A DNA stretch of 64,000 bases from Zygnema cylindricum (taxonomy: Eukaryota; Streptophyta; Zygnematophyceae; Zygnematales; Zygnemataceae): NCBI GenBank assembly GCA_037447655.1, contig JBBHKE010002024.1, positions 210,842 to 274,841 of the forward strand. The letters are read 5' to 3'. Positions 1 to 64,000 of the stretch are shown here, one piece after another. Each line of letters opens with the position of its first letter. Within the stretch, counting starts at the first letter, position 1. Both the position numbers and the translations under genes were made by a program. The notes under the pieces are model-generated. The model was not told the DNA's origin. It made no database searches and saw only the letters and a program-made list of their open reading frames with translations.

Positions 1-2068
1 ATCCTTTATCAAACACCACAGAAGCAGTTCTCTTTTTTTTCTCAAAGAAACCTTTTTTTTTTTATGATTGAGAGCAGGGAAACTATTTTGGCCATTTGAA
101 AGGGTATTTGTTGATATCATTGCAAAGCTTAACTGTCCAGTTGCCGCGAAACTTACAGGCATACACCTGTAATAGCTGACATATAATATTTGAAGGATGT
201 CAGTGACAGTGCGGTAATGTTTGGGGTCTTAAGGTCATATCAGCTACGGTGGTAGACAAGTATCAAGTGATTAATAGAATTTAGCTGTCGTTGCAATAAC
301 CGGAGCCTTTCACCCCCTTAGTAAGTAGTATCGTTGCTTATCGAACTAATCATTTTGTGAGGAAACTAATGGACATCACTTACAGAAGCTTTCGACTCAT
401 AGTCATTTTAGCCAAAGTTTCTAGAAATGAGATAGGATGTTCATGACCTTCCTTGAAAAAAAAGGGGACTAAGTCTGGATGGATTTTTTTTTTTTTTTTG
501 TGCACAACATATGATTCGTTTCTGGAGCATGTTTTGTGCACTTCATGTCATAGAACTGTTATTTCATCACCCATGAGTTGGGTTGTGAAACAGAAATCTA
601 ATGAGAAAGATTGAAGTGATAGAACCTAGCTACTGCTGCCCTTGATTGAAGGCAGGATAATAAGCGGCTTTTACAGCAATGCATGACTATAGGTCTTGCT
701 GGGCTTATTGCAGACCCTAATCTAGGAACCTTTATGGTGTTGTGATCCATATGCCACTGCACTTCTTTAGTGTGAGTCTTTACTTATAGATAAATTATTC
801 GAGCCCTGTAACTGGCGTTAAACATAGTGTTTGAACAGAGAACTGCACGATTTTGTAAAAAAAATACATTTTTCTGAACGATTATGATATTTACTGGCCA
901 GTATCACCAGTAATCTCTCACTTATAATTACCATATTAGAATTCTTAACCTACGGTTAGCAGCTACATCTAGTCGATGATTGCCTACACAGTTGCCTCCA
1001 CTGAATTTTTAGGCTTTTGCTGGTTAGACGGATTAACTGATGCATAGCCAAAATGATAAGCCGTTCAACGCAGGTTGTAGGACAGCTGTATTGCGGTTCT
1101 GTTGTACTTGAAAGAACAAAGTCGAGAAATGTGTTATGCAGCAGTTATTGTTCATCAGGTTGGTGAAGTTGGTCCTGACCAAACCATCCACAAATTTTCT
1201 TAAACTCGGCCTAAGCGAAAACAATAAGACTGTTCAAAAAATATCTGAACTGTTTTGCAAAAAAAAACTTAGTACCATGTCCGGTTTACGCTGTGAATGT
1301 TATTGGCTATTAGAGTAAAGGAGTTATTAGTGTAAATGTGAACTGGAGTGTATAATACCAATTTAGTGTAGGTTGATGTGACAGATTGTTGTCCACTTCC
1401 TTAACTAGTGTTTTTACCATTATTTTATATTTTTTTGCCAGAGAAAATGGCGACCAAATTAGTGTTTTTTTTTCACTAATGGTGATGGGCATTGTTTCTC
1501 CTTGTTGGCTTGAGTCTTTCTTGTGCATCACAAGCTCATAGATGTATATGAGGTGTGCTCACTTTAAGGATAGGGAAGCAAGGATGTTAATTTCGCTTTT
1601 CGTTATTGTTGAAACTGTAATACAACCAAACATTTTAATACCCTGAAGAACCTAATAATCTCTGAAAGCTCCTTAATACAGCTAGAAGAAGTATGTGGAC
1701 ATTGTGTGTATACTACAGCAGCAGGAGTTAATCCTTTTTCTGATCCTTTTTTCCAATTACTGATGTATCAAGTTTGACTCTATTAAATCCCACAAAAAGT
1801 TTTCTACATATGCCGCATTGCTATATGCTTGTCCTGCATGAAATTCAGGATGTCGTTGTTCATGTAAAAAAATCACTTTGTGGTTTCTAGTTGATGTGTT
1901 TTTAAGCCTGTGCAGTTGCAAAGTTTCCTAAGGCCCTTGAACAATATATAAACATGTAAGCATATGTGGTAACGTATAAACATGTGGTAACATATGTGGT
2001 TATGTATGTTGTATGTGGTTATGTTTAACTTTTTCTGACTGTATTGAATGGCATTGTTTTTTGAATAG
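1..2068. other. Intronic/left-flanking DNA of the proteasome gene
   Basis: No exon could be recognised here. The exon at 2069 must be preceded by the rest of the proteasome beta-6 coding sequence, and no piece of that family was found in this stretch on either strand, so it is read as a long intron. It is T-rich on the + strand, as introns of this genome are. The short open frames in it resemble no family. Confidence 0.5.
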
Positions 2069-3163
2069 CCTTCTGTGACACCACTGAGCGAATCAGAAGC
2101 TGTGGATCTTGTGAAAGACGCTTTTGCTTCCGCAGGAGAACGTGATATCTATACGGTGTGTTGTTACTCCCTCTTTGGTCCTTTTATTTCTCCACCCTTT
2201 CTACTCTCTTTTTGTTTGTTCACTGTTCTTCTCGTTTCCTTTTCTTTTTTGTTCTCCGATGAGCAATTCTATCACCCTCCTCCCTCTCCCCTCCTCCTTC
2301 CTCGTTTTTCGTCACCTATGGTAAACTGTTTTAGCTGGGTTTTTTGTGTCGTATGCCGTAGAATGTCAGGACGTAAGCTCTGAAAGATCTTTTTGTGTCC
2401 CTTAAGATTTTGGGAGGGAAGTGTTGGACTCATTTAGGTTAAATTATAGTTCTGGCATATCTGAGATTTGGTTTTTAGAGATTTTCTAATTCGTTGCTTG
2501 ACTTCAGCTTCTAAAGGTTTAGCCAAAAGTTTGCATGGATTTCAAACCAACAAAAATCCGGTTTCCTGGTCTCTTTTGGTTTTCAAAAACCGGTTTTTTG
2601 GTTCCAGTTATGGTTTCTTCAGTGGTTCCATGTTTATTGAGTTTGGAAAATCATTACTTCTCCATCAAAATGTTTTTCTGTGGGTATTTTCTGGGTTTCT
2701 GTGATGATTCTCCTTCTACAATTGGTTTGAGATTAATTATCTCTCCTACTACACCCCTCATTGTCATTAGTGTTAATAACACTAATTCGGTCGCGTCTTT
2801 TTTTGGCAAAAAATCACAAAATAGTGTTCACAACATTATTTAAGGACGTGGACTACAATCTGCCACGTCTCCTTTCACTAAATTTGTATTATTAATCCTA
2901 CTTCCGCATTAACACATAAATCTTTGACGCTAGTAACGATGAGCAGTGTAGTTTTACGTTAGAAAGAGTTGTTGTTTTCAGATTTTTTGCGTAAAATGTT
3001 TTCAGGTTTAAGTGGAGGTTGATTGTCACTTGTTTTTTGTGATGTATAATCTGATGATACTTGGAATTTGTGGTTTTGGGGTACGCAGGGAGACGGTGTT
3101 GAGATTATAATTGTGAACCAATCGGGAATCAGAAGGGAGTATCAAGCCCTGAAAAAGGATTAG
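2069..3163 (+). CDS. PBF1: 20S proteasome subunit beta type-1 (beta-6), C-terminal two exons
   Basis: Partial gene; the N-terminal part lies left of the window. Exons are 2069-2155 (29 codons after an AG acceptor, ending at a GT donor) and 3089-3163 (24 codons plus TAG); the junction is phase 0. The translation contains TPLSESEAVDLVKDAF, ERDIYT, then GDGVEIIIVNQSG and IRREYQALKKD at the C-terminus. This matches the C-terminal helix and strand of eukaryotic beta-6 subunits, including plant PBF1. The subunit is a structural, non-catalytic member of the beta ring of the 20S core particle that degrades ubiquitinated proteins in cytosol and nucleus. The 933-bp intron carries a Stowaway-like element at 2750-2950. 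The gene converges on CDC20. Exon identity is seen directly; that the missing upstream exons are intact is assumed. Confidence 0.9.
2750..2950. mobile_element. Stowaway-like MITE, subfamily S2
   Basis: About 200 bp inside the last intron of the proteasome gene. It begins TACACCCCTCATTGTCATTA and ends with the near-complement followed by GTGTA, so it is bounded by TA. The interior (TCACAAAATAGTGTT, CCACGTCTCC) is shared with 48504-48705 and 5185-5359. No coding capacity. Confidence 0.7.
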
Positions 3164-4748
3164 TTTGGGCTTATGTATGTCTTTTTTTGTCTTTTGTCAT
3201 CTTCCTAAATCCCTCTAAATTCAATGCGCGAATCAGTTTCAAGTTGTTGTATAAACTTGTAAACTTGTAATTTGTTCTCTTAAACAAGAAACATTTTTTG
3301 TAAAGTGCTTTTCCTGTGTTACCAAGAATAACGTTAAGAAAGACAGTTACTGTGACTTTTTTTTTGGAGATGATTGGCTTTTGTATTTCATATATCTATT
3401 ATTACCTCAGAGTTTCTGTGACACTAGTCTTTTAAACATTTTTTTCTCAAAATGTATTGAATCACCCTCGATTGTGGCAACTTTGGGAAATCTGCTTGTT
3501 TTTGTTTCATCTCTATAAGAATGGCGTATGAATTACTGGAATACGGTAAGTAATCCTGCCAAAGTAGTTCTGTTAAGAAACAATCCTGTTAAGAAACTGG
3601 CGCTAATCGTGATCGTGTCACTCTACAGAAGCTCGCAATAATCGTGTTCGCGTCACTGCGGTTCCATTAACTCCAGTAATGTTGATTTGCTAACTTAATT
3701 AAATAGCGTGATGGTAAACCATCTGAGTCCATGGGAACAATAGGAGGCAGCTATGCCAAAACTGGAAAACTACATGTGGAGGGGATATAATATAAAGGAT
3801 AAGCAAGGCAAAAGCGATGAAAATTTTATAAGATGGTTGGTGTGGTTGCACTTATGAGATGGGAGTTTTGTCATTTCAACTTTTGAATTGTGTTGTGCAT
3901 AATATTTTTCTAAAAACAAAAGCTTGTAAGGGTATATCTTTGTCTTTGGACAAGTTTCTGCCACACTTTCCCAGCGTTGATGTACATGTGATTTTAATGC
4001 TATACTCTAAATTGCATTTCTTATTGTGTAAAATGTTTAACTTCATTGAAAGCGTGATAGAGTCATAAGCTGTTAATGTACTTGTCATCCCTGTACATCT
4101 GCGAATAGGAGTATGGGAATGTGTGTTTGTTTGTGGAGGGGGTAAGGTCAGAGAACAAAGTGTAAGAACTGCTTTGTTACTGCCTTGATTACTTGCAATC
4201 ATACTTTTCGAATTTTAAATATGTGCTCGTGCTTTGTACATACTTTAGAAGTACCAGATACAGTAGAAGACCGTAAGCCTTGTGTCGTATTTTACACCGT
4301 GTAACCGTATGAGAGTTAGCAACCCTGTATCAGTCTTCCTAAGCTCTAGCCTTTGAACCAAGGATATTTCCAATATCATTACTTTTTCTCACCTTAACGT
4401 CATTTGGAACTGAATTAAAATTAGCAAAACTGATATGCACTCCTTGGTAATAATTTCTTTACTCTAATAATAATCCACGTCTGGTTTTTTCTGTGACCAG
4501 CAATACAAATGTCAAACAGTCTGTACAAAGTATGAAAATGTAAGATGTCTTGCTGCTCTGTGTACTTTTACAAAATGATAAGACTTTGTCAAGTGGTAAA
4601 CCATCTGGAACAAAAGATGAAAGGGCAAAGATGAGAGTGATAAACTGAAAGGCAAAGACACAACAGAAAACCCGAATAGATGCGGTGTTGTGTGGAACTT
4701 GATCAAGCTCCTGTTTCATCGGTAGACGTAGGAGAGGCATGGTTCTAT

Positions 4749-4907
4749 AGTTTTGGCACCGGTGTTATCACGATAAAAAACCGATATTATCGGTTTTTTA
4801 TCGGCGATAACACCGGTTTCGATATATCGTGCCAATACATCGATTATCGGCAAGCCAGAAAAAAGTACATATCAATTATCGGCAAAACCGTGCCGATACA
4901 CACACTA
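4749..4907. mobile_element. Truncated H2 (hAT-like) element
   Basis: Ends with CCGATACACACACTA, close to the H2 terminus seen complete at 27962. The body carries the characteristic GGTGTTATCACGAT and TTTTTTATCGGCGATAACAC inverted blocks. The left terminal repeat is missing, so this is a partial copy. The matching blocks are present at 15230-15290 in a fuller copy. Confidence 0.55.
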
Positions 4908-5184
4908 GGTTACACTTAGGGACACCTGAAATCCGGGTCCGCCGGATCTGCGCTAAAAAACAAAGTAAGTTCGCTAAGTTACAAGTACATGGAGACACAC
5001 CCTAAGTAAACTAGCAGACTAAACTAGACTGGCAAGGGTTCCTAACGTCGATGTATTCAACCTCCTATGCCCAAAAAAAACGTCATATTCAGTTCCTTAC
5101 TTTGCGGACGCAATCCTGTCCGTCCGATCGTGATGTGCGAATAAGTTAATTCCAAGACATGAGAAAAACATCCGGCAGCTACAA

Positions 5185-5359
5185 TAGCACCGGCTATCGT
5201 TTCGGTCGCGACCCCCCCCGGCCTAAATCACAAAATGGTGTTAACAACACTATTTAAGGACGGAATCTGCCACGTCCTCTTGCTCTAAACTAGTATTATG
5301 AATTCTAATTTCGCATCAACACTAATAAATCCTTAACGGTAAGAACGATGGGCGGTGTA
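5185..5359. mobile_element. Stowaway-like MITE, subfamily S2 (shortened)
   Basis: Starts TAGCACCGGCTATCG and ends GATGGGCGGTGTA. It shares the central motif TCACAAAATGGTGTTAACAA and a CCACGTCCTC block with 2750-2950 and 48504-48705. An eight-C run replaces part of the left arm. Confidence 0.6.
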
Positions 5360-6414
5360 GCGCCATATTTCACCTTCTGAAAGGAAATTTTGTTTCAAAA
5401 ATCGTGATGGTTAAAGCTACAAGGCATCATTGAAATGAAAAAGATAAAAATGACGACAATTAAAGGTTAGAGGTCAATATTTCTACGAACTATAAGCAAC
5501 ACAAACACTAAGAAACAGCAAGAAACTGACATTAAAACTAAAGTAACAAAACTAAACTGGCAGTACAGTACCTTAGAAATAAAGACAATGGAAAAGAAAG
5601 TGAGCCCACGGCCCAGAACTGAAGTCTATTCTGCAACTAAAGTTCACAATTACGGAGATAATATAAGGAGAAAAAAAAAACCAGAAAATGTTTCTATACC
5701 TATTCCATTCCAGTCAGAATATGTTTTGGAAGCTAAATGTCTTAGTGTTATGAATGGTATAAATCTCTTATATCCCTCCACCTATCCAATGACCTGCACT
5801 TATCCTTGGAAAAAAGATTCACACATTTCCATTTGCAGATAAAAATTATCTCTCCTCTTTCATTTCGATCAACACTGCGTCAACTTTCTGTTCTACTCAC
5901 TTATTCATTCATTGGACATTTCTTTACCAACTAAACTGCCTGTCTGTATTGTTTGGGCAGTTTAATGCTTTTTAACTTTATGTTCAACTATTGGATTTTC
6001 CTTTTGAGGTAAGCATTGGAAAGGTGACGCTCTTACCTTTAAATCGTGATGTCATGATTAGTAATAGGAAAATTGTGTTGTGAGAAAAAGTACTTGATGA
6101 CTGTACTTGAAAATGTTCAACGACCTATGGGCAGTGTAGCTCTTTTTTTTTTTTTTTTGTGTTTTGTCCACCGATAAGTTCGATGTAACAAAAAAATTGA
6201 TGGGGAGGAGAACAAAGGACAGAAAGGTAAGAGAATATAGTTGCGAACATCTGAGTTATCATATATTACAGTTGCCCCTACGAAGCCATTCCTAAGCTTG
6301 CCTGTTTTTTTTTTCTGCCCGAAGGCGGGAGGTGAGTGCCTTCCAATTGGACAATTTGGAATCCGAGGCACACTAGGCTTTTGTCAGGGGCTATGATCCC
6401 CAATCACCCCCAAT

Positions 6415-6540
6415 AGAGAGAGACACAGCGACACAAAGAGAGCGACAGAGACTGAGAGGGAGACAGACAGTGACACTGAGAGTGAGACGTGGAGTGAGAG
6501 GGAGAGAGTGAGAGGGAGATAGAGAGAGAAAAAGGGAGGA
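6415..6540. repeat. GA-rich low-complexity tract
   Basis: Imperfect GAGA/GAGGGAGA repeats with scattered GACA units over about 125 bp. Similar tracts recur near or inside every gene of the window. Confidence 0.8.
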
Positions 6541-7434
6541 TAATGCGAGTTTGGTTATGACAGATGTTGTTGTTGACTACACTCAAAGAAACTACTTGTA
6601 AAAATGATTTAGAGCGATTTTCAACTGAAGACAAAAGTTTGGAAAACAAGCCATAATTAGCATGCAGGAGTTAGCAGGACTCCACAAATATATATGGAAA
6701 AAGAAATCAGACTGGTAAAGAATTTTTTCGTACCTTTGTAGGAAATTACGGTGCTTAAAAGTGCTTACCAGAATAGACGAACACGATTAGTTCGAAACCG
6801 TTGACAAATTATTCATGTTTTTGATGAATTGTTTTAAAATACTGATTTTGTGGAAGTTGCAGCCAGCAAAGTTCCTTTGAAAGCTGAGAGAAGGGACTGA
6901 GAGGAGAGGCTTGATAAGGACAAGTTTGTACAGGTAATGGATTTGGACCAAAACGGCTCATGTTTTAGTGTTCGTTGAAGAGTGGATGAGAAGAGTTGTA
7001 ATTGGGTTTCAATTCTAGCCTTCAATGTTTGTTGAAGTGGGACAAGAAAGGCAACTGGAGAAAAAAACACAAAGAAACAACAGGGCATCAGTATTAGTGT
7101 TCATATTATGGACAGATTGGATTTTTCACAACCTTTGATTGTCTAATCTACAGTGGCAAATCAAGATATCGTCATCGATTTAAGCAAGTTTGAATCTATT
7201 TTATGCAATAAAACCATCCAGGTTTTCTTAAGCAAAGAGTAACAGATTTACATTAAAAGACAAAAATGTCTGCTTGTCAAGATTGAGATGTACCTAATAT
7301 AGTGAAGGGTAGTTTCTTGCTGGAAAGTTTCCCACTTATGGGCTTGCTCCATGCACAAATCTGGCCATCAATGCCTCTCCTTCAGCAGTTGAAGGTGATG
7401 AAGATAAAGATGATACTTTCTTTGTACACAATGC

Positions 7435-10400
7435 TCATCGAATATGCATACGTTTAAGAGCCAAACCCGGATTCTCCTCCGTCTTCCCTTTGGCTGCCCT
7501 TTGTTTTTTGTCAGGAGAACCAAAAACTTTCCAAAATCGCAGTGTTTCATCGGCCGCGGCCGATACCACTGTGTTTCCATCAGGGCTCTGAAAAAAAATT
7601 ATTTGTCACGTGGGAGGAAAACGTTAATCGACATCGAAATAAATACTAATGACAACCTTCTTCACCCTTCACGCTGATCGTATTCATAACCCCAACTCAT
7701 ACGTATGCAGGTTTTTAATCCTTTTTAGGAACAGCTATTCAACTTTCTTTGTCTTTCCAGTGATAGAACCCAACGATAGACATTTTGTTGAGTGAATTTT
7801 ACGAAAAAAAAAAAATAGTATCAAAGATGGAAAAGTAAAAAATCCCGCACCTGGGCCATGTGTAAAACTCTAGCGCTGTGTCCTGTGAGCTCTGCCATTT
7901 TCGTCATGGACGGATATTTCCAAAGGCACAACTGATTTTGACTGTATCCATGGCTACTCAAGAGCTCACGTTCGTGAACCGACCACTGAAGTGCGCACAC
8001 CTGTCAAACCAACCAGTCACCAACTCTCTAAAACAGATAAGCTCAAAATCCAGCTCAGAATCTAGCTCAAAATTCCAAAGCATTTGAATGTCCGGTGATT
8101 TAAATATCCAGAAATCCTTTCCAATCTCTCTCCAGCATACAACAACAACTTCAATCGTTAATTATGGCTACCGTGATAATACATACCTGTGAATGAGTGT
8201 CAATGGAATTGAGACAGGCTCCAGTGTGGGTGTTCCAAAACTTGATGCATCGATCAGCTGTACCTCCTCCTGAGGCCAACAAGTTACTCTGGAAAGGACA
8301 CCAAGCGAGTGCCTTTACAGCCGCCGTATGGTCCTCCATACGGTGAAGCCATTGGTTTCCTGATCAAAGAACCAGGGGCACAGAATCAGGCTGCAAACTT
8401 CTGGTAGACAAAGTGCTCACTTACATTTCCAGTCTCTCCCATTTTTCAAATTGAGATTCTTCTCTGTGTGACTATTTCTTCCCTCTCAGTTTCATTACTT
8501 CTCCGTGGAAACAACGACATCATTGACAGCTGTATTTTTCTGCCATAAAAAACATGAAAGGGGATGAAGGTACCTCCAGGAGTGGAACCGGCTGGAGAGC
8601 CTCCTGGACTGTTATAGGAGGACGTCATGGCTGCGTCCCAAATAAAAAGGCGATTGTCGTTTCCTCCACTTGCCAATTGTTGACCACTTTTGGACCACTT
8701 GAGACCACAGACCTCCTGCTCGTGGCCAGTCAAACGGGACACGATGTGCTCCCGCATACGAACTGTAACAGAAGAAAGTCACAAATTTCCCCAAGGTTTA
8801 TGGTTCTGAGAGTGAGAGTGTCCATCTTTATTTTTGATGGCACACATTGTTGGTCTTTTTTTTCTTTTCGGTGGTTAATTTTGGCATTGCAGTTACAACC
8901 CAATAGCCGTCTGTTAACTGAAGAAGCTCTCTTACCGTCATGGTTGAGAATGACAGAATCTCGTCCTCCTGATGAAAGTACAGGACCATTCCAATCCAGG
9001 CTTCCCACTCTAGCTCGATGTCCGGACATTCTCCTAACCTGTACATAAACACAGAAAAGACATCACAAACCATTCTTATTTTCGGCTCCCAAAAGCTTCC
9101 GCAACAAAAACAAAGTTAGTTCTCTGTCAAAGTTAGTTCTCTCTATCTCTTTTTGTCCCTTTCTCTCTATTACCTGTTTCAGGCGGTTCACGTCCCAGAG
9201 CTGTACTTCACAGCTGTTTAGTCCCACTGCCAGGTGGCGGCCATCCGCTGCCCATGAGACACTTGTCACATAGTCATCTGTGCCCTCAGTCTGCATGAGA
9301 AGCTGGATGGCCCCCTTAGCAGCCTCCCACAGGTATACTGTGGTTCCCAGAGCCACTGCCACCTGATTGGTGGAGCTCCAGTCCAAAAGGTTCAAATAAT
9401 AGTCATCCACAAGCTCCGGAGCATCAAGAATGCGTTCGGAAGACTGCAACAAAAAATACACCTTATTAAATTTTTTGGCCATCCCTTTTGCTAAAAGAAA
9501 CAGTGCGAGATGTTTATTTGGCAAGAATTGGACATTAATGAGGTTCACTAGGTTATGGCCTTTACCTGAGACACTTGGCGAAAAGTTTTCTTAGACTGCC
9601 CAGATTGTGCGCTGTAAAGATCTCGAAGCTGGCTCTCATGTCCAGTGGTTGGAACCGGCGGTCGGTTTCTAAATGCAAGAATCTTGCTCTGTCTAGGACT
9701 GCCGGGCAGCATAAAATTTTCTGCAAGCTTACGCTTGTAGTCCTCCTGCACATTACATGGGGTAGCTTCAACAATTGAGTAAAATTCTACATACTTTTTT
9801 TTCTCAAAGTAGATGTGTTAGTCCTTACCCGGATTATTTTATTGCTTATCATATCATTCAAGTAGATGCGACAGCCCTCACCTGCAAGGTTTTTTATGCA
9901 TCTCTTCTTTTTAAAGTAGATGTTTTGCTATCTAAATCTAGGTACTAATTGATCTAGGACCACCCAAGGAAAAGGGAAAAAAAGAAATGGAGCTTAAAGA
10001 AATAAAACACCTGAGGACAAGATATAATCTTATTCACTACGTTTTCATGCCCTACACATAGGGAATTGAGCGAGGAGAAATGTAATGTGAATATGAGCGA
10101 TGCATCAAAATAATGGTTTCTCTCTGGTTGAGCTTCATTTTGTCCCTTACTAAATGTTAGACGACATCTACACTAAATGTGCAGAAATATTGTTTTTGGA
10201 AGTGATCGGTTTGTGCATTAAACTCAAGAAATGGATGACAATGATTCACCTTCATTGGCAATAGTATGGGACCATGTTATCCTTTTTTTGACTTTAAAAG
10301 TGGAGGAGAGTTCTTCACATTCATTGGCGATAAGATGGCAGCTATGTTGTCCCTTTTTTAACTTAGGATGGATGAAAATGCTTCACCTTCATTGGGGATA

Positions 10401-10895
10401 AGATGGTGGCCGTGTTGTCCTGGTTGGCATTCTCCTTTGTCAAGTCATGCTGGAGGGAGAAAAGGGCCACATTCAGATCCATGGCACTGCGGCTTGGAAT
10501 GAACCGATCTCCCTGCAATCCCCACCAAAGATGTTTCATCAGCCATGACTGCAACAAGATGACAAAAGAGGTGATCTCAGCTACATGAACATTTCCTGGG
10601 GTATCTCTGCCTATGAGGGAGGGAGAGGGAGAGGGAGAGGGAGAGGGAGAAGGGGAGAGAGAGCTCTCTGCGTCATTGAAGCCTTATATAGAAAAGTGGA
10701 AAGTCAGACTTAGGAAGTAGAACAATCAGGTCATTTTCTTGCCTGCATGTCACGCTTTGGTGTCTTTCCACGAAGCTGCCTGGCTGGACTGAAGGAGAGA
10801 GGCGCGGGCGAGCCAGGCTCCCCTCCCAATCGCCTCCTCTCCCACAACATCTCTCCGGCCATTGCTCCTCTCGGCTGGGGAATAGGGGAGGCCAT
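7435..10895 (-). CDS. CDC20: CDC20, anaphase-promoting complex activator (WD40)
   Basis: Complete gene of nine exons, in order of translation: 10743-10895, 10387-10512, 9566-9745, 9174-9443, 8936-9038, 8574-8762, 8187-8359, 7851-8000, 7435-7587. They sum to 1497 nt, closing in frame as 498 residues. CDC20 recruits substrates to the APC/C ubiquitin ligase at mitosis. Visible motifs: C-box DRFIPSR (53-59) followed by SAMD, which favours CDC20 over CDH1/CCS52; a KEN box (77-79); a Mad2-interaction motif KILAF (114-118); seven WD40 blades from about residue 154 (for example [38 protein letters not shown]); and the C-terminal Ile-Arg tail that docks on APC3. The start at MASPIPQP is chosen because the frame upstream is AT-rich and unlike CDC20; an in-frame ATG 29 codons further up (MLANFAS) is the alternative. 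Intron 1 must use a GC donor (CAG/GCAAGA). Confidence 0.92.
10615..10665. repeat. (GAGGGA)n microsatellite in CDC20 intron 1
   Basis: Near-perfect GAGGGA hexamers, then GA. On the coding strand this is a CT tract within the first intron of CDC20. Confidence 0.85.
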
Positions 10896-11777
10896 GCTTT
10901 TGGAAATCTTAATTTCCAAAAGAAAGTCCGGTGTCTTACTTTGATTGAAAATTTTAGGGTTAGAAGCAAAATTTGCAAGCAAGCAAAAAAGATCCTAGCA
11001 ATAAAGTGTCAAACAATACAGAATACGATAAAAAATAATTGAATTATATGTTATATTCACAGTCTCAGTTGTAAAAAACAAATATATAGTAGGTAAGAAA
11101 TAAATTATACAGCACAATCAGAACCAAATTTTATCAAAAAAATTATATAAACAGAATTTTCAATAATCCAAGCACAACAAAATTGAGCAAAGAAAACAAA
11201 CAAAAAAAAGAAAAGAAAAAGTAACACAATTCACGGTCTGAGTAGACTGCAGTAGCAATCTCCCCGCAGGGAGTAGCTTATGCGTCTCTCGTTCACTTTA
11301 GCGCAGGTATCAATATCAATTCAGAAAGCTTTTAGTCACCAGAGCCAGGCTTTGCTTCATTGCAGGCGAGCACTATATATTCCATTGCTGCAGGGCAACC
11401 CTAATTTGAAGCACTCAACGGCTATGTTCTCTAACGGGACAAAAATCTTTTGCAGGATATCTCCGGGTACAGAGAACACGCGATATAATTGTCGGACGTG
11501 GCAGCAGGCGAATTACATTCGCGAAACGCAATTGAAAACTGCTGGCCAATGGCAGGGTATCGGCTGAATCGGCTGCATTAATTGCGTCGGCTGCACAGCT
11601 GCATTCATTGGTTGCATGATAGGGTTGTCAACTTGTCACTACACCATGAATCTTTATTAGCGTGGAAAAATCAATAGCGTGGGGGTTTCTATTAGTGTGA
11701 TTATTTTTTCTTCTAAGTTTCGGATGACGTGGCTGATCCTGAACCGTTTAAGAAATCGGCGTGAAAATTCAAACAAC
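10896..11777. other. CDC20 upstream region
   Basis: Should contain the CDC20 5' leader and promoter on the - strand. It is A-rich on the + strand from 10980 to 11220 and then of mixed composition. No TATA element can be placed with confidence and no gene is seen. A 95-codon frame at 11280-11567 has no recognisable product. Confidence 0.4.
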
Positions 11778-12353
11778 TACACCGCGCATCGTTATTAGAG
11801 TAATGAAAAAATTAGAGTAAAAAAACAAAAAAAAACAATTAGAGTAATGAACTCTAATTTATGTGATAAAACTTTTTCACAGAGGAAGTTTAGGGTGACG
11901 TTCCATCAGGCGAAAAGTGGCGTAGTTTACAGAAATCCGCGATCCTCCGTACCAAATCGTACCGTCTATTTTGTTTTTATACGAAAAACAACATTACAGA
12001 GAATCTTGCCGATACTCTCCGAAGGTCTTGGAGGTAATACTGGCCGTCGGATGTTCATCTGCGAGGATTTAGCTTCGTTCTTTTCTGCAACTATCAATCC
12101 ACCTCGAGGAGGTGGGTTGGCAAATACAGAAAAAAAAAAATCGTGACACGCTGGACGATTAAGCTACGTGTCATGATGAAAAACCAACGAAAAATCTTAA
12201 GATTTTATTGTAATTCGTCCTTTACGCTATTTTGTACGGAACCTTAATTAACGTGAAGGAAAAATTAAAATCATGTATCCTATTTGAGGAAAAAAATCAA
12301 AATTTTAAGAGCCCAAATTAGTGTCGTTGACACTAATAACGATGCGCGGTGTA
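11778..12353. mobile_element. Stowaway-like element (S), interrupted
   Basis: Left end TACACCGCGCATCGTTATTA and right end its exact complement (TAATAACGATGCGCGGTGTA), so the 18-bp inner arms CACCGCGCATCGTTATTA are identical and flanked by TA. At 576 bp it is longer than the roughly 220-bp S1 copies because a P-type sequence beginning at 11893 is embedded. Confidence 0.7.
11893..12125. mobile_element. P-type (PIF/Harbinger-like) fragment
   Basis: Starts TTA/GGGTGACGTTCCATCAGGCG. The same sequence, inverted, forms the end of the copy finishing at 41319. Both share the block reading TTTACAGAAATC and a central palindrome (here CCACCTCGAGGAGGTGG at 12102-12118). The right terminus was not found, so the fragment boundary is approximate. 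Confidence 0.5.
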
Positions 12354-12360
12354 CAGGTAA

Positions 12361-12568
12361 GGGTGCGTAGTATGCGTCATGCGTCATCATGCATAGTAAG
12401 TTTCGTAGTCGTTTCAAACCGTTGTAAGTTGTACCCACATCTACACCCGTCACATTCCAAAGTTCCGATTTCATTTTCGCACATAGGGACGCTTTTCAAA
12501 GTAGTACGGAACACTTCACTACAGTCCAAAATACTTTTTCAAAGTATCGCCTACATGGGGACGCACCC
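12361..12568. mobile_element. Short P element with TAA duplication
   Basis: Begins GGGTGCGTAG after TAA (12358-12360) and ends ACGCACCC before TAA (12569-12571). Its interior (TCCGATTTCATTTTCGCACA and TACTTTTTCAAAGTATCGC) matches the terminal 200 bp of the 950-bp P elements, so it is an internally deleted derivative. Confidence 0.7.
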
Positions 12569-12613
12569 TAAGGTTCGTTAGTTTTCTGGAGTGAAAGGTG
12601 TGAAGATCTCTTA

Positions 12614-13563
12614 GGGTACGTCCCCATGTATTAAAGTATCTACTTTTCTCTGTCTTTTTGCCCTTAAATTCAGGGAACTTTGACAAAAACTTTAACCGTA
12701 CGAGAAAATCATTTTTACCAAAGTAGAGTGAACGTCAATTCATACTTTGGATGTACGGCGTGTTTGTCGTCATGTGAACTCATTTTGGCTTTTTCCCCAT
12801 TTCGACCCCCGGGCAAGAGAATCCAGCCCAAAAAAAAACTTCATCCAAAATCACCTCGAGAGGGTGATTTTAGTTCAAGTACCACCCAAACAGCGAATGA
12901 AAAACGAACCACGCACGCGCCACACGATTTGTAAAAATTTTGGACGAGGGAGAGTCCTCGCTATTTACATCCGTGCCCGTCGCGCGCTATGTACGGAAAC
13001 AAAATTGCAGGGGTCTCAGACTTCCACTTGCATTCATGGGTCCTTTGCACTATATTTTGCCGTCATTGCCTCTCCTCTCTCCCTCTCACACTATCGCTTG
13101 TATCTCACACTTTTTAGAACGAGACACGACAATATTGGCATAAATTGAAAGATCTTTGAAAATTATTTTTTTTTAAATTTTGTAGGTTTTTATTTAATGG
13201 AAAGTCGAATGAGAAAAGTAGAAAAAGCGAAATCGGGAAACCATGGCGGAAAGTTCTTGAATCCGTGACGTCGACATTGTCACAAGTGAGCTTGGCGTCA
13301 CAATGTCACCAAACCCTAAACATCTGCAATTTCATAAAAATCTAGACGTCTACAACTGTCGCTGTTTTTGTTGGCGTCACCAATCGTCCCAAGTTTCGTA
13401 GTTGCCTTCAATCGTCACAAAGTTGTACCTACGTCTACAATCGTCACATGTCAAAGTTCCGATTTCATTTTCGCACATCGGGACGCTCTTCAAAGTAGTA
13501 CGGAGAATTTCCACTACACTCCAAAATACTTTATCAAAGTACCGATTACATGGGGACGTACCC
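12614..13563. mobile_element. 950-bp PIF/Harbinger-like non-autonomous element (P)
   Basis: Terminal inverted repeats GGGTACGTCCCCATGTA at both ends, flanked by TTA at 12611-12613 and 13564-13566. It has the same length and architecture as 38933-39882, in opposite orientation. Conserved interior landmarks are a near-palindrome around 12846-12871 (AAAATCACC...GGTGATTTT), the words CCATGGCGGAAAG, GTGACGTCGACATTGTC and TCGTCACATGTC. No transposase is encoded. Confidence 0.8.
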
Positions 13564-13667
13564 TTACACAAGGCGAAATGCGCCGTGACCTTCACACTTT
13601 GCAAAATACCGCCCGGGTACTGCGGATTTTTAGGGTCATAGGGTTATTGGTTGTGTTTATTGGTTGT

Positions 13668-14564
13668 AGACGACGAATCGCTAATATGTGTTAATGTTTT
13701 TTTCGCCACTTAAAACCATAGTTTCAAAAGTAGGTGAAAGTTGGCCCATACAATATGCCTATTGTATGTAAAACAGACAATATGACCTTAAGACCCATAT
13801 TGTATTGGTCACAAAATGAAAAAAAATAGTAGCAGGGTTGAGTTGCACATCGATCGATAGAGAATTAAACGTCATGTCTAAATTTTGAAAAACATTTGGA
13901 CAATTTATTTTTTCTGTGAGTTTTGAGGTTTTTTTTTACTATAACCGTCAGATTTGGACGATCGGACGGTCGCCGATCAAAGTAGCGATCTAAGAAGATC
14001 ACATGAAAAGCCCATAACACAACTTACGATAGGACTACCTGTCATTTTAGCGTCTACAATTTTGAAGGCCACACTAAATAAAGCCTCAAATTGACCAACC
14101 AGGGTTTTTTTTTCCGTGGTTCATTCACAGTAGAAATCTTGTTAGGTTGCCCGTCCGCGTTTTTTTTTTTTTTTTCCGGGTTTTTTTTCCCGCGGAATGT
14201 CATCCTACGCCGTGTCAGTTCGCTAAAAAATTCCGTCCGGCGGCGTGCGCTGTACTATGATCATACGTCAGATTCGTACGTTCGTACAAGAGTGTGCACA
14301 ACGCACACACATACAGTATGCCTACTCTACGCGTGTTTTGTGCGCCTACCAAAGGCCTACCATAAAAACGCCTACTTTTGAACTATGCTTAAAACATCTT
14401 TTCTCCGTACACACAAGTCGAAATTTGGATCTGACGGTTGCGATTGAAAGGTACCATTCTCAGCTTCCGATTGGCGGTCTCAGTTTGAAAATTGACGTGT
14501 GTACGGAGATAGGATGTTTTTAGTGGCAAACAAATTATTAACACTAATAGCGATACACGGTGTA
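13668..14564. mobile_element. Stowaway-like element S3, split by an H1 insertion
   Basis: Left remnant ends TTTTTTCGCCACTTAAAAC at 13716. The right part resumes ATCTTTTCTCCGTACACA at 14396 and finishes ATAGCGATACACGGTGTA. Removing 13717-14395 restores the S3 sequence seen uninterrupted at 43780-44003, 45924-46146 and 44549-44762. The left terminus is degraded, so the start is approximate. Confidence 0.7.
13717..14387. mobile_element. H1 hAT-like element, 671 bp, nested
   Basis: Ends CATAGTTTCAAAAGTAGG and its complement CCTACTTTTGAACTATG, flanked by a perfect 8-bp duplication CTTAAAAC (13709-13716 and 14388-14395). It shares the blocks CAATATGCCTATTGTA and GACGATCGGACGGTCG with the copies at 35982 and 47147. 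It lacks any open transposase frame. Confidence 0.85.
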
Positions 14565-14913
14565 CTGTAAAGCCCTTGACATTATTTTAGGTGCAAGGGA
14601 TAAAATCTAGGGGGTAACCATACAGTGTCAGCGAATATAGGGTGACATATAGACTGTAGAAATGCGATATTCGATACATCGGCTAAACAGGCTGCATGAT
14701 CCGATACGGACAAAAAGAAAATTTAAAAATTGGTGCATCATATGATTCTACTTAGTACATAATACATACGCAAACTGTACCATGCAAAACATCATAAAAA
14801 TAATTAAATATTTGCTGTTGTTTAAATTAACTAATATAAGAGCAATTAATACGCCTAAAAACCCTCTGACGTGTTCTATGTTCATAACAATGTTTTTCTT
14901 GGATCATTCGATG

Positions 14914-15364
14914 GAGTGTGGTGTATCGGCAAGAAATTTATAACGATAACACCGATACCGATAGTTATCGGTTATCAAACCGTCTGGGGTCCCGATATAT
15001 CGCTGCGAGACCAACAAATTCCTTATCAGCAATAGGTGGAAAATTATAGTAGGCAATATAATAGTACTTAAAAATATACTGTATTATAATTTTTACTATA
15101 TATAGCGTGGCATTCCACGTGGAACAACCTGTTCCGTACTCTGTGTAACGGAATAACGGCGGCTTAGTACAACGGAATAAACCATACAATTGTACAGTAA
15201 GAACGGTACAATTATCGCCGATAGCTATCGGTACCGGTGTTATCGCAATTATTGGTTTTTTATCGGCGATAACACCGGTGTTGATATATCGTGCCAATAT
15301 ATCGATTGTCAACAAGCCAAAAAAAGTTTAATATCAATTAAAACCCTGCCGATACACAACACTA
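14914..15364. mobile_element. H2 hAT-like element
   Basis: Left end GAGTGTGGTGTATCGG (degraded) and right end CCGATACACAACACTA. The interior holds the ATCGG/CCGAT-rich blocks and GTTATCGGTTATC typical of the family. Flanking 8-mers no longer match, so the insertion is old or the left end has been rearranged. Confidence 0.6.
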
Positions 15365-15408
15365 GAAAATACCTTCTACACGAATCTCGAAAGTACGGAT
15401 AACTACAG

Positions 15409-15894
15409 TACACCATGAATTGCTATAAGAGTTAGGAAGTAATCAGTTAAAACACTGCTTTAAATTCTAATTGCGTTCAAGGCCCTACGCCAAAAAAAAA
15501 ATTTACTCTCATTTATCCACTAAGGCTTATTGGGTACACTTTTCCCATAGTGTAGCGGGTATAGCTTGTGTTCACATTGAACATGTGAGAACACGTTCGC
15601 CAGGTTTTCCCTTGTCTTTATCACTCGGAATCAAATCTGAATGTGCTTTTTCGTTTAGACGCTCTCACTTTCGCGTGTCGACGTTCTTATCTTACACACT
15701 TTCTGTACGATTGTACCAAATAATAAGATCGACGCATTTTGTACACTACACTGTCTAAAGTGAGTTATTAACGCTAATTAGATAATGTCCACATTGACAT
15801 AAATAAGCAATTAGAGTCACTAATTATACTTTAGATTTTGAGGGTCGAATTGGGCGAATTAGCGTCATTCACGCTAATAACGATTCACGGGGTA
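15409..15894. mobile_element. Stowaway-like element, longer variant
   Basis: Begins TACACCATGAATTGCTATAA and ends TAATAACGATTCACGGGGTA; TA at both ends. The interior contains a GTTCACATTGAACATGTGAG block that recurs near 35635 and 45290. Confidence 0.55.
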
Positions 15895-17806
15895 ATACAG
15901 TTATGTGTAAAATGTTCCATCAGGGAAGTTCATCCACATCACAGGCAACTTGTAACATACTTCCTCATTTAGAAGCCAGTCGCAAGGGTCCAGGATTTAA
16001 TTATTGAAAAGGCTGTTTCTACGACTAAATGTAAAATTTCTTCCAATGTTCCTTAAGCTTGAAAAGTTAGGAGTTTCTAGTGTGGACTCTGGTTCCAGAG
16101 CTCTCTTAGCTTACTGTAAGGAAACTCTACATTAACTAAGTGTGCGCTTCCACATCCACCCTTAATTGACTCTCCGGCCTGCTTCGGTGACTGTAATTCC
16201 CATGCCATCCAACTGCTTCATTGCTAGCATGGGGGAGACAAATCAGACACTTCACACTATTTGGGATGCTATTGCAACAAAACTCACCCTAACAAACTAT
16301 TTATTCTACCTCAACCATTTCTTCAACTGCAAGGCTTTGGACATTTGTTTCCACGTTGGATAGATAATATAACTGAAAAGTGGTGCCTCTTGTAATTCAA
16401 GCAATATTTGTTTTAGCAAACCCTACTAGATTTTGTAAAGAAGGTTTTAAGCAATAGCATGTCTGTAGCATGATCATCAATACCAAGATCGAGCTGTTAC
16501 ACAGAACTTTTAGATAGTAGTTCACATATTAGAGCGTTGTTTAAGACAATCCACTGAACTTAATTCAACACCTGCCTTCATGTCTTGAAGTTTAAAATGG
16601 TTCATTTTCACTTACGCTTCGATATTCTTTCCTTTTAGAATGGCTCATTTTCACTTTGGATGCCAGCTACTCCACACCTGTACTCAGGGTAGTTTACCAT
16701 CACGCTTTTTTTCTATCGAATGGCGACTATACAATATTGCTAAATATTAGGCACACTTTCGAAGCCGCTTCAGTTCCTGGTCAAATAAGTCACCACACTA
16801 TTGAAGAAAATCTCAGAGTATCGACAAAATAAAAAACCCAGAAAGTACAAAACCCACCACCGCATCGTAAAACATGTTCTCCAACAATTTTGAGATGTCC
16901 CCATGTCAGCTCTTGGGAAAACATCCAAACTGATACCAACAAATATACATATATGAACAAATCAGCTGATAGATACTCAGGATAATATCATCAACCGCCC
17001 AAGAGGAAGAGGGGGAGTGAGAGGGAGAGGGAGAGTGAGAGGGAGAGAGAATGAAAGGGAGACAAGGGAGGATAAGATGACATAGGAGACCAGGATGGGA
17101 GAGGAAGTGTTGGGGAGAAGAGTGGAAAGTGAGAGCGACAGGAGGAGCGGAAGGGAAAACCATCAGGTTTCTAACAATGCATTTAAGAAAAACTGATGAT
17201 GAAAAACTGATAATGTAACAAAACTTCTAAATAATTACTTCCTACCGTAAATTCAAAACATGGAACAACCAGAAAATTAGGCAAAAGCTAGACCAACATC
17301 ACATTTTTTCTCTCCCTCTCCCTCTCATAACCCCACAACTTGACACACCTACCATTTTATATATTTAAGATGTCAACCAAAAAACCATACAACAGTCCAC
17401 AAATTCAAGAACACAACAACATCCAAAAAGAACAAGAAAAAAAAAGAAACATAAATTAAATCCATTAATAATGTACAAGAAAAACGGATAGGGGAAGCTC
17501 ACAAACCGTAATCCTTTTTTGCAAAGTATACAAAAGAAGGATGATCAACCCAATATCCGGTCAAAACAACCATATTTTTCACATTTAGTTGTATTCAGAA
17601 TATACGAAGTCACCAAGTTTATTTACCCAACTTAGCAAAGTAAAAAATGTGCAAGAAAACTGCTTCAACAAATTTAACAATGGAGAAAGAGTCTCACTCT
17701 TTTAACCCAGAATACTCGCAATGGATATTTGGGATTGTATCCATGACCTTAGAAAAAAAAAGTATCAATGAAGATTGGGCTTTAAATCGAAGACCCGAAA
17801 AAAGTT
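15895..17806. other. Intergenic region downstream of the ferredoxin gene
   Basis: No supported gene. It is unique-looking AT-rich DNA with a purine tract (17001-17155, GAGGGAGAGG units) and a shorter CT tract near 17307-17330. It should include the 3' untranslated region of the ferredoxin gene ending at 17807. Frames of 65 to 85 codons here resemble nothing known. Confidence 0.5.
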
Positions 17807-20800
17807 TCAATGAGGTTTGGGTTTATACCCGTCGACTGCGAAGTTCCTCGTTGCCGCTGGGAGAGCCAATCGGAGACCATCGAGGTCCTTCTTCGCTATC
17901 ACTTGACACCCTAACCTCGAACTGCAACAAGCAAAGTAGAAAAGAAAGTTTTTCAAAAAGGGAGGTCATCCAATTTCCAAAGAGGGGAGTCATCGAAACT
18001 GCATGGGATTACGTGAGACAGATGGAAAACAAAAAAAGAGAAAAAAATCAAACTGTCGTAGAAAAGAAAGTTCTACAAAAAAAGGGGATCATTGAACCAT
18101 GTCCATGTGAGAAAAATGAAAAACAAGAGGTAAAGAAACACAAGAGAAACATAATAATGATCTGTGAATTACAAAGGTGAAGCAGCAAAGAAACTGTAAA
18201 TTACTAATGACAAAACCATGGGAAAAAAAAACAGATCTCGAAGGTTTGACCTGTGAGAACCCTTACGTTTCTGTAAGTCCAAAGGCAAGGTCCAACATGT
18301 CGTTCTCTTCGTCTGTCGGTTCTGGAAGTTTTTTGTAATAATCTTCATCCTGTCCGTACAAAATCAAACAAAATATAAACCCATTGGGAGTCTAGTTGTG
18401 TCATATCCACCTAAGATTCGCATTAGGAAAAACGGTGTTTATTTATGTGGTTGTTTCCTTAATTATCAGCTTTTCTTAAGACAAAAACCATTGCCATGCT
18501 TTTCCTAAATACATAAAAGAGCTCAGTTTAAACACAGCCTTAAAAAAAACCTCAGTTTTTTGTGTCTGCGAAACCCTTCGATTATTAAATTCAGGAGGAC
18601 AAGAAAACCAAAAACTGAAACTACACAGTGAATCCTAACGAGCGTTAAGAAATAATACTTAGGACAGTTTGTTTAAATGATTTTAAAACCAGTCCAAATG
18701 CCTGATCAATTGTGAATCCCAAACAAAATTTGCAGAAAACAAAAAAGAGAAATGTTCTGATGACAAATGAGAACGTGAACGAATTTATGTTAATGGCACT
18801 GATGCTAATTCCAGTGTGCTCCCAGAAAGTCAGCTATGGAAATACCGCAAGTGGCAAAAAAAATTTAGCAAAGTTTTTAACTCAAAGTTTCACTGGGAAA
18901 CAAAAAGCTGATAGACTTTGCAAATGCTGTACGGATCCTTTCAGTTGTATTCCTTACTGGAGAAAAAAGAATACAGATACTTTATAGAATCCGCGAAATA
19001 CGACAAACATCTGTCCAAATATGTAAGAAACACAGTCCAGTTCAAGTACAGAATGGAAAATTGAACGAGATCAAACCAAAAAACTCCTCCAGAAAGTGAA
19101 GTATGAAACAAAGTGAAAAGTGAAGGAAAAAATGGAGCTCTAAAACAGGAGGTGACAAAAAAATGATGTGAAAAAGGCTGGATGCATGGATGTGAAAAAT
19201 GATGCACTGGAAAGATTGTAACATGGAAAAAGGGAGGCGGAAGGAGAGGGAGAGGTGGAAGGAGGAAAAAACAGTAAATATCTTCCAAAACAAATTTAAA
19301 GATATCAACTGAAATATTTCCATAAGTAACTTGTAACACTAAAAACCCTCAGCACAGGATACCAAACAGCACAAAATTCTGACAAAAGAAACATTACAAC
19401 TCTGAATGAACTCGGATTCTTGAGAACACAATTTTGAAAGAAGAAAAAAAAGTGGAAGCAAATTGAAAATTTATGAAAAAAAAAATAGAAAGACTTGAAA
19501 GAAATACTTACCATAATGATTACATGGCAGGTGGAGCACGCCAAAGATCCTTCACACGCTCCTGTTCCAATTAAAAAAAAAAACATAAAAGCATGAAAAA
19601 AAGGTTCATGGCAGTTTTGTGCTTTTTTTGACGCAGAAATGAAAAAATCAAAAAGTTGTACATTGAATGGACAAAATCAGGCTGGTAGGAAAAATTAAAC
19701 CCAAAAAGAAAGATATAAATTAAATCAAATAAAACAGGAATTACACCGGCTTGGGCTTTCAAATACAACAGAAGTCGACACAATAAGAAAAACAGAAAGG
19801 GTTCAGAAAGAAAAAATTCAGACAGCAAAAACGGCAACTAAAAAAAAGAAGAAAGAAAATAAGAACTCAATTCATGTAAATTGGATTAGACAAACAGAGG
19901 AAAGCTTTAGAATCAACAGCATAAAAACATTGAAAATCATAATAGAGATCTCGCATTTTTTTTTTGCAATGTAGATGCAAAGCGAAACTCCTCAGTCAAA
20001 ATGAAATGACTTGGAAGCATTAAAAGCACCTAAGGGTCCATGTTTGGACACATGGTGCCCTTTCCTTACAACGGAAATGGAAGGAAGGGATGAGATGTGC
20101 CCAAAAAATAGCCCTAAAAAATAAAAAAAGGGAGATGTGCACACCATAGAAAAAGGTACCAAGAATTCAGAAAAACATTATCAAGAATAGTAATAATCAT
20201 AATAATAACAAAAAAAAACAAAAATGATAGCAATAACTTATAATAATAATTATAAAAAGAAGTATGATAATAATAAAAGCAATGAAATGAGAGGAAGAAC
20301 TGCAAGTGAAAAGGACTAATTTACGCACATCACTACTGACCATCACAAAACGCTAAAAACTCTCAAAAAGTTGAAAAAAACACTAAAAATGCAAAGAACC
20401 TTAAACCCATAAAAAAAAACCATAAATAAAACCGAAAAAGGCCACCTGAGAAAATTTGAAGACCCACCTTCGAGATCAATATCGTTATCATGGGCAGCTT
20501 CCAGCATTGATTGCCCCTCTGGAACTGAAATGGTTTTTTCTTCCCCATTTTTATTCACAAATGTTACGTTTATTCTGCAAAATTGAGGGAAAATAATAAA
20601 AACAAAAAAATAATTGATCAAATCAACGATGAAATACTCCCGGATGACTTGAAAAGGAGAAAATATATAAAACAGTAGAAAACAAAACACCAAAAAAAAA
20701 CAAACATTTGAAAATTCGACGTAAAACCAGGATCGGAATAATACTTTTTTCAGGTAATAAATCAATGACATAATTATATTCAATAAAAGAAAACATATAA

Positions 20801-21556
20801 GTAATGATGAAAAACAACAAAGCGAAAGAGCCAAAAAAAAGAGGATAACAAAAACGAGAGATAAAGCGAAGGAAAAAATAAATTCTAAAAAACACAATAA
20901 TAAAGTAAAACCACGAAAGTGCAGACAGCATAGTTTCCACTTTGATTTACTTGCAAAAAACAATTCAAAAAATATAAAAGAGGATGATAAGTTAAAGAGG
21001 AATCTACCAACGTTTCTGCCCCCTTTGGAATTTCACTGTGGCTGAAACTTCTTGAAAATAATGATTTTCCATAATCTGAACAAAAAAAAGTAGAAAAAGC
21101 ACGCCAGTTTTACTCCTTGATAAAGAGATAACGGAGGTATTTCCCCCCCTCTCCCCATCTAAAAAACAGAAAAAAAAGAAAAAAGAAAAAAAGAAAAAGG
21201 AAACCATGTGCAGAAATGAAACACAGTAAATTTCGACTTCGGAAAATAAAAATAGAAAGTAGAATAAAAATATATGTACCTAAGGAAAAAACAGGTCGAG
21301 AAGAATAAGAAAAATGGTTTTCTTTCATCAGCGGAAAAAAATGAGAAGATGAAGTTGACCGGATTTTTGAAAAATCAATAGGAATGTCAGAAAAATTTCT
21401 CTCTCTGCTAAATTGACAGCCACTTTGTGATAAAAAATACTCGTCACTTCGAGATTTACCACAAGATGCATCAGAGAAAAACCTCCGATTCATTTCCCGT
21501 TTATTTATAAAAAGACGTCTCCATGATTCTGTTAAGACTTTAGAGCAACTCTTCAT
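17807..21556 (-). CDS. MFDX: Mitochondrial [2Fe-2S] ferredoxin (adrenodoxin type)
   Basis: Complete gene, six exons in translation order: 21280-21556, 21012-21075, 20468-20574, 19512-19561, 18267-18349, 17807-17921; 696 nt, 231 residues. The ferredoxin donates electrons from NADPH-adrenodoxin reductase for mitochondrial Fe-S cluster assembly and, in plants, biotin synthesis. Residues 1-113 form an Arg/Ser-rich presequence with few acids at its start (KVLTESWRRLFINK). The ferredoxin fold runs from TINVTFVNKNG (114 on). Cluster ligands are Cys152, Cys158, Cys161 (ACEGSLACSTC) and Cys199 (SRLGCQV). The conserved acidic partner-binding segment EPTDEENDMLD and the C-terminus DGYKPKPH match plant mitochondrial ferredoxins. 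Exon 2 must end at a weak donor (AAC/GTTGGT); the stronger GTAGAT four bases on breaks the frame. Introns are strongly T-rich on the coding strand. Confidence 0.92.
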
Positions 21557-21567
21557 TTGGTTTTTCA

Positions 21568-21908
21568 GAAGAGGGAGGGGGAGGGTGAAGAGAGAGGAGA
21601 GGGGGGGGAGGGAGCGTGAGAGGGAGAAGAGAAAACGAGAGGGAGGGGGAAAGGGAGAGGGAGAAGTCGAGAAAACGAGAGGGAGAGGAGAGGGAGAAGT
21701 CGAGAAAACGAGAGGGAGAGGAGAGGGAGAGGGAAAGGGAGAGGGAGAGGAGAGGTAGGGGGAGAGAGAGAGGGATGGGGGAAGGGAAGAGAGGACAGAA
21801 GAGGAGAGAAGAGAAAAAGGAGGAAGGTAGGGATTAAAAAGGGAGGAAGGAAGGGAAGAAAAGAGGAGGGAAGGATGGAAGGGTAGTGAGGAAGAGAGGA
21901 CGAAAAAG
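21568..21908. repeat. 340-bp purine tract just upstream of the ferredoxin start
   Basis: Almost unbroken G/A sequence on the + strand, with 35- to 40-bp internal repeats around GAGAAGTCGAGAAAACGAGA. On the ferredoxin coding strand it is a CT-rich tract beginning about 12 bp before the ATG, so it probably lies in the 5' leader or core promoter. It keeps the frame open upstream, so the ORF extension there is spurious. Confidence 0.8.
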
Positions 21909-23686
21909 ATCAGTAGGGGAGTACACGTGTACAACAAACAGAAAATATAACCTCGAAACAGAGAAGCGACTGAATGTCAGGGAAATATGACCATTGGTCA
22001 TATTCTATAATTTGTAGCATTGTACAGTACAGTAGTACTCGCCAGGAGAGCGTATCCGTACATGGCGGCTGCAAAGCCCTGTTTTGTTTATGCTGGTCAG
22101 AGGTTTGCTCTGAACCCCGCCACAAGGTACTAGAAATCTATGTTTTAGAGAAGGAAAGAAATTGATCTTCCAGTTCAAGTTTAACTCTTAGTTCGAATCG
22201 ATGGGATTGAAAGGTTGATACATGGAGAACTTGACGACAAAAGATACGGGTGAACTCCAAAATAGGCTGGTCCAATTATATTGCGTGAAACGTCATAGGT
22301 TGGACATTATTACTTTCTAGTGAACGCATCGCGATTTGCAACATATTATGGACCGTCCATACAGACCATCGGACGGTTTTACAAAACCTACAACATCAGA
22401 AACAATTGTACAGCATAAATGATTAAATGCAATCAATACGAAAACATCAAAGTCCGTACGCAGCTGAGAATAGTTCGAACATTAAACCTTGTAACGTGAT
22501 TCCGTGACCTTCTACTGTCAATGTAGACGATGAAGCATACAAATTTGAAATTTCAATTTTGTCTCGAACGGTCATGTTCTTGGTCATCTATTATGTGTTC
22601 TTGCCCTCGTCACTCCCTCTATTTCGAACAAAGATCTCTATGTTCTTGCCCCTATCATTCCTCGTTTGGTGATTTCCTTCCAGTCGAGTCTCTTTGGAGC
22701 CAACGTGTTATCTTCCTCCAACAACCTTGACATTTCTTTTTCTCCTCCTCTATTTCAAACCGTGTTTTGCAGATCCATTAGTTAAAGTACGGTTAGATGG
22801 GCGCCGTCACTCAATCTTAGCTGCTTGATGTGCTTCCTCAAACAATTTCCTTGCCCATACGCTCTCTTATTCGTGCCTTTATATTGGAGTTACAATGTCG
22901 CTTACAATTATTATTTTACCCTTTGGTACAAACGGCGCCAATTCACCACTTCTCCCTGGTCTAGGCTTGAACTCCCTACCTGCGCTTAATTGGCTCTAGT
23001 TTTTTCAGTGCGTTTTACCGTGCGGGTCTAGGTTGGCACTTTGTTATCGGTTACTACATAGCTATTTAGTTTGTTCGGCTCTATTTGTGTGCTTGGAAAT
23101 ATGTGTAGGGTTCGACGTATGGAAGTACGGACAGGACCAAAAAGTGAGACGTGCGGACAAGTCGGTCAACAAGACTTGACCGACGTAAGAAAACGTACGA
23201 ACAAGACAAAAAATATCCTACGCTAAATGTCCTGTAACAGGTCTTACACGATTGGACTCCTTTTACGAGACAAGTTGTGTTATTGGCCTGTTTCCATAGT
23301 CTCATTTTGATGTTTCCTTCTTTTTTCACATCTTTATTTTGTTGTTTTAGCTTGTCATTTGATTTCACAGCGGTTTCAATTGTAATTTGGCCTTGTGTGG
23401 CATTTTCACCTTCGTTTTGCCTTTTATCTCACTCTTGTAATTTCGTTATTTGACTTTTTATACCAAACAGTCTACTTTATCTAATGTCTCCTAATTAGTC
23501 AGGCAATTTATTGTATCTAATACGCAGGGATTAGTATGCGTAGCACATGAGTGGATTGTATGTTCCAACCCACACTGTTTATGCAAAAAAAAAAAAAAAA
23601 AAGAACGGTGTGAATGGTTGCACGAAGGAAATTGTTTCCTCCCTTCCAAACACGGATGGACTAAAGAAATGGCAAGTAGCAATTAT
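21909..23686. other. Intergenic, no gene seen
   Basis: Upstream of the ferredoxin gene. Composition is near genome average and no family was recognised on either strand. A duplicated phrase (ATGTTCTTG followed by CCC-rich text near 22575-22660) suggests decayed repeats. Confidence 0.4.
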
Positions 23687-23998
23687 TAGTGTTGTATATT
23701 GAGTAGGTTTTGCCGAAGATCAAAATTTATTGAGTAGGTGCCTTCTTGAGGGGTCTCGTTCACCAATGTACCGATATTAATGTATCGTATTCACCAATAA
23801 TCCCGATATATCGGTGCACAGAATTCCCAGCCAATCAAATGTTCGGAAACCGTACTATATCCAGTCAATTACCGTCAGTTATTGAATTATCAACATTTAT
23901 TTCCAAACTCAATAAACATCAGATTTTCAAGGTTGTGGTATCTATAACTACGGGAAATGTGATATACTGACCTGGAATCTGCTCTATATACAACACTA
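23687..23998. mobile_element. H2 hAT-like element, 312 bp, diverged
   Basis: Ends TAGTGTTGTATATT and TATATACAACACTA, flanked by GCAATTAT (23679-23686) and GCATTTAA (23999-24006), 6 of 8 identical. The interior still carries CCGATATATCGGTG. Confidence 0.65.
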
Positions 23999-24262
23999 GC
24001 ATTTAAGACAAATACAGTGGGTGAAAAGTTGACACATAAAACTAGCAGTCTCCGACAAACAACGCTACTACAGGCACCACTGGACTTTTGGTGAAACAAT
24101 CTATACATTAATTCATTTATGAAATCAACATCTCTACCGTTCCTAATTCTAAAACAACAATGTAATAAGCCACATCATCCCTTTTGATTTTGTCGACTTC
24201 TGCGTACGGACTATATAAAGAGCCAAAAAAAAACAGCATTGCAATCATATAATGAGCTTCAC

Positions 24263-26087
24263 TCAACCACTCTCCGACTCCTCTCGGACATAACTGTGCA
24301 TAACCCGGCCTACTCCTCTAAACTCCCTAAAATAATATGCGGCCACTTGGCCTGCAGAATCGGAAAGAAGGTCAACTTGAATGCCGTTGTGACCGTGCTC
24401 TATGCCTGAACTGTGTACATAGATCACAGTGCCTCTCGGAGGTGGATCTGATTGGGGCGAAGTGTCGGTAGTAGTCTGTACTTGTCGACTTTCAGCGGCT
24501 TCAGAAGCTGACGACCGATCAGTAATAGCAGACGCGGTAACTTCACGAGTTGTGTTTGGATTAATGGCAACACAAAGGCCGACATGGCTTGCTTTTGTCC
24601 CACTTCCAAAAAAAACCTGCAAAAATATGAAAGCTACGCGCTCTTTCTTTAGTCGATGCGAAAAGTTGACAAGACAGTTTCTTCCAAGACAGCGACACAA
24701 GTTATCTTAATATGCGTGTAAAGCTATTTTTAGTCCGCACATAAATTTCCAGCATTGCAATTTCCAGCAGAAATTCGCATGGACACTCCTTTTCATTATT
24801 ATTTGCCAGGATCTGACAATTAGGTTGCTTGCATTTTTTCAATTGCACTACAAGCAATCATGTAAACAGGTTCAAACGATCTTTCCTTGCGATGGATGAC
24901 ACAAAGGAAAAGGGCCCTTTTCCCTGTGATCGGAACAATTTTGCTTACATTGATTCTTTAGAAAGACGCATTAAATGTGACAATTGATGTACCTTTGCTA
25001 CTATCGCAACTGTGGACTTGAACATACCTTATCAATTTGTTTGCTGCTGAATTCACAACTTATTCTAGGAGGCAAGCGCAACGCCTCAATAATAATTTTA
25101 TAACTAAATAGATTCAGTTTTCTGTTGTAAAAATAATCGATTCTGGTTTCAACACCATTGACACCTCCAATGGAAACTGTTTTGTATTGTGTGGACACAT
25201 CGCAATGGCCAGAAAGGTCACAATGCTATTAAAATCCCTCCCTAAAAATTAAAATCTTGGAAGTCTGAGACCGAGACAATAACTAAACCCTACGAACATA
25301 CAACTAGCGACGTCAAAAATAGTTTCAAACAGACATGTAAGACAAAGTTTTGGAAAGCCTCACCAGATCACCCGGGGCTGCGATTTCGAGTGACACCTTA
25401 GAAGTAAAGGCTTCCTGCAAGGACAATCATTAGCCAATGAGAGAGGGAGAAAAACAGCAGACAATACTTGGAAGGAAAGCGCACAGGTGATTCAACTAGA
25501 AATATACGACAGATTGTGAGTAAAGATTGTAGCTGAACTATGAACCAAAACATTTGAATGTGGAAGCTTAGAAATCCCACCTGCTGGTAAGCGTCTCTAG
25601 GAATCCAAATGCCTTCTGAGGCAAACGCATGTTGAACTGCACATGAAACGCTATTCCCCGTTACTCTCTAAACTGAAAGCGGAGGTGATGATTCCATTTC
25701 AAACAACATTCCATCACTACTGTCTCTGAAAGGCCATTTTCTCATTACCAAATGCGAATTCCACTTAAAACATCATCCCCAAGATTTCCTGCAAGATAGA
25801 TAACAGCTCATTTTCATGCTTTCAGTTTTCCACATAGTTCTACTCAACTGAGACCGCTGCAGTCGTAGTTTGGACCGGCTGTACCGCCCCACATATAGCG
25901 GTTTGGAACCTCTTTTGCAGCCATAGAGAATGCAACAACTTTCCTTAACCGATTTTCAATCGCTGGTCGTAGAAGCAAAGTGGGATGAAAAGTTTTGTGT
26001 TCTGAAACCGGTTCCAAAGAATGCCATTGAATAGGCGAGATCCAACCACTGTAACCATCTTCTAAAAGCTTTAGGAAAACCGGATTT
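24263..26087 (-). CDS. NlpC/P60-family cysteine peptidase (partial, C-terminal catalytic part)
   Basis: Four exons in translation order: 25849-26087, 25581-25636, 25364-25414, 24263-24616 (stop). NlpC/P60 enzymes cut gamma-D-Glu-diamino acid bonds of peptidoglycan stem peptides. Exon 1 seen here holds an SH3b-like strand (LLEDGYSGWIS), then PNRYMWGGTAGPNYDCSGL with the nucleophile Cys. Exon 2 reads IQHAFASEGIWIPRDAYQQ, exon 3 ends APGDL, exon 4 begins VFFGSGTKASHVGLCV with the catalytic His, and VIYVHSSG supplies the third polar residue. Residue order and spacing resemble cyanobacterial SH3b-NlpC/P60 proteins. A Ser/Thr/Glu-rich insert of about 45 residues sits between the His and the last catalytic strand. 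N-terminal exons (SH3b domains and any transit peptide) were not found up to 28300. The first donor (CTCA/GTTGAG) is weak but is the one keeping the frame. Plastid peptidoglycan turnover is a plausible role, by inference only. Confidence 0.82.
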
Positions 26088-26249
26088 CTGCAAATGTCAG
26101 AAAAAAAAGTACACAGGTCAGAAAGTGAAAGAGGCACATTTCTATCGGTCGTTCGATAATACATCTCAAAATGGCTTTCCTTCCTCGTTCCTTTAAAAAA
26201 ATGACCTGACCTATATGACAAATGCCTTAACCATCCATTGATCGATAGA

Positions 26250-26315
26250 AAAAGAAAGGGAGAGAGAGAGAGGGAGGGGGGGGAAGAGAGGGGGGGAGGA
26301 GAGGGTAGAGAGGAC
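26250..26315. repeat. GA/G-rich tract upstream of the NlpC/P60 exon
   Basis: GAGAGAGAGAGGGAGGGGGGGG-like purine run on the + strand (written loosely), a CT tract on the strand of the NlpC/P60 gene. Confidence 0.75.
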
Positions 26316-26973
26316 AATTTAAGCTGTAGTTTTACTTTCACAGCAAAATGCAAAATAAACAAAGAAGATTTAATACCCTTCGAGCCCAAATACAATCAGA
26401 ACTTAAAGGACTCTACATCTAATTCTTGGAACACTATATTTTACGATTTTCAGAAAAGAAGGAAAAGGATCCTTGTGTCAAAAATTGAGAAACTCCATAT
26501 TTTCAGAGTCAGTAATTACAAGCACTATAAGAGTACTAATCTATCGCCCGAATATTTTATTCCATATAATTTCTATTCCAAAGAAAGTTAATTATTTGTA
26601 TTTAAAACAGAGCTAATTACTTGAATACAAAGATGTCTATAGGTATCTAAGGCGCTTTTTTTCTTTTTTTCTTTACTTAAACAAAAAAAATTGAAGCCAT
26701 TACGGCTTCTCTATCAAAGGCGCCCCTCATGGCAAATAAAATTAGGGTTTTACATTTCTGCAAAGTCGTAAAGTTTCAAGGGTTCTTTCAAAATTCACCA
26801 ACAAGTCCCGAAATCTAAACACAGTTAAAAAAACTAACATGAAATTACAAAGAAGTTCCTGGAATTCCTTTGAAACTTTCTAAAAGTTTAAGGCGATACA
26901 AAGTGGTTTCCGGAAGAAAAAAAAAGTAAAAGTATCTTCTACGATTTTTTACAAATTTAGATTTTGATTAGCA

Positions 26974-27196
26974 AACTAGTTATGAAAACAGTCGAGAGCG
27001 ACCTTCAGTTCCCGACCTGCCGTCAGAATCCACCGACACGATGAGGTGGCGGCCTCGCCAAGCCTCGGTGGCAACAATATGGCACGAGGAGGAGTCGTAC
27101 ACGACAAGCGACAAAGCGACGACCGACATTTCCCGCCAGCTTGCCATGGCCGAGAGTCGGATGGACGCTGCAGTAAGGAAGATCTATGCGGTCTGA
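26974..27196 (+). other. GC-rich island, candidate terminal exon of an unknown gene
   Basis: A block far richer in GC than its surroundings, with a clean frame on the + strand from the AG at 26972-26973 region to a TGA at 27194-27196. Readable parts are SVPDLPSESTDTMRW, ATIWHEEESYTTSDK and AMAESRMDAAVRKIYAV; the residue mix is protein-like and the end looks helical. The - strand is also open over much of it (MASWREMSVVALSL). No family is recognised and no partner exon was found, so it could be an exon, a captured gene fragment in a transposon, or part of the missing N-terminus of the neighbouring NlpC/P60 gene. Confidence 0.25.
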
Positions 27197-27271
27197 ACTT
27201 CCAAATTATGAGCAACGTTTTCGTATTGCAAACAAATTGGAATCTATTTCACTATCGTATGTACTTGGAGG

Positions 27272-27510
27272 TACACGCTGTACCGCTATTAGTGTTAGAC
27301 TGTTAATGTTTTTTTTTCATTTTTTTGCCAATTAAAACAACTTTTCTCCGTACACAATTGTCGGATTGTGGATCTGACGGTTGCGATTTAAATCTAAGAT
27401 TCTCACCTTCCGATTTGCGGTCTCCATGTAAAAATCGGACAAGTGTGTACGGATAAAAGATGTTTTAATTGGCAAAAATATTATTAACACTCATAGCGAT
27501 ACACGGTGTA
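27272..27510. mobile_element. Stowaway-like element, subfamily S3
   Basis: TACACGCTGTACCGCTATTA on the left and ATAGCGATACACGGTGTA on the right. The inner arm pair TTGCCAATTAAAACA / TGTTTTAATTGGCAA and CTTTTCTCCGTACACA with its complement give a long fold-back. The central GATCTGACGGTTGCGATT is shared with all S3 copies. Confidence 0.75.
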
Positions 27511-27526
27511 CTTCCACGCTATTTTC

Positions 27527-27962
27527 TAGTGTTGTGTATCGGTAAGGATTTGCCGATAACCGATATGGGCCTATTTTCGAGTAGCCGATAATCGATATAT
27601 CGGTACGGAGATATATGTACGAACCGTACATATAAAAGTACGGCCAATCATACACGTAAATCAAAACATAAATAAACGTACTGAGGTGCCTACCAATCAG
27701 ATCATTTGTACAAGCCGAAAGTACAGTAGCCGGCATAAGATATGTACGGCTTTAGTACGGCTCCAGATAAAAAGATGTACCTTTTACATCCGACGTTATG
27801 GCTTGTCCCTTTCTTCCTTGGGATCCACTGGAAACCTGCCACGTGTACTACGGACAGAAAGTACAGAAAGTACAAATATATCGGTAGCTCTGACCGTTCG
27901 ATAACCGATAACTATCGGTATTGGTGTTATCGCGATAGCTTTTTTACCGATACACAACACTA
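27527..27962. mobile_element. H2 hAT-like element, 436 bp, complete
   Basis: Reference copy of the family. Ends TAGTGTTGTGTATCGGTAA and TTACCGATACACAACACTA (one mismatch next to the end arms), flanked by the perfect 8-bp duplication CTATTTTC (27519-27526 and 27963-27970). No coding capacity. Confidence 0.85.
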
Positions 27963-28315
27963 CTATTTTCTTTACTTGGATCGAAAAAAAAAAATGTATT
28001 TTTACGCTTCTGACGAACGTTAAATCACGACGTGCTCCCGCATGCTCCATTTTTTTTTCCTGGACCTTGGTCAGACGTGTCGTTAAAGCAAGATAGAAGA
28101 AAATTATAAATGACCGCGGCTTTCTTCAGGACGTGACATGCAGCCACGTGTCGCTAACGATTCACAAACTCTACTGACAATGCATCCTTATCGCCGAACC
28201 GCGCGCGTCCCCACGTTCGGAAAAAACACTTCTGTCCGACAAAAAATATTCGCACAAAATTTGCGTCTTCTGCCCGTCATGTCGCGCTGGTATGTACGTC
28301 CTGGGATCCGAATAA

Positions 28316-29256
28316 GGGGGTGTCCCAATTGTAATCGATACTTTGAAGAAGTATTTCCGATTTTATTGAAGATTCTCCGTACTACTTTTCATTGGGTTCC
28401 AATGTGCGAAAATGAAATCGGAACTTTGGAATGTGACGGTTTGTATACGTAGGTACAAACTGTGACGGTTGAAAACGACTACGAAACTTCCTAACAATTG
28501 GTGACGGCTTACAAAAACAGCGGCAGTTGTAGACGTCTAGATTTTTGTGACATTGTAGATGTCTAGGTTTTGTGACATTAGGCGTCATGCTCACCTGTGA
28601 CAACATCAACGTCACTAATTCCAAAACCTTCCGCCATGGCTTTCGGATTTCGTTTTTTCGTCTTTCTCACTAGACCTGTCATGAAAATACTCCCAATGGT
28701 AGTCAAAAAGTTTTTTTTATAGCTCCTTCATTTCATGAAAATATTGTCGCATTTCGTTCCAATAAGTGTGAGATTAAAGCGGGGGTGTGAGAAGGAGAGG
28801 GAGAGGCGACGACATCGTAAACTTCCAAATTGGACCCTTAGATGAAAGTGGAGGTCCGAGACCCCTCAAACAAAATTCCGTACATGCGCTTGACAGGCAA
28901 GGAAAAAAATAGCTAGTACTCTCCTTCCAATTAAAATTTTCTCACTCGAGTGGCGCTTGCGTGGAACGCTTTACATTCGTTGTTTGAGTGATACTATGAC
29001 TAAAATCACCTCGCGAGGTGATTTTTCGTAAAAAAATTTGATGACCTGGCTTCGCGTGCCCAAGGGTCGAAAGAGGAAAACGACAAACTTAGTACATAAG
29101 ACGACAAACATGGAGTACATTCAGAGTATCGTATTGGCGTTCATCGTATAGTGGTATTAGCATTTTTTCCGTACGGCAAAATATTTTCTCGTTGCGGATT
29201 GAATTTTGGGGGGAAAAGACAGAAAAAAGTCGATATTTTAAAACAAGGGACACCCC
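28316..29256. mobile_element. P element, 941 bp
   Basis: Ends GGGGGTGTCCCAATTG and CAAGGGACACCCC, flanked by TAA (28313-28315 and 29257-29259). Contains the perfect palindrome AAAATCACCTCGCGAGGTGATTTT at its centre-right (29004-29027; written here as AAAATCACCTCG plus its complement), a gagggagagg tract, and the same block order as 38933-39882. Confidence 0.8.
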
Positions 29257-29399
29257 TAAAAGGTCACCAACATGGAACAAGAAAAATCTTTGCAATAACT
29301 TAGGCTGTGTGCCCATGTAACCGAAAATTTAGAATGAAACTTTGGATTTTAGCAAAGATTGTACGTAGTATTTCTAAGAGTGTTCCCATGACTTTTCAG

Positions 29400-30335
29400 A
29401 GTGTCCGACTTCGATCGTGGCTTGGCTTGCCCCGTTGCATTTGTGGTCAAACTATAGACGAGCAAAGGGTCAATTTGCTTCGTTGCTCACGTCGTGGGGA
29501 GCAACCAACGACACCAAGCGTGGTACGAGATGTAATCGTTGCCAAGGGTTATGAAGTAGGATACAAAATAAAGCGTGAGGTGTTGCATGTGCTACCCCAT
29601 TTTCACAATCTAGGGATACACGGGGCCCTCGTGTGGATCTTGTGATTCAACATGGCGCGGCGAGAACATTGGGTGATGTAGTCCTCACGGAACCTATAGG
29701 ATCCCCTGTTTCCTTGCGGACCACATTGCATGTCGGTGTTGCGGCTCGAGTTCCAACGACTTCCACAGGATGTGACTACGCGTACCGAGGCCCAGCTGAT
29801 AGTTCCATGCCATTTGCTTTAGAGATATTTGGAACCTTAAACTCTTCTTTCGACAATTTTTTAAGCGATTTGTGTTGGATGACCTTTCGAACTTTAGCGA
29901 CCTGACATCCCTTCTCCAGCTCCCATGTCGCCTTTTTACAACCAACCCATCTATGTCGCACTTCAACGTTCCCAAGCGTCGGGCCTTCAACGTTCGTAAG
30001 CGTCGTCCATTGTCTTACAGAGCACGGCGGTGATTGATGGTCGAGGATTGCGAGACTTACCCCCGCGCATGGCGCATATAGACGATATTCGTATCTCTAA
30101 TCTTTAGTGTGGCATGGTCTCAAGTTTCAATGTCTAAAGTAGTTTTGTATTGTTTCAATGTTTTAGTCTTTGTTGTACATTTTTTTTTTAAGGCTTTTAA
30201 ACCACCTTTGTTGTGCTTGTAGTCCTTTAGGTTTTTGGTCTTTTACCTTAATTGGTCATCAATTCTTTTAAATGATAATCATATTTTGTATTTTGATGGT
30301 CTTACCATTGCGTTTTTTTTAAATGAAATCTATTT
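29400..30335 (+). pseudogene. 5'-truncated LINE remnant: reverse transcriptase C-terminal domain
   Basis: Three frames joined by shifts read as one protein tail. 29400-29645 gives LGLPRCICGQTID, NLLRCSRRGEQ and YKIKREVLHVLP. 29633-29905 gives DLVIQHGAARTLGDVVLTEP and MPFALEIFGTLNSSFDNFL. From about 29903 a third frame gives YNQPIYVALQRSQA. This is the Cys-rich tail and downstream region common at the C-terminus of plant and algal LINE-type reverse transcriptases, ending in an ALQRS helix. About 320 bp of non-coding T-rich DNA follows, as a 3' untranslated region would. The polymerase and endonuclease parts are absent, as expected of 5' truncation on insertion. Dead copy. Confidence 0.65.
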
Positions 30336-31063
30336 GATGTCCAAGAATGAATTTGCAGCTTTTAAAGTGATTGTTGTAGATATGGGTAAAACTTGTGTCG
30401 ATTGAAAACGACTACGAAAATTCAAAAAAATTGTCGATGTATACAAAAACAGCGACGGTTGTAGGCAATTATTTGTAATTTTTATGACATTGTAGGTAAT
30501 TAAGGTTTTGTGGTATTGAGAAGCCAGGCTCACTTGTGACATCAATAGTACGAAAACTTTCCGCCATGGCTTCCCGTTTTTTTATTTATCTTTTATCACC
30601 CGATTTGCCATCAAACTACGACCAAAGGTATTTAAAAAAAAAGTTATTTCATTTCACACCCTAATTGTTGTATTTCATTCGGGGAAGAGGGAGAGAGGAG
30701 CGGTAGATTAAGAGGGCGGGGGAGAGACTAGGACGACGTAAAAAATTGCAAAGGACCCATAAACAAAAGATTAAAAGCATAGTTGCCCAATTCGTACGAA
30801 TTTTAACGACGTACTATTCGTCGATTTCACACTTTTCGTCAATTTCGTTTAGTTTTTGCTATACGAAGCTATGCAAACATGTACGAAAATGTACGAAGAT
30901 AATATTCCCTAAAAAATCCTTAAATAATCCTAAAAAATACGTAAAATTTTCAGAAATGTACAAAATTATACGAAAAGTGTACCCTAAAAAGTATAATTCC
31001 TAAAAGTGTGAAAAATCTAAGGTACACCGCGAATCGCTATTAAGGTTAATCACGCTAATTTGG

Positions 31064-32372
31064 TGAAATTTAATCGTCTAAGCGTTATATTGAGTTTTTA
31101 CGCAAATTGAAACGAAACCTTTTTAAACTAAAGTACTATATAAGTCTTGTATGGAAATATTAAAACGTACGAAACGAAATTTGGCTGTCAATGTAAGAAT
31201 GTTGATTCGTTGATAGTGTGGCTCGATTTCGTCGCATTTGACAGCGCATTTTTTTCATTTAATTTCAATTGATATTTTACGATGGTTTATTCTATTATAG
31301 TGTACAAAGTTTATTTCGTTTCTTCTGTTTCAATATGTCTGTACAAGACTTATAGGACTTTAGTTTAACGAGGTTTCGTTTCAATTTGCGTCTAAGTTCA
31401 ATGTAACGCTTAGAGCACTTTCCCATGTAACCGAAACTTTAGTCTTGTAACTTTGTTTTTAGCGAAGATTAACAATACTACTTTCAGAGCATTCGTATGT
31501 AAAAAAAATATAATCGTGACGGATGTAGACGTGGGTGTAATTTGTGACGGTTTGTAGATGACTACAAAACTCGCGACAAATGATGATGTTTCCAAAATAG
31601 CGACGTTTGTAGACGTCTAACTACTTGTGACATTGTCGATGTTTAGGGTTTGAGACATTTTGACGTCACGCTCACTTATGATAGCGTCGACGTCACTGAA
31701 TCTAAAACATTCCGCCATGGTTTCCCGATTTTGTTTTATCGTCCGTTCTCACTCTACTTGCCATCAAAACAAGCTAAAAGATAGCCAAAAGAAGTATATT
31801 TTAAAGATATTTTATTTGATACCATTATTGCATTTTTCATTGCAATAATTGTGAGATATACGCGTTAGTGGGAGAGGGAGAGAGGCGCTTTCACGGACTT
31901 CGCTGTTGCGAAATGGCGTCCGTTGGTCGAGACCCCCTCCACAATTATTGTACGAAAAAAAGCACACGGAAAAAAGTTTCGCACAGGCTGGAAACGTGCA
32001 GTAGGTTTTTTTTTTGTACTCCGGGCACAAAAATTGTCAAAAACCTCCGTCGCGTGCAAAATCATATGCATATTCGCCCACGTCGTGGAGCTTTGTTTAA
32101 AATCACCTCGCGAGGTGATTTTCTATAAAGTTTGAAGATGAGCCGGAAAGACGCGGAAGTGGGTGAAACGCGCTAAACGACAAATTGCATCGCGCTAGAC
32201 GACAAACTACAGTACAGTTAAAGTTTCAAGGGAACGCAACTTGTACGGTGGTAATTTCGTTTTTTTGGTACGGCTGCGTGTTTTCTCGTTTTTTTTCAAG
32301 TTATACAAGAAAACGACAAAAATTAACTGTAACTTTAGCACATGGGAAAGTGCCCTTAGACGATTAAATTTC
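31064..32372. mobile_element. Inverted-repeat element whose right arm is split by a P element
   Basis: Left arm TGAAATTTAATCGTCTAAGC, continuing into ACGCAAATTGAAACGAAACC. The right arm runs complementary from 31330 to 31412, stops at CGCTTA, and resumes at 32356 with TTAGACGATTAAATTTC. Excising 31413-32358 restores one continuous arm of about 80 bp. Confidence 0.65.
31413..32355. mobile_element. P element, 943 bp, nested
   Basis: Ends GAGCACTTTCCCATGTAAC and CACATGGGAAAGTGCCC, flanked by TTA (31410-31412 and 32356-32358). Contains the perfect 24-bp palindrome centred on CCTCGCGAGG at 32099-32122 and a gagggagag tract at 31869. Confidence 0.8.
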
Positions 32373-34110
32373 AATTTTGCGGCGAAGTGCTCTCACTGTG
32401 GAGCTCAGGTAAAGACAAAAAGTGATTGTTTGCAACACTTTTATTTACATGTGGTTGCAGCAGTTTTGTTACCGTAAACGTTCGCCGACCGTGTGAATTG
32501 CTAATTTTAATATGACGGTCGACGTCCGCAAGCGCGGCAAAATTTTAAGCGGTGGAAACAATATTTTGAAAGTCAAAGTTGTCCAACCGATTGACCGTCA
32601 AATTTGTACTCAAATGTACTTTATTTGTACCTATATGTACTTCAAATGTACATTTTTTTACAAAATGACGTAAGTGGTTGTGCGCAACCAAAACAATCAC
32701 TGTTATGATCAATTCCCTTATTTATTTATGATAATTACAATTCGTGGTGTGATATATGCTTAACGCTAATAACAATGAGCGTTGTAATTTTTTACTTTTA
32801 CGGTTACGGGCGGGTACGGTTGGTCGCAAGAAATCGAGTTTTGGTTAACTTTTATTTTCGTAAAAGCGTTTCGGTTAACGGTTAACAATTTAGGAGCTTG
32901 ACATAACCTGGTCGGGCGTCAGGTACTCAGATTTTGAAAAAAAAAACGGTATGTTTCCGTTAATGAAAATTTTGACTTTTGCGACCTCTAATTGAAGGCC
33001 CCTTGCCGATATTCGATATGTACCTAGTTTTGAGTAGCCGATAATCAATTTTTCTCTTCGATATATCGAGAAGCTTAGCATATTGGCCGATAATTCAATG
33101 TATATTTATCGCTATGTATCGAAGCATAGTTGTTCATATCGTGCGATTTTTTCAATTTTTACGATTGAAACGTATAATTTGTGACAGTTGAAAAAAAATC
33201 GCAAAAAAACGCGCTGTACTTTCTGTCCGGTAAACTGAACGGGAAATTTATGTTAAAAGTACTATATTTCCCGTAAAATGTACGAGTTTTTACGGAAATG
33301 TACAGAATTTGAGGAAAAGATAAGTCGCAGTTATTAGTAATATCTGTCCAAATAACTGAACAGAAATATCACGAAACCTGTACGTCAGTTCATCGAAAAT
33401 ATACGGACATTTTCGAAAAGAGATGTTGAACCGTCACAATATTTTCGCACGGTAAGTTTGAAAAATGTACAGACGTCTTCTTCAATTTATTTTGAAAGAA
33501 GCCGCCATGGAATCTTGAGAGCGAAATTGAAAGGAAGCTGCCTCCCTATCCCACCCTCCTCCCTCCCAAGCTTTTTACTATCCTCTCTTCCAGACTTCGG
33601 CCGAAGCAATCATGCCCATAATTTTTTTTTTTGCAGTCGTGTGATGTCTGTGAGATAGAGAGAGAAGGCGGCCATGGCTGTGTGTCACATTGCATTAGCA
33701 GCCAGACAGACTTTAATAAAAACCAGCCCAGGTTCGCATTTGCACCCTGATGTACAAAAGTTGACCGTAGCTGTTCGCACGCATGCCATTACCAGTTGAA
33801 GAAGAGAATCCGATACACGCATCAAGTGTGATACGTATTATATATATATATATAATATATTATTTGATGATCATTTAACGGAAAACGTACGAACTGCGCT
33901 ATTTGTATATTTTTTTTGTTTTATATGTACGGAAGTGTACGGATGAAATTCATTAACGATTTTTAACGATTTGTTCAAAACGTTTAATGCGTTCGTTACG
34001 TATAGTTCGTCGCGATTGAATCGTTCGCACTAAACGCTATGAACAATTATGTATCGAAGTGACGTTAGCTAAAAAAAAAACTAAGTAGGTCAATTTTTTT
34101 ATTTTCGTAT
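32373..34110. other. Decayed repeat-derived DNA, no gene
   Basis: Lies inside the 5.2-kb composite element. It contains an H2-like scrap (CCGATATTCGATATG near 33005 and CGATATATCG near 33060), a pure (TA)n palindrome near 33841-33860 and a CT-rich piece at 33538-33600. No supported coding sequence. Confidence 0.45.
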
Positions 34111-34920
34111 ATGCCCGTCATTATTCGAGGTACATGCACTTGACGAGCAGGGAAGAAAATAGCGTGTACTCTCCCCCGTGCAAATATATTCAAAGACGTG
34201 TGACGCGTGCGAAAACACATTCCTATTTGCCACTTAGCTGTTGTAAAGAACTTAGCTGTTCCTTTTAATAAAACTGATTCGCAAGTCGTTTTCTGGAGTT
34301 TGACGATGAGCTGGCATGGCGAGGCAGTCGGTCGAAAAGTAAAAATCGTCAAATTGGAGTACATTCGAACTTTCGAAGTTTCAAGGTGACGCAAAATGTA
34401 CTTTGCTTAACACATTATACGTACGGCGTAAGATTTTATCGTTACTGGTCGCATTTTGTGGCAAAATGACAAAAAAAAACCCTTACTAACGCATGGGCAC
34501 ACAGGCTAACCCGGAAGTACACAATCTCCCATGGTTGTATTGGCGCACAGATTCCTATGCGCAACCGACGAAATCTGTCACTATAGTAAGGCTATTTCTC
34601 CATGATATTCGCGACTTTCAGAATCTAGTTGCTGGGTTCAAAAATTGCCTGAATGGCGACGACAAGTGGGCCAATGAATGTTGAAAGATTGGTAAGATAG
34701 AAGTGGAAGTACGTAAAAGTTTCGTACTTTGTAGATCTCCATAAAGTGACAAAATTAATATTTTTCGGTTTCTGTTTCCTGCCCTCGCGGCAACGGACTC
34801 AAGAAGGGATTTCAAGCGCGGCAAGACACTGCAGTAATCGTGGATTATATTCCACTTCTATAGAGCCTATCTACGGAGGTTCGTTTTAAGGCAACTGGGG
34901 ATTACACCGTGAATCGATAC

Positions 34921-35475
34921 TACACCGTCAATAGCTATTAGAGTATATAACGCCAAATCGGTGCCCTTTAAAAAAAAAAAAAAAAACAGGAAATACAATC
35001 CATAATTATGTTTTTTCCATTATTCTAATTAGGGTTTTTTTTCAATTAGCGTTAATAATGGAAGTACAGTGCGATGGAAATAGTGTGGCGTACGGACAAA
35101 ATATTTCCGTACGAAATGGTACTTTTTGAATTATAAAGGCATATAAAGACACTTAGCATTATTGCGCACACATGTGAATGTGCATTGGAAGAAAGAGATG
35201 CAAACTCGTCGACAAAAATCACGTTCTCATATGTTCGTCCGTCGACCGTGTGAACAGCGCGACGGCTTACGAATTGTCAAATTTTGTACGGTTACACATA
35301 TTAATGTAGACATCGAAAGGGATGGTATTTATTATTCAGGACAACCCAAATTACAGTTAGGGATTAATTAGTATATACATTTATTTAAAAAAAAAAAAAT
35401 CCCGATTAGTGTTAATAACATTAAAAAAAATTGTACGCTATTTATTCCTTTACTCTAATAGCGATTGACGGTGTA
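34921..35475. mobile_element. Stowaway-like element, 555 bp
   Basis: TACACCGTCAATAGCTATTA on the left and the complement with one mismatch, ending GATTGACGGTGTA, on the right; TA at both ends. A second left terminus (TACACCGTGAATCGATAC) lies just outside at 34903, showing insertion next to or into another copy. Confidence 0.6.
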
Positions 35476-35679
35476 GTGCATATATATTATTAGTATCAGG
35501 AAAAAAATAGTGTTGTAAATGCTATTTTGATATCAGTGACCTAACACCAATAAGACTTTAACGCTGATGAACACACATTTACAATTTTACACTAACTTTT
35601 CTTAACGTTCGCATAGTCTAACCGCTGTCGTATGTGTTCACAAGCTCGACAGTTGAACATGTGAGATTAGGTTCGCGCG

Positions 35680-35822
35680 ATTTTCCTCGTCTTCATTACG
35701 AGAGATTTCCTCCCGCTTTTATTACGCGCGATTTCCCCTCGTCTTTATTACGCGCGATTTCATCCCGCCTTTATTATACGCGATTCCCCCGCGCCTTTAT
35801 TACGCGCGATATTCCCTCGTAT
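35680..35822. repeat. Tandem repeat, unit about 27 bp, five copies
   Basis: Units of the form TTTATTACGCGCGATTTC followed by CCTCGTC or CCGCC variants. The + strand frame through it is open but simply reflects the repeat. Confidence 0.7.
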
Positions 35823-35981
35823 TAATTACTATGAACCAAATCGGAGTGCGATTTCCAGTGCCAACGCCGCTCACTTTCTCGGTGTGGACGTCGTTATTTG
35901 ACACATTGTTTGTACTTTAGTACGAAATCGTGAACATTTTACGTACAAATTGGCATTGTCTTTATACTCCTCTGTTTGAAA

Positions 35982-36438
35982 CATAGTTCAAAAGTAGGTG
36001 AAAGTAGGCACTAACAATATGCCTATTGTACACAAAACATACAATATGACCTTAAGACCCATATTGTATTGGTTGCAAAATGAAAAAAATAGTAACAGGG
36101 TTGAGTTGCACATCGATCGATAGAGAATTAAGCGTCATGCCTAACTTTTGAAAAACATTTGGACAAAAAAATATTTTTATGTGAGTTTTGAGGTTGTTTT
36201 TATCTAAACCGTCAGATTTTGGACGATCGGACGGTCGCTGATCAAAGTGGCAATGTAAGAATAACACATGAAAAGCCCATAACACAACGTACGATAGGAA
36301 TGTCTTCAGATTTGGAAGATCGGACGGTCGCTGATCAAAGTGGCGATTTTAAGAAGATCACATAAAAAGCCCTAACACAACTTACGATAGAGGCGTCTAA
36401 TAAAGGCTTGCAATAGAAACGCCTACTTTTGAACTATG
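35982..36438. mobile_element. H1 hAT-like element, 457 bp
   Basis: Ends CATAGTTCAAAAGTAGG and CCTACTTTTGAACTATG, flanked by the perfect duplication GTTTGAAA (35974-35981 and 36439-36446). Interior blocks match 13717-14387, including GATCGGACGGTCGCTGATCA, here present twice. Confidence 0.85.
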
Positions 36439-37121
36439 GTTTGAAACTAATTTGAATGCCTCTTGTACTACGATACTGTACTATGGCATAGATGACATTA
36501 ATTAAAGCAATCCTATATTATCGTGAAAAATAAATGAGTATATTAAGTATTTTTTGTTGATGGTCAAAATTTAGGGGCACCGATGTAGTGTTTCATAACG
36601 CTATTAGCGATTCACATTGTAATGTAATCCATTTACCTTTTGTACAGAGTACAGCTTTAGATGTACCTTTCATACAATGAAAGATTGGGAAGATAATCTC
36701 ACTGGATTTTTTGGAAGTCCATTTTTAGGTTTTTAGGAAAACCACATGGCCCAGGCCCGAGGTCCTGTTTCATAATAATAGGAAGATGAGTTTGGAGCAA
36801 ATAACCTATTGCAGGATTGTAGATCTTGCCAACTGACAACGATAACGCTACAAATAAAGTAAAACCATTCCCAAACAATTGTGGAAATGAGTCTGTGGCC
36901 ACAATCACTTCCACGCGGATCCTAGGAAATTGCAAAATTATGGAAGAAGATATGGATATACGACATACGTACAAACTTACTCGAATCCACCCCAACGATT
37001 GACAAGGGCAGTTTTTTAGAAAAGTACGTCTCGTTCAACGATAAAATATGGTCGTCGTAATATCAGGTTAAAGTACAACCGAGAATGGTGTACCGTGGAT
37101 CATTGCGATGAATGCGCAGTA

Positions 37122-37452
37122 GGGTAACATTCCATTAGACGAAAAGTGGGGTTCGTTACTGGATGCTGTACGTGTTTGTACAGCGCCGCACCAAATTTTT
37201 TTTTGTCACACGGAACATCGTTACTGGAAAGCTGTCAAGATGCTCCAATGATGTTATCGTTACCGATATTATTGTTCAGATTTTCCGTTAGAAGAATATT
37301 TTTATATTTTCAAAATGTGAACACTAACAACGTGGCACCAATCATTATTTTGAAAGGTTTTTCACTGGCTCAACAATGGAGCGTACTTCAAGTAAACGCT
37401 TTCAGTAGACTTCTCCGTTAATTTGCTAGGACCGCCTAATGGAATGTTACCC
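37122..37452. mobile_element. P2 element (TTA-type), 331 bp
   Basis: Ends GGGTAACATTCCATTAG and CTAATGGAATGTTACCC; right flank TTA, left flank GTA (one base changed). Next to the left arm is CGAAAAGTGGGGTTCGTTAC. Confidence 0.7.
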
Positions 37453-37468
37453 TTAGGTGTTACCCTTA

Positions 37469-38207
37469 GGGTAACATTCCATTAGGCGGTCCTAGTAAAT
37501 GTACGGACAAGTCTACTGACAGCGTTTACTGGAGGTCCGTTCCATTATGTCGGGCCAATAACCAACCTTCCTCAATTATGATAGGCGCCACATATATTTG
37601 AGTCCAGATTTTGAAAATCTAAAAAAAAATATACAAACGGAAAGTCAGAACGAAATATCTGTGCGATCGGAGGTAGTTAATGACTCATACGTCAATTTTG
37701 TGGCTAGAGTTTGATTTTCAAAATGAAAATCAAAATTTCGAAACGGAATGGCAAAATGATGCGGCAAACTTCGAAGGTCGCGACAAAATTTGAATGTCGA
37801 TGGATGTTAAACGTAGCGTGCGAGGATATTTTCGGCTGACCTATATCTAGCGTGGTAGGCGACACATAGCTTGTACGACGTCTACGCCTAAGTTCGCTTG
37901 TTCAAATTATATATATTTTTTGTTTTTTCACGTGTACCAATGGTAATCATTCAGTGGCCCCTACAACTCTCCTCGCGAGGAGAGTTGGGGGCCACTAGAT
38001 GATGTGCGCGATTGCTTCACGGATCTCAAAAAGTGAAACATCGAACGGTCAAGAATTACTCCTGCATCATTAGAGCTTCCAGACAGCTTTCCAATAACGA
38101 TGTTTTGTTTGACAAAAAAAAAATGTGGTACGGCTATGTACGACACTGTACGAAAACGTACGGCGTCCAGTAACGAACCCCAATGTTCGTCTAATGGAAT
38201 GTTACCC
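37469..38207. mobile_element. P2 element (TTA-type), 739 bp
   Basis: Ends GGGTAACATTCCATTAGGCG and CTAATGGAATGTTACCC, flanked by TTA at 37466-37468 and 38208-38210. Contains the perfect palindrome CAACTCTCCTCG/CGAGGAGAGTTG at 37965-37988. Confidence 0.8.
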
Positions 38208-38210
38208 TTA

Positions 38211-38929
38211 GGGTGAACCTCCATTAGGCGAAAAGTGGGGTTGTTTACTAGAAAAAGTACATTTTTGTACATATCCAGCTCATTTTCGTACTGTTTTTTT
38301 TTTTATAAAACATGATTACTGGGGATTCGTCAAGTTTCTCCAAAATTTTGGGCGACAACATCAACCGTCCGATTATGATTTTTCGAAGCAAAAGGTCACT
38401 CCGTCCAATGATTGGCTACTCTCTTCATGGAGGACAATAGCCAATCTTCAAACGTGTAAAATGTTTACGCGTGGAAAAGTCATGTACGAACCACGCGCCT
38501 TCGGACATTTGCCACGCGCCTTTGGACAAGCGGGAGTCAAATCCAATGAAAACAACGAGAAAATGTTTGTCGAAAAATGTGCCGTGACGCCTCCTCCACC
38601 ATCTGTTGACATCAGAATTTGTTGCGCCACGACGAAGCACAAACGACAAAACAACAACAAAAAGAGCAAAACACAAACGTACAAATTGTAAACGCATGTA
38701 ATGTAATTTTGCAACTAGCTGTACGGATAAAAGTTTAGATATTATACTTTTGGAATCTTTGACCATGTTCGCCGTCAGAATAGGAACCTACGTGCACTAA
38801 TCGAAATAAAGCACGTACACGATTGATTTCACTACTGCCACGACCTGATGGAGAAGTGAACAAAATATTATTGCCACTAAATGTTTTTGTACGATTACTG
38901 TCGGCGCGGCGCTTGATGGAGAAGCGACC
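38211..38929. mobile_element. P2-like element, 719 bp, sharing its flanks
   Basis: Begins GGGTGAACCTCCATTAGGCG directly after the TTA at 38208-38210 and ends CGCTTGATGGAGAAGCGACC directly before the TTA at 38930-38932. The arms are only partly complementary, so the right boundary is less certain. Confidence 0.45.
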
Positions 38930-38932
38930 TTA

Positions 38933-39882
38933 GGGTGCATCCCCATATAAGCGATACTTTGAAAAAGTACTTTGGACTGTAGTGAAGTGTTCCGTACTAC
39001 TTTGAAAACTGTCCCTATGTGCGAAAATGAAATCATAACTTCGACATGTGACGGTTGTAGACGTAGGTACAACTTTGTGACGGTTGACGATGACTATGAA
39101 ATTGGTGACGCCAACAAAAACAACGACAGTTGTAGACGGATACATTTTTGTAATTTTGTGACATGGCAGATGTTTAGGGTTTTGTAACATTGTGACGTCA
39201 CACTCACTTGTGACGTCACAAATTCAAGAACTTTTGGCCATGGATACCCGATTTCGTTTTCTCTTCTTTTTTCGCTCTACTTGCCATAAAGATATACATA
39301 AAAGTAGTAAAAAGAATTATTTCTCTAATATCTTTCATTTCATACCAGTTTTGTCGTGCCTCATTCTAAAAAGTGTGAGATAAAAGTGATTGTGTGAGAG
39401 GGAGAGGGGAGAGGCGACGACGATGCAAAATTCTACCGAGGACCCATGAATGAAATTGGAGGTCCGAGACTCCTGCAGATTTTTCCGTACATCCTCCTCT
39501 TTTCCGTACATGCACTTGACGGGCAGGGAGAAAAATAGCGAGTACTCTCCCTCGTCCTAAAATTTTGCCACTCGTGTGGCGCGTGCGTGGGTCATTTGTC
39601 ATTCGTTGGGTGGTACTTTCCCTGAAATCAGGTCGCGAGGTGATTTTTGATGAAGTTTTTTATACGGGCTGGATTCTCTTGCCCGGGGGTCGAAAAAAGG
39701 AAAACGCCAAAATGCGTTCACATGACGACAAACATGAAGTACATTCAAAGTTTTGACTTGAAGTTTGCTGTACTTTTATAGAATTGATTTCTTTGTACGG
39801 CTAAAGTATTTCTCGTAAGAAACTTGGTTTTGGGTGAAAACGACAGATTAAAGTCGATACTTTAATACATGGGGACGTACCC
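38933..39882. mobile_element. P element, 950 bp
   Basis: Ends GGGTGCATCCCCATATA and TACATGGGGACGTACCC, flanked by TTA at 38930-38932 and 39883-39885. It has the same length as 12614-13563 and is its reverse orientation counterpart. Contains a gagggagagg tract (39397) and an imperfect CGCGAGGTGATTTT palindrome (39624-39648). Confidence 0.8.
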
Positions 39883-40237
39883 TTAGTGTACTTTCTGTCC
39901 GCAAATTCTTGTGAACAGATTGTGAAAGAATCTGTGCGCCCATTCTATTTTTGACAAGGTTCTGTACTTCTGAGCAACTTCTACGAAACCTAAACGACAA
40001 CTTTTCAGGTAGATTTGGCGTCGCTTTATAGATTCGATTTTGGAGAGTTCGAACAAATTATATATATTTCAGGCCTCGTCTTGTGCGACTTTGGTGTACG
40101 AACCTTCACCAATAGCTAACGAGTAACGACACACGGCCAGGTGAAAGTTCCATGGTCCCGGAAAACCCTTTCGACAGTGGTTACATCAGTCCCGAAAAAT
40201 TATTCATAGCCAGTGGCGGTAATCTGACACATGCATT

Positions 40238-40399
40238 CCGTACGTTTACAAGGCACCAAGCGGTCCGTACGTTTACAAGGCACCAAGCGCTCCGTACGTT
40301 TACAAGGCACCAAGCGGTCCGTACGTTTACCTGGCACCAAGCGGTCCGTACGTTTACATGGCACCAAGCGGTCCGTACGTTTTCAAGGCACCAAGAGAA
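40238..40399. repeat. 27-bp tandem repeat, six copies
   Basis: Unit CCGTACGTTTACAAGGCACC + AAGCGGT; six units with 0 to 4 changes each. Because 27 is divisible by three, frames on both strands stay open (RTFTRHQAV on +, VNVRTAWCL on -), which is not evidence of coding. Confidence 0.85.
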
Positions 40400-41041
40400 T
40401 CTCGCGGGCGTGACGTGTAGTGTGTCGGCATGTTGCTTGAGAGTACGACATGAGCAGGGCCGCAGACCCATACGGTAGTCCATGTAATGGCGGTAGTGTC
40501 GTTCAAGTCCTTTATTTTGGAATTAATTCGGGTTTAAATAAAAGCTTAGAATTTGAAGTACACGCGCGCAAGTGTGTGCCATTTTCACGGTTTACGTCGA
40601 CAAGTCCTAAGCCAGTATCAGGCTTGAATGTACGGAAATCTAAACGACAGTCCCTGTTAAAAACATGTCCAAAATTTCATTAAAATGTTTGGCAGAATGT
40701 ACCTTTGGGAATTCCGCGGCGCATGCATTTTTGGCAGTCAAACCAATCAGATATGAAAAGAGCTTTTTGCCTCGAATCCTCACTGTGTATCTTTGAGTCA
40801 ATACAGTTAATGCATGCATGTAACTGATACGTACTCATTTGTCTGTTCTCTATCACATGTACGCCGTCTACCGGACCGTAGTTTGTCCCATACGGGGAAT
40901 TCGTTTCCGTCAAACCGTCCAAAAGTCTTTTGACCAACGACGACAGACCCGAAGTCATCGTGACGATTGACGACGTACGGACAGTCGATTTCTGTTGGCT
41001 CACATAATGACACGTATGCTCATTATCCAACGTGTCGCGGC

Positions 41042-41319
41042 CCAAAGTTTCTGTAAATGGTGATGTACCTCGTCGAGGTACATCACCATTTACAGAAACT
41101 TTGGAAACGAATGCTTCGCGAAAACAAATCCAACAGTCATTGTTACCTCCCAGACCTTTGGAGAATATTGGCAAGATTTGGCAAGAATCTCTGTTATGTT
41201 GTTCGCGTATAAAAACAAATTAGCAGGTACGGCGTGGTACGGAGAGGCCCCGATTTCTGTAAAGAACCGGCCCCGATTTCTGTAAAGAACCTCACTTTTC
41301 GTCTGATGGAACGCCACCC
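41042..41319. mobile_element. P-type terminal fragment with perfect 63-bp palindrome
   Basis: 41042-41072 and 41074-41104 are perfect 31-bp inverted arms around a single T, meeting at ACCTCG-T-CGAGGT. The segment runs to GTCTGATGGAACGCCACCC/TAA at 41319, the inverted counterpart of the fragment starting at 11893. No left terminus could be found. Confidence 0.6.
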
Positions 41320-41647
41320 TAATTCGGTCGCTCGAAATTTCGACCCTATCACATCAAATAGAGTAAATGATTCTAATTTTTTCATTATGCTATTTAAGGT
41401 AAGGTTTAATTAGCGTTTTTAATTCTAATATATGTTCGTTTTAAATAGTGTGGAGTACGGACAACGTCCGACCGTGCAGAACTGTACTTTTATAAGTAAA
41501 AAAGTACAAATAATGATTTAATAGAAGCCATTATCATGTAACTGCGTTTAAACAAACCGCGTAGTGCAAACGTCATAGTGACAATAAACTGTAATTCTGT
41601 ACAAATATCTTATTTACAGTAGAGGATATTAGCTTGCCAAATTAGAG

Positions 41648-41780
41648 TACACCGCATAAATTAGAGTAAATTCCTTTTTGAAACAGTTCTATCACATAAA
41701 TTAGAGTAAATTACTCTAATTCTTTTTTTCTCTTTTTTTACTCTAATTTTTTCATTACTCTAATTACGATGCACGGTGTA
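41648..41780. mobile_element. Short Stowaway-like element
   Basis: TACACCGCATAAATTAGAGT ... ATTACGATGCACGGTGTA, with repeated TTAGAGTAA words inside. It is directly followed by the S3 copy, the two apparently sharing the terminal GTGTA. Confidence 0.55.
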
Positions 41781-41970
41781 GTGTTAATGTTTTTTTCGCC
41801 ACTCAAAACATCTTTCCTCCGTTGTACACAAGAGGTCAGATTTCCTATTGGAAGGTGAGAATCTCTGCTTTCAATCGCAATTGTCAGATCCACAATCGGA
41901 CAGGTGTGTACGACGAAAAGATGTTTTCAGTGGTGAAAAAACATTAGCCCTAACAGCGATTCACGATGTA
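41781..41970. mobile_element. Stowaway-like element S3, left end lost
   Basis: Starts within the family at GTGTTAATGTTTTTTTCGCC, carries CATCTTTCCTCCGTTGTACA with its inverted partner, and ends AGCGATTCACGATGTA. Confidence 0.6.
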
Positions 41971-42800
41971 CTGTAAATCTGTACTGCACAGCCACATATG
42001 TCGACAGTACCGTACGGAAGCGGTATAGTGGTGCCGCATTAACTGCGCTAACATTCAATGACCAGTCAAGGCTCAGCATAGGACAAAATGAACCAAAGGA
42101 CAAAATTGTGATCTTCACCAACGTGGACTAATCTCAAAACAATAAACGCAAAAGATTCCAATGACAATTATTTGGTTTTTGTTTTTTCCAGTCAATGACG
42201 AGATCGCGGAATTACGACAGACTGTCCGTCAGCCCTCTATCCAATTTTGTTCTCGAACGGGCGAATGTACGGCTGCGTATCTGCGGGTTTGCAGGGATGC
42301 AAGTGTGCACACTGGGGTGCTACCCTTCCGGTCCATCCGTACACGTCGCAAGTCTTCCAAGGACCGTGCGCTACCGGCTGGTTTTGTCGCCACATAACGA
42401 GGAAGATGTACCGTATTGGTCCGTACACGAGACAGCCGGCAATTGGCCAATAGGACCCATAGGCGATGCGTTATTGGACACGTCATCCGTACAAGACATC
42501 CGTACATAGTTCGCCGCCGAAATCAAAGAGCGCGTCAGCTCTTAATAACTCTCCTCCTCGACCTTTCCCCCCTTAAAAAGCTTCCCTCTCTTTCCCTCTC
42601 TTCCCTCTCTTCCCTCTCTCTCTCTGTGCCATATCACGATTTTTTTCAACGCTCCGTTTTTCTCGCGCTTCCCTAATTTTCCATTTCTGGTTTTAAAATT
42701 CTCCTTCTTTTATTCCCCTTCATTTTTCTTTTCCCAATCGCTTTCCCTCTTTATTGCTTCGATTTTTCGTTTTTTTTTTTGTCTTTTTCTCGTTCGCGCG
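41971..42800. other. Upstream region of the mosaic gene
   Basis: A GC-richer block (42190-42530) with overlapping open frames on both strands but no recognisable product, then a CT-rich stretch (42545-42640, CCCTCTCTTCCCTCTC) that probably forms the promoter/5' leader pyrimidine patch of the gene starting at 42813. No clear TATA box. Confidence 0.4.
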
Positions 42801-42809
42801 ATGAGGTGA
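42801..42809 (+). promoter_or_regulatory. Two-codon upstream ORF (ATG AGG TGA)
   Basis: It ends three bases before the main initiator, in the arrangement ATGAGGTGAGCCATGG. The main ATG has an ideal GCCATGG context. Whether the uORF lies in the mRNA depends on the unmapped transcription start. Confidence 0.4.
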
Positions 42810-42812
42810 GCC

Positions 42813-43675
42813 ATGGACGGAAGCAAGAGATCCATGGGGAAGGGCGTCAAATCTGGGCCGTCCATCGCACGTGCGGCGTTGCTGGCCGCATGGATGCTGC
42901 TTATTTGTCGTGTAGTGCGCGGAGCTTTGGTTCAAGCAGACGACAGTACGGATTTCTGACCCGGGGGGGAAATGGGGGATCTGGGGGGGGAGAGGGAGGG
43001 GGGGGGAGAGGAAGGGTTGTGGTATATTCGTGTGGATGTACAGTAGAAGAAAAAACACGAGAGGAAAGAAGGGAGGGAGGGAGAGGGGAGGGAGAGGGGA
43101 GGGAAAATATGTAGAAAGGGAAAAAGGAAGGGGAAAGGAAGCAAGAAGAGGAGGGAGGAAAGGGGGAGGAAAAGGGGCTGGAAGGGGATAATGGAGAGGG
43201 GAGGAGGGAGGGAGACGAGGACGAGAGGGGAGATAAAGAGGGCAGAAAGGGAGGAAGGAGAAAAGAGGGAAGGAGGGATGTGAGAGGATAGGAATTATTT
43301 TGGGCGTCGGGAAGGAGGAGTGGGGGGAGAGGTAGGCGAGCCAAGGGGGAAAACTGGGAGGAAGTGAAGAGAGTTGCAGCAGGGAGGGAAATGGTGGAAA
43401 TAGTAGCTGGCGGTGGGTGGAAATAAGGAATTGTCAAGTAAAGAGGGAAGTCAAGGGTAATAAGAGGGAAAGTAGAGAGAGGAGGCGGGGAATTGAAAGG
43501 AGGATTATTAATTTCTAATTGTGGTGTTTTCGGGCGGCGCAGGAGCCTCCCTCCTGATGATCGGCGCGGAGTTCACGGTGGACGCCGACAACCTGCGTGC
43601 CACGTGGAACAAGGACAACGACTGCAGCCAATGGCGTGGCGTCCGCTGCACGGACAACGGCCGCGTCACCAACAT
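42813..43675 (+). CDS. Exons 1-2: signal peptide and LRR N-terminal cap
   Basis: Exon 1 (44 codons) encodes a basic N-terminus, then AALLAAWMLLICRVV as hydrophobic core and RGA as a likely cleavage site. Exon 2 gives ASLLMIGAEF, a spaced NLRATWNKDNDCSQWRGVRC and NGRVTN, the LRRNT_2 signature (W-x(7)-C-x(2)-W-x-G-V-x-C) that caps plant extracellular LRRs. Exon 1 ends in phase 1 and exon 2 in phase 2. Exon 2 is much richer in GC than the later exons. Confidence 0.85.
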
Positions 43676-46600
43676 GTGCGCACGCACTCTCTTGCACTAT
43701 TGTACTTTCATACTTTTTGTACGGTCGTGCACTATTGTATTTTCATACTTTCGTACTCTATTGTATTTTAATAGTATGGTAACACTATGTATCGCTATTA
43801 GCGTTAAATATTTTTTCCGTCGCTTAAAACATTTTTTCTCCGTACACACCTGTCAGATTTTTGATCTGACGGCTGCGATTGAAAGTTAAGATTCTCAGCT
43901 TTCGATTGGCGGTCTAAAATCCAAAATCGGACAAGTGTATACGGAGAAAAGATGTTTTGAGTGGCTTAATAATTATTATCACTACTAGCGATACACGTTG
44001 TTACTCTACACCTTGAATCGTTATTAGAGTAAAAGTTTATTAAGCGTATAGGAATAATTACCGTTATTGACGCTAATTGGGAATATGGAATTTTTCAAAG
44101 AAATCGTCTACTCTAATTAGGAATTAGGGTTTTTTAAAATAATATGGATAATTCTATTTGAGAATTTGAAAAAAAAAGGTACCCGAATTAGCGTTCAATA
44201 CGCTAATAACGATTCACGGTGTATTGTACTTTCCATTCTTTTGCACTATCGTGCACAATATTGTACGTTTATACTTTCGTGCAGTCCTGTACTTTCATTG
44301 TACGGTAAATTTGACAAAACATCATTTCAGAATTTTGTATGCTTACTATTTAGTGTTTTAACTTTTTAGGGTCCTAAGGAGTTTTGACGGTTGAACGGTT
44401 TGAACCGTTCGTTTTTCGGGAGAATCCAACGGCCCGGTTTAGTTTCGGAATCTTAATGCCGCTTTCAAACCGAACCGTGCAAGTGGCCACACTGGAGCTG
44501 AACCCGAACCGGACAGTTTGCTACACCGTGAATCGCTATTAGCCTTGCACTGCGTATCGCTATTAGTGTTAATAATTTTTTCGCCACTTAAAACATGTTT
44601 TCTCCGTACACACAGCCTATTTTCAATTTGAGACCGCCAATCGGAAGCTGAAATTCTTACCTTTCAATCGCCTCCGTCAGATCCACAATCCGATAAGTGT
44701 TTACTGCGAAAGATGTATTAAGTGGCAAAAAAATATTAACACTAATAGCGATTCGCGGTGCAGTGCTAATATTACTATATCGTCTCCCCTAAATTGTGAC
44801 CTTTGAAGTTTAAACCTAAAATTGAGTTTTTTTAAGCTAACGTACGGTATAACTACAGTACACCGCGAATCGCTTTTAGCGTCAAAGATTAAATAGCGTA
44901 AAAAAATAATTAGCGTTATTAACGCTAATTGGGAATTTGAAAATTTTCAAAGAAATCATTTACTCTAATTAGAAATTGAAATAAAATTTAAATAGTATGG
45001 ACAATTCTATTTGAGAATATGGGCAAAAATTTGGGGGAACCGAATTAGCGTTCAATACGCTGATAGCGATTCGCGGTGTAGTCTAATTTACTATACTGTA
45101 GTTCAAGAGGTGTATGAAATCATTGAACTGTTAAAGTCCGTACGAAAACTGTTTGTTATTTCGTTCAAAAGTAAAGAAAAAGTGTCAGAATACGGCGTCG
45201 ACACGTGGAAATGAGTTGTATCGAGACGGGAAAGCGCACTTAAATTTGATTCGTAGCAATTAAGATGAGGGAAAATGGTGCGAACCTATTCTCACATGTT
45301 CGAAGGTCGACTATGTGAACACAGACTAAAGCGGTTACACTAGGAAATGTTTAGATAAATTAGTGTAATGTGTGTTGATTAGCGTTAATGTTTTCATGAA
45401 TTAGTGAGAGACGATTAAAATTGCAAACACCATGTAGAATAGTGGCCCATAATGTGCCACGTAGCGAAAAATAATGTAGTATTGTTCATTCTAATAAAGT
45501 GATAGCGTTAATAATGTACTGATTCTCATAGCGATGTCCGGTGCACTGTTATAAATGTGCACTATTGTACTTTCATACTTTCGTACGGTCGTGCACTATT
45601 GTATTTTCATACTTTCGTACGGTCGTGCACTATTGTACTTTCATACTTTCGTACGGTCGTGCACTATTGTATTTTCATACTTTTCGTACGGTCGTGCACT
45701 ATTGTATTTTCATACTTTTCGTACGGTCGTGCACTATTGTATTTTGATACTTTCGTACGGTCGTGCACTATTGTACTTTCATACTTTTCGTACGGTCGTG
45801 CACTATTGTACTTTCATACTTTCGTACGGTTGTGCACTATTGTATTTTCATACTTTCGTACGGTCGTGCACTATTGTATTTTCATACTTTCGTACATTAC
45901 AGTATTGTATTTTAATAGTATGGTAACACCGTGTTTCGCTATTAGCGTTAAATATTTTTTCCGTTGCTTAAAACATTTTTCTCTGTACACACCTGTCAAA
46001 TTGTTGATCTGACGGTTGCGATTGAAAGGTAAGATTCTCAGCTTTCGATTGGCGGTCTAAAATCCGAAATCGGACAAGTGTGTACGGAGAAATGATGTTT
46101 TAAGCAGCGTAATAATTATTAACACTAATAGCGATACCCGGTGTTACACTATTGTACTTTCATTCTTTTGCACTATCGTGCACTATATTGTACGTTTATA
46201 CATTCGTGCAGTCCTGTACTTTCACTGTAGGGACGTCATTTTTTCTTTTTAGGGTCCTAACTCCTAAGGAGTTTTGACAGTTGAACGATTTGAACCGTTC
46301 GTTTTTCGGGAGAATCCAACGGCCCGGTTTATTTCCAGAATCTTAATGCCGCTTTCAAACGGAACCGTGCAAGTGGCCACACTGGAGCTGAACCCCCCGA
46401 GACAGTTTGCTACACTGTGAATCGCTATTAGCCTATTGCACCGCGTATCGCTATTAGTGTTAATATTTTGTTCGCCACTTAAGTGGCAAAAAAAACATTA
46501 ACACTAATAGCGATTCGCGGTGTAGTGCTAATATTACCTATATCGTCTCCCCTAAATTGTGACCTTTGAAGTTTAAACCTAAAATTGAGTTTTTTTAAGC

Positions 46601-49600
46601 TAACGTACGGTATAACTACAGTACACCACGAATCGCTATTAGCGTCAAAGATTAAATAGCGTATAAAAATAATTAGCGTTATTAACGCTAATTGGGAATT
46701 TGAAAATTTTCAAAGAAATCATGTACTCTAATTAGAAAATACTCTAAATTTTAAATAGTATGGATAATTCTATTTGAGAATATGCGCAAAAATTTGGGGA
46801 ACCGAATTAGCGTTCAATATGCTAATAGCGATTCGCGGTGTAGTGTAATTTACTCTACTGTAGTTCAAGAGGTGTTAGAAATCATTGAACTGTTAAAGTC
46901 CGTACGAAAACTGTTGGTTATTTCGTTCAAAAGTAAAGAAAAAGTGTCGACGTCGACACGTGGAAATGAGTTGCGTCGAGACAGGAAAGCACACTTAAAT
47001 TTGATTTGTAGCAATTAAGACGAGGGAAAATGGCTCGAACCTATTCTCACATGTTCGAAGGTCGACTATGTGAACACAGACTAAAGCGATTACACTAGGA
47101 AATGTTTAGATAAATTAGTGTAATGTGTGTTGATTAGCGTTAATGTCATAGTTCAAAAGTAGGCGTATTTATGGTAGGCCTTTGGTCGGCGCCTTATCGT
47201 AAGTTGTGTTACAAGCTTTTCATGTGATCTTCTTAGATCGCTACTTTGATCAGCGACCGTCCGATCGTCCGAATCTAACGGTGTAAATAAATTTTTTTGG
47301 TCTGAATGTTTTAATTGGTCCAATATTTGGTCTGAATGTTTTAATTGGTCCGGATAGGTCCGAATACAATATGGGTCTTAAGGTCATATTGTATGTTTTG
47401 CGTACAATAGGCATATTGTATGGGCCTACTTTCACCTACTTTTGAACTATGGTTAATGTTTTCATGAATTAGTGAGAGACGATTAAAATTGCAAACACCA
47501 CGTAAAATAGTGGCCCATAATGTGCCACGAAGCGAAAAATAATGTAGTATTGTTCATGATTTCATTCTAATAAAGTGATAACGTTAATAATGTAGCTAGG
47601 TTCTATCGTACTTTTGTGCACTCTGCACTCTTGTGCCCTCGTGGAATCTCTTACATGGTCGTGCACTTTCTTTGCACGCTTACACTCGAATCTATTTTCA
47701 TGGAATCTCTTGCACTTTTGTACCGTAATGCACCTCTATGCACTCATACCTTGGTGCAATCTTATGCACTTTTGTACCTTTGATGCACTTTTGTATCTCA
47801 CTTATACAGCTATGAACCTTAATGCACTCTCACGCAGTTTCGTACGGTGCACTCTTATGCACGTTTGTACTTTGGTGCACTATTGTATTTTTGTGCACTA
47901 TCATGTCGTGCAGTTTTGCTGTTTTCACTCCCCATAGGGACCCAGACTAGCATTTTAGGGTTGGTGAGGTATGGTTGTTGTCGGTTTGTTTGAGGAAGCA
48001 TTTCATGAGTAATGATTGGAATGACAGTGTGTATCGTTGACATGAAGGTGGTTTTCTGTGCTGTGTAGTTGATCTGGATTTGCTTATTCTATTCTTTAAC
48101 TGCTTTTGTTTATATATGTTTTTGTGACTGGAAGTAAGAGTTAGAAATACTTCTGCGTTTCAAATGTTGTTGAGGCTATTTCCACCTGTATCGATCTTGG
48201 TGTGCACGATACGAGGGGATCATGTTATGAGTCAAAGGAGCTTGCTGGAATATCATGGTGCATTGCTTTTTTCTTTCGGTGACTGGTCCTGGCTGTGCCG
48301 CTGATAGTTTCATTCTCTGCAGATATTTGAATAACGCTCGCATTGGTGGAACAATCAGCCCGTGGATCGGGAACCTCTCGGAACTTGTCTCCTTGTGAGT
48401 CATTTCCACCCATATAGCACTAATGGAGAAGGCAGCTCGATCCTGTCTCTTTGCTTAAAGCCTTTGCTTCAACATTGAACAGACGGCTGTTAAGCAGGAC
48501 AAGTACACCGCCCATCGTTGTTAGTGTTAATAACACTAATTCTGTCGCGACTTTTTTTGGCCAAAATCACAAAATAGAGTTAACAACATTATTTTAGGAA
48601 GTGGACCAAAATCCGCCACGTCACCTTGCACTAAATTAGTATTATTAATTATAATTTTGCATTTACACTAATTTTTCTTTAACACTAATAATGATGGGCG
48701 GTGTAGATAAGGCAGATGTCCTGACTGGAGTCAAGATACAAACAAAGACATGATGATGGGGCTAATGGTCAAGAAAGTGGATGATGCTTGATTATACATG
48801 CCCATCCTTGAATTTATACTTTATTTCTTTTTGCATGCATACATCCAAACATCGACTTAATATTACATTTATATATTCATGCATTAGACATCCACACATG
48901 AACAACTCTTAATTCATAATTTCAATTTTAGATTGAAAATGTCACACATTCAGACATTGAGGATCTTAGTCAAACATATGGCCGTACATTCTGACAGTTA
49001 TATGCTACACCGCGAATCGCTATTAGCGTCAAATATTAAATAACGTATAAAAATAATTAGTGCTATTAACGCTAATTGGGAATTTGAAAATTTTCAAAGA
49101 AATCATTTACTCTAATTAGAAATTACTCTAAATTTAAAATAGTATGGATAATTCTATTTGAATTTGGGTCAAAATTTGGGAGAACCGAATTAGCGTTCAA
49201 TACGCTAATAGCGATTCGCAGTGTAACATAGTTATATGCCAACATAGTTATGTGTGTATACATCCGTACATGCATGCATTGTCACATTGATGCATCAATA
49301 CTTGCTGAGATTCCTACATTCACAAATTCTTTCATTCATTCATGCATTCATATATCCATATATTCTACATCCCTCTGTTCATACATTTACCAGTTTATGC
49401 ACACGTGTGTACTTACATCCGTACAGTGTACACTCATACTTTTATACTTTCATGCACTCATAAATTCATATATATATACAAACATCCATTTTTTTATTTT
49501 ATTTTTTTACATTCATTTTTTTTTTTTTTCATTTGTATATACAGTCGTATGTATTGCTGAATCCATATATCCATGCATTTGTATATCTAGGCAATTTCTT

Positions 49601-52600
49601 GTGTATAACCCTAAAAAATCCTAAAAAACCCTAAACATGCATTGATTACACAAACATAAGCACGTGCACAGCCATGTATGCATATAGATATTCGTTATTT
49701 CAAATAAACATCATATACACACATTTTAACAACTAATTTAAATGTATATTTGGCAGATCAAATTGTGAATATAAACAAACAACACATATGGAAACGTCGC
49801 ATTTTTGGTAATCGTTGAAGCTATATAACTCTTAGGCTTCTGGTTGCATTTGTTATACTAGCAAAATTTGACATACGTAAAAATAGTCCATTCTACATTG
49901 CACAAATGCAATTTTGATTTTTTCTCTCTCTCTCACTCTCTCTCTCTCCTTTACCTCTATTCACCCTTTGGCTTGCAGAGAAATAAAAGGAAACTTCTTC
50001 TCTGGAAGTATTCCAGACTCCATAGGAAATTTGAAGGTTCTTGTCACTTTGTAAGCCCACAAATTCACAATTTCTGATTTGCCTATCTCTGTTTTCAAAA
50101 TGAGAATAGATGACAAACAATTGTATGTTCTTAACTATCCATCAATCTCTTTTGCATCTCTAAGTGATAAAAAAACTAACAAATAACTAGGGAAGGACAA
50201 CCTTTTATTGTGGGTATTTTTTCGCGTTTCACTTTCTCTTTCATGCTATAACCTACCTATCTTATTTGTCCTTTAAAGTTCATACCCTACCTGTAAATTA
50301 CCAGTTTTCGCAATTTTTTGTTTTGCAGAAATCTTGTCTTATTTGTCCTTTAAAGTACATACCTTACCGGTAAATTGGTTTTCGCGATTTTTTGTTTGCA
50401 GAAATCTTGCTGAAAACCAGCTGACAGGAAGTATTCCTCTTTCGATTGGAAACCTTACCACTCTTACTCAATTGTAAGTTAAGGCCATTAAGGGGAAACC
50501 CTAAAAACTTATTTAAAATATTGTGCCTGACAAGGCCACGTGACGCTTTCTCCAGTACACCGTGAATCGCTATTAGCGTTATGAAATAATTAGGGTTAAA
50601 AAACAATTAGCATTATTAACGCTAATTGGGAATTTGGGGATTTTCAAGGAAATCATCGACTCTAATTGGGAATTTGGGGTTTTTCAAAATAGAAGTAATA
50701 ATTCTATTTGAGAATTTTGGTCAAAATTTGGGGGCGCCGAAATAGCGTTATGAACGCTAATAGCGATTCACGGTGTACCATTGAAGGAAAGTCTTGATGG
50801 GGTTTTTTTTTCTGTGTTTCATTATTGAGAAGAAAAGTGTGTGGTTAAAGCTGTTCTGGTTATGTGGATTTATTTTTCATATTGGTCATCTTTGTTTCCT
50901 ATAGATACCTTGATGTGTCTTAGTTGAAAAATTCAAATGTCATTGTGTAAAACGAATTTGAAGGAAAACCCTAATAATTACATCAAAGATTTTTGGGTTC
51001 TGATTGGCTACTGTTGATAGTGACTGTGCAATTGTATGTCAGTTTTCGCTCTCTAGTTTATTATTTTTCAATTTGCGGGACTGTCTTTAACAATAAGCAA
51101 CTGGTGCATACCTCCCTCTCCCTCCCTCTCTCCCTCTCTCTCTCTCTGGTTTGGTATGCAGGAGGCTTGAGAAAAACAATTTAACAGGTCCAATTCCAAC
51201 AACTATTGGGGGTCTCAAAAATCTTCAAGAAGGGTAAGGTTGCGATATGGGATTTCTGTTCTGCTGATTGTTGCAAGGATAGGCAGACAGCTTTTGGATT
51301 ATTTCAAAGTCCCCATCGACATCTAAATCTTATGTTTCACGATGGGAAAATTTTTTCTCACCAGCTTTTATTGCATCATGAACAGGTTCGCGGTACTGTG
51401 CATACATAAAAGTTTATGTTAGGAGAATCGTACTTTCTTACTTCGATGAAGTTTCATTTTGATTGCTAATAATCCGTTTACTTTTTTTTCGTTGTTTCTG
51501 ATAAACTTCACCGATCAGACAGCAGTCAAATGAACACCAGTGCATGTTTTTATCAATGCATGTTTTTTTTGCAGGTGGATCTCCAATAACCTGCTTTACG
51601 GCAGTATCCCATCATCGCTGGGAAATCTCACAAAGTTGGTAACCTTGTAGGTTTCATGCAGCATCCCTCAGACGTTGTCTCTGTTTCAGCCTCCGTCTTC
51701 CTTCCTCTCTCTCTCTCTTTCCCTTCCCCCCCGCTCTCTCCTTTGCTCAGTGGAAATTCCTTTTACGTTTTCACTCATGTTTGCAACAATATTATATGCA
51801 TAAATGCATTTTGTTTGCTATATATATTTTGCCCATATAGCTCGTTTCCATTATATGTATGACGTCGAAATCAAAGTCAATTTCAGTTCAGTAATTGTTT
51901 TCAGTTACACATTTTTGCATGAATCGCAAAAAGAAAACATAAGATATGTGAGGGTTTGAGCATTGATGTGACTTCAAGCTGGAACATTTGACTTGCAGAC
52001 GACTCGAAAATAATTTTCTTAGTGGTCCGATTGGAATCACCTTTTCTGGAACTGAACCACCAAACTTAAATTTCTTGAACAACTATTTAACTGGGCCTAT
52101 CAATGTATCTTCAACAAGTGGGAAAAGAGTATGTCCTCTTCTCGAAAATAATTGTATGTTCGATCCTTCTTATGTGGCGTCTTGCGGCACCTACAACCAA
52201 CGGACGAATGCCACCTGTTCTCAGTTTTGTGATGTTTTCCAACCATTTGGATTATGTGGAGGATTTGGGACTTGTCTCCCAAATGCAACCTGCTTATGTG
52301 ACTCTGGATTTGCCACGATTTTAAACAAGCCAACATGTGTCGTGGCAGGTGAGTCCTGTAGAGGAAAAGTACACCGTGAATCGTTATTAATGTTAACACT
52401 AATAGCAATACACAGTGTAGCATTCATCATTTGCATATTTGCAAGGCTGACTATTTGACATTTGTATTTGACAAGCTGTAAAAATATTCGCAAAAAAATA
52501 TTTTTACCAACATGTCTTTTTTTTTTATCTGCATAGTGTGTTTACGTCAATTTTAGTTTGCAAAATAGACTTCCTAAAATACCCATACTCAAACGTCAAA

Positions 52601-55600
52601 TTTGTCTAAGAAATTTGCAGGCGTCAACTTTCTCATCCACAAAAACAACCAACGTCAAATGAAAATTTTGCTGCAAATCTAAGAGCTGTCAACTTTTATC
52701 GAACATGAAGCGTTACATTCCTCGTGTGTGTGATAATAGTAGGCAAAAATTTGACATTTGTCATTTGATATTTAACATTTGACGCGTGACTTTGTGATGA
52801 GTTGCTTGCATTTCGTATTGGACTTCTAGGAAGATTTTGGAATTTTATTTTTTTTTGACATTTTGTCATTGCAATGGCTGTGAGTCCTTTCTAGCTTAAA
52901 AAATTCGGCAAACCAATCCAGTTGCTGAATGATTGACACCCGCTGGGGATAGGGTTAAAAACGGCTGTCCACTTTTTAAAGATTATTTGGATGCCCGTCT
53001 TTTGTCGACACAATTTGACATTCGTATTAAATTGTTCATAATTAAATTGTTCGTAATTACGGTTTTAGGAGAGGAAGGGACATACAAATGGATGAGAAAT
53101 ACTTAGAACTTGGGACTTAGAGAAATGGTGCGTTTGGTGGCTAATGCCAAGAGTGATTACATTCATTAAGTTTGCCTCCCAACTTATAGTAATCGCTTTC
53201 ATCGAATGTTTGGCATGTTTACGAGGGCTCGAAGTACAATACAACACTTGTTTAGTCCAATTATTGTGTTTCCTAATTCCAACATTTATGTTTGTATGAG
53301 TATTTGTAAATTTGACCTCTTGTTATGAACAAGCCATTTGAATGAACTTGACTACAAAATATGGACGACTTAGACAGCTATTGGAATCTCCATCGATTGC
53401 TCTTCTCTCCCTTCTCTACTCTCTACTCAATTGCTCCGTGTATTCAAATTTTTCCTCACCTTCACCTCTCTCTCTCTCTCCCGCTCTCTCATTATACTTT
53501 TTGCGTTCGTCTTCCCTACCCCTTCTGTGGAGTTTATCACTCCCCCTCCTATGCTCCTCCTCTAACCTTACCTTCTCCTCATACTTTCTATCAACCCTCT
53601 TTCTCTTTTTCCCTTTCTCCCTCCCCCCTCTTTCTTCTTGTTCTTTTATCCACTATAGCTTTTAAGATGTGCCTTACGTCCATGTACTTGAGCTAAAAAG
53701 ATCATGTTGTTAACATTCGCGGTTGAAGTCGATTATGCAGTCTCTTCTCCACCTTCCTTACCTCCTCCGTCATCACCTCCCCCGCCTCTCCCACCGCCAC
53801 CACCACCATTGCTAAGTAAGTCTTCTCATGCTCATGTTTTACTCAATCGATTCTTGTCTCCTTGATGTTTCTTTAGGAAGACTTGGGTTTGTGTCCAAAG
53901 TTTGTTGGTCAAGCCCTTTCCACCCTTACGGGCTCCAAGTATATCTCCTCGAAGTTTTAGCTTCCTAAAAAAGTAATATTGAGGTTTTCTGTTATTGGCT
54001 TTATTGGACATTGAAATAACGCAAAATATCACCTTCTTAGTCCAGTTTGTGTGGTTTGTCACAAAGGCTCTAAGAAACAAAGGTACTATGTCAATCTTTT
54101 GAAGGAAGCAATTAGTAACATATGCTTTTAAAACCCTCGTTGTCCAATTTTGTTGAAAACGTCTCATAGGATTATACAGATTGTTGTCAATAGGAGTCTT
54201 ATCTTGCCACGGTTGTCACTAGTGATCTTTGGTCTCACTGCAGATTCACCATCACCTCCTCTTTCTCCTCCTCGTTCTCCTCGACCACCTCCCGTTTCTC
54301 CTCCTCGTCCCCCTCCCCTTTCTCCTCCTCGTCCCCCACCCCAACCTCCCCCATTTCCACCTCCACTACCTCCTCGTCCTCCTCCCTTCCCATCTCCTCC
54401 TTCTCCGCCACCACCACCTCCACCTTTCCCACCACCACCACGACCACCACGACCACCACCACGACGACCTCCCCCTCTACTACCTCCTCAACTTCTCCTG
54501 AGACCTCCATTGCCTCCTTCCCCACCACCTCCACGACCTCCCCCTCTACTCTCTCCTCAACCTCCCCCGAGACTGCCATCGCCTCCTTCACCTTCGCCCT
54601 ATCCTCCTCGTATGTCCTTATCTGCACTTTAGTATGTGAGCATGTGAATTGTAATCAAGATATTTTGCCGCCTAGGTTGCAAAGAGTCAACTCTCCTTTA
54701 TGGTTCTTCAAAATTTTCAACTTTATCTCTCGGTTTTATTTCGCGAGGCTAACTTTTTAGCGACAAATACTCATAAAGCCCTCAATTATCTCTGGGCTTG
54801 TGTATCGGATAAGACTTTCTGGCACCAAAGACAAACAGCACTTTTTCCCCATACCTCTTTGCAGCTTTGTCGTCCCCACCGAAGAACTCGACCCTCAACC
54901 CTCCCCCTCCTCCACCACAGCCACCGTCTCCTTGCCCTCCACCTCTACCACGACCTCCACCTTCCCGTATGTCTTCAATTTCTGATTATTTGAAAAAAAG
55001 CTTGTGTAAAAAACTTGTGGTATTGACTTCTGAATGCTGCATGCTTGTTGTGTGCTTCTTGTCTTTGTCAATGATTGGTTTTTTGCAGAAAGGGCCGTCG
55101 TTCAATCATTTACACTGTCTCACTTCTATATAACTAAATTTTCGCTTTTTGTTTTTTGCTTTCGGTACTATTTTTTTTTGGTTCTTTACGTGTTGCATTG
55201 ATGTAGAATAACACGTAGAATAATTCTTTAACTGTTCACCAAACCTTTTTTGTGGTACATTCCAAATGTTTTCCAATAGGGATTTGATTTGCTAAAATGA
55301 AATTAGTGAATGAACTTTTGTGAAGGCAGATGGGATTTTGTCCTATCCACAAAGGTACAACACCTTGTTTGATGTACATCGACCTGCTGCATTTAGAATG
55401 CTATACCTCAAAGCATTTGTGGTATTTATTAAGCTGTAGTAAATTACAATTTTGATTAAACTAGTACCCCCTAATGTGGTAACACCCTAACACTACACCG
55501 TGAATCACTATTAGCGTTATGAAATAATTAGGGTTAAAAAACAATTAGTGTTATTGACGCTAGTTGGAAATTTGGGGATTTTCACGGAAATCATCGACTC

Positions 55601-58600
55601 TAATGGGGAATTCGGGGTTTTCCAAAATAGAATTAATAATTCTATTTGAGAATTTTGGTCAAAATTTGGGGGCGCCGAAATAGCGTTATGAACGCTAATA
55701 GCGATTCACGGTGTAATAATAAAACCCTAATGTTGACGTCAAACTTTTAATTTTTAAACGTCATTCTTATATCGCGCAGGCTTTATTTACTTCACCCTAA
55801 CGCTAATCGGACAAGTTGTTTTTGCTGATGAATTTACAGTAGTTCTTATGTAGACAACTTATTCCGTTTAGCGTTGTTCATTCTTGTGCGTCCATTTCAC
55901 GCAAACGAGTGTCTTTGATTAGCCTTTCTTTTACCTCCTATTTCACCCCATTTAATTTTGTACAATCCAACAAAAACGTGCCACTTAATCAGTCTTTATA
56001 TTTCTGTTTGTGTTGATTTACATTTCAACGAGTAACTGAACTTTTGTGAAAGTAAAGCATGAATTTTACAGGTAGCATACGGATTAGACCTGTTTTACTA
56101 GTTGAATGCGGATAATACTTTTTATAATACTGCATTTTAGAACTATGTCTCAAGACGAAAGACAGAACATAAAAGTGACCCTAAAAAACCCTAAAAAAAC
56201 CCTAAAAAACCTTTATGGATTTAGCATCAAAATGTACAATTTAAAGCCAAACCTGTGTAAAAAAAGGACGAAAATGGTCTTTCATTTTGCATGTGAACTT
56301 GTTCTGAATTACGCATTTTGGCACTATATGGTGTGATCAAATTCACAAATTTATCATTGTTTCACAATGTTTACATGTGCGCTTATAACAATAATTTTGC
56401 CGTTTTCCTGGGTGACCTCTTTTTGTAGGCTTCCCCACTCCACCAACCCTACTTTCCCCTCCTTCCCCCCCCCCACCATTATTCCTTCCCCCCATGCCTC
56501 CAGCATCATGGCCGCGTCCGCCACCACCGGGTATGTTTTTTTATGGGCTTTGACTTATATTAATGTGACAATGCAATGGTCTTTCAATTTCCAACCTTTG
56601 GTGACCATGGACACTCACCACCCTGGTGGAATATGCTGCTATTTTTTTTTTTCTAAAGAAGATAAGGCTCTCTCTCTCTCTGTTATTTGAAGGTTCGACA
56701 TACACATCTGAGGGTGTTGGGGACCGATTCCATTTACTTTCTTGAGAAATGTTTTCGTCCTCGTATCGGCAAACTATACTTCGAAGTCTCGTTGTCTCGT
56801 GGCGATGTTGTTTTGGCATGTTAAACACCATATTCAAATTAATGGCAAAGACATGACATAAGCTTCTTGACAGATAAATTGTCGAGTAATCCGTATCCAC
56901 GATGGGGCGATGTTGTTCACCAATTTGAGCCGTAAAAGCAAATAGTTTTCCTTTCAGTTCTCCTCTAGGATTTTTTTTAGTCTTTATTAAACATTGGGAA
57001 ATCCAATAAAGCACTTTTGTTCCTCATTTAACTTGTAAAAACCGTTAGCTTCCTATTACCGGTTTATCGTATGATTGCAAAACCAAACACATTAGCATTC
57101 TCATTATCCAATCGATGAACTCTTTGCAGGTATCCCCATTTCATTAAAGCCGCCTCCTCCACCTCCTCCACCTTCTCCACCTTCTCCACCTTCTCCAAGT
57201 ATGTCCTCATTTAAAATTTCTGTCGTAGTATCATGTGATATAATGATATTGTTGCACTCAGAGTGTGAGTTTGTGCTCAAAAAGCTACGAACACTTGACT
57301 TGTGTCCTCTTTCTAATGTCCTCTCCTAGTCAATTCTTCGATATTCATGTCGAAATGTTAAAATTCCATATGTGATTATTTTACATGTTAACGGATCGTG
57401 CCGGACGTTTTGTGTTTCAAAGTTGATTAATTAATCCTCTTGACATCCACGTTCTTGATTGATGTAGAGTTTCCTCCATCCCCACCTCAACCCTCTCCTC
57501 CTTCCCGCCTCCCTCCACCTCCATCTCCTCTATCCCCACCAGCTCCCCGTCCTCCATCTCCCAAGTCTCCACCTCCTCGTCCTCCATCTCTCAAGTCTCC
57601 ACCTCCTCGTCCTCCATCTCCCAAGTCTCCACCTCCTCGTCCTCCATCTCCCAAGTCTCCACCTCCTCGTCCTCCATCTCCCAAGTCTCCACCTCCTCGT
57701 CCTCCTCCAATTCGTTACCCTCCCCCTCGGAGGCCACCCCGACCACCACGTAAGAAACGTTTAGTTTCTTTGTTGCCTTTTTTTTTGTCGGATAGTTCAT
57801 TGTCGGGTGCCATTGTTTTGTGCTTATCTATTTATTTTTGTTCCGTGCAGTCTTTTCTGTTTGGTGCACACCTTTTTTCTTTGTTGTTTTCGCAGAGCTT
57901 TCACCTGCTCGATTTCACGTTCGTCGTACGGCTGATTTAGAATTATTTCACATTAGAACGGATACAAGCCGGTGTACAGTACAAAAATTTACTGCTCTAA
58001 AGGATTCAATGCGGTGGTAGATCGTGCTATTTACATAAGAAGTGACAACGCACTTCCGGCTTTGTACTGCTTTTCCGGCTTCTATTCTAAAAGGCTTTCA
58101 CATAGCCTGTGTTCATCTCTGCGCTAACGATAATTTTAGGGATTATTTCACAATAAAACGGATCGAACCAGTGTAAAATTTGAAGGATATTAAAGGCAAA
58201 TGTCCATTGTAATGGAGAGCCCCTCGTTAGCCGGAGAAGTTAATGGACCTGCAAGCACTTTTCCTCGTAAACAAAAATAATGACCAGTAGAATTGTGTTC
58301 TTTGAACCGTTATTCATATGACAATCTTAACTTGGAGTTTTCTGCTACAATAAACATTTGCCCTATTGGGCTTAGGTTTGGGCTCCCTTGGGACGTTTTG
58401 CGTTTTAGGTTTTGTTTTTTTTTAAATTTGAAACGATGGTGGTTCCATTGCATGAACCGCGTCTTATTTTTTGCCGTTCATAATTCGCCGCTTGGCTTTA
58501 CAAACAAAAAAAGAAGCCCGGGAAGATATGTGGAAATACCTCTTTTCCTACGTGGATCAATGTTTACCTTTTTGTGACAGCCAAAGAAATTTCTCAAAAT

Positions 58601-61600
58601 TTTTGCGGGCAATTTCAATGTATCCTTCTTTTGTTTTTTTCCCATGAGTTACACGCGTAATACAATAACAGGCCCCAATTTCCCACGGCTATCCAAATCA
58701 TTTGCTTTGCCAGTGAATCCTTGCGTCTCGTCGTGTTTTAAAAAGAATGCGACACCTGGAATGGAAGTCGTCCCAATAGAGCCCAACCCTTAGCCCCATC
58801 AGACCAAAGTACACCGTGAATCGCTATTAGCGTTATGAAATAATTAGGGTTAAAAAACAATTAGCGTTATTAAGGCTAATTGGGAATTTGGGGATTATCA
58901 CGGAAATCATCGACTCTAATTGGGAATTTGGGGTTTTCCAAAATAGAATTAATAATTATATTTGAGAATTTTGGTCAAAATTTGGGGGCGCCGAAATAGC
59001 GTTATGAACGCTAATAGCGATTCACGGTGTAATTTCTTACAGCAAAATGCGATGAACCGCAAAAATTGACCCACGAAAGCTCGATGATTGCGATACCCGC
59101 GGGAAGTGAGGTAGGCCACTAATTTTGTTACGCATTTAATAGAGGGAACAAAAAACAATAACCAGGGTTCATTAAAATTGCACGTACATTTTTTTAAAAA
59201 CCTGTTTTTTTGTGGCGAAAAGACATTCGATTTGCCCAAATTTGGAAGTTGATCCAAGGAAAACTTTGGGTCGTGAGCAGCCGGTAGAAAAAAAATGTCT
59301 CAAATATTTTCGTTCTTCCTCTATTTTTTCTCACTATTGTTATTTGTAGCCACAATTCGAGTTGTGAATGGCCAAAAGCATCAACCGGGTCATCCCATGG
59401 GGCCTACAATTGGTTTACCCGACCTTACTTTGGACCGAAAAGCCCTAGCGCTCTAGTATTCAATACGGTACACACCATCCATCTCGATGCGAGTTAGTAA
59501 TTCTTAAGTGCTTTTTTGACCCGAAATCATAAACTAGTGTTAGTAACACTATTTAACTGGCTGACTACAAGCCACGTTGCAAAATGATTGTGTAGTTAGT
59601 TCTAATAAAGTGTTTAACGCTACCGTAACTTTAATAGCGACGGGTGTAATATTCTACACTAAACGTCCATCCTATGTATGGTGGAAAACAACAAAGCATG
59701 TTCAGCTTTGCTGGTTTTTATTTCATTCTATGCAGACCTTTTTTCATTCGACGCTTTTTGTCCAGTCCTATTGTTTTGTTCACATCGTGTTTTTGTTGTT
59801 CGGTCGACACTTTTGTGTGTATGATACTTTTTTGTGGAAATTTCTTCTAACCTTTTTTATTTTGATTGGGACACTTCTTTTTTCGTCTGACCATTTTGTT
59901 TGATCCTGTTGGTCGGTGCACACCTTGTCTGAGGCAGTTTTTTGAACAAAAGTGCAGCTTTTTTATCACGCAGAGGTAATAAATAACTATTTCATTAGAC
60001 GTGTATAACAAGCGTATTAGATGGAGTCATATGCATGGCTAATTTTGTCTTTTAGACATTGGAGATGAAATCGTGAACATTTGTCAATGCTGACGTCAGC
60101 ATAAAAATTTTCGACGCTACTATTGGAGGGTCATCTTTGTTGACGTTATAAATCAAACAATGTCAGTGTTGAGATTTTGAATTCAAGGGTGGATTTCTGA
60201 TGTAACACTACATTTGAGTGTAGTTAATCCTAACTGTTGTTTCTACAAGTATGAAGGGATAAGATCTTACTATTTAAACTCCTATGCCCCCGAAAAGGAA
60301 AAGGTTAAATGGCATAAATCAAGTTGCCAATTGATTAGGGTTTTTAATTCTGAATTTGGTCTGCTTTTTAAACCTTGTTTTTTTCAAAATATAATGCTTA
60401 TTATACTTGCAAAATTGCACTACGCCTAGTTTACTCTTTTTGTATGTATAATAAGACATATAATGCCACACTTTTGTTCTATGGTTTGTCACTTTGTATG
60501 TGGACGCTTCTCAATTTGTTTGGCACTCTTATCTTAGTTTACGCGTTTGTTTTACAAACTGCTTGTCTTGAGTGACTGCCATGGAACTAGGAATTCTTTC
60601 ATTTTTTACATGATTTTTATCTTAACCGGTAGTTCTTCAACATGTCCTGGTAGAAAGACGTTGAAAAACTAGAAGAAAATAGAAATATTCAAGCACCATG
60701 ACATCCATGTCTGATGTTAAGTTATGTTTAACAATGTTTCCTTAACAAGCTCTAATCTTAATCCTCCTGTTTTTTTTCTTTTTTCCTTTCTTTTTTTTTG
60801 TCATTAGCGCCAAGGCCTCCACCACCGTTCCCTCCCCCTCCCCCTCCACTCGGTATGTATTCCTTCCAAATTGCTCCTGAGAAGGTCACGAGAAACTGAA
60901 GAGAGGGTTTCTGAATTTTGGTTCCCACTCCAGATGCGAAATCTCGTCGGCAAAAAGTTGCAATATGTCGCCTTTTTTTTTTTTCACAGTACCTACTTTT
61001 TTAGGGTTGTTCTTGATCTTCCCACACTGAAGGATATCTCTCTCTTTTGTTTCTCTGGATCTTCTTCCCTTTCAAAGATGTTGATCAGTTTGAGACAGTT
61101 TCATGGTGAACAATCAAACAAGAAATAGACTTTGAAAGGATTCTCTGAATGGAGGAAAGTGAAGCTGAAAACTACTTGCTCAAGCTATTGACGTAGTTCA
61201 TTGACAAAAACCCTGAAAAAAAAGAACAGTACACGTCTTATCTTAATTGTTTTTTTTTTGTTTCTCTTTGTAATCACAGGGAATGATTGCAGTTATACAG
61301 CCCCGGTAGGCAATTGGTACTATTCTTGTGAAGGGGCTGATTATCCATGCTGTTCTTTTGACAACTTCTGCGGATTTGGAGATTCTTTTTGCAATGTTGG
61401 TTGCCAGCCGGAATTCGGAACTTGCAGTAAGTCCCTTTGCCTTAATAATACGGTACCTTTGCCTTTGTAATACGGTCCCTTTGCCTTTATAATACGGCCC
61501 CTTTGCCTTTATAATACAGTCCCTTTGCCTTTATAATACGTTTATCTCAAGTGGTGTGATGTAGACATTTGACTTTCTATGATATCCTGACTGAACCAAA

Positions 61601-63610
61601 ACCTTGTGGTGATTTGAGCAATAAACATGGAAAGGACATAGACGCTCGTGCATTTTGCATTTGGACACGGAATATTGTAGAAGACAAAGTGTTTCCTTCG
61701 ATGAAGTCCGTCTTCACGGACTTTTTTGTTTTTGCATATGACCATCCTGTTTATCAACTTTAATCTTATGCACGAGACTGTGCGCTCGGAAATGCATAGA
61801 AGAAATTAGGTTGGACACTGAATATTTGAGTCCATGTCTTTGAATTTCACAAGGTATAAAAACTGTAGGATGACTAAGTTTTGAATGGTATGTTCGTTAG
61901 ACACTTGTAGAGAATGCGCAGCAGTCAATGTAACTCTGAGTGGAAAAATTGCTTCATGTGATATGATAAGGAGCAAGTTCTATGAGGTGGTTGAGAGTGG
62001 TTGTAGTCTTGAATAGATTTCACTCAGATCCGTAAATTTGGTTCAGTATGCATGTTTATCCTCTCTGACAAAAAGATTCTCTTGTGCAATTTATCCTCTA
62101 TGCGACTCCCGTGTAACACCTCACTTCAATGAAGAAAGGCAACATCCTAACTCCTCCTCCTCCTCCTCTGTTGTTCTCTTGTGCAACATTCTAACTCTCT
62201 AACTTGTGTGTTTTCACCTCTCAAGTAAATGTCACTTCATGGACAGCGCCGACCAGTGGATCCTTCTTGGTTGTTTCTCCGAGATCTTTCAATGCCTGGG
62301 CGACTATTAACAATAGCTCGACCATCGGTGCTCAGCTTGAGCTCTACAATTGTAAGAGTTTTGAGCTGCTGGATTTGTTTCTTGTGGATTTTTGTTTTGT
62401 TTTTTTGAGCTGCTTTTTTCTTTTTTTAGACGCTATTTTAGTTTTTCTGAGCTGCTTGTTGGAATACTACAGAAAATTTTAATTGCAACATTGTTTCCGT
62501 GGGACTAATACTCTGTTTTCTTGTGTCTTATATTCCAATCCTCTCTGAAAATGATGTGTCAGTTCCTTACGGATACGTCGAGGATTTGGGAGCGCTATGG
62601 ACTTTAAACGTATCAAATGATCTTTACATGTTTCAGCAAGTTCTTGGAAATACTTGCCTGGATGTCATAAAACAGTCTAAAAGTCCTTTGTTTCAAGGAG
62701 GTTCGGCCTATTTCCTCTCATGTACAAAAGTTTTTAATTTGAATTCTTTAGGCTAACAAAAACGATAGCCAATTCAGATCATTTGAACATCATGTACTTT
62801 TGGAATGTTATATCTAGTGATGGAGCACATAGTCAATGACTGGATGTACATGGAACCTAAATGCAGGCCTTCATTTTCCTGGTTATTCTGATTTCTTTCT
62901 CCCTTATCTTTTTTTTTATAGAATGTCTCCAAAGTCCAACACAGCTTTGGATTCCAAATTACATCCGGCCGTCAGATTCAGCTGTGCAATGGCGGCTCTA
63001 CAATTCAACTTTTTGTATTGAAGGAGACAATCAACCAGATGTAGGTGATCCAGAACTGTTCTTATGGGAGTGCAGAAATGCCGACGACCCGAGTGTAGTG
63101 AGACAATTATGGCTTCCACGACCAGTGTCATATGTTAACACAGCATCTTGTAAGTTATAAATCAACCTATTTTTACACAAACCATTTAGCAAACCAAGCC
63201 ACAGCTCGATACTGTCCAAATTTATCATTTGACGTGATCTGTAATGGATCCCTTTGCATTTGTGCAAAAATCAAAGGTGGGATGAACGTATGGTTCAGTA
63301 TCACTACCATTATTGAAATGCATAGGGTTTTTTGGATTTTTTAGGAGTTTTTTATAATAATGGATCCCTTTACTATCTGCAAAAATCAAAAGTAGGATGT
63401 GCGTATGGTTCTGTATCACTATCATTGTTGAAATGCAATTCTCGGTTTTGTTTCTCGCAGCTGTTTTTGGTCTAGTTTTGCCTCAAGCTCCAGCATCACC
63501 CTCGAGTCGACTTAATGCACTTTCTCGACACGCGAGTCTGTCGACAAATCTCCCTCTACTGGCCGACTGGACTCAGAGTTTCGGGGATGCCAAAGACCAG
63601 TCAGCTTGCG
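42813..63610 (+). CDS. LRR / extensin-like / hevein / papain mosaic secreted protein (partial at right edge)
   Basis: Twenty exons: 42813-42945, 43543-43675, 48323-48394, 49979-50050, 50402-50473, 51162-51233, 51575-51646, 51999-52348, 53741-53815, 54244-54609, 54865-54966, 56429-56530, 57130-57198, 57468-57749, 60808-60852, 61280-61426, 62226-62351, 62563-62700, 62922-63149, 63461-63610. All junctions are GT-AG and the frame stays open for 935 residues plus one base. Domain order (residues): signal peptide (1-36), LRR N-cap (45-88), LRRs (89-208), Cys-rich/EGF-like (209-325), Pro-rich (326-672), hevein-like (673-721), lectin-like (722-885), start of papain-type protease (886-935, open). There is no transmembrane helix or kinase, so the product is expected in the cell wall. 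The closest known plan for the first half is LRX (LRR-extensin). The C-terminus lies beyond the window. This model was built by hand from splice signals and frame; transcripts would settle it. Confidence 0.8.
42963..43506. repeat. 540-bp G/A tract in intron 1
   Basis: Nearly all purine on the coding strand, with G runs of 6 to 8 early on (GGGGGGGAGAGGGAGG) and GGA/GGGA units later. It fills almost the whole intron, leaving only the acceptor side with pyrimidines (TTTTCGGGCGGCGCAG). Confidence 0.85.
43780..44003. mobile_element. Stowaway-like element S3 (copy A)
   Basis: TAACACTATGTATCGCTATT ... AGCGATACACGTTGTTA with inverted CTTAAAACA / TGTTTTGAGTGG arms. Counterpart of 45924-46146. Confidence 0.65.
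44007..44223. mobile_element. Stowaway-like element S1, with empty site in copy B
   Basis: TA/CACCTTGAATCG ... CGATTCACGGTG/TA. At the homologous place in the second duplication copy (46141-46155) the sequence reads GTTACAC-TA-TTGTACTTTC with no element, which shows a TA target duplication directly. Confidence 0.85.
44859..45080. mobile_element. Stowaway-like element S1 (copy A)
   Basis: TACACCGCGAATCGCTTTTA ... AGCGATTCGCGGTGTA, with the subfamily interior AATTAGCGTTATTAACGCTA. Counterpart of 46622-46842. Confidence 0.8.
45558..45893. repeat. 34-bp minisatellite, about ten copies
   Basis: Unit GTGCACTATTGTAYTTTCAT + ACTTTCGTACGGTC, 34 to 35 bp. Two units also start copy A at 43692-43760, and degenerate relatives fill 47600-47905. 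The long + strand frames (HYCTFILSYGRALLYF) are repeat artefacts. Confidence 0.9.
45924..46146. mobile_element. Stowaway-like element S3 (copy B)
   Basis: TAACACCGTGTTTCGCTATT ... AGCGATACCCGGTGTTA. Paralogous to 43780-44003 by the duplication, not by a separate insertion. Confidence 0.65.
46622..46842. mobile_element. Stowaway-like element S1 (copy B)
   Basis: TACACCACGAATCGCTATTA ... GATTCGCGGTGTA, duplicated together with 44859-45080. Confidence 0.8.
47147..47451. mobile_element. H1 hAT-like element, 305 bp, with empty site in copy A
   Basis: CATAGTTCAAAAGTAGG ... CCTACTTTTGAACTATG flanked by GTTAATGT at 47139-47146 and 47452-47459. The unfilled target AGC-GTTAATGT-TTTCATG is present once in copy A near 45381-45397. 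Confidence 0.9.
47600..47905. repeat. Degenerate GCAC/TTTTGTAC repeats
   Basis: Irregular units such as TGCACTTTTGTACC and ATGCACTCTTATGCAC, apparently decayed relatives of the 34-bp minisatellite. The frame MCTLHSCALVES on the + strand is not considered coding. Confidence 0.6.
48323..51646 (+). CDS. Exons 3-7: five leucine-rich repeats, one per exon
   Basis: Each exon is exactly 72 bp (24 residues) with phase-2 boundaries. Repeats read NNARIGGTISPWIGNLSEL, GNFFSGSIPDSIGNLKVL, ENQLTGSIPLSIGNLTTL, KNNLTGPIPTTIGGLKNL and SNNLLYGSIPSSLGNLTKL. These fit the plant extracellular LRR consensus with GxIPxxIGNLxxL, which builds a curved ligand-binding surface. One-LRR-per-72-bp-exon is the usual gene structure of plant LRR proteins. 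Part of a sixth repeat opens exon 8 (LENNFLSGPIG). Confidence 0.9.
48504..48705. mobile_element. Stowaway-like MITE S2, 202 bp
   Basis: Best-preserved S2 copy: TACACCGCCCATCGTTGTTA and TAATAATGATGGGCGGTGTA, in intron 3 of the mosaic gene. Confidence 0.8.
49006..49225. mobile_element. Stowaway-like MITE S1, 220 bp
   Basis: TACACCGCGAATCGCTATTA ... TAATAGCGATTCGCAGTGTA; interior nearly identical to 44859-45080. In intron 3. Confidence 0.8.
50261..50409 (+). repeat. Tandemly duplicated 3' splice region before exon 5
   Basis: 50261-50336 and 50338-50409 are direct copies (CTTATTTGTCCTTTAAAG ... TTTGCAG/AAATCTTG), including polypyrimidine tract, AG and the first eight bases of the exon. Only the second acceptor (AG at 50400-50401) leads into an open LRR. 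The first (AG at 50327-50328) would run into a TAA within about nine codons. Confidence 0.85.
50556..50777. mobile_element. Stowaway-like MITE S1, intron 5
   Basis: TACACCGTGAATCGCTATTA and TAATAGCGATTCACGGTGTA, perfect arms; interior AAATAATTAGGGTTAAAAAA. Confidence 0.85.
51999..52348 (+). CDS. Exon 8: last LRR and Cys-rich / EGF-like hinge
   Basis: The 350-bp exon is entered in phase 2 and left in phase 1, making it the adapter between the two halves of the gene. After LENNFLSGPIG and NNYLTGPINVSS it becomes Cys-rich. There is a block with C at VCPLL, NNCMF, ASCGT, ATCSQFCDVF and then an EGF-like run CGGFGTCLPNATCLCDSGF ending PTCVVA. It resembles the short EGF-like signature CGxxGxCxxxxxxCxCxxGF of plant extracellular proteins. 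In LRX proteins a Cys-rich hinge also joins LRRs to the extensin part. Confidence 0.75.
52370..52419. mobile_element. 50-bp minimal Stowaway-like element
   Basis: Only the two terminal arms remain: TACACCGTGAATCGTTATTA followed almost at once by TAATAGCAATACACAGTGTA. It lies 22 bp after the exon 8 donor. Confidence 0.75.
53461..53645. repeat. CT-rich low-complexity tract, intron 8
   Basis: CTCTCTCTCTCCCGCTCTCTC and further CT-rich text ahead of the first proline exon. The frames reading LSLSLPLSHYTF are artefacts. Confidence 0.7.
53741..60852 (+). CDS. Exons 9-15: extensin-like proline-rich region
   Basis: Seven exons (53741-53815, 54244-54609, 54865-54966, 56429-56530, 57130-57198, 57468-57749, 60808-60852), all entered and left in phase 1, together about 345 residues. 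The sequence is dominated by SPP, RPPP and PPPPPP runs; exon 14 repeats a ten-residue unit RPPSPKSPPP five times. SP(n) motifs are substrates for prolyl hydroxylation and arabinosylation in extensins, so a rigid, glycosylated rod in the wall is expected. Tyrosine is scarce, so Tyr cross-links as in classical extensins look limited. Five donors read GTATGT and three continue with nearly the same bases, pointing to duplication of an exon-intron unit. Confidence 0.85.
55494..55715. mobile_element. Stowaway-like MITE S1, intron 11
   Basis: TACACCGTGAATCACTATTA and TAATAGCGATTCACGGTGTA; interior matches 50556-50777 closely. Confidence 0.85.
56178..56212. repeat. Interstitial telomere-like repeats
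   Basis: Three CCCTAAAAAA units in a row, a lengthened form of the plant CCCTAAA repeat; two more at 49608-49635. Too short to be a former telomere. Confidence 0.5.
58810..59031. mobile_element. Stowaway-like MITE S1, intron 14
   Basis: TACACCGTGAATCGCTATTA and TAATAGCGATTCACGGTGTA, perfect arms; third near-identical copy in this gene. Confidence 0.85.
59469..59648. mobile_element. Stowaway-like S2 remnant, intron 14
   Basis: Left end TACACACCATCCATCTCGAT and right end ATAGCGACGGGTGTA are degraded, but the S2 interior is recognisable (ATCATAAACTAGTGTTAGTA, CCACGTTGC). Confidence 0.45.
61280..61426 (+). CDS. Exon 16: hevein-type chitin-binding module
   Basis: One phase-1/phase-1 exon of 49 residues encoding eight cysteines: DCSY, YSCEG, YPCCSF, NFCGFGDSFC, VGCQ and FGTC. 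The order C...C...CCSxxxxCGxxxxxCxxGCQxxFGxC is that of type-1 chitin-binding (hevein) domains, which bind N-acetylglucosamine polymers. It sits just after the proline rod, so it could tether the protein to GlcNAc-containing material. Aromatic residues (WYY and F) are present near the usual sugar-binding positions but were not aligned. Confidence 0.8.
61431..61540. repeat. 22-bp tandem repeat, five copies, at the exon 16 donor
   Basis: Unit GTCCCTTTGCCTTTATAATACG with few changes, starting four bases after the exon 16 GT donor. Confidence 0.85.
62226..63149 (+). CDS. Exons 17-19: lectin-like (possible beta-trefoil) region
   Basis: Exons 62226-62351, 62563-62700 and 62922-63149, all phase 1, about 164 residues. 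Features include GAQLELYN, LGALWTLNV, GNTCLDVIKQ, SAVQWRLYNSTFCIEG, ELFLWECRN and VRQLWLPRP. Recurrent C-[LI]-x-V/G, QW and LW-x-C/LW spacing recalls the repeated QxW blades of R-type (beta-trefoil) carbohydrate-binding domains, but the match is weak and no family assignment is firm. A role in glycan binding is inference. Exon 18 ends at a weak donor (GGAG/GTTCGG) required by the frame. Confidence 0.5.
63461..63610 (+). CDS. Exon 20: start of papain-family (C1A) protease domain
   Basis: Fifty residues. A Pro/Ser-rich linker (LPQAPASPSSRLNALSR) is followed by LPLLADWTQSFGDAKDQSACG. The last part aligns with the mature N-terminus of papain-like proteases, where DWRxxGxVxxVKDQGxCGSCWAFS holds the oxyanion Gln (here the Q of KDQSACG) six residues before the catalytic Cys. 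The exon stops in the G codon before the expected SCWAF, which should begin the next exon, outside the window. The usual I29 (ERFNIN) inhibitory propeptide is not seen upstream. Confidence 0.75.
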
Positions 63611-63910
63611 GTAAGGTTCACTGAATGTGGTCAATTTGTTGTCATGCAGAACACGGTCGTTTTTTTCGATTGTTTTTGAAGGAAAACAACAATGGAACGA
63701 AAACAATAATGGAAGGTTTTTGAAGTTGTAATGTAATTTGTCTTCCGGAATTTTGCGCATGTCTACCTGTTTGAAAAGTTCGAAAAAAAAACCTTTTGTT
63801 GGTCTGTGATTGAAAAAATTATCTATCTTCTTCAAAGAAAAGTTATTTACCAAAGTTTCTTCAGAAATAAAGATAGTTCCCAGATTTCTGCAGAAATAAA
63901 GATAGTTCCC

Positions 63911-63998
63911 AGGGGGGGAAGGGGGGAGACGGGGGGACAGGGGGAGAATGGGGGACGGGGAGTGGGAGAGGAAGAGAGAGGAGAGAGGGAGAGAGATG
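63911..63998. repeat. G-rich purine tract at the right edge
   Basis: Runs of five to seven G separated by short A-containing spacers, then GAGA; able in principle to form G-quadruplexes. It lies in the intron after exon 20. Confidence 0.75.
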
Positions 63999-64000
63999 TT

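Follow-up and report, generated by a model that had tools for sequence, protein, structure and literature searches.

A leucine-rich repeat and proline-rod front lies ahead of a modular C1A protease in Zygnema cylindricum, possibly within one gene

Introduction

Proteins of the LRX (LRR-extensin) type carry a signal peptide, an LRR cap, LRRs, a Cys-rich hinge and a proline rod, in that order. In papain, a Trp directly follows the catalytic Cys, and an I29 prodomain is typical of the C1A papain family without being universal. Volvox has a wound- and pheromone-induced protease that is secreted and that combines a hevein-like module, a proline-rich part and a cysteine protease; we know of no LRR, ricin-like or LysM part in it. 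A literature search found nothing on the module architecture described below, and we make no claim that it is absent from print.

Here we analyze a 64,000-nucleotide stretch of Zygnema cylindricum DNA (the window; contig JBBHKE010002024.1, positions 210,842 to 274,841, forward strand), in which an initial annotation had joined 20 exons by hand into a single secreted protein. The window would cover the 5′ portion of a nuclear gene whose product, a secreted modular protein of the wall, would have about 1,480 residues, a length extrapolated from a database protein, P0001. The predicted order of its modules is signal peptide, LRR cap, five LRRs, EGF-like hinge, proline rod, hevein-like module, ricin-type lectin, C1A protease, EGF-like and LysM, with two putative EGF-like modules behind C1A that are below cut-off or read by eye.

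Results

Splicing the 20 exons between 42813 and 63610 reproduced the annotated chain: all 19 introns are GT-AG, and one open frame runs through 935 residues. All exons lie on the + strand. Exon 1 (42813..42945) holds the start codon and a signal peptide (MDGSKRSMGKGVKSGPSIARAALLAAWMLLICRVVRG...) with its hydrophobic stretch, and exon 2 (43543..43675, phase 1-2) encodes the LRR N-terminal cap (LRRNT_2, Pfam 23.5 bits, cut-off 20.7). Exons 3 to 7 (48323..51646) are LRR exons of 72 nt each in phase 2-2, at 48323-48394, 49979-50050, 50402-50473, 51162-51233 and 51575-51646. Exon 8 (51999..52348, phase 2-1) encodes the last LRR and a Cys-rich, EGF-like hinge with 10 Cys. The LRR-hinge block as a whole is phase 1 at entry and exit, and every one of exons 9 to 20 is phase 1-1. 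The proline-rich rod occupies exons 9 to 14 (53741..57749; 53741-53815, 54244-54609, 54865-54966, 56429-56530, 57130-57198 and 57468-57749), followed by a short proline exon, exon 15 (60808..60852). Exon 16 (61280..61426) encodes an 8-Cys hevein-like chitin-binding module, exons 17 to 19 (62226..63149; 62226-62351, 62563-62700 and 62922-63149) a ricin-type lectin-like stretch, and exon 20 (63461..63610) a linker and the start of the mature C1A protease (...LLADWTQSFGDAKDQSACG). The last base of the window, 64000, is also the end of contig C1525, and the catalytic exons of the window gene are unassembled.

Splice sites were scored with a model built from the window's own sites, each supported site being left out in turn; models from relatives were set aside for having too few sites. 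The weakest acceptors are those of exons 12, 17 and 18, with 57, 57 and 24% of background AG sites scoring lower. Exons 17 and 18 are backed by P0001 despite their weak acceptors, and exon 12 is without such backing.

Several features of the surrounding DNA were recorded along the way. In contrast to introns 2 to 19, intron 1 (42946-43542) has a strong purine bias (AT skew +0.446, GC skew +0.793). By eye, intron 2 contains a tandem array at about 45555-45900 with a unit of about 34 bases (GTGCACTATTGTATTTTCATACTTTCGTACGGTC), and several introns contain MITE-like elements of about 220 bases (~58810-59031, 55494-55715, 50556-50777, 49006-49225 and others) whose ends resemble TACACCG(T/C)GAATC...GATTC(A/G)CGGTGTA. 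On the − strand, window positions 8154-9590 hold WD40 exons that resemble, by eye, a Cdc20/FZR-type protein.

The LRR half is, in our judgment, almost certainly real. Pfam matched the 935-residue product above cut-off with LRR_1, LRR_14, LRR_8, LRR_4 and LRRNT_2, and the EGF character of the hinge falls below it (EGF_2, 18.3 bits vs 22.1). All seven proline exons have a length divisible by three, and in each of them the frame rich in proline (55-79% Pro) is that of phase 1, an agreement beyond chance. Over 348 residues, the rod contains nine SP(3+) motifs and no YxY. The hinge exon belongs to a very large, extracellular LRR family: 150 of 417 candidates were scored, the window's own match counted, giving at least 149 matches elsewhere in the 352.8-Mb genome. 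A proline-rich stretch lies within 1.5 kb of the hinge in 5 of 29 fetched relatives. In two of them, L060 and L074, the proline frame closes at a clean stop after the rod; in L055 one frame stops as in L060 and another frame is also listed; L063 and L067 have a possible donor ahead of the stop and may splice onward past the rod. An LRX-like form that runs LRR, hinge, rod and stop therefore occurs in this genome, because the rods of L060 and L074 end in a stop and 31 stretches covering or following hinge relatives (29 loci plus L075 and L076) gave no match to lectin, C1A or LysM with an E of 0.01 or below.

The reality of the protease half is likewise hardly in doubt. With the full product as query, residues 673-936 scored and longer candidates allowed, the sole return among 970 candidates was P0001 (812 aa), which matches that region with 76% identity over 99%; a protein search with the isolated C half as query gave no match. 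Identity over exons 16 to 20 is 77, 80, 64, 83 and 69%, exon by exon. The longest contig of P0001 is 2,925 bases. P0001 is likely to derive from spliced RNA, because its frame is unbroken across the sites of window introns 16 to 19. Its initial Met coincides with the first residues encoded by exon 16, and no signal peptide is visible by eye; for these reasons P0001 is taken as 5′-incomplete.

The modules of P0001 follow in the order hevein-like, lectin-like, C1A, EGF-like and LysM. Only C1A (Peptidase_C1, 128.3 bits vs a cut-off of 20.7) and LysM (37.7 bits vs 20.9, in two stretches, outside the window) exceed the Pfam cut-offs. The window gene contains the first ~20 residues of the C1A domain, which give no Pfam match alone and are confirmed by P0001. 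P0001 continues in frame past the end of exon 20 (...KDQSACG, then SCSIFA with the catalytic Cys), and the catalytic His and Asn follow at their usual places. All four of the catalytic Gln, Cys, His and Asn are therefore present in P0001, and the window gene holds the Gln stretch (KDQ) before the contig ends. The annotated C1A start is thus borne out by a protein that runs on into a full C1A protease, and the expected next exon, opening with the catalytic Cys, is present in P0001 and in genomic relatives, the window contig ending before it. The domain readings of the initial annotation (LRR cap, five LRR exons, hinge, rod, hevein-like, ricin-like and C1A start) were right. A structure prediction of P0001 from six rows (mean pLDDT 30.2) was set aside, as was a 52-row alignment in which short exon fragments were misplaced.

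The hevein-like and ricin-type modules score below the Pfam cut-offs. Chitin_bind_1 gives 15.9 bits for the window's hevein-like module and 16.0 for that of P0001 (cut-off 27.8), and a hevein-type lectin in the PDB matches the window module at E 2.9e-5. One of the three ring positions of what we take, from hevein numbering, to be the binding site is Asp in the window module. The ricin-type stretch has QxW motifs by eye and reaches 23.9 bits with RicinB_lectin_2 (cut-off 25.6), a domain not listed for P0001; single lectin exons of two relatives give 15-20 bits, below cut-off.

Relatives of the protease are common in the same genome. A C1A-to-LysM query gave at least 81 matches, many to the LysM tail alone; at least 25 of the 81, on 20 contigs besides the window, cover the His/Asn exon. 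These are lower bounds, with 77 of 430 candidates scored and the His/Asn matches tallied from the table. Some His/Asn-exon matches are interrupted by stops, which may reflect read-through introns or damaged genes; C1635 and a copy on C1272 appear to be duplicates. In all seven loci found via exon 20 (L002-L008), and in other relatives too, the C1A start is preceded by lectin exons. The fronts vary: C1482 begins with a signal-peptide exon of 61 nt, then has a PAN-like exon (PAN_2, 19.0 of 21.1 bits) before the lectin, C1920 has two lectin starts with no LRR match and no proline rod within the 20 kb read, and the hevein-like exon was found in the window alone (1 of 28 matches, 54 of 54 candidates scored). 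The protease family is thus one of varying front modules placed before a lectin-C1A-EGF-LysM core.

Two further arrangements were seen among these matches. At L043 and C120:9445-17717, two neighboring lectin-C1A units occur with no LysM tail listed on that contig, perhaps one two-protease protein or a tandem duplicate. At C1681:84037 and C2546:108349, LysM-type tails 73% identical to that of P0001 occur with no C1A match listed on the contig, and this tail module may be common to other genes.

Discussion

We lean slightly toward a single gene for exons 1 to 20. The phase 1-1 structure of all seven proline exons, with proline in that frame, supports the join, and the rod exons have no in-frame stop in the coding phase. 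Of the seven proline exons, five (10-13 and 15) have the donor GTATGT, 4 of the 6 rod exons among them; none of the 13 other exons has it. This weakly ties exon 15 to the rod; the tie is weak because the acceptor side of exon 15, which scores 3.75 for rod exons vs 5.83 for others, is less rod-like. T exceeds A in 18 of 18 introns from intron 2 to intron 19, with a left-flank median near zero. This is a weak argument for the join, because the potential intergenic stretch at 58021-59294 is itself near zero (AT skew -0.021; the part before the MITE-like element, 58021-58812, is at -0.093). Agreement of phase at the join says little, given how general phase 1 is here.

The same exons could instead belong to two neighbors on the same strand: an LRR-hinge-rod gene (exons 1-14), terminating within the rod or through a small last exon, and a protease gene that starts from a separate signal-peptide exon, uses exon 15 as a short proline linker and continues through exons 16-20 and onward. 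We take this possibility seriously while thinking it somewhat doubtful. If exon 14 is the end of the LRR gene, the boundary would fall in intron 14 (57750..60807), where a MITE-like element is accompanied by two repeats, an old one (59042-59412) and a common one (~59500-59650). Both ends have precedents in the genome: L060 and L074 finish after the rod, and C1482 opens with a signal-peptide exon of its own. The separate LRR gene could have its terminal exon at 57896..58019 (+), where a candidate exon reaches a stop and has an acceptor above 99.8% of background AGs. The rod-type donor of exon 15 and the stop-free rod exons argue against two genes. The best of those found at a looser threshold, at 59295..59388 (+), reads by eye as a good signal peptide with a cleavage site and has a phase-1 donor, but it sits in a 370-base repeat with copies on C82 and C2338. 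The C82 copy has lost the ATG, carries a one-base deletion and stays similar beyond the donor of the ORF, and that donor ranks in the middle of random GTs (50.6 percentile). The 59295 ORF is probably a chance one. A second candidate, at 57201, has a donor at the 97.9 percentile, but its hydrophobic stretch is short and includes a charged residue, and its start would fall between two rod exons. Across 52.35-61.28 kb, 2 weak start exons with a donor score of at least 6 were found vs 2.8 expected from the left flank. At the looser threshold, 17 start-like ORFs were found vs 7.0 expected, and 5 vs 2.55 with a donor. This excess counts against one gene, and may be explained by the T-rich introns. 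The other start-like ORFs in the interval were set aside as protease starts after these counts.

The genomic surroundings bear on the same choice. None of 27 hinge candidates joined exons 8 to 16 in a transcript, and P0001 begins at exon 16. No protease contig besides the window had a hinge match within 60 kb, as judged by eye among the listed matches, some contigs being short, and this favors two genes. On C1838 the hinge and protease matches are 65 kb apart on opposite strands, and on C734 a lone lectin match lies ~146 kb from a hinge. The 46 kb in six stretches upstream of or between protease genes (C1920, C1482, C120 and C2007) contained no LRR or hinge match, which, like the lack of protease-module matches in the 31 stretches at hinge relatives, counts against one gene. 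That hinge and protease lie close together in the window alone, among the contigs compared, points to coincidence or to one fusion event. The locus might also produce alternative transcripts, a short LRR-rod form ending in intron 14 and a long form into the protease, since the usable terminal exon at 57896 and the continuous phase-1 path coexist; that exon is itself a candidate, and we consider this explanation very improbable.

Returning to a single gene, we see the evidence as evenly balanced on the full proposal: one secreted protein in which an LRR sensor and proline rod are joined to a protease with hevein-like, ricin-like and LysM modules, made by phase-1 cassette shuffling in one lineage. 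The LRR-hinge-rod cassette would have come from a much larger family and been placed before the protease-family core. The rod would be hydroxylated and glycosylated on its way through the secretory pathway and would anchor the protein in the wall; the lectin, hevein-like and LysM modules would hold glycans and the LRR a partner protein, and the protease would cut proteins brought close. The names of the modules suggest a protease that is held in the wall and directed by its glycan-binding and LRR modules.

The protease family alone, with its lectin-C1A-EGF-LysM core and exchangeable fronts, clearly illustrates exon shuffling among wall proteins, in an alga that is presumably near the land plants. 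If the LRR-rod front is truly joined to it, wall sensing and proteolysis would reside in one molecule, with relevance to gamete release, wall remodeling and defense.

Compared with LRX proteins, the window gene has the same modules in the same order from signal peptide to proline rod. It is unlike them in its five LRR exons, its EGF-like hinge and perhaps a protease behind. LRX2 is present among the 179 PDB matches of the window product, and receptor kinases such as GSO1 score far higher; a PDB search with the hinge region alone, taken to E = 1, returned no LRX chain. The initial label of LRX-like therefore holds for module order and is loose for the hinge, which has its EGF character below cut-off and no LRX counterpart in the PDB. 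The hevein-like module shares with wheat germ agglutinin and the Arundo donax lectin eight Cys in hevein order and a CCS....CG.....C..GCQ core. Among plant C1A proteases, ananain and ficin are the closest solved chains, and the alignment of P0001 spans the entire mature domain (E 1.3e-30). Unlike these proteases, P0001 has lectin and hevein-like modules before C1A and EGF-like and LysM modules after it, and it reads CGSCSIFA around the catalytic Cys. An I29 inhibitory prodomain gave no Pfam match in P0001 or in the C half of the window product (filters drop most matches with E > 0.1), so the short linker ahead of the mature N-terminus may be what keeps the enzyme latent. The Volvox protease shares with the putative window protein the combination of hevein-like, proline-rich and cysteine protease parts.
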